Below, in pieces: positions 1 to 41,782 of a stretch of DNA of 41,782 bases. Numbering within the stretch: the stretch's first letter is position 1; each line of letters starts with the position of its first letter. This stretch comes from a virus. The notes beneath the pieces are model-generated. The model was given only the letters and a program-made list of their open reading frames with translations. It made no database searches and was not told the DNA's origin. Location of the stretch: the IMG/VR virus record IMGVR_UViG_3300047455_000334, positions 1 to 41,782 of that record; one strand, 5' to 3'. The translations under genes were made by a program, and so were the position numbers.

Positions 1-60
1 GCTTTTTCCAATTAACGCCAAAATTTTAAAAATAGTAAAATGGCAACCTTCTTTTTTCAA
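1..60 (-). CDS. Probable 5' end of a minus-strand gene, cut by the window edge
   Basis: Reading leftward from a TTG at 60-58 gives an open frame of 20 codons to base 1, beginning MKKEGCHFTIFKILALIG. The TTG is preceded by AAAAAGG at a normal Shine-Dalgarno distance, resembling the AAAGG leader used elsewhere in this window. The frame lies just downstream of, and on the same strand as, the methylglyoxal synthase gene, so it could be the next gene of that transcript. The frame is also open upstream of the TTG for about ten codons, so the exact start is uncertain. A product cannot be named from 20 residues; the stretch is hydrophobic with a basic start. An inverted repeat (ACGCCAAAA at 15-23, TTTTGGCGT at 66-74) brackets it and may be coincidence. 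Confidence 0.3.
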   Translation of the reverse strand, partial: MKKEGCHFTIFKILALIGKS

Positions 61-95
61 AACCTTTTTGGCGTCGAGGAAAATATATACTTATA

Positions 96-476
96 TTATT
101 TACTTCGTTTAAAATATTTTATTAATATAGAGGCAGTCCTATAATTAGTAGCCAGTGGTATATCATGCACGTCACACAACCTCATTAACATATTAATATC
201 TACATCATGTGGGTGTTTATCTAGTGGGTCTCTCATAAATATAACTCCAGTTACCTCACCTCTTACAACCATGGCAGCAATTTCTGCGTCCCCACCTAAT
301 GGACCCGAATTTACTGTATCTACATTATCTATCCCCGCATGCTTTACTTTCTTTCCCGTAGTACCTGTTGTAACAATTTGAACATCTTTTCTGTTAAAGA
401 AAGGTAAACGTTTAGATACAAACGCAACCATGTCTGCTTTTTTGTTATCATGTGCAATAAGTGCAAATCTCATCAA
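96..476 (-). CDS. mgsA: Methylglyoxal synthase
   Basis: Predicted to convert dihydroxyacetone phosphate to methylglyoxal and inorganic phosphate in the cytoplasm, bypassing lower glycolysis. The 126-aa protein contains the diagnostic blocks in order: ALIAHDNKK (residues 5-13), TTGTTG (36-41), SGPLGGD (57-63), RDPLDKHPHDVD (82-93) and PLATN (107-111). By comparison with the E. coli enzyme, the catalytic and phosphate-binding residues are all present: H9, D10, D63 (the general base), D83, H90 and D93. It is somewhat shorter than E. coli MgsA (152 aa), mainly at the ends, but the whole domain is there. MGS-like domains also occur in carbamoyl-phosphate synthase and PurH, but those are parts of larger proteins and lack this His/Asp set. 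The gene overlaps the upstream coiled-coil gene by four bases (ATGA), implying one transcript. A metabolic enzyme in a T4-like phage is unusual; the benefit to the phage is not visible from sequence. Confidence 0.92.
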   Translation of the reverse strand: MMRFALIAHDNKKADMVAFVSKRLPFFNRKDVQIVTTGTTGKKVKHAGIDNVDTVNSGPLGGDAEIAAMVVRGEVTGVIFMRDPLDKHPHDVDINMLMRLCDVHDIPLATNYRTASILIKYFKRSK

Positions 477-901
477 TACCTTGCTTTTAAATCCGGATCG
501 TCTTGGAAACGTTTTAACGCACTATTTAAAATTTGTATATCCGAATTAATTTTCCTAAATTGATTATCCGCTACGTCAAATAGTTTTTTATGACTTAGTC
601 CTTGCGTATTAAAAGTTTTCGCCAAATCTGTTATCCGTTCATTTAATTCAGTGTTACCCGCATACGCATCATCACTCATCTGTTTCCCTAACTTCTCATT
701 ATTATCCAGAACCTCAATTAATTGCTCCCTTACACTATCAAATTTTCCTGAAACCTCATCTTGTGTCATTTGGGTGAGCGAATATAGTCGCGATGACTCC
801 TCCAGCAATTCATCATATGACGATTTTACTTTACGTAGTAACAAAACACCATATACTGTTCCTACTGTTAGTATTCCACTAATAAAATATATTAACTCCA
901 T
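473..901 (-). CDS. Membrane-anchored coiled-coil protein of unknown function
   Basis: The 142-aa product starts with a single hydrophobic segment (about residues 2-22, MELIYFISGILTVGTVYG) followed by a basic LLRKVK boundary, which suggests an N-terminal membrane anchor with the rest in the cytoplasm. Residues 25-135 are rich in charged residues and leucines with heptad-like spacing, as in a long helical coiled coil. No enzymatic motif or named family was recognised. It is the first gene of the minus-strand transcript: a promoter lies at 920-950 and its stop codon overlaps the start of the methylglyoxal synthase gene. It could be a membrane scaffold or host-modifying protein; this is inference. 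Confidence 0.75.
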   Translation of the reverse strand: MELIYFISGILTVGTVYGVLLLRKVKSSYDELLEESSRLYSLTQMTQDEVSGKFDSVREQLIEVLDNNEKLGKQMSDDAYAGNTELNERITDLAKTFNTQGLSHKKLFDVADNQFRKINSDIQILNSALKRFQDDPDLKARY

Positions 902-919
902 TTTCTATTTTTATATACG

Positions 920-950
920 CCAATATACGAACCCCAATCAAAGGGTCCAC
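920..950 (-). promoter_or_regulatory. Early-type promoter for the minus-strand mgsA transcript
   Basis: On the minus strand the order is GTGG (950-947), a 19-base spacer, then TATATTGG (927-920) directly preceded by TTCG. The layout matches the plus-strand promoters at 1461 and 1856, including the TTCG just before the -7 box. The spacer holds a short inverted repeat (GGACCC and GGGTTC with one G-T pair). Transcription would start about 20 bases before the ATG at 901. The -7 box fits the Bacteroidetes pattern TAnnTTTG in most positions. Confidence 0.6.
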
Positions 951-1014
951 GTAGTTTTGTAAAATAAATATAAGTATATTGTATATACGGATGTATAGAT
1001 GTGGATATGTATAA

Positions 1015-1034
1015 GAGAAAGAGTCGTTTTTCTC
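1015..1034. other. Small inverted repeat in the divergent intergenic region
   Basis: GAGAAA (1015-1020) and TTTCTC (1029-1034) can form a six-pair stem with an eight-base loop, followed by CTTTTA. It lies between the minus-strand promoter and the late promoter of the next plus-strand gene. It could be a weak terminator or an operator, and its small size means chance cannot be excluded. Confidence 0.25.
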
Positions 1035-1041
1035 CTTTTAT

Positions 1042-1056
1042 ATATTTATAATAAAA
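1042..1056 (+). promoter_or_regulatory. Late-type promoter (TATTTATA core at 1043-1050)
   Basis: The sequence ATATTTATAATAAAATAAC followed by ATTATG is repeated base for base upstream of the late gene at 7254, with the core 13 bases before the ATG in both. No TTTG box is found 20 bases upstream, unlike the early-type promoters here. The conserved ATATTTATAATAAA is the likely recognition site of the gp55-like factor encoded at 6512-7216. The T4 late box is TATAAATA on the sense strand; here TATTTATA or the overlapping TATAATAA is the counterpart. Confidence 0.7.
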
Positions 1057-1063
1057 TAACATT

Positions 1064-1444
1064 ATGGCCGATTATACAGCAGAACAGTTAAGAGAAGGAG
1101 TTTTAATAACTGATGAATTAGTAGGTGAAACAAATTTTAATTTATCTTTCCCCTCCTCACTATCAGGGTCAGCTTATTTTACTTTTGAGACAAAAAGAAA
1201 CGTAACAGGTTCTTATGAGAATGTAACTCCTTTGGCATTTGGAGATAAAGAAGTTGGAGCATCATCATTAATTAATATTAGTCCAAAAGGTGGAGTAAAT
1301 TATACGGGTTATGTTTGGTCTGCAATAGTTAGAGATGGTGGATCAAGCGTTAATAATGTTATTACATGGACTCCTTCCACTAATGTTGGAGTTGGAACAG
1401 CTTACTTAAGAGGTACAGGTGGTATTTCTGTAAATGTAGTATAA
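1064..1444 (+). CDS. Small putative virion protein of unknown function
   Basis: The 126-aa product begins MADYTAEQLREGVLITDELVG and is rich in Ser, Thr, Gly and Asn with alternating hydrophobic residues, consistent with an all-beta fold. There is no signal peptide, membrane segment or enzymatic motif. The start is fixed by the late promoter core 13 bases upstream; there is no Shine-Dalgarno. The only functional argument is regulation: its promoter is identical to that of the structural gene at 7254, so it is probably made late and may be part of the particle. It stands alone between the minus-strand transcript and the early-type promoter at 1461. Confidence 0.7.
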   Translation: MADYTAEQLREGVLITDELVGETNFNLSFPSSLSGSAYFTFETKRNVTGSYENVTPLAFGDKEVGASSLINISPKGGVNYTGYVWSAIVRDGGSSVNNVITWTPSTNVGVGTAYLRGTGGISVNVV

Positions 1445-1460
1445 AGCTCCCGTGCATCTA

Positions 1461-1492
1461 TTTGGCTACCCGGGATATCCTTCGTATATTTA
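1461..1492 (+). promoter_or_regulatory. Early-type promoter with Bacteroidetes -33/-7 boxes
   Basis: TTTGG (1461-1465) is followed by a 19-base spacer and TATATTTA (1485-1492), which fits the Bacteroidetes primary sigma pattern of TTTG, 19-21 bases and TAnnTTTG except for the last base. The spacer CTACCCGGGATATCCTTCG is nearly identical to the one at 40531-40549. It contains CCCGGG and GGATATCC palindromes and ends in TTCG, as in the sister promoters. Transcription would begin about 40 bases before the ATG at 1539. Confidence 0.75.
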
Positions 1493-1538
1493 CGTGTTCG
1501 AATGTTTCGAGCTATTAAAATTTAAAAATAAAGGTTAT

Positions 1539-1832
1539 ATGTCAAATTTAAACGAAGTGTTAGAATTCATTAAAAATTCAGATTTACAAGAATTTAATAA
1601 AATAAAAAATGCAGTTTCTATTAGAAAATCAGAACTTGCTTGGGATGCTAAATTATCATTTAGAATAGGTGATATGGTTGGTATTGATCATAAAAAAATA
1701 TCTCCTAATGAAACATTTAGAGTTATTAAAATTAATAGTAAGAATATTAAAGTTCAAGGTGATAAAGGTTCTTATTCAGTAGCACCTAGTTTATTGGTTA
1801 AGAAAACATTCACAACAGAAGTTTACAGTTAA
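1539..1832 (+). CDS. Small protein with a possible SH3-like fold, function unknown
   Basis: The 97-aa product starts MSNLNEVLEFIKNSDLQEF. The frame is open further upstream to 1452, but that extension runs through the promoter at 1461-1492; ATG 1539 is chosen because AATAAAGG (1527-1534) lies five bases before it, the same leader used at 1923 and 40598. The N-terminal 40 residues are helical and charged. The rest (FRIGDMVGIDHKKISPNE, then FRVIKINSKNIKVQG) has the strand pattern of a small SH3/KOW-like barrel, a fold often used to bind nucleic acid or protein. That fold assignment is tentative. Expression is probably early. Confidence 0.75.
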   Translation: MSNLNEVLEFIKNSDLQEFNKIKNAVSIRKSELAWDAKLSFRIGDMVGIDHKKISPNETFRVIKINSKNIKVQGDKGSYSVAPSLLVKKTFTTEVYS

Positions 1833-1849
1833 TTTAAAAGTAATGCACA

Positions 1850-1886
1850 GGTAGCTTGGCTCCCCAGGCTACCTTTCGTATATTTA
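1850..1886 (+). promoter_or_regulatory. Early-type promoter overlapping a 10-bp hairpin
   Basis: TTGG (1856-1859), a 19-base spacer and TATATTTA (1879-1886) form the promoter of the DUF932 gene, with transcription starting about 30 bases before the ATG. A strong inverted repeat covers its upstream half: GGTAGCTTGG (1850-1859) pairs with CCAGGCTACC (1864-1873) with one G-T pair and a four-base loop, then TTTCG. In a transcript reading through from 1539-1832 this hairpin could act as a terminator; in DNA it could be a dimeric regulator site inside the promoter. Confidence 0.75.
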
Positions 1887-1922
1887 GGTATAAATAAATA
1901 ATTAAAATTAAATAAAGGTCAT

Positions 1923-2732
1923 ATGTTAAATTTAGAAAGTAGTAAGTTTTTAAACAAGAAAGAGTTAAATGAGATCGCTCCAAGTATCTTCACAATGAAA
2001 CCTTCAAATGAAGTTTCAGAAAAATATACCCACATTCCAACTGAACAAGTTATTGATGATATGGAATTAATGGGTTGGAAACCAGTTGACGCTAAAGAAG
2101 TTAAAGCAAGAACTAAAAACACACAGGGTGTTCAAAAACACTTAGTTATATTTAGAAATGATGATGTTGTTATTAATGGTCAAGATGGTGATGTTGTTTA
2201 TCCTCAAATATTAATTACTAATTCACATGATGGTAAGAATGCTTTCCAATTTACAGCAGGATTATTTAGAATGATTTGTGAAAATGGTTTAGTTATAGCT
2301 ACAGATGAATTTGAAGATTTAAAAATGCGTCATATGGGTTATACGTTTGAAGATTTGCAAGTATTAATTAAAGGTATGGTTGAGAAATTACCTTTAACAG
2401 TAGAAGCAATGAACAAAATGAAAGAAGTTGAATTACAAGAAGAGCAAATGTTTAATCTTGCTAAATCATTTCTAGATATTAGAGTAGAAGGTACTAACAA
2501 TACTTACGATGATCAAGCAATTGATGATGTTCTAGAAGCACAACGTTCAAAAGATGAAGGTAATATGCTTTGGGAAGTATTTAATAGAGTTCAGGAAAAT
2601 ATTATTGAAGGTAATTTTGAATACAAAACACCATCAGGAAAAGTTCGTCAAGCTAGAATTATTAAGAATTTCAAGCAAGACCAAGATGTGAATAAAAAAA
2701 TGTTTAATAAAGCATTAGAATTAGTAGCATAA
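1923..2732 (+). CDS. DUF932 family phage/plasmid protein
   Basis: The 269-aa product matches the DUF932 family (phage/plasmid-like proteins) as I know it. Recognisable blocks are VQKHLVIFRNDDVVING (about residues 69-85), DVVYPQILITNSHDGKNAF (89-107), TAGLFRMICENGLVIAT (111-127) and the LPLTVEAMNKMKEVELQEEQM helix (156-176). The length is close to the usual 260-300 aa. The biochemical role of this family is not established; members are common on phages and plasmids. The start is set by AATAAAGG at 1911-1918. Its own early-type promoter lies at 1850-1886, and its stop codon overlaps by one base the start of the following lipoprotein gene, so the two are probably co-translated. Confidence 0.88.
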   Translation: MLNLESSKFLNKKELNEIAPSIFTMKPSNEVSEKYTHIPTEQVIDDMELMGWKPVDAKEVKARTKNTQGVQKHLVIFRNDDVVINGQDGDVVYPQILITNSHDGKNAFQFTAGLFRMICENGLVIATDEFEDLKMRHMGYTFEDLQVLIKGMVEKLPLTVEAMNKMKEVELQEEQMFNLAKSFLDIRVEGTNNTYDDQAIDDVLEAQRSKDEGNMLWEVFNRVQENIIEGNFEYKTPSGKVRQARIIKNFKQDQDVNKKMFNKALELVA

Positions 2733-3346
2733 TGAAAAAGTTTATTTACATAACCTTAATAAGTTTCTTCTGGGCATGTAGCCCAGAGGAGCTTATTGAA
2801 AATTACCCTTGTATAGGTGATTGTGGTACAGCTTTTTACATAGATCCCTTAGTATCACCTGGTGTTTTTCAAGACAGTAATGGATATTGGCATATTGAAC
2901 ATCAAGGTATACAATATTTTACTATAAAAGGTAATACTAGTGAATTACACCCCGATTATGTTGTTAATGGAGTTCCATTAATTGAAACTGTATTTGATTC
3001 TGATTATTGGATTTGGATAAATGGAATTAGTTTTACAGTACCTTTATATAGTGTATTAGGGTACTTTACAGGTAGTAATTTTAACAATCCAATTCCCATA
3101 GGTGATTTAACTTATACAATAGAAGATATGGCTAATAACCATCCACCACTTAATATAGTAGGTTATTCATATAATCCTAATTCTGATATTCAAAGTTTAG
3201 GTACTTATAGTAAGTATAATACCCACCCACAACAACAAATATTTTTTGATAATCAAATGGTAGGTGACACAGCTAAAGTTTTTATTAAAACTATATTTAA
3301 TAATGATATAGAAGTAGAAAAAGAATTTAAAATAATATTCGAATGA
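2732..3346 (+). CDS. Phage-encoded lipoprotein
   Basis: The 204-aa product starts with a typical lipoprotein signal, MKKFIYITLISFFWAC, with C16 as the predicted lipid-modified cysteine. The residues after it (SPEEL) carry two acidic residues close to the cysteine, as in the export signal that sends Bacteroidetes lipoproteins to the cell surface. The mature part is about 188 residues, aromatic and beta-rich (GYWHIEHQG, YWIWINGISF), and has C27 and C31 that could form a disulphide. No named family was recognised. A phage lipoprotein made from an early promoter suggests superinfection exclusion or receptor masking, as with the T5 Llp lipoprotein; this is an analogy, not homology. It overlaps the next gene by four bases (ATGA). 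Confidence 0.8.
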   Translation: MKKFIYITLISFFWACSPEELIENYPCIGDCGTAFYIDPLVSPGVFQDSNGYWHIEHQGIQYFTIKGNTSELHPDYVVNGVPLIETVFDSDYWIWINGISFTVPLYSVLGYFTGSNFNNPIPIGDLTYTIEDMANNHPPLNIVGYSYNPNSDIQSLGTYSKYNTHPQQQIFFDNQMVGDTAKVFIKTIFNNDIEVEKEFKIIFE

Positions 3347-3819
3347 GTCTAGATAAAATAACAGTCCAAGAAGCTAAACAGTTTATTCCACTAAAAGAAA
3401 ATTATGGGAATACGGATTTAGAACATGCTAGATATTTTACCCTAACACCCAGCGAAAAAGGGGGTGGATGGGAAAATGTAACGTATTATACCGATAAAAA
3501 ATATGGAATATATGCGGATAAGGGTGATGGGGATCAATGGGTATATGTTTTATCTAACCCAACTCAACCTGGGTTGTTAAAAATAGGTTATACTAAAAAA
3601 CTCCCAGAAGAAAGAGCTAAACAAATATCTTCAGCAACAGGTGTTGCTTTACCATATAAAGTAGAATGGGCATACCAATGTTTTAATGGTGAAATGGTAG
3701 AAAGAGAAGTACACCATAAATTAAAGGCACAACGTGTCAATAGTAGTAAAGAATTTTTCCAAATTAGCTTGGAAGAGGCAAAAGAAACAATTAACTTAAT
3801 AGGCAATAAATTTAAATAA
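3343..3819 (+). CDS. T5orf172/MUG113-type (GIY-YIG superfamily) domain protein
   Basis: The 158-aa protein ends in a domain of the T5orf172/MUG113 group within the GIY-YIG nuclease superfamily. The first motif is VYVLSNP (67-73) followed by LLKIGYT (78-84), then R91, the EREVHHKL helix with E120 and H124 (120-127), and EFFQIS (137-142). Residues 1-60 form a separate, aromatic, charged N-terminal part without a clear match. Family members are found in phages and poxviruses; nuclease activity is assumed for some but not shown for most. The start overlaps the lipoprotein stop (ATGA), so it belongs to the transcript that begins at the 1856 promoter. Confidence 0.8.
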   Translation: MSLDKITVQEAKQFIPLKENYGNTDLEHARYFTLTPSEKGGGWENVTYYTDKKYGIYADKGDGDQWVYVLSNPTQPGLLKIGYTKKLPEERAKQISSATGVALPYKVEWAYQCFNGEMVEREVHHKLKAQRVNSSKEFFQISLEEAKETINLIGNKFK

Positions 3820-3820
3820 T

Positions 3821-4015
3821 ATGTCAAAACAAGAAGAATTAGACCAACAAAAATCAGAATTAATTAATGATTTAGTAGCTACATCAACTGTAATGGATGA
3901 AGTATGGAGATACCACCCAGACAATCCAGAAAAAAAAGATGTTGTTAAAGAATATGAAATATTAAAGCAAATTCAAAAAGATATTGAATCTGAATTAGCG
4001 GATCTAGATAAATAA
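3821..4015 (+). CDS. Small helical protein, unknown
   Basis: A 64-aa, highly charged product (begins MSKQEELDQQKSELINDLV) with heptad-like hydrophobic spacing across most of its length, suggesting a two-helix or coiled-coil protein. It starts one base after the preceding stop codon and has no Shine-Dalgarno of its own, so translation is probably coupled. No family was recognised. Confidence 0.6.
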   Translation: MSKQEELDQQKSELINDLVATSTVMDEVWRYHPDNPEKKDVVKEYEILKQIQKDIESELADLDK

Positions 4016-4019
4016 TACA

Positions 4020-4033
4020 TATTTATAATTAAA
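4020..4033 (+). promoter_or_regulatory. Late-type promoter before the nuclease gene
   Basis: TATTTATA (4020-4027) followed by ATTAAA repeats the late core seen at 1043 and 7233. It is placed 13 bases before the ATG at 4041, the same distance as in those two. This would allow late expression of the two genes that follow even though they also lie in the early transcript. Confidence 0.6.
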
Positions 4034-4040
4034 CATTATT

Positions 4041-4385
4041 ATGTATATTTATAAAGCAAAATGTGAAAGAGTAGTAGATGGGGATACTATTGATGCTACT
4101 ATTGATCTTGGTTTTGATACTTGGAAAAAAATTAGAATTAGATTAGTTGGTATTAATGCTGCCGAGTCTCGTACCCGAGATTTAGAAGAAAAGGCAAGAG
4201 GTTTAGCTGCTAAACAATATGTTAAAGATATTTTAATTAAACATAATAATGAATTTATATTACACTCTCAAGGTGTAGGTAAGTATGGTAGATGTTTGGG
4301 TGATATATTTTTAGGTGATGTTAAGTTAAATGATTTATTAATTACAGAAGGACATGCTGTAGAATATTTTGGAGGTAAAAGATGA
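4041..4385 (+). CDS. Thermonuclease-like (SNase family) nuclease
   Basis: The 114-aa product is a compact staphylococcal-nuclease domain (TNase/SNc). The VVDGDTIDATIDLGF strand pair (11-25) is followed by RIRLVGINAAESR (32-44) and HSQGVGKYGRCLGDIF (75-90). Catalytic residues of the family map to R34, E42 and R84, and the calcium ligand D21 to D15; the second calcium ligand D40 is replaced by N39, a change seen in other family members. It lacks a signal peptide, so it should act in the cytoplasm, possibly in host DNA breakdown. It has a late-type promoter at 4020 and overlaps the next gene by four bases. Confidence 0.88.
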   Translation: MYIYKAKCERVVDGDTIDATIDLGFDTWKKIRIRLVGINAAESRTRDLEEKARGLAAKQYVKDILIKHNNEFILHSQGVGKYGRCLGDIFLGDVKLNDLLITEGHAVEYFGGKR

Positions 4386-4807
4386 TAGATAAAGATAAAA
4401 TATTTCAATTATTTGTAGATGGAAAAGAAATTAGTGATGAGAAAACTAAATCTGAAATAAAAGATTTTATGAATGGTCCTTTTGCTAAGATTGGAATGTT
4501 TGTTAAGTTAATTCAAAATCACTATATTTTTCATCAAAAGTTAGAAAAATTTCTTAAAAAAGAACAACCTAATTATAATGTTGAATCTACAAAGGAGGCA
4601 TCTGAATTTACTGTTTATAATAGAGCTTGGTCTTATATTAAAAATATTAGTTTAGAAGACCATGATGATATTCATGCTATTATAAATTTTGATAATAAAA
4701 CATTTTATAAGGCATTAGATAGTGCAGTTACATTTTTTGAACAATATGAAGAATACGAAAAATGCGCACATCTTCATAAAATAAAAGAAGTAGTTAAAGA
4801 AATTTAA
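4382..4807 (+). CDS. Unknown helical protein
   Basis: A 141-aa, mostly helical, charged protein (begins MIDKDKIFQLFVDGKEISDE) without signal peptide, membrane segment or cysteine cluster. No family was recognised. Its ATG overlaps the nuclease stop codon (ATGA), so it is probably translated with the nuclease. The gene ends just before the hairpin and promoter-like region at 4815-4846. Confidence 0.65.
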   Translation: MIDKDKIFQLFVDGKEISDEKTKSEIKDFMNGPFAKIGMFVKLIQNHYIFHQKLEKFLKKEQPNYNVESTKEASEFTVYNRAWSYIKNISLEDHDDIHAIINFDNKTFYKALDSAVTFFEQYEEYEKCAHLHKIKEVVKEI

Positions 4808-4814
4808 AAAATAA

Positions 4815-4846
4815 TTAGGATATACAAAATATCCCTCGTACATTAG
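4815..4846 (+). promoter_or_regulatory. Diverged early-type promoter with perfect hairpin
   Basis: TTAG (4815-4818), a 20-base spacer and TACATTAG (4839-4846), again preceded by TCG, mimic the early-type promoters. The upstream part is a perfect inverted repeat, GGATAT (4818-4823) and ATATCC (4829-4834), with a five-base loop. It lies 10 bases after the stop of the preceding gene, so it may instead or also act as a terminator. The -7 box is a poorer match than in the others. Confidence 0.45.
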
Positions 4847-4850
4847 TATT

Positions 4851-4920
4851 ACAGGTTTTGTAAGAAAGGGAATAAGAAGGGATAGGAATAAAGGTAATAA
4901 AGGGTTAAGGAATACCCTGT
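4851..4920 (+). other. Purine-rich untranslated leader with competing hairpins
   Basis: This gene-free stretch is strongly purine-rich on the plus strand (4861-4912) with repeated AAGG and AAAGGG words. AGGGT (4901-4905) can pair with ACCCT (4914-4918), while ACAGG (4851-4855) can pair with CCTGT (4916-4920); the two pairings exclude each other. It would form the 5' leader of the gene at 4935 if the promoter at 4815-4846 is used. A regulatory RNA is possible, but no known class matches. Confidence 0.3.
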
Positions 4921-4934
4921 TAATATTATAAATT

Positions 4935-5138
4935 ATGAGAAATAGAAATTTAATTAATAAAAGGTTAGAACAATTAGATCATACATTAATTAACCTCCAG
5001 CGTATTGTAAATACAAAAGAACCACTTTCAACTTACAAGGAAGGGATTGAAAAAGCAAAAAATTTAGTAGAAGATCTTAGATCAATGGTAGAAAGAGAAC
5101 CTAATTCAGATAAAGAACAAAATAGTTCACTAGGATAA
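4935..5138 (+). CDS. Small coiled-coil protein, unknown
   Basis: A 67-aa charged helical product (begins MRNRNLINKRLEQLDHTL) with regularly spaced Leu/Ile residues up to about position 52 and a polar tail. There is no Shine-Dalgarno; the AT-rich stretch before the ATG resembles the other non-SD starts here. It is the first gene after the leader at 4851-4920. No family was recognised. Confidence 0.6.
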   Translation: MRNRNLINKRLEQLDHTLINLQRIVNTKEPLSTYKEGIEKAKNLVEDLRSMVEREPNSDKEQNSSLG

Positions 5139-5139
5139 A

Positions 5140-5454
5140 ATGAATAGGTTTAACAAACTTATTAATGCCTTTGGTAATTTAGATTTAATATATGAGGGTA
5201 TTAAAAATAAAGTTTTTGTTAAAGATGATGTAGAACAAATAGCTAAAATTAGATGGGGTATTTGTACAAGTTGTAATTTATTTGATACTAAAGGTACCCA
5301 TTGTGCAGTCCCAGGTACTCAACCTTGTTGTAAAGATTGTGGGTGTATCCTTACATTAAAAGTTAGATCTTTATCAGCGTATTGTCCTAAAAACAAATGG
5401 GCTGCTTTTATGCCCAAAGAAATGGAAGAACAGTTAAAAAATAATATAAAATAA
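5140..5454 (+). CDS. Cysteine-rich, probably zinc-binding protein
   Basis: The 104-aa product has eight cysteines in its middle and C-terminal part: C42 and C45 (CTSC), C55, C63 and C64, C67 and C69 (CKDCGC), and C82. The CxxC pairs and the position of C82 suggest one or two zinc-ribbon-like sites. Residues 1-35 are helical. Such proteins can bind DNA, RNA or RNA polymerase, but nothing in the sequence decides between these. It sits one base after the previous stop and a few bases before the HD-domain gene, within the same transcript. Confidence 0.72.
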   Translation: MNRFNKLINAFGNLDLIYEGIKNKVFVKDDVEQIAKIRWGICTSCNLFDTKGTHCAVPGTQPCCKDCGCILTLKVRSLSAYCPKNKWAAFMPKEMEEQLKNNIK

Positions 5455-5459
5455 AAGTT

Positions 5460-6233
5460 ATGAAACTAACAGCAGAACAAATTCAATCAAATTGGGAAAT
5501 ATTTTTAGATAATATAAATGTTCACATCTCAGGAAATAGAGGAGAACAATTATCTAGTTTTTATAAACGTTATGAAGAACGTGTTATATTAATGCCCGCA
5601 GCTCATAAAAAAGAATACCATGGAGCATTCCCGGGAGGATATGTTGCCCATGTAAATAGAGTAGTTGAAGGATCTCTTAGGTTATATGATATGTGGGAAG
5701 AAATGGGATGTGATATGACTACATTTACTAAAGAAGAATTAGTATTTTCTGCTATTAACCATGATTTAGGTAAAATGGGAGATAAAGAACATGAATCTTA
5801 TATCCCCCAGACGGATCAATGGAGAAAAGATAAATTAGGTGAAGATTATATGTTTAATAAAAAATTAGCGTTTTGTTCTGTCCCAGATCGTGGTTTATTT
5901 CTTCTTCAACAACATGACATTTCTTACTCATTTAATGAAATGGTAGCGATCCAAACCCATGATGGGTTATATGATGTTGCTAATGAAAAATATTTAAAAA
6001 CATTCATGCCAGAACAAAAACCTCGCACGTCTCTACCATATATTTTACATCAAGCTGATTTAATGGCCGCGCGTATTGAATTTGAGCAAGAATGGTTACC
6101 AAAGTTTTCTAAAGATAGTGTGGAACAGCCAAAGAAAAATTATACATTATCTGGCAATATAAAATCCTCTAAAACTAAAGCACTAAATAGTGTTGCAAGT
6201 ACGGGATTAAAAAACATGTTAGATAGTTTATGA
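5460..6233 (+). CDS. HD-domain phosphohydrolase
   Basis: The 257-aa protein carries the metal-binding residues of the HD superfamily in order: H64 (YVAHVNR), H101-D102 (NHDLGKMGD), H152, H167 (THDG) and D200 (HQADLMAAR). HD enzymes hydrolyse phosphomonoesters or phosphodiesters of nucleotides, including dNTPs, cyclic nucleotides and alarmones; the substrate here cannot be read from the motifs. Spacing between H101-D102 and the second pair of histidines is longer than in simple dNTPases and resembles cyclic-nucleotide-type HD proteins, but this is weak evidence. A role in nucleotide supply or in degrading a host signalling nucleotide are both plausible. Its stop overlaps the next start (ATGA). 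Confidence 0.85.
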   Translation: MKLTAEQIQSNWEIFLDNINVHISGNRGEQLSSFYKRYEERVILMPAAHKKEYHGAFPGGYVAHVNRVVEGSLRLYDMWEEMGCDMTTFTKEELVFSAINHDLGKMGDKEHESYIPQTDQWRKDKLGEDYMFNKKLAFCSVPDRGLFLLQQHDISYSFNEMVAIQTHDGLYDVANEKYLKTFMPEQKPRTSLPYILHQADLMAARIEFEQEWLPKFSKDSVEQPKKNYTLSGNIKSSKTKALNSVASTGLKNMLDSL

Positions 6234-6508
6234 TATTAGAAATTATTATTATAATATTAGGTTTATTAGTCGTTATCTTTGGATATACGACTTTTAACCT
6301 TTTACGTAAAAATGAAAGAGCAGAAGATATAATAGTTTCTCAACAGGAATTTATCAATAAAATAGATAAACAAATTACATTTACAGAAAAAAAATTAAAT
6401 CAAATAGACGAAAAAGGTTTATTTAAAAGTGATGATGAAATAGGTTGGTTTTTTAATGAAATAAAGGTCTTACAAAAAAAATTATCTCAATTTAAAATTA
6501 ATCTTTAA
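6230..6508 (+). CDS. Small single-pass membrane protein with coiled coil
   Basis: A 92-aa product with one strongly hydrophobic N-terminal segment (residues 2-22, rich in Ile and Leu), then a basic LLRKNER boundary and a charged helical region to the end (KLNQIDEKGLFKSDDEIG). The topology suggests an inner-membrane anchor with a cytoplasmic helix. It overlaps the HD-domain gene by four bases, so the two are probably coupled; a membrane partner for the HD protein is a guess. No family was recognised. Confidence 0.7.
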   Translation: MILEIIIIILGLLVVIFGYTTFNLLRKNERAEDIIVSQQEFINKIDKQITFTEKKLNQIDEKGLFKSDDEIGWFFNEIKVLQKKLSQFKINL

Positions 6509-6511
6509 GTA

Positions 6512-7216
6512 ATGGTAAGAAAAAGAAGAAAGAAAAGTAAAAATTACTTTACTCAGGAGACAGAGGACTATATTGTAAAATATAATAATGAACCTGATTT
6601 TGAAATACGTAGTAAGATATATCAAAGTCATATACATTATCCTTTTTTTAAATTAACCCAAAATATAATTCATACTTTTAAATTTTACCATACTGAAGTA
6701 GAAAATTTAGAACATCTTCAACATGAAATAATTACATTTTTATTATCTAAAATGCATTTATTTGATCCTACTAGGGGAGCTAAGGCATATTCCTATTTTG
6801 GTACTATTGTAAAACGTTGGTTAATATTATATAATACAAAAAATTATAAAAAGAAAATCCAAAAAGTTGGTGTTGAAATACTAACAGGTGAAAATTCAAA
6901 ACATACATATAACCAAGGAGATGAAAAAGTAAAAAGTGATTTAGATAAATATGTAGACCTTTTTGTCGACCATGTATCGGAAAATATATTTGAATTATTC
7001 CCTAAAAAAAATGATGCCCAAATAGCTGATGCTATACTTGAGTTATTCCGTAAAAGGGAAGATTTAGAAGTATTTAATAAAAAAGCACTTTACATTTACA
7101 TTAGAGAAATGGTAGAAGTAAAAACACCTAAAATAACAAAAATAGCGGATAAATTACATATAATCTTTAAATCACAATATATTTTTTATTTAGAAAACGG
7201 TTACGCTAGATTCTAA
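6512..7216 (+). CDS. 55: gp55-like sigma factor for late transcription
   Basis: The 234-aa product matches the T4 gene 55 group, which redirects host RNA polymerase to late promoters. The basic start (MVRKRRKKSKNYFTQETED) is followed by helices LTQNIIHTFKF (48-58) and NLEHLQHEIITFLLSK (65-80). Next is the sigma region 2-like core HLFDPTRGAKAYSYFGTIVK (82-101), continuing into RWLI. T4 gp55 is 185 aa, so this one has extra residues in the second half. In T4, gp55 works with gp33 and the sliding clamp; those genes are not in this window. Its presence explains the separate late promoter class (ATATTTATAATAAA), whose first structural example begins 17 bases after this gene ends. Confidence 0.85.
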   Translation: MVRKRRKKSKNYFTQETEDYIVKYNNEPDFEIRSKIYQSHIHYPFFKLTQNIIHTFKFYHTEVENLEHLQHEIITFLLSKMHLFDPTRGAKAYSYFGTIVKRWLILYNTKNYKKKIQKVGVEILTGENSKHTYNQGDEKVKSDLDKYVDLFVDHVSENIFELFPKKNDAQIADAILELFRKREDLEVFNKKALYIYIREMVEVKTPKITKIADKLHIIFKSQYIFYLENGYARF

Positions 7217-7231
7217 TCTTTTTCTATATCC

Positions 7232-7246
7232 ATATTTATAATAAAA
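7232..7246 (+). promoter_or_regulatory. Late-type promoter opening the structural block
   Basis: TATTTATA (7233-7240) then ATAAAATAAC, 13 bases before the ATG at 7254. From 7232 to the start codon the sequence is identical to 1042-1066, which is strong evidence that it is a functional element. No -33 box is present. Confidence 0.75.
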
Positions 7247-7253
7247 TAACATT

Positions 7254-7610
7254 ATGGGATCACTAGACAATATTGTATTTAAAAAGAAAAAATTTTCGGA
7301 TATCTTAAGTGAAATATACGATAATCAAAAGAAAAAAGAAACCCAAATCACAGGTTTAATTTCAGAATTAAAACCCCTTATAAATGATATAGGTGATGCT
7401 ACTTTAATTGTACCACTTATTAAAGAATATATGGAAATTGGCGTTCGTAACGATGAACAATTAATTAAAATGGCTACTATAGTACAGCGTGCGCTTAACA
7501 ATAGTGGTGGTGAAGAATCAATGGGTATAACGGAAGAAGAAAAACAACAGTTAATGGAGGAATTAGATAAACTTAACACTAATTTCGAAGGGAAAAAGGA
7601 TGGCGCATAA
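7254..7610 (+). CDS. Unknown protein at the head of the structural operon
   Basis: A 118-aa, mainly helical, charged protein (begins MGSLDNIVFKKKKFSDILSE) with a run of acidic residues near its C-terminus. It starts 13 bases after the late promoter core and its last 11 bases overlap the following hub/spike gene, whose Shine-Dalgarno (AAAAAGG) lies inside it. The overlap suggests coupled synthesis. It could be a baseplate assembly protein or chaperone; no family was recognised. Confidence 0.7.
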   Translation: MGSLDNIVFKKKKFSDILSEIYDNQKKKETQITGLISELKPLINDIGDATLIVPLIKEYMEIGVRNDEQLIKMATIVQRALNNSGGEESMGITEEEKQQLMEELDKLNTNFEGKKDGA

Positions 7611-8874
7611 ATACGGATTTGCATCGGTTAATTCCCAATTAAATTCTGGGAGGGATAATCAATCTGTTGTACAACAACAAATTGATGCACTATCTTCTAA
7701 CATTTTATCTGCTAGAGTAACAGATATTATTTTAGATGATAAACATCCTAAATTTGAAACCTATGGTGAATGGGCATCAATTGGAACTATATTTTTTGAA
7801 AAAGTTGAAGGTTCTCCTGATTTATCTTCTGAATTTCCTACTGTAGCATCTCCTTTAATCCCTTATTTAAAAAATTATCCGGTAGTAAATGAACTAGTAC
7901 TGTTATTTTTTGTCCCGGATAATAATGTTAATTTAAATAGTAATGTTAAAAAATATTTTTATATTAATCCTATATCTATTTGGAATCATCCACATTTAAA
8001 TGCTTATCCCAACTTAAACCAAACTGCTACTATACAACCTTCACAACAAAAAAGTTATCAAGCTATAGAACAGGGACAAACTCGAAAATCATCAAATGAA
8101 AAAATTAAATATGAATATAATTCCCCATTAGTTGGAGGTACTTTCATTGAAAGATCTAATATTCATTCGTTATTACCTTTTGCTGGAGATATTATAACAG
8201 AAGGTAGGTGGGGGAATAGTGTAAGACTTGGAAGTACTGCAAAAACAGATAGTATATTATATGGTAATAATTGGTCTAGTACTGGAGAAGATGGTAACCC
8301 CATTACAATAATAAGAAATGGCCAACCAGATGACTCTAGTGAAGAAGGATATTTACCTATTATTGAAAATATAAATAAAGATTTATCTTCAATTTATTTA
8401 ACCTCAAATCAATCAATACCTCTATCCACTTCTATAACTAATAACCCATCTATTAGTAATAACCAACCAGAATCTGTGGGGTCTTACCAAGGTAGTCAAG
8501 TAATACTTAATTCAGATAGATTAGTATTTAATACTAAGGCTGATAGTATAATATTAAATTCCCAAAGTACTATATCATTAACCTCAATAAATACAACGGG
8601 CATATATTCTCAAGAAGGAGATGTTGTTTTACAATCTTCAAAAAATAATATTAGATTAGGAGATGCTAGTGCTAATCAATCTGTAATGTTAGGAGATACA
8701 TTTTTAGATGATTTTGAAAATCTTTTAATAAAGTTACAAGCAATGGCCCAAACCTTATCAATTGAACCTATGTTATTTTTAACCCCAGGAACGGCAGGAG
8801 CAGCAAAAACACAAATATCATTAATGTTGAATAGTATTAATAGTTATAAATCTAAAATTGTAAAAGCTATATAA
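7600..8874 (+). CDS. Putative baseplate hub/central spike protein (gp5-like)
   Basis: The 424-aa protein has an N-terminal region (1-140) with the strand content of an OB-like or hub domain. It continues with the block LLPFAGDIITEGRWGNSVRL (191-210), which I know from structural proteins of T4-like marine phages. Around residues 305-370 short strands repeat (SIILNSQSTISLTS, GDVVLQSSKNNIRLGD), as in the triple-stranded beta-prism of cell-puncturing spikes; a helical C-terminus follows. No lysozyme domain is seen, unlike T4 gp5. The position just ahead of gp25 and gp6 fits a hub/spike role. The assignment rests on these patterns and on context; a different baseplate component is possible. Confidence 0.6.
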   Translation: MAHKYGFASVNSQLNSGRDNQSVVQQQIDALSSNILSARVTDIILDDKHPKFETYGEWASIGTIFFEKVEGSPDLSSEFPTVASPLIPYLKNYPVVNELVLLFFVPDNNVNLNSNVKKYFYINPISIWNHPHLNAYPNLNQTATIQPSQQKSYQAIEQGQTRKSSNEKIKYEYNSPLVGGTFIERSNIHSLLPFAGDIITEGRWGNSVRLGSTAKTDSILYGNNWSSTGEDGNPITIIRNGQPDDSSEEGYLPIIENINKDLSSIYLTSNQSIPLSTSITNNPSISNNQPESVGSYQGSQVILNSDRLVFNTKADSIILNSQSTISLTSINTTGIYSQEGDVVLQSSKNNIRLGDASANQSVMLGDTFLDDFENLLIKLQAMAQTLSIEPMLFLTPGTAGAAKTQISLMLNSINSYKSKIVKAI

Positions 8875-8875
8875 C

Positions 8876-10561
8876 ATGGGAGAAGAAGCACTTTTACAAT
8901 TAGTCCAACAATCACTTTCTACACCCCAGGGTAAATCTTTATTAGGAGATGCTTTACCTGTAGCTGATATACTTAATAGAATTCAAGAGTTATCAACTAA
9001 ATATAATATAGATCTTTCTACTTTAAAAGAAGCATCAGAAAAAGAAATAAATTTATCTTTGGGTTCTAATTTAACTAGAGAACAAAGAAGAGAAAAAAGA
9101 CAAAATAGAAGATTAAGTAGAAAAGAAAAAATTGAACAAAGAAAGGCAAATTTATCTAATGGTGTAGAAAAAACTCAAAATAAAATAAGAGAAGAAATAT
9201 CTGCCTTAAAAGAAAAATTAAAAAGTCAAACACCTATTTTACAAGAATATACTATAATAGGTAGACTTCAAGATAAAAATACTAATGCCCCTATGAAAGG
9301 GGCTAAAGTAACATTAGGAGTCAACCAAGATTTTGTAGAAACAAAAGCTGAGGTTGATAATCCTTTAAATGTTAGTGAAGAATTAATCCCCAACAAAGCA
9401 CCAGTTGATTTAAATGATTTAGTATTTATTCCTATTCCGGGGCAAACCACTAGAACGGATAAACAAGGAGATTTTTCTATTAAGGTTAAAATACCAATAA
9501 TTCCTGCTAATGGAAAAACCCCACTTGTTTTTGGTTTACTTTATTCAAAAAGTGGTTATATCCCTGGGACCCAAGCTATTATAAATGGTGATAAAACAAT
9601 AAAAACAAATTTATCATTAACTAAATTAATTAATCTTGATGAAGCAGCTAAAGATATATCCCAAGAATTTAATGATAAAATCGACCAGGTACAATCTACA
9701 GTAGCAGGTATTGCTATGGATACTTTTGGTAAAATTATTTCTGCTAAAAAACTTAGTATTGCAAAAATAGTAGATACTATTAAAACTAAATTAATTCCAT
9801 TAGCAATATCACTATTACTTGCCTTTGGTATATCAAAATTAACCCAATCAAACCGAAAAACTTGCCCAACCCCAGAAGCTTTAGCGGATGTTATTAGAAC
9901 TAGAAATAGAGTAGTAAGACAATTAAATCAAATTTTTAAAACAATTATTATTAATTCGGCTTTAGTTGTAGCTTTTAGGGCATTAGCAAATGTATTAAAA
10001 GGAGTTAGAATAGGATTAAACGCACTCCCATTACCTCAGGCAGTAGGGGTACCACCCGCTAAAGACTTCGGTGGGTTAATTTTTGCCCAACCCTATTCTA
10101 TGTCTGCTAAATTACAAGATATAACAGATACATTAAAAGGTTTACAAGAAGATAATGAAAAAACAAGTAGAGCTACTTTAGTTTCATTAATATTTTTAAT
10201 AGCAGGAGTTACAACTGTAGTATTATTATTAAAATCTATCGACCAAATGGCTCAAGAGTGCGCAGAAGAAAATGGAGCTGGAAATTTAGAATTAGAAGCT
10301 ATTAATCAAGAATTACTTGATTTAGCTGAAGAAGAAGCTGAAGATGGAAATCCTATAATAGGTAATGTAAATGGTTTTATTTTTAGTGTAGAAACTGATA
10401 ATAAAAACCCTGTAGGAACATTAAAACGTAGATTTGCTGTTGCTAAAGATAACAGGGGAGTTACCCTTTTAAAAGGAGAACCTTCGTTTAGTTCATCAGA
10501 TCAAATTTTAATAGATGAACTTGTATTTTATATACAACAAAATAATTTAAAAGCTAATTAG
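8876..10561 (+). CDS. Large virion-associated protein with Ig-like domain and membrane segments
   Basis: The 561-aa product has a very basic, helical region at 70-115 (QRREKRQNRRLSRKEKIEQR). A beta-sandwich resembling the carboxypeptidase regulatory-like domain follows (about 122-250: YTIIGRLQDKNTNAPMKGAK, then TDKQGDFSIKVKI). Three hydrophobic segments lie near 306-325, 357-372 and 434-452, then an acidic linker (EELLDLAEEEAEDG-like, near 480) and a C-terminal domain. The hydrophobic segments could be membrane-inserting, as expected for a protein injected with the DNA or a tape-measure-like protein; these are inferences. It starts right after the spike gene and lies before gp25, so a baseplate or hub role is likely. 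Confidence 0.65.
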   Translation: MGEEALLQLVQQSLSTPQGKSLLGDALPVADILNRIQELSTKYNIDLSTLKEASEKEINLSLGSNLTREQRREKRQNRRLSRKEKIEQRKANLSNGVEKTQNKIREEISALKEKLKSQTPILQEYTIIGRLQDKNTNAPMKGAKVTLGVNQDFVETKAEVDNPLNVSEELIPNKAPVDLNDLVFIPIPGQTTRTDKQGDFSIKVKIPIIPANGKTPLVFGLLYSKSGYIPGTQAIINGDKTIKTNLSLTKLINLDEAAKDISQEFNDKIDQVQSTVAGIAMDTFGKIISAKKLSIAKIVDTIKTKLIPLAISLLLAFGISKLTQSNRKTCPTPEALADVIRTRNRVVRQLNQIFKTIIINSALVVAFRALANVLKGVRIGLNALPLPQAVGVPPAKDFGGLIFAQPYSMSAKLQDITDTLKGLQEDNEKTSRATLVSLIFLIAGVTTVVLLLKSIDQMAQECAEENGAGNLELEAINQELLDLAEEEAEDGNPIIGNVNGFIFSVETDNKNPVGTLKRRFAVAKDNRGVTLLKGEPSFSSSDQILIDELVFYIQQNNLKAN

Positions 10562-10565
10562 TTTA

Positions 10566-10580
10566 ATATTTATAATAAAT
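10566..10580 (+). promoter_or_regulatory. Late-type promoter inside the structural block
   Basis: TATTTATA (10567-10574) followed by ATAAAT, 15 bases before the ATG at 10590 and a few bases after the preceding stop. It gives the gp25/gp6 segment its own late start site. Confidence 0.65.
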
Positions 10581-10589
10581 CAATATAAC

Positions 10590-10949
10590 ATGAAATTAAG
10601 TCAATTAAAAATTATTGTAAAAGAAGCAGTAAAAGAAGCTATTCAAGAAGAAATGAAAGATATTTTACTTGAAGCAGTTCGTGTTCCAAAAATAAGTACA
10701 CAACCTACTGTACAAGAAAAAGTTACACCTCAACCTCTCCCACAAGCTGATAAAGCTCAATTAAGAGAAAATATGATGAATGTTTTAGGTGGAATGATGC
10801 CAGGTGCTAATGGAACATTAAATGCTACATCAAAAGATGTACCTTTACAAATGACTGGTCCTGTAGACACAACCTCACCAAATGGTACTTTACCACAAGG
10901 GAATGTAAGCATGGATCAAATAATGGGTTTAATGAATAGTAAAGGGTAA
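10590..10949 (+). CDS. Small putative structural or assembly protein
   Basis: The 119-aa product begins with an amphipathic helix, MKLSQLKIIVKEAVKEAIQE, continues with a Pro/Gln-rich stretch and ends in a low-complexity Met/Gly/Asn region (ENMMNVLGGMMPGANGT). No catalytic or membrane motif is present. Its place directly behind a late promoter and before the gp25 gene suggests a baseplate-related or scaffolding function, unproven. Confidence 0.65.
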   Translation: MKLSQLKIIVKEAVKEAIQEEMKDILLEAVRVPKISTQPTVQEKVTPQPLPQADKAQLRENMMNVLGGMMPGANGTLNATSKDVPLQMTGPVDTTSPNGTLPQGNVSMDQIMGLMNSKG

Positions 10950-10951
10950 TT

Positions 10952-11359
10952 ATGGCATTTGGAATAAGAAAAGTATATCCTAATGATTTACGTCCTAGAG
11001 TAGCAATTGGTGTTAATTTACCTTTTGACTCGCCAGGTGTATTCCAACCTAATTATCAAACTAGGGATGCTATAAAAAATAACTTAATAAACTATTTTTT
11101 AACAAACCCCGGAGAAAGAATAGAAAATCCTTTATTTGGAGCAGGTTTAAGACAATATATCTTTACCCAAATAGAAACTGAAAATCTTGATTTTATAAAA
11201 GAAGATATACAAGCAAAAATTAACAGTAATTTTTCTAATATTGAAGTTGAAGAAATAGAAGTACAAAAAAGTGTTAATGAAAATACAATACAAATAAATA
11301 TAACCTATAGTATACCTAATACAGGAATAAATGATACTTTAGAATTAAACTTTGCATAA
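10952..11359 (+). CDS. 25: Baseplate wedge protein, gp25-like
   Basis: The 135-aa product matches the GPW/gp25 family of T4 baseplate wedge proteins (T4 gp25 is 132 aa). The hallmark block is YFLTNPGERIENPLFGAGLR (48-67), in which the conserved E of the GER motif and the NPxFG turn are intact; C-terminal strands with TIQINITYSIP follow. In T4 the protein forms the inner wedge with gp6 and nucleates the tail sheath. Its stop overlaps by one base the start of the gp6 gene, the same gene order as in T4. Confidence 0.92.
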   Translation: MAFGIRKVYPNDLRPRVAIGVNLPFDSPGVFQPNYQTRDAIKNNLINYFLTNPGERIENPLFGAGLRQYIFTQIETENLDFIKEDIQAKINSNFSNIEVEEIEVQKSVNENTIQINITYSIPNTGINDTLELNFA

Positions 11360-13233
11360 TGGCATTACTAAATAAGGACATATCATATATTAATAAAGAC
11401 TTTAATGATATTAGGGCTCAACTTATTAATTTTTCACAAACCTATTTTCCTAATACCTATACAGATTTTAGCCCGGCATCACCCGGGATGATGTTTATAG
11501 AACAAGCATCTTATGTTAGTGATGTTTTATCCTTTTATTTAGATAATCAGATTCAAGAAACATACTTACAATATGCAAGACAATTTGATAATTTATACGA
11601 TCTTGCTTATATGTTTAGTTATAAACCAAAAGCAACAGGTTTAGCATATGTTGATGTAGATTTTTATCAACAAGTTCCTTCTATAGCAAATGGTACAAGT
11701 ATAGTACCAGATTATAATTATAGCATAATTGTAGATGAAAATACAACAGTAACAACTCAAAATGGATCTTCATTTATAATAGATTCATTAATAGATTTCT
11801 CAATTTCAACTTCAGCTGATCCAACAGAGGTATCAGTATCTCAAATAGCAGCAGGAGAACCTACTTATTTTTTACTTAAAAAAACAAGAAAAGCAGCATC
11901 TGGATTAATTCAAACTCAAGAATTTACTATGGGGGCTTATAGACAGTTTCCAACTTTAGAAATAAGTGCTAATAATATAGGTGGAATTATAGATATTTTT
12001 GATAGTGATGGTAACCAATATTATGAAGTAGATTATTTAGGTCAAGATTTAGTATATGATCCTATTCAAAATACTAATGTTAATGATCCTAATACATATC
12101 AAGATGAAGATGCTCCATATATTTTAAGAACTAAATCAACAAATAAAAGATTTACTACAAGACTATTAAATGAAACAACATTACAAATACAATTTGGATC
12201 TGGTAATGCTTTACAAATAGATGAACAAATAACCCCAAACCCAGATAATGTTGGTTTAGGGTTACCTTTTGGTCAAAATAAATTAACAACAGCATATTCT
12301 CCAACTAATTTTGTTTTCACAAATACTTATGGAACTGCACCAAGTAATACAACCTTAACGGTTAGATACCTAACTGGAGGAGGAACTAGTGCTAATGTAG
12401 AAGCAAATTCTATAAATATATTAAATACTGGTAATAGTTCATTTAAAAATTCAAATTTAAGTAATACAACTATAGCTCAATATATATTTAATTCATTAGC
12501 AGTAAATAACCCAGTAGCGGCATCTGGAGGTAGTGATGGTGATACAATTGAAGAAATAAGACAAAATGCATTAGCCAATTATAATACGCAACAAAGAAAT
12601 GTCACAGCTGATGATTATTTAATTAGAGCTTTAAGTATGCCTTCTAAATTTGGTGATTTATCCAAAGCTTATACAACAAAACCAAGTGTAAAAGACCCAG
12701 ATACTATTTTAGATTTATATGTATTAGCTTATAACTCCAATAGTAATCTAGTAACAACATCAGAAACTATTAAAAGTAATTTAATTACATATTTAAACCA
12801 ATCAAGAATGATAGGTGATACTGTTAATGTTAAAGACGCTTTTATTATTAATATTTGTGTAGATTTTGAAATAATTACATTACCTAATTTTAACAATAGT
12901 GAAGTATTAGCTAAATGTCTATCAGCACTAAAAAATTATTTTGATATAAATAAATGGCAAATAAATCAACCAATAATATTAAGTGAAATTTCAGTATTAT
13001 TAGATAATATTTCTGGAGTTCAAACAGTGCAAAATTTATTAATAACTAATAAAGCAGGTACTAATAGTGGATACTCTCAGTATGCATATGATATTAATGG
13101 AGCTACACAAAGTGGTATTATTTATCCTTCTTTAGACCCAAGTATATTTGAAGTAAAATTTCCAAATAGTGATATTCAAGGTAGGGTTGTATCGTTAGGA
13201 ACAGGAGCATTTAGTAATACAATAGGATATTAA
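11359..13233 (+). CDS. 6: Baseplate wedge protein, gp6-like
   Basis: The 624-aa product matches T4 gp6 (660 aa), the baseplate wedge that forms the inner ring (baseplate J superfamily). The N-terminal block with YFPNTYTDFSPASPGMMFI (31-49) and YVSDVLSFYLDNQIQETYL (53-71) is typical, as are GGGTSANVEANSINIL (346-361) and the central LANYNTQQRNVTADDYLIRA (410-429). Its partner gp25 lies immediately upstream with a one-base overlap. The C-terminal part (from about 500) is a further alpha/beta domain (PIILSEISVLLDNISGVQTV) involved in ring contacts in the family. Confidence 0.92.
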   Translation: MALLNKDISYINKDFNDIRAQLINFSQTYFPNTYTDFSPASPGMMFIEQASYVSDVLSFYLDNQIQETYLQYARQFDNLYDLAYMFSYKPKATGLAYVDVDFYQQVPSIANGTSIVPDYNYSIIVDENTTVTTQNGSSFIIDSLIDFSISTSADPTEVSVSQIAAGEPTYFLLKKTRKAASGLIQTQEFTMGAYRQFPTLEISANNIGGIIDIFDSDGNQYYEVDYLGQDLVYDPIQNTNVNDPNTYQDEDAPYILRTKSTNKRFTTRLLNETTLQIQFGSGNALQIDEQITPNPDNVGLGLPFGQNKLTTAYSPTNFVFTNTYGTAPSNTTLTVRYLTGGGTSANVEANSINILNTGNSSFKNSNLSNTTIAQYIFNSLAVNNPVAASGGSDGDTIEEIRQNALANYNTQQRNVTADDYLIRALSMPSKFGDLSKAYTTKPSVKDPDTILDLYVLAYNSNSNLVTTSETIKSNLITYLNQSRMIGDTVNVKDAFIINICVDFEIITLPNFNNSEVLAKCLSALKNYFDINKWQINQPIILSEISVLLDNISGVQTVQNLLITNKAGTNSGYSQYAYDINGATQSGIIYPSLDPSIFEVKFPNSDIQGRVVSLGTGAFSNTIGY

Positions 13234-13244
13234 AACAAAAAATT

Positions 13245-14420
13245 ATGGCAGTATATAAATTATTTCCTTTACAAGATGCTACAATATATTCATTTTATCC
13301 ATATATGAATACAGGGATAGATCCCATAATTGAAATCGGTAATTTAAATGTAAATATAAATCCTTTACCTCAAGTATTTAGATATTTAATTGAATTTGAT
13401 CAAGATGAAATTAGTAGTGTTATAAATACAAAAGTAACAGGATCAGAATTAAAAAACTTTTCAAGTAGTTTAAAATGTTATATATCAAATGCCCAAGGAG
13501 TAGACTTTAATACAAATTTGGAAATATATCCCATATCGGGCTCATGGAATAATGGGACAGGAACATACTTAGACTCACCAGCTACTTTAAATGGTGTAAG
13601 TTGGAAAGCAAGAACTTTTTCTGGATCAACAGGAACAGGTGCGGCATATTGGGATTTAGCAGGTTGGGGACCTTATGTAACAGCTTCTTGGTCAGGAAAT
13701 ATTAATCAAGGAGGTGGTACATGGTACACGGGTTCAGATGACCCTTATAATACAAATATTGAAGTAACCCAATCATTTAGGTTAAGATCACAAAAAGATC
13801 TAAATGCCCCAGTTACAGATATTATTAAGGTGTGGTATTCAAGTTCTAAAAGCAGTTATCCCTATACACCTATTCAAAATAATGGATTTATAGTAAAATG
13901 GGAAAACCCAATTGAATTTAATACTGCAGACGCTGTACAACCTATTATGCAGTTTTATTCTGTTGATACAAATACTATATATCCTCCAACTTTAGAAATT
14001 AAATGGAATGACCAAATATTTGATCCCGGTGGGTTACCTGAAATTAAAACAACTGATTTGTTTGTTGCCCTAGATAGTAATCCTGGGATATTTTATAGTG
14101 AAAGTATAAATAGATTTAGACTTAATGTTAGACCAGAATTCCCAGTAAGAACATTTTTAACATCTTCTATAGATACCCAAAACCATTATTTACCTGCTGA
14201 TTCACTTTATTCTGTTAAAGATCTAGATACAAATGAAACATTAATAGATTTTGATCCTGAATTTACAAGAATAAGTTGTGACAACCAAAGTAATTATTTT
14301 GATATCTATATGAATGGATTACAACCTGAAAGATATTATAAAATATTAATTCAAACAACTATTAATGGTAGTACAATAGTAAAAGATGATAATTATTATT
14401 TTAAAGTTATAAATAGATAA
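13245..14420 (+). CDS. Virion structural protein with DNRLRE-like beta domain
   Basis: The 391-aa product starts MAVYKLFPLQDATIYSFYP and continues with RYLIEFDQDEISS, a layout like the DNRLRE beta-sandwich found in surface and fibre proteins (aligned strands ending in a LxxFD motif). The middle is Gly/Ser/Thr/Trp-rich (GTYLDSPATLNGVSWKAR). A C-terminal module (from about 265) looks like another beta-sandwich ending in FKVINR. Its first residues resemble the start of the proteins at 24848, 25939 and 29773. It follows gp6 and overlaps the next gene by one base, so it is likely a baseplate or fibre-attachment part. Confidence 0.65.
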   Translation: MAVYKLFPLQDATIYSFYPYMNTGIDPIIEIGNLNVNINPLPQVFRYLIEFDQDEISSVINTKVTGSELKNFSSSLKCYISNAQGVDFNTNLEIYPISGSWNNGTGTYLDSPATLNGVSWKARTFSGSTGTGAAYWDLAGWGPYVTASWSGNINQGGGTWYTGSDDPYNTNIEVTQSFRLRSQKDLNAPVTDIIKVWYSSSKSSYPYTPIQNNGFIVKWENPIEFNTADAVQPIMQFYSVDTNTIYPPTLEIKWNDQIFDPGGLPEIKTTDLFVALDSNPGIFYSESINRFRLNVRPEFPVRTFLTSSIDTQNHYLPADSLYSVKDLDTNETLIDFDPEFTRISCDNQSNYFDIYMNGLQPERYYKILIQTTINGSTIVKDDNYYFKVINR

Positions 14421-14962
14421 TGGCAGAAAGATTAGATTTAGTAAAAGAAATATATAATAAAGCTGAATACATTAAAACAATAAATACTAGTTTTAGTGAA
14501 TTAGGTGCTATTTCTATTACTGAAGATCAACAACTTCAACCTAGTGTTGAAGAATTTTTTGGATTATATAATTCTCTTTTTTATGATATACCCGCTTTGG
14601 GTGAAACAAATTCTCATCAATATCTAGTACGAACTAGTGGTGAATATATTAATTTTGATGAAATTAATGATGAAATACAAGCATTACAAGCTGAAATAGC
14701 TCAATTAAGAAGTGATTTATTAACAGCACAGATGGAAAACGCTAGAGTACAAGCATCAAAAACAGAAGACCCAGCTACTAATGAGGCATTATTGGTTTTT
14801 GAAAAAGAAATTCAGGCAGCAAACGAAAATATAATACAAACTAATACAACATTATCTGAAAATACATCAACCTCTAAAAATACAACAGGAATAAGTAGTG
14901 GGGGTAGTGCAACATCTGTTTCTTCTGCAGCAGTTTCTAGTGGTGGAGGTGGTGGTTATTAA
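14420..14962 (+). CDS. Coiled-coil virion protein with Ser/Gly tail
   Basis: The 180-aa product has a globular-looking N-terminus (MAERLDLVKEIYNKAEYIK) and a clear coiled coil at about 75-105 (INDEIQALQAEIAQLRSDLL). It ends in a flexible Ser/Thr/Gly tail finishing GGGGGY. The stretch 60-74 (LGETNSHQYLVRTSGEYI) recalls baseplate-associated proteins, but I cannot assign it. It is translated directly after the previous gene and before the 3049-aa protein, so it may help that protein to fold or attach. Confidence 0.65.
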   Translation: MAERLDLVKEIYNKAEYIKTINTSFSELGAISITEDQQLQPSVEEFFGLYNSLFYDIPALGETNSHQYLVRTSGEYINFDEINDEIQALQAEIAQLRSDLLTAQMENARVQASKTEDPATNEALLVFEKEIQAANENIIQTNTTLSENTSTSKNTTGISSGGSATSVSSAAVSSGGGGGY

Positions 14963-14971
14963 ACATAAAAT

Positions 14972-17900
14972 ATGGCTCAAGAAATAACAATTAATCAACT
15001 AAATCCAGATACATTTGAATATCAAGCATATTCAGATAAGGATACAGAACTAATTGTACAATCCCAATTAGATACTGTATTTAATGTAAATACAGATTAT
15101 ATCGAATATTATGTTTATGACCAAAACCAAAATTTAATATACCCAGGTTCTACTATTCCATTATTAGATTATGATGTAAGAGAAGGGGATGTATTATTAA
15201 ACCCCGAAAATGATCTAATTAACTCTGGTTATGATCTAGGAGTTTATAATATTTTATACAATTTTTATAGAAAAAGATTATCTTCTAATATATCAGAAAA
15301 ATATTTTATTTCTGACATATCATCTGATAGAACTGAAATAAGACTAGATAGTAATATTATTCCCAATGAATTAATAATTTCTTCCTCAAATTCATTTATT
15401 CAATATAGAGAAGACGCAGATTATTTTGTTGATTTTTATTTAAATTTTGGTTTAAATCAATCAATAATAGCTAATAATATAAAGCTAGAAACCGAAGAAG
15501 GAATAGATCCTACAATTTTAATTAAATTATATGAACCTTTACCTTCTACTTTTAGTATAAAAGATGAATTATGGGTAGTTGAAGAATTATCTTCCCCTCA
15601 AGCTTATGAATTAAATTTTCCATTTGAACCTATTATAGAAGATGATTTTACTTATATAGCAGGTCCTAATTATAATCTTAACATAACACAAGAAACATCA
15701 ACTGGGGGTGAATCATTTTCCTTTAATACTTTACTCCAATCAAATGTAACTAGTTCAATTAACCAAATCCAAAATCTTTTAAATCAAAAAGAAATTAATA
15801 TTAATGTTAATTACGAAAATTATTCTAACTTTATACATTTTAGTTCTGCTAAAACTAGATTAGAAAATTTTGTATATAAAGTTGGTTTAATTGAATCTGC
15901 TAGTTTTCAACTTTCTTCACAGTTAAATAAAATAACAGGAAATACAGTAAATACTATAGCTTATAGTTCAAGTAAAGCAAGATTAACAGGGCAAATAGAT
16001 AATATCATTAAAAATTTTGATGGGTATGAATCATTTTTGTATTTTAATAGTGGCTCCCAATATTCTTACCCAAAACAAAATACCACACCCCCTTTTCAAT
16101 TATACCCTACAGGAAGTATAATTGCTTCAACATGGGTGGGTAGTATTGATCAAAGCAACCCTTATTATGGAGGTCAAGCATTATCTGCTTCTAATTTTGA
16201 TCAAAATAACAATAATTGGTTATATTGGTCTATACCTGAATATTTAAGAGATGACCCTGCTAATGAAAGATACGAATTATTTGTTGATATGGTGGGTCAA
16301 TATTATGATAATGTTTGGTTATATACAAAAGATATTTCAAATAAATTTGATGCTGATAATCGTTTAGAATATGGTATTGCTAAAGATTTAGTAGCAGATG
16401 CCATTAGAGATTTTGGGGTTAAACTATATGCTAATAATTTTAATACAAATGATTTATTTACAGCATTTTTAGGATTAACACCATCAGGAAGTGCATTTCC
16501 TTTTCCATACATGACGGGATCAATTAATGGTCAAGTTAACACACCTTCTGGGTTTGAGTACGTAGATACTGAAATATCTGCTTCAAATGATATAGTGCCA
16601 TTAAATAATGTTCAAAAGCAAGTATATAAACGAATATACCATAATATACCATATTTACTTAAAACTAAAGGTACGATAGCTGGTATTAGAGCATTAATTA
16701 CATCATATGGAATACCTGATACAATTTTACGAATTAGTGAATTTGGAGGTAAAGATAGAAATGAATCTCAGGATTATGATTTAAAACAAAATGTATTTAA
16801 CTATGCTTTTGATACAGGAGAAAATGCTACTAATTTTGTTAGTTCATCTTTTAATGCTAATAATAATTTTGGAAATACTTCACCAAGTTCAGTTCAATTT
16901 AGATTTAAATCAGCAGGAATACCACCTGCTGTAAATAATATAGCAAGTTCTAATATTAGATATTCTCAATCTTTATTTATAGCTGGACAAGATGGGGATT
17001 CAGCTATTGTTTTAGAATATACAGGTTCTGGTTTTGTAAAAGGTTCATATTCAGGATCCATAGCTAGCCCTTACGACACTTATGGTACCTTAAAATACAT
17101 CCCAGACACAACTGATGTTGGAACCTCTGCTAGTATTTATCTTCCCTTCTTTAATAAAGATTGGTGGTCCGTTCAAGTAAATGTAAACGAAGATACTCCT
17201 TCTGCTACTTTATTTGCTGCAAATGAAATTAATGGAGAAATAGGATTTTCTGGTTCTAATCAAGTTACTGGTTTTGATGTATCTTATTGGACAGATGCAA
17301 CAAAAGCATTTTTAAATACTCAGTCAGACTTTACTCCTTCAGGGGCAGGTGGTACATACCAACCTTTTTCAGGGTCTTTCCAAGAATTAAGATATTGGAA
17401 TATTGAACTAAGTGAAAGTAAATTTTTTGATTATACTGTAAATCCTTATTCAGATGAAGGTAATACAATAAACAGTACACCTAATGAGTTATTTTTTAGA
17501 GCAGATTTAGGGACACAATTAGATACAGGTAGTAGAATATCTATTCATCCTAGAGTAACAGGTTCTGCAGTACAAATTACTCAATCATTTACTAATGATA
17601 GTAGTTATTTTATTAGTGCTTCAAGGTTTGTAACTAATGTAGAAGATATATTCCAAGATCAAGTACCAGCAGGTATAAAAAATAGGATTACAAATAAAAT
17701 ACAAGCTGAAAATTTAATTTTAGCCGAAGCACCTTATGGTTTTCAAACACCAACCTCATCTGAAGCTACAATTTCTAGTACAACAAGTGATGTTATATCA
17801 CCTATGGAGTCAATTCAACAACATTCATTTGTAAGTCAAAGTTACACTCCAAATGTTAATTATTTAGAAGTAGCATTTTCACCCTCAAATCAAATAAATG

Positions 17901-20900
17901 ATGATATTAATGCCCAAATAGGATATTTTAACTTAGGAGATTATATTGGTGATCCGAGACAAAACTTTTCATCATCAAGAAGCTATCCAGATTTAAATAT
18001 TTTAAGAGACGCTTATTTTGAAAAGTATATTAGAGGGTATGATGTAGTTGATTTTGTTAGATTAATTAAATTCTTTGATAATTCATTATTTAAAATGATA
18101 GAAGATTTTACTCCTGCTAGAACAAGTTTAGCTTCTGGAGTAGTAGTAAAACAACATTTACTAGAAAGAAATAGACAAAGACCAGCTTTAGTAACATCAT
18201 CAAGACATGAATATGAAGGTTTAGTTGTTAATTTACCAAAAGATTATAGTTCGGGATCAGCGGATTTCCCACAATATTCTACTGAAGGATCAGCTATATA
18301 TAAGTTTTCAGGTGGACCAGGTGGTTCATTTGAAAGATTTAATGGTTTAAAAACATATCCATCTGGATCAAAAGGTTTAGGACCAGATAATAGATTTTTC
18401 TTAACACAAAGTTGGGCAGATTCATTAGATTACTCAGTAATTAATAGTCTTAACTTTAACCAAAGTAATTCATTTTATATAAGTGCAAGTGGTGGAGAAG
18501 GTAAATTCCCAGGAACTGGAAGATGGATAAAAGATAACCAATCAGAATTTTATGATGGTATATTTAGTGGTTCAAGAATTCAAGTATCAGATCAAGATTT
18601 AAATCCTGGTTGTGAACCCTATTTAAATGTATCAGATACTCCTATTGTTTATAACCCACTTTTCTTTTCTTTTAATTCATTAGTTCAAGGAACAGTATCA
18701 AATGATGCTTTTTTAGATAATAGAAATAACCCAGTCCCAGGAGATGCTTGGATAGCAAGTAATGTAATTAATGGACAATCTATAGTCCAATGGGTAAAAT
18801 TAGCAAGATTTGATGTTAATAATAACGAAGTAGGTGAATATTTAGTGGGAGCAGAAAAATTAGAAATAATATTTCAAGAAGGTACTAAAGAATATTATAT
18901 AGATGGTGTAACAGTTGGTGCTAAAAGTACTATTATAAACATAAACCAATCAAATGGAAACCCAGATTTTAATTGGTCCGAAGATGGGGGTTCTGAAAAC
19001 TTTAGTTTAATAGCATCGGGTTCATTTACTGCATCGTATAATGGAAATGATAACGAATCACAAGGTAGTTATTTAGCAACAGATCAACAAACTCAAAACC
19101 AAAGATTTTGGTTTTGGGGAGACCAAAATGGAAATACAGCTAATTATAATACTAGTAATGATACCTTAGGTTTCTTTAACCCTGGTTCACCTAGTATAAA
19201 TTATCAAAATATTATATCAAATCTTGGTTTAAATTATGCTTCTGGTTCTTATACATTAGGTAGAACTCCTAATATACCCCTATATTTTTCATGTTCAGTT
19301 GCATATAGTGCATCAAATTTAGGTCAATCTAGCACAATAGTAACAGAAAATATTTATCATGTTTCTTCTAATAATAATAATAATGTAGAGGACCAAACTA
19401 TTAGTTTCTATACAGGTTCAGCAGATGAGGCAACTAACCCAAATATAACAAGTGGGGTATATCGCCCATCTTCTGCACAGGGGTATAGTACATTAGGTTT
19501 AAATCCCGTTTTTTATAGAAACTTTACTAATACTAATCAAGGTGGTGCTATTGATAATCCTATAACCACAGCAGGTACTGGTCATGCTACTACGACTAAT
19601 ATAATGACATCTTCATTTCAATGGAATACCCCAACATTAGAATTTACAGCTTGGAGTACAATGCAAGGTAATTCAGCTGGAGTCCCATTCCCTATTTCAT
19701 CTTCTGCTTATACAGTAGGTACTGATAATGTAACTGGAACTTGGTATGATTTATCAGGTTTAGGTGGAAATGGAGGTATAGATGTAAATGAAGTAGGAAC
19801 TTATACTATTAATGGGCAATTTGTTTTAAATGAAATAGCTGCTAATGGAAGTGGTGTTGGATTTTCTGTAGATGATGTTGCTGATTGTAATGTGGCAGTT
19901 GGATTTTCTGTAAATGCTCCTACTGGAACAGATGTTACTTTTTCAATGGCATATGTTCCAGGCAACAAAGAGAATGGGGCGGTTTATTACCCAAACACTA
20001 ACCAAAATAGTGGCCCAGTTGGTCTAATATTAACAAGTTCAACATCAGATAATATTCCCGTACAAATTCCAGATTTCAATCAAAATGCATCCAATATCGA
20101 TAATTTATTATGGGTTGAAGATCCTAATGATACAGGAGTATGGAAAGTAGGTGGTACTGATTCCCAAAGTGGAAATGTGTCCTTAAGCAATAATCCAGTC
20201 AATTTAGGTTTGTATCCTTTTGGTACAAATGGAGACACTTTAATACAAGGAGCAGGTTCTCCAACCCTTTTATCTTTATCTAATGCATCAACTTTAACAA
20301 TAGGACCAGGTAGTGCTAATGGAGTATATTTTACATCAGTTACCGGAGGTTCTCAACAAGTAGGAAATGGAGGAACTGTAAATATTGGATCAAATGGAAC
20401 AAATGTTTCATCTTTAGCTGTACAATTTATAGGTGCAGGGTATGTTGTAGATAATGTATTAACTATATCACAAGCAGATTTAATTTCAGCTGGTTTTCCT
20501 TCAGCACAGGGAGATTTAACAATTGGACCTTTAACAAATTCAAACATTCAAGCAAGTACTTCACCAAATGTGGTAGCAGACTCTTTTTGGCAAGTAATAG
20601 CTTATTCACCAACTATCCCAAACACTACAGCCATTCCAAATGTACGAGTTAACGATATGAGTGTATATATAGATGCTACTGTAATAGTTGGCAGCAGTAG
20701 ACCAACAATACCATATGGAAATTTTTCATATTACTATACTACAACAGATTCAATTTCTGATTATTATGTAGGCGGGGCTAATACGGGGGTTGATAGTGGT
20801 CTTTTTACTTTATATCCCACTAATAATTTTGCTACTGTTGGTTTATTTCCTAATTTTGATTTACAAGCATTTTTAAAAGTAACAGGATCTTCTGCAGAAT

Positions 20901-23900
20901 CAAACCCCGCAAGAATAATTGGAAATACTGAAAAATTTAAAGTAACATTATCTCAAAGTTTTGGCCCTGGTGCACAAGAACCATACATAGTTCGAATACC
21001 ATCAGGGGACGAACAAACAGTACCTTTTGGGACTGGTGGAGGTGTAATGAAAGGATATTTTGAAATTCCAGTAAATAATGTAGAATATGATGCTTCGGAT
21101 CCTGCAACAACTAGTAGTACACAAACCCAACCAGATGAAATGTTTTTTGTAGAATATTCTATGAGTAATTATGAAAATCCCTATTCTTTTGGCACAAGCA
21201 ATGTAGGTGAAACTGAAATATATTTTAATGATCCAGTTGCTCCCATTATTACTAATCCTAGTATGACATCTTCATTTGTAAAAATAACATCATCAATTAA
21301 TCAAATAGTTGGAGATGAAGAACTTACTGGAAGTATTTACATTCAAAATACTTCTTTAGATTCTGGGGGTACTGTTAATTTTCTTGGCCCAGGTGGTGCT
21401 GCAAATGAAAATAGAATTATGCTTTCGTCATCAGATCAAACGGGTAGAACATCTTTTACAGGTTCAACTTTTGGTAATTTTACTTCATTAGATAGTATTA
21501 GAATGGGATTATCAGTTAGTAAAAGTTTTGGTATAGGGTTAACTATAACAGAATACTCAATGAGTATAGTTCCTAGTAGTTCAAATGAATGGGCTCCATT
21601 TAATGATGTTACAAAAATGTCACTTGGATCATTGGAAGTTGAATTTGGAAATTTTAGAGTACCAGATCCAACAGCCGAATTAATATCTACTTTCTTTGGA
21701 AATAATGTTGTACCTTTCAACTTGGCATTAGATTGTCAACCTTTACTAAATAACTTTGTTAACCAAAGAGCAAATCCATATCTAATGGATATAGATTATA
21801 ATCTACAGGCTACAAATACTGCTTCATATTTCTTCTACGGAGATTTTTATACTCCTATTAGCGGAGGAAATCTTGCAGCCCCTGTAAATTTAAGACAAAT
21901 TATTAGTGGTAGTGCTTTAAGAGCAACAGTCCCAGAATCAAATTATACTATAGCTCGTTCTATTAAACCTAGATATGATGGTTCAAAATCAACAAGTCAA
22001 GAATTAAATGTTTGGAATATAGGAGATATAGGAACATATGGTAAAAATCCAACAATAGAATTAAGAGATGCATTTTTTGGATATTTTAATGATTTAGATG
22101 ATCCTTATCCCAATATTAATGGTTTAACAAGAATTAATTTAAATTATTTAATTGATGAACAAGGTAATGCTTTACCTCCTACATTAGACCCATTAAGCAT
22201 AGATACTTTTCAAGCAGTATTTCCAAATACTACATTAGGTAAAATAGCTGCTAAATCAGGAAAAGGAAAATATAGAGAATTAGGAGCCCCAGCATCTATA
22301 GAACGTATAATGCAGTATGTGACACCTATATTATATTCACAAAACTCAGCAAATAATTATGCTAATGTTTTACCATTATCTGGTTCTGGTTATATATCAC
22401 AATATGATAATGGGGATGAAAATGATGCTTTATTTGCAAGATTCTCAGCACAAGGTTCAGCTAGTATTGATACTGGCAATCCGGTACAATCAGTTGATTA
22501 TTATTTAGACCCTTCAGAATTTTTAACTGGATCAGCTCAAAATGATGCAGGTATAGGTGGGCCAGGTACAAATAATGCAAATGTACTTAATCCTTGGAAT
22601 GTTAATGTTAAGGGTCAATCCTTAAATATCCAATACCCAGAAAATGCATTTATATCAGCCTTATACCCAGCAAATAATAGGTATCCCTCAGCTCCAACTA
22701 CAGGTATAGTCCCAACGATTACAACTGGAGAAGATTTACCATCTTCACAAATTGTAACAGTACAAACATCATTTGTAACATCATTTGTTAGTGAAACACG
22801 TAGAGTAAGAGATGAATTAAAATTTGAATTACATATGTACAGTAGTGGATCACTTGTTGGTACTAATTGGGTAGGTAAAGAAGAAAAACCATTTAATCTA
22901 GAAGATATAGAATGTAAAGTTTATACTGATGATGGAAGAGTAACTAATATAGGAAGTATACTTGAATATGGGTGGTTTGAAATGACTAATATTGTTAATT
23001 ATTATAAAGTAAGAAGAAAACAAACACTTAGAAGTTTCCTTAGAAGATGGAGATTTAAAAGATGGAGATACACTAGAGTACCAGTACCTACAGGTGGTAT
23101 TAGATGTACTGTTGATTGGGAAATGTATGAAACATTATTTGATCTTGGATTAATGAGAGAAAGAGGACCTAAGGGAGGTGCTGGTGTTCAAGCATTAGAA
23201 TGGATTATTACAGCAAATAGTGGTAAATATACTATTCAAGGTGGAGATGCTATTAACTGGAGAATTATAGGAGAGTTTAAAAACGCAAGAGGTGGATATA
23301 GACAAGGTTTATTTTTCCCACTTGGATACGCAGGAGCTTATACATCAGTAAATATGCAAGGTCAAGGTGCTAATGATTATTTAATGGGTGAAGCTAACAC
23401 AGCTAAAGCACCGTTTTGGGTATATACAGGTTCGGCAGGAAAAGGTAATACAAATATTTTAGATCAAAGTATATTAGTAATGTCTTCTTCAAATTTAAAT
23501 GAAGCATATGGTACAACTTTCCGTCAAGGAGATTTAGAATATTTCCCGGGACAATCGGATTATTTCCCAGCAGGTGTAGAACCGGCAACTACAGCATTTG
23601 ATAGAATTGATAATACAATACAATTATTTGAAGGGGATGAAATTAGATTTGCTAATAATGAAAATTATACTTATACAATTGACGAAGTATTTGCACCTGC
23701 TGAAAATATAGAACAAGATACAGGAACTAAAAATCCAAGACTAAAAATTAAATTAAGTGGACCAGTACCTAAATCGATTAATAAAAATTTCTTCTTAGTA
23801 AGAAGACCAGTAGTTAATCCTAATTCACTTTACTTAGATACTCCATTCCCTTATGAAAATTTAGCGAGTGCAAGTATATCTACAGTAATAAAAAATACAG

Positions 23901-24121
23901 GTTCATTTATTAATGCAGGAACGGATGGTTCATTTGCAATAAGTAGTAGTGCTATGTTAAATGGAGTAGACGCTGATGGGAATTATACAGCCTCATTAAG
24001 TAGTTTGGAATTACAAGAAACCCCTGGTATATTGTATCCTGACTTCCCTACAGAATACTTAATACAAAGCGCTTCTGTAATAGTAAATGATTTAATTTCT
24101 AAAGGAATTATAGAATCTTAA
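14972..24121 (+). CDS. Giant 3049-aa virion protein
   Basis: A single uninterrupted frame encodes 3049 residues. The N-terminus (MAQEITINQLNPDTFEYQAY) and residues up to about 600 form a mixed alpha/beta region, including KNFDGYESFLYFNSGSQYSY and a helical block with KRIYHNIPYLLKTKGTIAGI. Residues about 620-830 look like a concanavalin/LamG-type sandwich (SLFIAGQDGDSAIVLEYTGS to ELRYWNIELSESKFFDYTV). Near 1006-1075 the helical block FDNSLFKMIEDFTPARTSLA and HLLERNRQRP recurs in structural proteins of flavobacterial phages as I recall. A long Ser/Thr/Asn/Gly beta-rich middle follows. Near 2678-2705 there is a strikingly basic cluster (RRKQTLRSFLRRWRFKRWRY). Its position after gp6 is that of the large T4 wedge/fibre genes (gp7-gp12 region), but no direct homology is claimed. 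Confidence 0.75.
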   Translation: MAQEITINQLNPDTFEYQAYSDKDTELIVQSQLDTVFNVNTDYIEYYVYDQNQNLIYPGSTIPLLDYDVREGDVLLNPENDLINSGYDLGVYNILYNFYRKRLSSNISEKYFISDISSDRTEIRLDSNIIPNELIISSSNSFIQYREDADYFVDFYLNFGLNQSIIANNIKLETEEGIDPTILIKLYEPLPSTFSIKDELWVVEELSSPQAYELNFPFEPIIEDDFTYIAGPNYNLNITQETSTGGESFSFNTLLQSNVTSSINQIQNLLNQKEININVNYENYSNFIHFSSAKTRLENFVYKVGLIESASFQLSSQLNKITGNTVNTIAYSSSKARLTGQIDNIIKNFDGYESFLYFNSGSQYSYPKQNTTPPFQLYPTGSIIASTWVGSIDQSNPYYGGQALSASNFDQNNNNWLYWSIPEYLRDDPANERYELFVDMVGQYYDNVWLYTKDISNKFDADNRLEYGIAKDLVADAIRDFGVKLYANNFNTNDLFTAFLGLTPSGSAFPFPYMTGSINGQVNTPSGFEYVDTEISASNDIVPLNNVQKQVYKRIYHNIPYLLKTKGTIAGIRALITSYGIPDTILRISEFGGKDRNESQDYDLKQNVFNYAFDTGENATNFVSSSFNANNNFGNTSPSSVQFRFKSAGIPPAVNNIASSNIRYSQSLFIAGQDGDSAIVLEYTGSGFVKGSYSGSIASPYDTYGTLKYIPDTTDVGTSASIYLPFFNKDWWSVQVNVNEDTPSATLFAANEINGEIGFSGSNQVTGFDVSYWTDATKAFLNTQSDFTPSGAGGTYQPFSGSFQELRYWNIELSESKFFDYTVNPYSDEGNTINSTPNELFFRADLGTQLDTGSRISIHPRVTGSAVQITQSFTNDSSYFISASRFVTNVEDIFQDQVPAGIKNRITNKIQAENLILAEAPYGFQTPTSSEATISSTTSDVISPMESIQQHSFVSQSYTPNVNYLEVAFSPSNQINDDINAQIGYFNLGDYIGDPRQNFSSSRSYPDLNILRDAYFEKYIRGYDVVDFVRLIKFFDNSLFKMIEDFTPARTSLASGVVVKQHLLERNRQRPALVTSSRHEYEGLVVNLPKDYSSGSADFPQYSTEGSAIYKFSGGPGGSFERFNGLKTYPSGSKGLGPDNRFFLTQSWADSLDYSVINSLNFNQSNSFYISASGGEGKFPGTGRWIKDNQSEFYDGIFSGSRIQVSDQDLNPGCEPYLNVSDTPIVYNPLFFSFNSLVQGTVSNDAFLDNRNNPVPGDAWIASNVINGQSIVQWVKLARFDVNNNEVGEYLVGAEKLEIIFQEGTKEYYIDGVTVGAKSTIININQSNGNPDFNWSEDGGSENFSLIASGSFTASYNGNDNESQGSYLATDQQTQNQRFWFWGDQNGNTANYNTSNDTLGFFNPGSPSINYQNIISNLGLNYASGSYTLGRTPNIPLYFSCSVAYSASNLGQSSTIVTENIYHVSSNNNNNVEDQTISFYTGSADEATNPNITSGVYRPSSAQGYSTLGLNPVFYRNFTNTNQGGAIDNPITTAGTGHATTTNIMTSSFQWNTPTLEFTAWSTMQGNSAGVPFPISSSAYTVGTDNVTGTWYDLSGLGGNGGIDVNEVGTYTINGQFVLNEIAANGSGVGFSVDDVADCNVAVGFSVNAPTGTDVTFSMAYVPGNKENGAVYYPNTNQNSGPVGLILTSSTSDNIPVQIPDFNQNASNIDNLLWVEDPNDTGVWKVGGTDSQSGNVSLSNNPVNLGLYPFGTNGDTLIQGAGSPTLLSLSNASTLTIGPGSANGVYFTSVTGGSQQVGNGGTVNIGSNGTNVSSLAVQFIGAGYVVDNVLTISQADLISAGFPSAQGDLTIGPLTNSNIQASTSPNVVADSFWQVIAYSPTIPNTTAIPNVRVNDMSVYIDATVIVGSSRPTIPYGNFSYYYTTTDSISDYYVGGANTGVDSGLFTLYPTNNFATVGLFPNFDLQAFLKVTGSSAESNPARIIGNTEKFKVTLSQSFGPGAQEPYIVRIPSGDEQTVPFGTGGGVMKGYFEIPVNNVEYDASDPATTSSTQTQPDEMFFVEYSMSNYENPYSFGTSNVGETEIYFNDPVAPIITNPSMTSSFVKITSSINQIVGDEELTGSIYIQNTSLDSGGTVNFLGPGGAANENRIMLSSSDQTGRTSFTGSTFGNFTSLDSIRMGLSVSKSFGIGLTITEYSMSIVPSSSNEWAPFNDVTKMSLGSLEVEFGNFRVPDPTAELISTFFGNNVVPFNLALDCQPLLNNFVNQRANPYLMDIDYNLQATNTASYFFYGDFYTPISGGNLAAPVNLRQIISGSALRATVPESNYTIARSIKPRYDGSKSTSQELNVWNIGDIGTYGKNPTIELRDAFFGYFNDLDDPYPNINGLTRINLNYLIDEQGNALPPTLDPLSIDTFQAVFPNTTLGKIAAKSGKGKYRELGAPASIERIMQYVTPILYSQNSANNYANVLPLSGSGYISQYDNGDENDALFARFSAQGSASIDTGNPVQSVDYYLDPSEFLTGSAQNDAGIGGPGTNNANVLNPWNVNVKGQSLNIQYPENAFISALYPANNRYPSAPTTGIVPTITTGEDLPSSQIVTVQTSFVTSFVSETRRVRDELKFELHMYSSGSLVGTNWVGKEEKPFNLEDIECKVYTDDGRVTNIGSILEYGWFEMTNIVNYYKVRRKQTLRSFLRRWRFKRWRYTRVPVPTGGIRCTVDWEMYETLFDLGLMRERGPKGGAGVQALEWIITANSGKYTIQGGDAINWRIIGEFKNARGGYRQGLFFPLGYAGAYTSVNMQGQGANDYLMGEANTAKAPFWVYTGSAGKGNTNILDQSILVMSSSNLNEAYGTTFRQGDLEYFPGQSDYFPAGVEPATTAFDRIDNTIQLFEGDEIRFANNENYTYTIDEVFAPAENIEQDTGTKNPRLKIKLSGPVPKSINKNFFLVRRPVVNPNSLYLDTPFPYENLASASISTVIKNTGSFINAGTDGSFAISSSAMLNGVDADGNYTASLSSLELQETPGILYPDFPTEYLIQSASVIVNDLISKGIIES

Positions 24122-24130
24122 TAAGAACAC

Positions 24131-24160
24131 ATATTTATGACATATAATAATATTTATATA
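24131..24160 (+). promoter_or_regulatory. Tandem late-type promoter
   Basis: Two late cores are present, TATTTATG (24132-24139) and TATTTATA (24151-24158); the second is 13 bases before the ATG at 24172. The sequence AAAATAACATAATG after the second core resembles that at 1052 and 7242. This marks a new transcription start after the 9.1-kb gene. Confidence 0.65.
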
Positions 24161-24171
24161 AAAATAACATA

Positions 24172-24843
24172 ATGGGATATTTAAACAACGCAGTAATTAC
24201 AGTTGATGCTATATTAACTACAAAAGGAAGAGAATTATTATCTCGTAATGATGGTTCTTTTCAAATAACACAATTTGCTTTAGGAGATGATGAAATTGAT
24301 TATACACTTTATAATCCAAATCACCCTTCGGGCTCGGCCTATTATGGTGAAGCAATTGATAATATGCCTCTATTAGAAGCATTTCCAAGTGAGCTACAAA
24401 TAATGAAATATAAATTAACTACATTACCTAGAGGTACAGCTAAACTACCTGTATTAGATCTTGGTTATGCAGCTATAACAATGAAACAAGGTGCACAGTT
24501 AGCAATAACACCTCAAACATTAAATTATTTAGGTAATGAACAAACCTTTGAAACAAGTGGATATAGTGCTACTATTGGAGATGTAAGAGTATTTAGTACA
24601 TTTACAGGACAAGGTATCCAATCAGAAGCAGCAACTAGTGCAAATGTTAATGCTACTCAAACAATTGGTACAAGTGTTTCAAAAACAGTAATTGGAACTC
24701 AAATTAGTATTACAGCTACAACTGTTAATACTTTATTTGGTGGAAATTCTCAATTAAGAACAACATTAACAGTAACAGGATTAGATAGTGGTGCTAGATT
24801 AACTATTCCAGTAACAATAACAAGACAATCTTTAACATCATAA
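24172..24843 (+). CDS. Virion structural protein, unknown role
   Basis: The 223-aa product begins MGYLNNAVITVDAILTTKGR and continues with ELLSRNDGSFQITQFALGDD, a block I have seen at the start of structural proteins in other large marine phages, without a known function. The second half is Thr/Ser-rich and beta-like (TLTVTGLDSGARLTIPVTIT). It is the first gene behind the tandem late promoter and precedes two paralogous proteins. Confidence 0.7.
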   Translation: MGYLNNAVITVDAILTTKGRELLSRNDGSFQITQFALGDDEIDYTLYNPNHPSGSAYYGEAIDNMPLLEAFPSELQIMKYKLTTLPRGTAKLPVLDLGYAAITMKQGAQLAITPQTLNYLGNEQTFETSGYSATIGDVRVFSTFTGQGIQSEAATSANVNATQTIGTSVSKTVIGTQISITATTVNTLFGGNSQLRTTLTVTGLDSGARLTIPVTITRQSLTS

Positions 24844-24847
24844 AAAT

Positions 24848-25933
24848 ATGGCTTTCAAACAATTAGATCCAGAAGATTTTGTAGTAAGTTCTGACTCAGT
24901 AACTTCTACGGTATGGAGTAATAATGCACCTTCATTAAGTACATTTCATACTTCATCAACCCAAAGAGAAGGATCTTCAGGTCCTTATTATTTAAGTGTT
25001 TACCAAACAGCTTCGGATAGTGACACAGCAGCTGTTCAATTTCAAATTGCTTATGCTAATAGAAATGGTGGAGGTGGAGTAAATTTTGATACAACTGTTC
25101 CTTTTGTTTCACCTACAACAACAATATACGGTCAGTATAGAACATTAATTTTAGAAGATGAAAATGCATCTTTTGTATGGGGTGATACACTTACAGGTAG
25201 TGCTGATAATGATTTTTATGTTATTAGTATAGAAAGAGCAAGATACAAACAATCTTTACTACCCGGCACAATGAATTTAACTATTGATTCTAACGTATCG
25301 ACCACTGATTTAGGACAACTCCATCTAACAGATAATTCTGGTATGATAACTCTCCCAGATTATTATGGTACTCAAAGGGTATACCAAGTAATTAGTGGAT
25401 CAAATGGTGTTGCTAATACTACTATTAATGATAATGGTTACTCATTTAATTCTGGATCATATGGATGGTTTTGCCCAGACATTTCTACTATATTATTTAA
25501 TGCGTCAGCATTAGATGTAAATGGTGAAGGTAGTAATGTAACAGGTATTAACTTAGCTACTGATTCTGATGAAAATACTTTTGGTAATAATCCAACTAGA
25601 TTATATAATGCTATATCATCCTCAGTAGGAACTGGAACTGTAGCTAATAGAGCTAATATTTTTGAATTAAATTCTCAAGAAACAATATCATCAGATTATG
25701 TATTTATTAGAGCTAGAAATAATGAATTCAATTATACAGAGAATCCATCATTTATATCGGGTTCAACTGGTGAAGTAATTTATTCTTACTTTATTAATAA
25801 CCCACAAACATTTCCTACAACAGTAGGTTTATATAATGATAATAGTGATTTACTAGCGGTAGCTAAATTATCAAGACCAATACAAAAAGATTTTACAAAA
25901 GAAGCTCTTGTTAGAGTTAAACTAGATTTCTAA
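24848..25933 (+). CDS. Structural protein, paralogue A of a tandem pair
   Basis: The 361-aa product starts MAFKQLDPEDFVVSSDSV and ends in a domain shared with its right-hand neighbour: NEFNYTENPSFISGS, then TTVGLYNDNSDLLAVAKLSR and PIQ near the end. The central part (about 30-270) differs between the two and is Ser/Thr/Gly/Asn-rich beta structure. Shared ends with a diverged middle suggest duplication followed by exchange of the central domain, as expected for exposed fibre or decoration proteins. It starts four bases after the preceding stop without a Shine-Dalgarno. Confidence 0.7.
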   Translation: MAFKQLDPEDFVVSSDSVTSTVWSNNAPSLSTFHTSSTQREGSSGPYYLSVYQTASDSDTAAVQFQIAYANRNGGGGVNFDTTVPFVSPTTTIYGQYRTLILEDENASFVWGDTLTGSADNDFYVISIERARYKQSLLPGTMNLTIDSNVSTTDLGQLHLTDNSGMITLPDYYGTQRVYQVISGSNGVANTTINDNGYSFNSGSYGWFCPDISTILFNASALDVNGEGSNVTGINLATDSDENTFGNNPTRLYNAISSSVGTGTVANRANIFELNSQETISSDYVFIRARNNEFNYTENPSFISGSTGEVIYSYFINNPQTFPTTVGLYNDNSDLLAVAKLSRPIQKDFTKEALVRVKLDF

Positions 25934-25938
25934 AATGA

Positions 25939-27009
25939 ATGAGCGCTTACAAACAATTCAATGCACAGGATTTAATAGTATCACCATTTGAAGTAAATAA
26001 AGGATTTTACTTTGTTGGGGGTAGTGTTTTGGTGGAACCTAATGTTGGGATAAATAGATTTATTGGTTTAAATGGAAACTATTTACAATCTGGCAGTATT
26101 CTTACTGGTACTAACTTACCAGTAGAAGAACAACTTTCTTCTGTATTAGTTTATGACTCAATTAAACAATTATATTATACAAACTATTTATCAGGAAGTG
26201 CAGGCTTTACATCAAATGCTATAACATCAAGTATATTTTTAGGAGCAAACGAAGCAGGGAATACTGTTATAGGAAATGTTCAACAAACTAATTTTTATAA
26301 TTATGAACAAACTACTCTTTGGCCTAATAAAACTCTCCCAACTGCATCATTAGGAGTACTTTCAATCCCATCAAAATTATTTGGTGATTATGTTCAACCT
26401 AATTCATTTTATATAGAACATCCAAAAAGTGGATCTATAAAAGATGATGGAGAGGGTAGATTACTTTGGAAAGGAGTTTCATCTCCAACTTATGAATACA
26501 TAAATGGTAATATTATATACCCACATGGTATAGTAATTTTATCAGATGATACTGTATCATCATTTGCATCCACTGATGTATATGGAAATAATTTTGATTA
26601 TGGTACATCTAAATATGGAGGTACTATAGTATTATCCTTTGAAAGATTTATAGATGCTTTTATTACATCTAATGAAGTAACAATGTCATTTTCTAGTTCA
26701 TATAAAATATTTGAAACACAATATCAATGTACAATAAATGAAAATGAATTTAATTACACATTAAACCCTAGTGCAATAACGGGAAGTCAAATTCCTACTA
26801 AATTTAGTGGTAGTGTAATTAATTGGGAAAATACAGCTTCTATTGGTAAACCATTTGATTTTGTAACAGGTTCTTATTTCGAGCCTTACATTACAACTGT
26901 AGGGTTATATAATGGAGATTTTGAATTATTAGCTATAGGAAAATTAGCTCAACCATTACAATCATCTCCTACAACTGATACAACAATTCTAGTAAATATA
27001 GATAGATAG
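25939..27009 (+). CDS. Structural protein, paralogue B of a tandem pair
   Basis: The 356-aa product starts MSAYKQFNAQDLIVSPFEV and ends with the C-terminal domain shared with paralogue A: NEFNYTLNPSAITGS, then TTVGLYNGDFELLAIGKLAQ and PLQ. An overlapping ATG at 25935 reads into a short closed frame, so ATG 25939 is the start. The centre is a different beta-rich domain from that of paralogue A. The N-terminal KQFNAQDLIVSP motif resembles the starts of 24848 and 29773 and may be a docking peptide for the tail. Confidence 0.7.
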   Translation: MSAYKQFNAQDLIVSPFEVNKGFYFVGGSVLVEPNVGINRFIGLNGNYLQSGSILTGTNLPVEEQLSSVLVYDSIKQLYYTNYLSGSAGFTSNAITSSIFLGANEAGNTVIGNVQQTNFYNYEQTTLWPNKTLPTASLGVLSIPSKLFGDYVQPNSFYIEHPKSGSIKDDGEGRLLWKGVSSPTYEYINGNIIYPHGIVILSDDTVSSFASTDVYGNNFDYGTSKYGGTIVLSFERFIDAFITSNEVTMSFSSSYKIFETQYQCTINENEFNYTLNPSAITGSQIPTKFSGSVINWENTASIGKPFDFVTGSYFEPYITTVGLYNGDFELLAIGKLAQPLQSSPTTDTTILVNIDR

Positions 27010-27012
27010 TTT

Positions 27013-27027
27013 ATATTTATAATAAAT
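27013..27027 (+). promoter_or_regulatory. Late-type promoter of the fibre genes
   Basis: TATTTATA (27014-27021) followed by ATAAATAAT, 17 bases before the ATG at 27039. Here, unlike at the other late starts, an AAGG (27031-27034) precedes the ATG, so translation may be boosted. Confidence 0.65.
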
Positions 27028-27038
27028 AATAAGGTAAA

Positions 27039-29723
27039 ATGGCAAAACAATTTAATTATAAAAGTCAAATAGAACAAGGAGAAATAATCCAGTCATGGCA
27101 TGTTTCCCAATCTGTTGATGCCTTTTCCGCAGCTAATCAAGCAGCATATGATATTTCAGTATCTGGGTCTTTTAAAGCTACCAGTTCAGTTTTCATACAA
27201 CCTGATGTTTTGCCACAACAAAGTAACTCCTATATTTTATCTTATAATAACACTACAGGACAAGTTTTTAAACAATTAGGTAGTACAAGTGGTACTTCAG
27301 GTTTACCAGGAACATCTGGTACAAGTGGAACATCAGGTCCAGGTGGCGCACCAGGTACAAGTGGAACATCAGGTACTTCGGGATCTGGTACATCAGGAAC
27401 AAGTGGATCAGGTACAAGTGGTTCAAGCGGTACATCTGGAGAAAATGGTACTTCTGGAACGTCAGGAACAAGTGGAGATAGTGGAACATCTGGCACAAGT
27501 GGTTCATCAGGTACAAGCGGAACATCTGGTCCCGGTGGAGCACCAGGTACTAGTGGCACAAGCGGTACTTCAGGATCAGGAACAAGTGGAACAAGTGGTT
27601 CAAGTGGTACTTCAGGTGAAGCAGGAACAAGTGGTTCAAGCGGTACATCTGGAGAAAATGGTACAAGTGGAACTTCAGGAGAAAATGGTACATCAGGCTC
27701 AAGTGGAACATCAGGATCGGGCACAAGTGGTACTTCAGGTACAAGTGGAACATCAGGATTAGGCACAAGCGGTACTTCAGGTACAAGTGGAACATCTGGT
27801 CCCGGTGGAGCACCAGGTACTAGTGGTTCAAGTGGTACTTCTGGAGAAGCAGGTACTAGTGGATCAAGTGGAACTTCAGGAGAAAATGGTACTTCAGGTA
27901 CAAGTGGAACATCAGGATTAGGCACAAGTGGTACTTCAGGTACAAGCGGTGATGGTACATCAGGAACGTCTGGAACATCAGGAAGCGGTACATCAGGAAC
28001 AAGTGGTTCAAGTGGAACTTCAGGAGAAAATGGTACAAGTGGAACATCTGGAGAAAATGGTACCTCAGGTACAAGTGGAACATCGGGGTTAGGTACAAGC
28101 GGAACAAGTGGCTCATCTGGCACCTCTGGATCAGGTACTTCTGGAACAAGTGGATCAGGTACAAGTGGAACTTCCGGAGAAGCGGGTACAAGTGGCTCAT
28201 CTGGTACTTCTGGTACCTCTGGTTTAGGCACAAGCGGTACTTCAGGTACATCAGGATTAGGAACAAGTGGGTCAAGTGGAACAAGTGGATCAGGTACAAG
28301 TGGTACTTCTGGAAGTGGTACATCTGGATCAAGTGGAACTTCAGGAGAAAATGGTACAAGCGGAACTTCAGGAGAAAATGGTACCTCAGGTACAAGTGGA
28401 ACATCAGGATTAGGTACTAGTGGCTCATCTGGTACTTCTGGATCAGGTACTTCAGGTACAAGTGGATCAGGTACAAGTGGAACATCAGGAGAAACAGGTA
28501 CATCGGGTTCTTCAGGAACATCAGGTTCATCTGGAACAAGCGGCTCATCTGGAACCTCAGGTACAAGTGGTTTAGGCACAAGTGGCTCATCTGGTACATC
28601 AGGATCAGGTACAAGTGGTACTTCTGGAAGTGGTACATCTGGAACTTCGGGAACAAGTGGTGAAGCAGGTACAAGTGGAACTTCAGGAGAAAATGGTACT
28701 TCGGGTACAAGTGGAACATCAGGATTAGGTACTTCTGGAACAAGTGGAAATGGAACATCTGGTTCTTCAGGAACTTCAGGGTCGGGCACATCAGGAACAA
28801 GTGGCTCATCTGGTACAAGTGGAACAAGTGGTGAAGCAGGAACTAGTGGCTCAAGTGGTACATCAGGTTCAAGTGGAACTAGTGGTTCTTCAGGTACAAG
28901 TGGCTCATCAGGTACTTCTGGATCTGGAACATCTGGTACAAGTGGAGATGGTACTTCTGGTACTAGTGGTTCATCAGGAACATCAGGAGAAGCGGGTACA
29001 AGTGGAACATCAGGAAATGGTACATCTGGTACATCAGGTGAACAAGGAACTTCTGGTACAAGTGGTACATCAGGTGGTGGAGGTGGAATTTCAAATGTAC
29101 AAAACTTAGCAGTAAGATACGTTGCTATTAGTGATTCTAATGGAAATGTAGAAATATTATCCACTGGAGATTTAAATGCTGGTTTAACATGGCAAAGAAC
29201 GGCTTCAACTGTAACAGTAACATCAACAGCTCATGGTTTAGCTAATGGAGATTATATTGTAGTAAGAGGTGGAGCAGATGATTATTTATATGTAGCAATC
29301 TCAAATGTTCAAACAGATGAATTTGATTACACTTCAGCAACTTCTGGAACAGCTAATGGTACAGATGGAGCTTATATCCCAGCATTTGATGTAACAAGTT
29401 TTTCAAGTGCAGGGTTTACAGTAACTCCAGCAACTACAGGAGATTGTCAGATAATTTCAATAAAAACATATATAGACGCTGCAGAAAATTCAACATTTGT
29501 TGTAACAGTAAATGGTGATAGAGAAAATGGAGCAGGTGAAAATGATGCTCTTAGTACTAGAGTTCCACCTTCTATTGTATGGTGGGATGCATCATCAAAT
29601 ATAGTAGTCGAAAATAAAACTACAGGTCTTAGTTTTTCTAAAAATACAGATTTTGATACTTATAGTATTGGTGGTGGTAGTATTGATAGTGGTGGAGAAG
29701 CTATTTGTATGTTATTATTCTAA
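27039..29723 (+). CDS. Gly-Thr-Ser-repeat tail fibre (894 aa)
   Basis: Residues 1-80 form an N-terminal domain (MAKQFNYKSQIEQGEIIQSW, later YDISVSGSFKATSSVFI) like the attachment part of other phage fibres. Residues 81-678 are almost wholly G-x-y triplets of the GTS, GSS, GEA and GEN type, interrupted at intervals by two-residue steps (GS, GL, GD, GN) that shift the phase. Proline is nearly absent except in GPGGAPG inserts. Residues 680-894 form a compact C-terminal domain (VTSTAHGLANGDYIVVRG, VPPSIVWWDASSNIVV) that may trimerise or bind the receptor. It is probably a trimeric collagen-like or polyglycine-type stalk. Long antisense frames over the repeat are by-products of its composition. 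Confidence 0.82.
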   Translation: MAKQFNYKSQIEQGEIIQSWHVSQSVDAFSAANQAAYDISVSGSFKATSSVFIQPDVLPQQSNSYILSYNNTTGQVFKQLGSTSGTSGLPGTSGTSGTSGPGGAPGTSGTSGTSGSGTSGTSGSGTSGSSGTSGENGTSGTSGTSGDSGTSGTSGSSGTSGTSGPGGAPGTSGTSGTSGSGTSGTSGSSGTSGEAGTSGSSGTSGENGTSGTSGENGTSGSSGTSGSGTSGTSGTSGTSGLGTSGTSGTSGTSGPGGAPGTSGSSGTSGEAGTSGSSGTSGENGTSGTSGTSGLGTSGTSGTSGDGTSGTSGTSGSGTSGTSGSSGTSGENGTSGTSGENGTSGTSGTSGLGTSGTSGSSGTSGSGTSGTSGSGTSGTSGEAGTSGSSGTSGTSGLGTSGTSGTSGLGTSGSSGTSGSGTSGTSGSGTSGSSGTSGENGTSGTSGENGTSGTSGTSGLGTSGSSGTSGSGTSGTSGSGTSGTSGETGTSGSSGTSGSSGTSGSSGTSGTSGLGTSGSSGTSGSGTSGTSGSGTSGTSGTSGEAGTSGTSGENGTSGTSGTSGLGTSGTSGNGTSGSSGTSGSGTSGTSGSSGTSGTSGEAGTSGSSGTSGSSGTSGSSGTSGSSGTSGSGTSGTSGDGTSGTSGSSGTSGEAGTSGTSGNGTSGTSGEQGTSGTSGTSGGGGGISNVQNLAVRYVAISDSNGNVEILSTGDLNAGLTWQRTASTVTVTSTAHGLANGDYIVVRGGADDYLYVAISNVQTDEFDYTSATSGTANGTDGAYIPAFDVTSFSSAGFTVTPATTGDCQIISIKTYIDAAENSTFVVTVNGDRENGAGENDALSTRVPPSIVWWDASSNIVVENKTTGLSFSKNTDFDTYSIGGGSIDSGGEAICMLLF
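27279..29072 (+). repeat. Degenerate tandem repeat encoding (GTS)n stalk 1
   Basis: About 1.8 kb of 9-bp units (Gly-Thr-Ser or Gly-Ser-Ser codons) with interspersed 6-bp units that cause the two-residue phase slips. Codons for the same residues vary freely (GGT/GGA/GGC; ACA/ACT/ACC; AGT/AGC/TCA/TCT/TCG), so the DNA is far less repetitive than the protein. The G+C content is visibly higher than in flanking genes. Confidence 0.9.
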
Positions 29724-29740
29724 AAAATTAAAAAATTAAA

Positions 29741-29776
29741 ATGTTGCAAAAATTTAATTCCCAAAATTTGAAATGA
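29741..29776 (+). other. Eleven-codon leader ORF coupled to the giant fibre gene
   Basis: ATG 29741 opens an 11-codon frame, [11 protein letters not shown], whose stop codon overlaps the fibre start (ATGA at 29773-29776). The peptide resembles the N-terminal YKQFNAQDL of the protein at 25939. It is either a relic of a duplicated gene start or a coupling leader. There is no other candidate signal between 29724 and 29772 apart from an A-rich stretch. Confidence 0.4.
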
Positions 29777-32700
29777 GCAAAAAACAATTATTTTATGGAC
29801 AGTTTACAGTTTCACCTTCTGAAAGGTATACTAATCTAAGGGGAGATTATACTGCTGGAGATAACAAAGTTACTAATATAGTAACAACATCTGGTGACCC
29901 AGTCCCATGGAATCTTATGAAAGTAGGGCAACGACTTAAAAGCTCTGGGGAGCTTACAGATTATGCTACTATTACAGCTTTTGATCCATCTAGTGCGGAA
30001 ATTACAGTAGACCAAAATGCATTACAAGATGGTTCAAGTCAGTTTACTCAATGGTGGGTTGCAGAAAATACTTATTTTTTAGAATCAGGTTCATTATTAG
30101 CACCTAATGGAAATATTAGAGTTAGAAATATAACAGGTAGTAATGATAGTTATTATATAGCAGGATCTCCAAGTGGTTCATATGCCATTTTAGGAGCACA
30201 AGCTATAGGAGGCACAGAACAAGTAGGTGTATTTCATAAGTATGACATTACTGATACTTTTTATGTAAAAAATTCTGCTAATGAAGCTTCTTATCTTATT
30301 ACTTGGGGTGAAAAAGGCAACGAGAATGATTGGGATTCATCTTTATTTTTAGGTACAAGTCAAAAAATGGCTATTGTATCTTTATCTACAACAGAATCAT
30401 TAGCACCTATATATTCAAATAATGCATCAGGTCTTAATCTATCACAAACTTCACAATTTGCAGCTTATCAAATTGAAGTTCAAGAATTTTTTGATGACCT
30501 AACAGTTTCAGATATATATGAAGATGATGTCTTAATAAAAAGAAATACTAGAGGTATAAATTTTACAGGTGATGTAGAAGTAACTCTTGATGCATCAATA
30601 GATGATGTAGTAAAAGTAAATATAGTGGGCACAAGTGGTGCTGGAGGAACAAGCGGCTCTTCAGGTACAAGTGGTGAAGCTGGTACATCAGGTTCAAGTG
30701 GAACATCCGGAGAAGCTGGTACAAGTGGCTCTTCAGGAACATCAGGAAGTGGAACATCAGGTTCTAGTGGTACAAGTGGTGAAGCAGGAACTTCGGGATC
30801 ATCTGGAACTTCAGGTGAAGCAGGAACTTCTGGTTCATCAGGAACTTCAGGAAATGGCACAAGTGGCTCATCTGGTACTTCAGGAAATGGTACATCTGGA
30901 TCTTCAGGAACAAGCGGCTCTTCAGGTACAAGTGGTGAAGCAGGTACAAGTGGTTCATCAGGAACATCAGGTGAAGCAGGAACATCAGGTTCTAGTGGTA
31001 CTAGTGGTTTAGGTACATCAGGAAGTTCTGGTACATCAGGAGATGGTACATCTGGATCTTCAGGAACAAGCGGTTCTTCAGGTACAAGTGGCGAAGCAGG
31101 TACAAGTGGCTCATCTGGTACCTCAGGTACAAGTGGTGAAGCAGGAACTTCTGGTTCATCAGGAACTTCAGGTGAAGCAGGAACAAGTGGTTCATCTGGT
31201 ACAAGTGGAGATGGTACATCTGGATCATCTGGTACAAGTGGCTCTTCAGGAACATCGGGTGAAGCAGGTACAAGTGGTTCATCAGGAACATCAGGAACAT
31301 CAGGTGAAGCAGGAACATCAGGTTTAAGTGGTACATCAGGTACAAGCGGAGAAGCAGGAACAAGCGGTTCTTCAGGTACATCTGGAAATGGAACATCTGG
31401 AACAAGTGGATCAGGTACAAGTGGAACATCAGGCTCAAGTGGAACTTCGGGTGAAGCAGGTACAAGTGGTTCATCAGGAACATCAGGTGAAGCAGGAACA
31501 TCAGGTTCAAGTGGGACATCTGGTACAAGTGGAGAAGCAGGTACAAGTGGCTCATCTGGTACTTCAGGAAATGGAACATCTGGATCATCTGGTACAAGTG
31601 GCTCTTCAGGAACAAGTGGCGAAGCAGGTACAAGTGGTACATCAGGCTCAAGCGGAACTTCAGGTGAAGAGGGTACATCAGGTTCTTCAGGAACTTCAGG
31701 AAATGGTACATCAGGTACAAGTGGCTCTTCAGGTACATCAGGATCAAGTGGAACAAGTGGTGAAGCAGGAACTTCGGGTTCTAGTGGAACATCTGGGAAC
31801 GGAACTTCAGGTTCTAGTGGTACAAGTGGCTCTTCAGGTACAAGCGGAGAAGCAGGAACAAGCGGTTCTTCTGGAACATCAGGTTCAAGTGGAACATCTG
31901 GGAATGGAACTTCAGGAACAAGTGGATCATCTGGTACTTCAGGAAATGGCACTTCAGGTTCTAGTGGTACAAGTGGCGAAGCAGGTACAAGCGGTTCATC
32001 TGGAACATCAGGATCTGGTACATCTGGTTCTAGTGGTACTAGTGGCTCTTCTGGAACATCTGGAAGTGGTACAAGTGGTACATCTGGTACATCCGGTTCT
32101 TCTGGAACAAGTGGCGAAGCAGGAACTTCAGGCTCAAGTGGTACATCAGGAAATGGAACTTCAGGCTCTTCAGGAACAAGTGGCGAAGCAGGAACATCAG
32201 GATCATCTGGAACTAGTGGATCATCTGGTACTTCGGGCGAAGCAGGTACAAGTGGTTCAAGTGGCACTTCAGGATCAGGAACAAGTGGGTCTTCGGGTAC
32301 ATCAGGATCAAGTGGCACAAGTGGTGAAACAGGAACTTCAGGTTCTAGTGGTACATCAGGAACAAGTGGTGAAGCAGGTACAAGCGGTTCATCAGGAACT
32401 TCTGGATCAGGTACATCAGGCTCAAGTGGTACAAGTGGTAGCTCGGGAACTTCAGGAAGTGGTACTTCAGGAACAAGTGGCGAAGCAGGAACATCTGGTT
32501 CTAGTGGAACATCCGGATTTGGTACATCTGGAACATCAGGTACAAGTGGTGATAATAGACCTGAGGGTCCTTATGAATACAATGTAGTTGGTGATGAAGA
32601 TACAGGTATTCAACCTGTAAGTGGTTCAAATGTAGCTTCGGGTTGTATGTCAAATATTGGGGGAGGAACAAATAATACTTCTGGAGGAAATTGCTCAGCA

Positions 32701-35700
32701 ATAGGAGGGGGTGAAAGTAATTTTATTGATAGTGCTAATTATAGTTACATTGGTGGTGGGGGACTAAATATAATTAGTGGCTCAGATAGTGGATTTAGTG
32801 TTATTGCCGGTGGTGTTTCGAATAAAATGACTGTACATGAAGGTCAGGTTGGATGTAGCTTTATCGGAGGTGGACAAAATAACCATATGTCTGCATCAAA
32901 TGCTTGTAATATATCTTTTAGTTCTATTATTGGTGGGTATGGAAATAGTATAACAGCAAGTAACAATACTCTTAGTACTGTTACTATTTTAGGTGGTTAT
33001 CAAAATACTATTTTAGATGACTTTTCGGTTAGTAAGGCCGCAATTTTAGGTGGAGGATTTAACTGTCTTAAACATTCCAATACTTTTATTCTTGGGTCAA
33101 ATATTACTACAACACAAATAGACACAACTTTTGTAAACCATCTTAATATTTCTGATGTTGATACAGGAACCTCAAATGATGTATTAATTTTATCAAGTAA
33201 TAATACTGTTGAAAAGAAAACAATAACATCAGGAACAAGTGGAACAAGTGGTGAAGCAGGAACTAGTGGCTCAAGTGGTACATCTGGTTCAAGTGGTACT
33301 AGTGGTTCTTCAGGTACAAGTGGCTCAGGTACAAGTGGTTCAAGTGGTACTTCAGGAAGTGGCACTTCAGGTTCATCTGGTACAAGTGGGTCAGGAACAT
33401 CCGGTTCAAGCGGAACTAGTGGCTCTAGTGGCACATCAGGCTCATCTGGAACGTCAGGAAGTGGCACAAGTGGTTCAAGTGGAACTTCGGGATCATCTGG
33501 TACAAGCGGTTCAAGTGGTACATCAGGAAGTGGTACATCTGGATCATCTGGTACAAGTGGTTCTTCTGGAACATCAGGATCAGGAACTTCAGGTTCATCA
33601 GGAACATCAGGTTCAAGCGGAACTAGTGGTTCTAGTGGAACATCAGGATCAGGAACTTCAGGTTCTTCAGGAACAAGCGGCTCAAGTGGTACATCTGGTT
33701 CATCTGGAACAAGTGGGTCAGGAACAAGCGGCTCTTCAGGTACATCTGGATCAAGTGGAACAAGCGGTAGTTCAGGAACATCAGGAAGCGGTACGTCTGG
33801 TTCTTCAGGAACAAGTGGCTCAAGCGGAACATCAGGTTCATCTGGAACAAGTGGTTCAGGTACTAGTGGATCTAGTGGAACATCAGGTTCATCTGGAACA
33901 AGTGGATCAGGAACATCTGGATCAAGTGGTACTAGTGGCTCTTCAGGTACATCTGGATCAAGCGGTACTAGTGGTTCTTCGGGCACAAGTGGTTCGGGAA
34001 CATCTGGATCAAGTGGCACATCAGGTTCAAGTGGTACAAGTGGCTCATCAGGTACAAGTGGCTCAGGCACAAGTGGCTCATCAGGAACATCAGGATTGGG
34101 AACATCAGGTACAAGTGGAACATCTGGTCCTGGTACAGTAGGTCCAACTGGACCTACAGGATTTTTATTTAAATCAGAATTTGATGGATATAATACATCA
34201 GCACCAGGTACTCAGACTTCAGGAGAATTTCAATTGGGTTCAGGTACAAGTTCAACTTCTAATATCACATTTTTAAATATAAGTAAATTTAATTCAGATT
34301 CTGTAGATATAGATAATTTATTAGCTTCAATTGGTACTACTAATTTAAAACTAGGTATTTATAAAGTTTCTGACCCCACTAAATTTATTGTTTTAAATAT
34401 TACTAGTAATGGTACTACTGGTACAAATTCAAGAGTTTATAGCGCAACAACTTCGGCTGCAGAAAGTAGTGGAGCTGTTTTAACTGATGGTGATCTTTGT
34501 GGATTTATTCTTTCCGGAAATAATGGTACTTCAGGAACAAGTGGCACATCAGGAACAAGTGGCACTTCAGGAACAAGTGGCACATCAGGAACAAGTGGCA
34601 CATCAGGTACATCAGGTGAACAAGGCCCACCGGGTAATAGTCGCCCAGATGGTCCTTATGAATATTTTAATGCAAGTTCATTTACATCAGGAATACAACC
34701 AGTTAGTGGGTCTAATAAATCTAATGGTAACTTTTCAAGTATAGGTGGAGGTACTTTAAATACAGCTTCAGGAAATTGTAGTTTTATAGGAGGTGGTACT
34801 AAAAACACAGGTTCAGCACCATGTAGCTTTATAGGAGGTGGTAAAAGTAATTATAACTCAGGTGGTGAAAGTTCAATTGTAGGAGGAATTTCAAATACAT
34901 CTTCTGGTGATAAAACATTCATTGGAGGTGGAAAACAAAATAATATATATGGGGGCTCAGGTTATTATGCTGGTTTTAGTATAATTGGCTCTGGGTTTTG
35001 TAATAAAATATCTCAGGCCTATTATGGTGGTATCTTTACAGGATGTAAAAATGAAATATCAAGTTATGGTAATAATGCATCTTTAATAGTTGGGGGTAGA
35101 CTAAATAAACATCAAAGTTACTATGGGAACTCAGTAATAGTTGGTGGATTTAATAATATAAATAAAGGAGGCACTGCTTTTATGGGTGGTGGTATGAATA
35201 ATTATAATTATCTCAATAGTAATTATAATGTTGTAGTTGGTGGTCGTAAAAACTGTATAACTAGTAGGGGTAGTGGACATACAATGGTAGGTGGTGTTTG
35301 TAATACAATTAATTCTTTCTACAGTGGTTACCAAGTCGATTCGAATTCATCAATTTTAGGAGGTAGTTTAAATACAATACAAAATAATACATCATACCAA
35401 AACGCTACTTTCAGTTTTAATGTTATAGCAGGCGGTTGTAGAAACAAAATTTGTCAGTTTAGTTTAGGCACTAAAAATTCAGGAAGTAGTAACTTTATAG
35501 GATCAGGACAATTAAACACGGCATCAGGAAACTTTAATTTTATAGGATCAGGATGTAAAAACGTATTAAGAGCATCTAATACCGTAATTGTAGGTGGTTT
35601 CTCAAATACTGCATCAGGTAATTTTACATCAATAGTAGGAGGCTTTAAAAATACGGCATCAGCTACTTTTTCATCAATTGTAGGAGGTACTCGAAATAGT

Positions 35701-37329
35701 TTTAGAGGAGGTAGTGATGGTTATGGAAATAGTATATCACATAAATTTATTGGGGGTGGTTGTCTTAATCAGATAGGATATAATAGTAGAAACAGCTATT
35801 ACCAAAATGGAAAATTTTCATCCATAGTAGGTGGCCAAGAAAATAATATATGCGAATGTTGGGCCTTCATAGGAGGGGGTTGTAGAAATTTAATTAATGG
35901 ATACGCAGCTGGTAGAAGTGTTATTGTAGGAGGTAAGCAAAATGAAGTTAGTGCTTATTCTTCAACAACTTTTATAGGAGGTGGTGGTAATAATTATGCT
36001 GGTAGTAGTTATGCAAATATTGTTGGTGGTAGATGTAATTCCAATTCATCTTGTTACGGTTTTATTGGAGGAGGTTTTAAGAATATAACAGCGGGTTATG
36101 AAGGAGCAGATGTTATTGGAGGTGGTAAATTTAACCGTATTGCTGGAATATACGGATTAAATAGTCAAAATAATTTTATAGGTGGTGGATGTAGAAACTG
36201 TATCGGGAGTAAAAAAACTTCAATTGTAGGTGGGATGTGTAATACATCTTCTTTAAGTAATTATAGTTTTATAGGAGGTGGTTGTTGTAATACCATATGG
36301 AATGGTAAAGGATCATCTATTATAGGTGGGGGTAATAATATAATATCTGGATCAACAGTTACTTCTAAAATGGCAACATTTAACGTAGTAGGAGGATCTT
36401 CAAACACAATAAGTGGTAGTTTTTCAGCAGTATTTGGTGTTAGCAACACATCTTCAAATCATTGTGCTAACTTTATTGCTGGAGAAGGAAATTCAATAAA
36501 TTCAGTAAGTAGTTATTATGGTACAACTCAACCAAACCGTTCTACAATTGCAGGAGGTTTTAATAATACACTTAATGATTGTCTAGGATTTATAGGTGGT
36601 GGTATTGGAAATACCATAGGTGGTTACTATACTGGACCTGCAAGTGTAATAGGAGGGGGATGTGGTAATTGTGTAGACTCAGGATTTTCCTCTATATTAG
36701 GTGGAATGTATAATACTGCATCAGGAACAAGAAGTGTTATAGGGGGAGGATTTAAAAACTATATTAGTATGTTTGATAGCCATGCTGGTATTTTAGGTGG
36801 AAGACATAATTGTATAGATTTAACTGCTATTGCTGGTGGAGTAAGTAATGATATATTTTTAATAGGTTCTTACCTTACTGCAAGTGATTCTGGTGCTGTT
36901 TGTCAATTAGTTACTTACATGAATAATACTGTTGTAACAGGTTCATTAACAGTAGGATCTCAAGACGCTATAAATGCAACAGTAGGTAGAATTGATGCAA
37001 CTAATGATATCGTAGCTTTTTCAACATCTGATAGAAGATTAAAATGTAACATTCAACCAATTGATAATGCTTTATGTAAAGTAATTGGTGTAACAGGAAA
37101 CACATTTGATTGGAAAGAATTAAATGAAGAAGAAAGAAAAACAATACATGGTAATACAGGTAAAGATGTAGGTGTAATAGCCCAAGAAATTGAAAGTATT
37201 TTACCAGAAGCTGTTACTACAAGAAATAGTGGGTATAAAGCAGTTAATTATGAAAAAATTATACCTTTACTAATTGAAGCAATTAAGGAACAACAAAATC
37301 AAATTGACGAACTTAAATCTAGATTATAA
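29773..37329 (+). CDS. Giant modular tail fibre with self-cleaving S74 chaperone (2518 aa)
   Basis: Domain order: N-terminal domain (1-285, starts [20 protein letters not shown]); GTS/GSS/GEA stalk (286-926); adaptor RPEGPYEY and first beta-roll (927-1152) with SxIGGGxxN repeats; second stalk (1154-1451); globular insert (about 1456-1585); short perfect stalk (1588-1611); second adaptor RPDGPYEY and a long beta-roll (about 1650-2360) with dozens of IxGGxxN turns, like the left-handed beta-rolls of trimeric adhesins. The C-terminal endosialidase-type intramolecular chaperone (peptidase S74) follows: [14 protein letters not shown] from 2417, [15 protein letters not shown], then a coiled coil [13 protein letters not shown]. 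In this family the chaperone guides trimerisation and cuts itself off before the conserved Ser, here probably S2419, releasing about 100 residues. The product is likely the long receptor-binding fibre. Confidence 0.88.
30628..32550 (+). repeat. Degenerate tandem repeat encoding (GTS)n stalk 2
   Basis: About 1.9 kb of 9-bp Gly-x-y units. The dominant period is 36 bp ([12 protein letters not shown]), broken by 33-bp blocks that end in GN, GS, GD or GL. Codon choice is scrambled as in stalk 1. The unit GEA is the main insert here, while GEN dominates in stalk 1. Confidence 0.9.
33232..34125 (+). repeat. Degenerate tandem repeat encoding (GSS/GTS)n stalk 3
   Basis: About 0.9 kb of Gly-x-y units, more regular than the other two stalks: blocks of GSSGTS ended by GSGTS recur, with almost no GEA or GEN. 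The translated period is mostly 17 or 11 residues. It joins the first beta-roll to a globular insert. Confidence 0.9.
34534..34605 (+). repeat. Four near-identical 18-bp tandem copies
   Basis: The unit GGAACAAGTGGCACATCA is present four times in a row (34534, 34552, 34570, 34588), with a single difference (ACT for ACA in the second copy). Unlike the three long stalks, the codons here are not scrambled, so this looks like a recent expansion. Each unit adds six residues (GTSGTS), so gain or loss keeps the frame. Confidence 0.92.
34735..36850 (+). repeat. Beta-roll repeat array in the giant fibre
   Basis: The translated sequence repeats a turn of roughly 13-20 residues with the core S-x-I-x-G-G-G-x-x-N, for example [29 protein letters not shown] and [11 protein letters not shown]. 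The DNA itself is diverged between turns. A smaller copy of the array is at about 32647-33075. Cysteines follow or precede many GGG turns (GGGCRN, GGVCNT), an unusually high number for a phage fibre. Confidence 0.8.
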
Positions 37330-38252
37330 TGGCTTTACCAAGTTCAGGACCATTAAGCGCTTCAATGATACTAGCAGAGTGTCATGAATCAGGAGTAGCT
37401 TTTCTTTCTGGTCCTACATCAACCCCAGCAGCAGGATCAATGGTTAAATTATATGAAAATGCAACTCCTACTCCAGTTAATCAAGTAGCACCTCATGCTT
37501 ATTCTGAATTTTATGGTAAAAGTTGTGGTAAAAATAAAATATTATATTATAGCCTAGAAGAAGCTAATGTAAATTTTGAATATGATGCTCAAGAGGGTTT
37601 TAATTCTATAACAAAAAATTCAAAAGCTGGAACTGGAACGTATACACCTGCTATTGGTACACCTTCTAGTCTTACAGTAGCTCCTTTAGCTACAAATTGG
37701 GATCAGGGGAGTGCGCTTTTGTCAGGAGGAAATCAAACTGCATCAATTACTGCTTCAAGTGGTGTAGATGCTTTTGGAAATAACCAATTATGGTACGAAT
37801 TCTCAGGTAGTGCGGGGGAAGCAAATAATGACGATTGGTCAGCAGGTTCTAAATTTACACCCAGTGTTTCTGATAGAAGTTTAGATCTATCTTTTTACTT
37901 CAATTTTAGAACTATTGATAACAATCCCTCAGGTATTGGTAGTTTTGATTATGATGACACAACTTATTTTAGTGTAGTTTTTAATTATACAGCTTCATTT
38001 GAATCGGGTACGGATGTTACTTGTTCTATGGCAGTATATTCTTTTGATAACCCATCAATAGCCCCTACGGGATTATCAGGTGATTGGCAAATATTAGATG
38101 CTCAAGATTCCTCATTCGCAGCAGATAATGGAGTAGAAAGGGGCACAACAGGTAAATGGTATTTTGAAGGTGTATTAGATTCAACTTTTTATGGTGAGAG
38201 TTCACCTTATGTCTATGTTAAGCCTATATTTGCTGATGGTCCTGGAAGTTAA
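37329..38252 (+). CDS. Putative tail tip or fibre-associated protein
   Basis: The 307-aa product begins [20 protein letters not shown] and has SEFYGKSCGKNKILYYSLEE at about 58-77. I have seen the [10 protein letters not shown] and FYG elements in short N-terminal modules of virion proteins from marine phages. The remaining 230 residues form a beta-rich domain with alternating aromatic residues (DRSLDLSFYFNFRTIDNNPS, YFSVVFNYTASFESG), perhaps a jelly-roll. Its ATG overlaps the fibre stop codon by one base, so it is made with the giant fibre and may be its adhesin or cap. No signal peptide. Confidence 0.65.
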   Translation: MALPSSGPLSASMILAECHESGVAFLSGPTSTPAAGSMVKLYENATPTPVNQVAPHAYSEFYGKSCGKNKILYYSLEEANVNFEYDAQEGFNSITKNSKAGTGTYTPAIGTPSSLTVAPLATNWDQGSALLSGGNQTASITASSGVDAFGNNQLWYEFSGSAGEANNDDWSAGSKFTPSVSDRSLDLSFYFNFRTIDNNPSGIGSFDYDDTTYFSVVFNYTASFESGTDVTCSMAVYSFDNPSIAPTGLSGDWQILDAQDSSFAADNGVERGTTGKWYFEGVLDSTFYGESSPYVYVKPIFADGPGS

Positions 38253-38258
38253 AAATTA

Positions 38259-38290
38259 TTTGTTAATTTAAAATTTTTTAGTTATATTTA
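38259..38290 (+). promoter_or_regulatory. Promoter of the primase/nuclease operon
   Basis: TTTG (38259-38262), a 20-base AT-only spacer apart from one G, and TATATTTA (38283-38290) give a good Bacteroidetes-type promoter at the switch from late structural to replication genes. The overlapping TATTTATT (38285-38292) also resembles a late core, so both enzyme forms might use it. This copy lacks the inverted repeat and the TTCG seen in the other early-type promoters. No clear terminator hairpin is visible in 38253-38312. Confidence 0.6.
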
Positions 38291-38312
38291 TTATTAACTT
38301 TAAAACAAACAC

Positions 38313-38798
38313 ATGAGTTGGACCTATAAAACACACAAAATAGGGGACATCACTCAATTTCCAGAAAATACATTTGGTTTTGTTTATATAGTTACACACA
38401 AACCCACTGGAAAATCATATATTGGGAAAAAAGTCTTATTTCATAATAAAAAAAAGCGACTTGGTAAAAAAGAGTTAGCCGCATTAACTGGAATTGTTGG
38501 ACGTCGTCCTACTTACAAGTTAGAAGTTAAAGAATCGGATTGGAAAAAATATTATGGTTCCCAAAAAGATATTAAACAACTACTTTTAGAAGGTAAAAAA
38601 GATGAATTTGAACGTACTATTTTAAAAATGTGTCCTAATAAAAAATCAATGACATATTTTGAAATAAAATTTCAAATGATATATCAGGTATTAGAAAAAC
38701 CAGATGAATTTTTTAATGATAATATTTTAGGTAAATTTTTTACAAAAGATCTACAGGATATAGATTTTGATAAAAATCTCGTGCCTGAAGTTAAATAG
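38313..38798 (+). CDS. SegE-like GIY-YIG endonuclease
   Basis: The 161-aa product has a GIY-YIG core: FGFVYIVTHKPTGKSYIGKK (21-40), then SDWKKYYGSQKDI (75-87) and a helix with the probable catalytic E117 (MTYFEIKFQMIYQVL), ending in FFNDNILGKFF (133-143). This is the layout of the Seg-type phage endonucleases related to T4 SegE. Such enzymes can be free-standing homing endonucleases that bias inheritance of neighbouring markers; whether this one cuts is not known. It lies between the tail and replication genes, a boundary where homing genes are often found. Confidence 0.82.
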   Translation: MSWTYKTHKIGDITQFPENTFGFVYIVTHKPTGKSYIGKKVLFHNKKKRLGKKELAALTGIVGRRPTYKLEVKESDWKKYYGSQKDIKQLLLEGKKDEFERTILKMCPNKKSMTYFEIKFQMIYQVLEKPDEFFNDNILGKFFTKDLQDIDFDKNLVPEVK

Positions 38799-38816
38799 TT
38801 TTATATATTACCACAT

Positions 38817-39746
38817 ATGGTAAATCAATTATTGGTTACGTTAGTAAACTCTGTAATGGGTTCGGGTAAAGCTACTGCTCGAAATAATTATGCTTACCAC
38901 TGTCCTTTCTGCCACCACCATAAACCAAAAATGGAGGTTAATCTAACAGAAAATCGTGAAGGTAAAAACCCTTGGCACTGTTGGGCTTGTGATGTAAGGG
39001 GTACCACTATATATTCTTTATTTAAACAGTTAAAAGTAGATATAAGTAAGTTTACAGAACTTAAATCTCTTGTTAAAACATCCAAATCAATTAAAGAGAC
39101 ACAAGTTGTGTCTAGTATATCGCTTCCAAATGAATATATTAGCCTAAATAACGTGGATAACAGCGGGATTATGGCTAGGCACGCGCTCGCATACCTAAAA
39201 AATAGACACGTGAGTAAATACGATATTATCAAATATAATATAGGTTATTGTAAAGAAGGTTTATATAAAAATATGATTATATTACCAACTTATGATAAAG
39301 ATGGAAATATAAATTATTATACCGCCCGCTCATTTGAAAAAGAACCATATATTAAATATCGTAATCCATCAGCAAGCAGAGATGTAATCCCAAATGAACA
39401 TTTAATAAATTGGAACGTACCAGTTATTTTATGTGAAGGGCTATTCGATGCTATGGCTATAAAAAGAAACGCAATTCCCCTACTAGGGAAAAACATACAG
39501 AGCAGCTTAATGAAAAAAATAGTTACTTCTGTAGTAGATAAAATTTATATTGCATTAGATAGGGATGCAATTAAACAAGCTTTGAAATTCTGCGAGCGAT
39601 TAATGGCAGAAGGCAAAGAAGTCTATCTTGTAGATTTACAAGATAAGGACCCGAGTGAGATGGGTTTCGAAAATTTCACTAGACTTATACAAAATACAGT
39701 TCCACTTACCTACTATGATTTAATGGAACAAAAACTAGCTATATGA
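38817..39746 (+). CDS. 61: DNA primase, T4 gp61-like
   Basis: The 309-aa protein (T4 gp61 is 342 aa) makes RNA primers for lagging-strand synthesis together with the gp41 helicase. The N-terminal zinc site is C29, C32 (CPFC) with C55, C58 (CWAC). The Toprim part has the glutamate motif LCEGLFDAMA with E207 and D211, and the metal-binding pair in ALDRDA (D248, D250). YTARSFEKEPYIKYRNP (168-184) is also typical. The helicase gene is not in the window. Its last four bases overlap the nuclease start that follows (ATGA). Confidence 0.88.
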   Translation: MVNQLLVTLVNSVMGSGKATARNNYAYHCPFCHHHKPKMEVNLTENREGKNPWHCWACDVRGTTIYSLFKQLKVDISKFTELKSLVKTSKSIKETQVVSSISLPNEYISLNNVDNSGIMARHALAYLKNRHVSKYDIIKYNIGYCKEGLYKNMIILPTYDKDGNINYYTARSFEKEPYIKYRNPSASRDVIPNEHLINWNVPVILCEGLFDAMAIKRNAIPLLGKNIQSSLMKKIVTSVVDKIYIALDRDAIKQALKFCERLMAEGKEVYLVDLQDKDPSEMGFENFTRLIQNTVPLTYYDLMEQKLAI

Positions 39747-40522
39747 TCAAAAAATCATACAAAAGATTACTAGAAATATCAGATGACTATCAACAAGTTA
39801 CAATGCCTGATTCAAGGTATTATAGACGAAATGGTAAATATTACCCCTCAGTAACCCATGTTTTGGGTTCCTATCCAAAAGGCAAATACTTCGAAGACTG
39901 GCTTAAAAAAGTAGGATATAGTGCTGAATGGATTGTTAAAAAAGCAGCTGAAGAAGGAACATTAGTACATGAAATGATTGAAGATTGGTTAAATGGGAAA
40001 GAAATTACATTTTTATATAAAGATGGAAACCCAAAAATGCCCACTCATGTATGGCAAATGTTCCTTAGATTTGTAGATTTTTGGGAAACTTATAATCCAA
40101 CATTAATAGAAGCGGAAGTACATTTATTTTCAGATGAAATACAAGTAGCAGGTACTTGTGATTTAGTATGTGAAATTGAAATAGATGGTAAAATGGAACG
40201 TTGGATTATAGATTTTAAAACGTCTAACCATTTACAAACAACTTATGATTTACAAAGTGCAATATATGCTCAATGTTATGAAGAATGTTATGGTAAAAAA
40301 ATAGATCGTATTGGAGTTTTATGGTTAAAATCTAAATCTAGAGGTGAAGATAAATCTGGCAAACGTTTAAAAGGTAAAAATTGGGAAGTGTATGAGTCAC
40401 CTCGTACCCAAGAAGAAAATATAGAAATATTTACTCATGTTAAAGCGTTATTTGATATTGAAAATCCTAAACCAAAACCATACACAAATACTTTCCAAAC
40501 TACTTCAAAGAGAACCGTGTAA
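39743..40522 (+). CDS. PD-(D/E)XK (RecB/Cas4-like) nuclease
   Basis: The 259-aa protein has the motif order of the PD-(D/E)XK exonuclease group: GTLVHEMIEDW with H76, AEVHLFS (E125 region), AGTCDLV with D140, IIDFKTS with D157 and K159, and LQSAIYAQCYEE with Q171. These are the metal and DNA-binding positions of RecB-like nucleases. A basic loop (KSKSRGEDKSGKRLKGK, 196-212) may contact DNA. There is no cysteine cluster of the Cas4 iron-sulphur type. It is coupled to the primase gene by a four-base overlap, pointing to a role in replication, recombination or end processing. Confidence 0.83.
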   Translation: MIKKSYKRLLEISDDYQQVTMPDSRYYRRNGKYYPSVTHVLGSYPKGKYFEDWLKKVGYSAEWIVKKAAEEGTLVHEMIEDWLNGKEITFLYKDGNPKMPTHVWQMFLRFVDFWETYNPTLIEAEVHLFSDEIQVAGTCDLVCEIEIDGKMERWIIDFKTSNHLQTTYDLQSAIYAQCYEECYGKKIDRIGVLWLKSKSRGEDKSGKRLKGKNWEVYESPRTQEENIEIFTHVKALFDIENPKPKPYTNTFQTTSKRTV

Positions 40523-40526
40523 AAAT

Positions 40527-40557
40527 TTGGCTACCCGGGCTATCTTTCGTATATTTA
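40527..40557 (+). promoter_or_regulatory. Early-type promoter
   Basis: TTGG (40527-40530; TTTG in the overlapping register at 40526), a 19-base spacer and TATATTTA (40550-40557). The spacer CTACCCGGGCTATCTTTCG differs from that at 1466-1484 in only a few bases although the copies are 39 kb apart. This repetition argues for a conserved phage element. Transcription would start about 35 bases before the ATG at 40598. Confidence 0.75.
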
Positions 40558-40597
40558 CCCTGTTGATAATTAAGTCAACGTGTTAAATAAAGGTTAT

Positions 40598-40840
40598 ATG
40601 ATGAGTCCAGAAGAAGTTTATTTTGCAGAACAAGAGTTCAATAGATTTGAAGAGATTATGAATACAAAAACATACCTCACAAAAGAGGAGTATGATTTTT
40701 GTTTTGCATATGACAAAGATATTAGAGAAGATACTTCATATATAGGTGATTATAGTAAATTAGGTGATTACTTAAACCTAAGAGTTTATACTGAATACCT
40801 CCACCATGAGCATGTTCAGAAAATGGAAAGTGGAATTTAA
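40598..40840 (+). CDS. Small acidic protein, unknown
   Basis: An 80-aa, acidic, aromatic-rich product (begins MMSPEEVYFAEQEFNRFEEI) without membrane segment or known motif. The start is chosen from the leader AATAAAGG (40586-40593), matching 1539 and 1923; ATG 40601 is an equally possible start, and an in-frame GTG at 40580 lies too close to the promoter. The early-type promoter and small size suggest an early host-takeover protein, which is inference. Confidence 0.7.
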   Translation: MMSPEEVYFAEQEFNRFEEIMNTKTYLTKEEYDFCFAYDKDIREDTSYIGDYSKLGDYLNLRVYTEYLHHEHVQKMESGI

Positions 40841-40850
40841 AATAAAGGTT

Positions 40851-41318
40851 ATGAAAAAAATAGTATATTTACACGGTTTAGAAAGTGAAGCAGGAGGTCC
40901 AAAAGTGTCTTTCCTTGCTGAAAAAGGTATGGTTTATGCTCCTGCTATGGATTATGAAACATTAGATTTAGATGAATTCATTTATACTTTAGGTATGCCT
41001 GATTTAATTATAGGCTCTAGTATGGGTGGTTATATTGCTGATATGATTGGTTCTAAATTAGGGGTTGATGTTTTATTGTTTAATCCTGCTTTACACAGTA
41101 GAAGTATTGAGTTTGATTTTGATAATGGAATTGGTTATGGAGGTGAAAGTTATAAACGTACTATTGTTTTAGGTACTGAAGATAATGTTATTAATCCTGA
41201 AATGACTAAAAAATTATGGCCTTGTTATGATAATGAAGCAATATTTGATGAAATAGAAGGTATGGGTCACAGAACACCACTTGATGTTTTTATCAATATG
41301 TATAATAAACATGCTTAA
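40851..41318 (+). CDS. Alpha/beta hydrolase, YqiA/UPF0227-like esterase
   Basis: The 155-aa product begins MKKIVYLHGLESEAGGPK, the HG oxyanion strand of alpha/beta hydrolases. IIGSSMGGYIADMIG (53-67) holds the nucleophile S57 in a G-x-S-x-G elbow; D111 (LGTEDNVI) and H140 (GMGHRTP) complete the triad. The short length and overall pattern fit the YqiA/UPF0227 group of small esterases. The substrate is not evident. The start follows AATAAAGG at 40841-40848, ten bases after the previous stop; an upstream in-frame ATG inside the preceding gene is not used by this logic. A soluble, early-expressed hydrolase is unusual cargo for a T4-like phage. Confidence 0.82.
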   Translation: MKKIVYLHGLESEAGGPKVSFLAEKGMVYAPAMDYETLDLDEFIYTLGMPDLIIGSSMGGYIADMIGSKLGVDVLLFNPALHSRSIEFDFDNGIGYGGESYKRTIVLGTEDNVINPEMTKKLWPCYDNEAIFDEIEGMGHRTPLDVFINMYNKHA

Positions 41319-41320
41319 TT

Positions 41321-41782
41321 ATGATCAAATTAGTAGATCTATTAAATGAAATAGATATACCCAAAAATAAATGGGTTACTATCCCTGCTTCTGAGTTAAA
41401 AGACTATAGTGAAGAAATTTATAAATTAATTGATAACGCTTATGCTCAAATAGGTGGTCATCCTAATTATAAATCCGCGGATAATGTAACCGGTAGGGAA
41501 GCTGAAGCAGAATATGAAATAATTGATTTAGATGATGATCCCGAAATTGATGCAGTATCAGCTGCTAAACCAAAAGCAGCAGGTAAAAAGTTTACAGCAA
41601 CTGGACATGATGGTTCTAGTGCAGCTAAATCTAAAGTAGTAAACCATAAAGCTGATCAATTAAAATCCGGAGGATATTATGTTGAAGTATCAGGTAAAAT
41701 AAAAGATATATTTAAAGCTAAAGGTGTAGAAGCTATTGATGATGAAGAATTAGTACGTAAAGTACTTAAAGGAAAAGAAATT
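41321..41782 (+). CDS. Conserved phage protein of unknown function (3' end missing)
   Basis: The frame starts at ATG 41321, two bases after the hydrolase stop, and is open for 154 codons to the end of the window. The sequence MIKLVDLLNEIDIPKNKWVT is followed by NAYAQIGGHPNYKSADNV (about 39-56), an acidic stretch IIDLDDDPEIDAVS (67-80), GKKFTATGHDGSSAAKSK (88-105) and SGGYYVEVSGKIKDI. I recall similar blocks in uncharacterised proteins of marine phages, but no enzymatic role is known to me. The Ala/Lys-rich segment after residue 80 looks like a linker between two domains. Confidence 0.75.
   Translation, partial: MIKLVDLLNEIDIPKNKWVTIPASELKDYSEEIYKLIDNAYAQIGGHPNYKSADNVTGREAEAEYEIIDLDDDPEIDAVSAAKPKAAGKKFTATGHDGSSAAKSKVVNHKADQLKSGGYYVEVSGKIKDIFKAKGVEAIDDEELVRKVLKGKEI

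Follow-up and report, generated by a model that had tools for sequence, protein, structure and literature searches.

Cyanophages carry host-derived genes of central carbon metabolism, such as those for transaldolase, zwf, and gnd. The locus described here likewise places a host-derived central-carbon enzyme in a phage, but this enzyme, methylglyoxal synthase (MgsA), acts on dihydroxyacetone phosphate (DHAP), yields a toxic product, and appears to belong to phages of Bacteroidota rather than of cyanobacteria. In the open-access literature that we searched, phage mgsA has one passing mention, in a Lake Baikal virome in which it is listed among auxiliary metabolic genes (PMC8066274). That mgsA lies on a large phage scaffold of 120 kb whose closest virotype is Caulobacter phage Cr30 and is a single list entry, the main text holding no active-site, phylogeny, context, or slot analysis. 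In bacterial MgsA, D71 has been identified as catalytic together with H19 and H98, and K23, S65, and T45-G49 as binding phosphate, with roles in DHAP binding and catalysis described for H19, K23, T45-G49, S65, G66, D71, and H98 (PMC7843640).

Identity and active site of the phage MgsA

The window that we analyzed is a complete IMG/VR record of 41,782 bases. We confirmed two minus-strand open reading frames near its start, at 96-473 (125 aa) and 473-901 (142 aa). The first, mgsA (96..473, minus strand; TAA stop at 96-98), most likely begins at the ATG at 473, the start position in nearly all relatives, and its residue numbers are therefore one lower than those counted from the TTG at 476. The original prediction had numbered from that TTG in naming H9, D10, D63, D83, H90, and D93 as catalytic; in ATG-473 numbering these positions are H8, D9, D62, D82, H89, and D92.

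In the profile search against the MGS family that had been proposed as a check, the protein passed the NCBIfam MgsA equivalog model NF003559 (146.1 bits versus a cut-off of 84) and Pfam PF02142 (MGS; 50 bits versus 24) and just missed the stricter model TIGR00160 (138 bits versus 146.9). All eleven distinct PDB sequence matches were MgsA (best E=1e-32), and PHROGs held no family for the window protein. An AlphaFold2 model (pLDDT 85) had as its best Foldseek matches the MgsA proteins of B. subtilis, Borrelia, Thermus, and E. coli (TMq 0.79-0.86), with E values of 1e-12 to 1e-7 for MgsA chains versus 3e-4 or weaker for CPS MGS domains. As the original prediction implied, the window protein also stood apart from PurH/CPS-type MGS domains in our tree, in which the PurH and CarB domains lay far outside MgsA on very long branches. 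A PurH/CPS-type domain is ruled out by the stand-alone 125-aa gene, the full catalytic set, the Foldseek matches, and the tree.

We then counted active-site columns in an alignment of 43 dereplicated phage proteins with E. coli MgsA. The equivalents of E. coli H19, D20, K23, T45, T47, T48, S65, G66, D71, D91, H98, D101, and R107 were identical in the window protein and in 43/43 phage proteins, and the G49 equivalent was kept in 42/43; position 46 lay outside the counted columns, and TGTTG is intact in the window protein. Compared with short-form bacterial MgsA (EC 4.2.3.3), as in Thermus sp. GH5 and B. subtilis, the phage protein is alike in fold, in length, and in all catalytic and phosphate-binding residues. 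Neither has the E. coli C-terminal tail with R150, which was absent from all bacterial relatives aligned. The phage protein departs from the short form by the viral-clade residues R22 and Y111 and by an additional residue close to position 49, and the window enzyme is encoded on a phage genome. Sequence and modeled fold identify the product of 96-473 as a true MgsA whose active site is intact. These findings agree with the earlier view of a complete, conserved, and probably active phage-borne enzyme, and we consider it highly probable that the phage-encoded MgsA is enzymatically active.

A cargo slot behind a backbone gene

Baseplate wedge proteins of the T4 type are encoded in the window, whose nearest isolate is Flavobacterium phage vB_FspM_immuto (Immutovirus). 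The label “T4-like” given to the window phage holds in a wide sense only: the wedge is of T4 type, and immuto is about 46% identical in one baseplate wedge protein. Besides this wedge protein, the two phages have in common a DUF932 backbone gene (1923..2732, plus strand; 43% identical), a T5orf172 gene, a SegE-type gene labeled “NAD synthetase” in immuto's record, and a similar gene order; in immuto, tblastn found neither mgsA nor a relative of the coiled-coil gene. The common backbone genes and their order place the window phage with Immutovirus-like phages, and the carrier appears to be myovirus-like. With immuto as the nearest isolate and with the MgsA tree described below, we infer that the hosts are Bacteroidota. 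The plus strand also encodes collagen-repeat proteins at 27039-29723 (894 aa) and 29773-37329 (2518 aa), the longer of which ends in an endosialidase-chaperone (Peptidase_S74) domain. The GC content of these genes is partly above that of the rest of the window, and long antisense frames within them probably reflect the repeats.

Upstream of mgsA lies a coiled-coil gene (473..901, minus strand; 142 aa), a backbone gene kept in relatives with and without mgsA. The mgsA ATG shares one base with its stop codon (TGATG), in place of the four-base overlap first described. The coiled-coil protein is predicted to have an N-terminal hydrophobic segment followed by one long helix, in keeping with the membrane-anchored coiled coil that had been proposed. 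We found no Pfam or PHROG family for this protein, chance-level scores only in NCBIfam, no tblastn match in GenBank phages, and nothing similar among predicted viral structures. Most members of this phage group have the gene divergent from the backbone gene that adjoins the unit (1064..1444, plus strand; 126 aa, and 115-309 aa in relatives), whose product had no match in Pfam or PHROG.

What follows the coiled-coil stop varies among relatives. In L084, L085, L086, L088, L089, L090, L091, and L096 the slot is empty, with a structured RNA element directly after the stop. The window, L083, L092, and L004 have mgsA inserted exactly between the stop and the RNA element. An unrelated gene of about 200 aa occupies the slot in L094 and L097, and a longer relative of that gene does so in L087 (203-262 aa overall; L094 6408-7019, L087 6409-7197, and L097 6409-7029); two copies of it were scanned and had no Pfam match. 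The empty-site junction falls exactly at the coiled-coil stop codon. Read from these arrangements, mgsA is a clean one-gene insert into a single slot with three states: empty, mgsA, or other gene.

Since 95 bases separate mgsA from the contig end and close bacterial relatives exist, we considered that it might be a functionless, recently acquired host gene or the product of a contig-end chimera. The search of metagenomes for the same gene pair recovered the coiled-coil gene and mgsA in the same order on L083, L092, and L004, contigs of three further metagenomes, and in L004 mgsA lies well inside a 64-kb contig. DNA identity between the window and L083 was 93% over 1-1038 and 91% over 1462-4032, and L082 matched window positions 364-6497 at 99.9%. 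The same gene order in three other assemblies, one of them contig-internal, rules out an assembly chimera of bases 1-950, a risk that the original prediction had raised. A functionless gene is also hard to reconcile with dN/dS values of 0.01-0.08 versus close relatives, obtained from pairs restricted to relatives with unsaturated synonymous sites, and with a deep phage clade spread across many contexts. We therefore regard this explanation as exceedingly improbable, and the dN/dS values show strong purifying selection on mgsA.

The one-base overlap in the window and the adjacency of the two genes in L083, L092, and L004 would also fit mgsA and the coiled-coil protein forming one functional module, such as a membrane-tethered enzyme. 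In most relatives, however, the coiled-coil gene stands alone or with another gene, and it is missing from the mgsA surroundings in about 23 other phage contexts. Furthermore, genomes that share only 28-36% identity in their coiled-coil proteins have mgsA genes that are 94-97% identical, which argues that the two did not travel together as a pair, with the caveat that other genes of this phage group are also mosaic. We thus rejected the pair as a general rule and consider a functional module very unlikely; the pairing first proposed gives way to a backbone gene with a variable successor: mgsA, no gene, or an unrelated one.

A promoter-like motif, TTCGTATATT, precedes the coiled-coil/mgsA unit at 922..931 (minus strand) and occurs in 4 copies in the window versus 0.11 expected. 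Upstream of the coiled-coil gene it is invariant in 13/13 aligned sequences, and it precedes this gene in relatives with and without mgsA alike. This conservation ties the motif to the coiled-coil gene and not to mgsA specifically, and mgsA is the last gene of a short reverse-strand unit preceded by a conserved promoter-like motif. The idea that mgsA has a reverse-strand transcript and promoter of its own is therefore retained for the unit and its conserved motif and dropped for mgsA itself. Further copies of TTCGTATATT lie on the plus strand at 1481-1490, 1875-1884, and 40546-40555; two are within near-identical TTTGGCTACCCGGG...TTCGTATATTT and the third is within similar sequence. The sites likely represent a phage promoter family. 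A sigma-70 scan of the E. coli type gave no signal above chance. A tRNA-Met gene lies between TTCGTATATT and the coiled-coil gene in L089 (5444-5517) and L090 (4715-4788), and L092 and L093 have tRNA-like stretches there that neither ARAGORN nor Rfam called.

Directly behind the slot, at 4..83 on the minus strand, is the conserved structured RNA element, with its core GTTGCCATTTTA at 36-47; in relatives it lies, for example, at L084 6430-6540, L088 824-932, and L096 6409-6525. The element folds into two nested helices, the outer one being TTTTCC/GGAAAA. The inner helix has four pairs with compensatory changes, giving a covariation score reached by 0/500 shuffles, and the core is invariant across 13 aligned sequences. 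In relatives, a GC-rich hairpin resembling an intrinsic terminator follows the element; the contig end removes that hairpin in the window. In Rfam, the window had no match at the gathering threshold and the L084 copy had none above threshold, and a pattern scan of IMG/VR returned 12 stretches, all on contigs already collected. A second exact copy of GTTGCCATTTTA lies at 36366-36377 (minus strand), antisense to the tail-fibre-like gene at 29773-37329, making two copies in the window versus 0.01 expected. The plus strand at this site reads TAAAATGGCAAC and contains an in-frame ATG. The second copy may possibly be an antisense target of the RNA, or it may be due to chance. This covarying RNA is a lead distinct from mgsA.

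Distribution and descent of viral MgsA

A profile-guided scan of IMG/VR detected at least 329 viral MgsA relatives, of which the best 80 were kept. Viral mgsA contexts fell into about 24 synteny groups, with carrier contigs of up to 297 kb, and a T4-type major capsid gene was present on 14 of 40 mgsA records. Phage MgsA proteins formed one clade (support 100/99) rooted within Bacteroidota MgsA. Inside this clade were 14 sequences of one small-genome Bacteroidota lineage and one “proteobacterium” MAG, these bacterial members having one match per genome. The lineage is the order of L098 (G041, G057-G074), with genomes of about 1.4-2.5 Mb and a single viral-clade MgsA.

All 43 phage proteins had R22 and Y111, residues that were rare or absent among the bacteria sampled first. 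The small-genome lineage shares R22, with position 111 mostly Q or K and only partly Y. An AU test of a phage-only MgsA clade gave p=0.108, as computed before 13 further bacterial sequences joined the tree. Because the small-genome lineage and the “proteobacterium” MAG fall inside, among inner forks that the tree does not resolve, the clade may or may not be of purely viral origin, and the lineage could be donor or recipient of the gene. The clade is largely viral and spread across many phage genomes.

Among 50,697 GenBank phage records we obtained 22 mgsA matches, all unannotated and at <60% identity. Five of the matching records were inspected and were marked UNVERIFIED, from wastewater or faeces. 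We took these matches for probable bacterial DNA and therefore did not count them as phage mgsA, leaving no convincing cultured carrier among these records.

Metabolic context and possible benefit of mgsA

In the window, mgsA is a host-type gene on a true viral genome and is kept by selection, as expected of an auxiliary metabolic gene. We regard it as evenly poised that mgsA is, in full, a facultative, catalytically competent metabolic cargo gene on a Bacteroidota phage. In bacterial relatives, mgsA adjoins phosphofructokinase (L102) or lies near phosphofructokinase and GAPDH (L110). Its phage neighbors include IMPDH/GMP reductase-, phosphoribosyltransferase-, and sugar-isomerase-family genes as well as DAHP/KDO8P-synthase- and cytidylyltransferase-family genes, and further neighbors were read as thymidylate synthase. 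We also observed phoH on 13 of 16 mgsA records of >110 kb, although large phages commonly carry phoH and this count covers mgsA carriers only. Glyoxalase was found on 0/40 mgsA records and aldo-keto reductase likewise on 0/40; such absence is weak evidence because most records are fragments.

The glycolysis-gene context in bacteria, the nucleotide and sugar-nucleotide neighbors in phages, and phoH lead us to favor relief of triose phosphate together with return of phosphate. MgsA enzymes turn DHAP into methylglyoxal and phosphate. When phage nucleotide synthesis starves phosphate-dependent lower glycolysis (GAPDH) of phosphate, triose phosphate would accumulate; phage MgsA would then drain the accumulated DHAP and return phosphate to the infected cell. 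Detoxification of methylglyoxal would rest on the host, since the mgsA records have no glyoxalase or aldo-keto reductase match. Phosphate or triose-phosphate relief may thus be the main benefit, a reading that we hold tentatively and with slightly less than even confidence.

The recurrent nucleotide and sugar-nucleotide genes beside phage mgsA would also suit a redirection of carbon, either as a bypass of lower glycolysis against sugar-phosphate stress, the relief of which has been discussed for bacterial MgsA (PMC12873402), or as a slowing of flux that would leave upper intermediates to pentose phosphate, nucleotide, and nucleotide-sugar synthesis. Draining DHAP, however, takes carbon out of the upper pathway, and transaldolase, which usually accompanies pentose-phosphate steering by phages, was present on only 1 of 40 records, in a match interrupted by stops. 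We consider carbon redirection rather unlikely.

Another possibility is that the benefit lies in methylglyoxal itself, a diffusible electrophile that would halt the growth or transcription of the host or damage superinfecting phages; release of phosphate would then be incidental. Methylglyoxal is mutagenic and toxic (PMC7843640, PMC12873402), and on 40 mgsA records lacking glyoxalase and aldo-keto reductase matches it could accumulate. The missing detoxifying enzyme fits such a poisoning role equally well as detoxification by the host. Furthermore, the single-gene swap slot that holds mgsA is a common place of host-takeover accessory genes. Methylglyoxal would nevertheless expose the phage's own DNA and proteins too; elsewhere, mgsA is often among metabolic genes and not known counter-host genes, and its bacterial relatives adjoin glycolysis genes. 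A benefit from methylglyoxal itself seems to us about as unlikely as carbon redirection. More doubtful still is the stronger form, in which the viral MgsA clade would be a phage-adapted toxin maker, exchanged as a one-gene cassette, that builds up methylglyoxal without a detoxifier and so arrests the host or damages competing phages. The conserved chemistry is silent on which product is selected, phosphate or methylglyoxal.

An enzyme gene with a toxic product that is under strong purifying selection and present on hundreds of uncultured phage contigs, in about 24 contexts, implies a benefit to its carriers. These findings raise the question of what a phage gains from methylglyoxal synthesis, be it phosphate, control of carbon flow, or a chemical weapon, and the occupied, empty, and alternative states of the slot provide a natural comparison for cargo exchange among phages.
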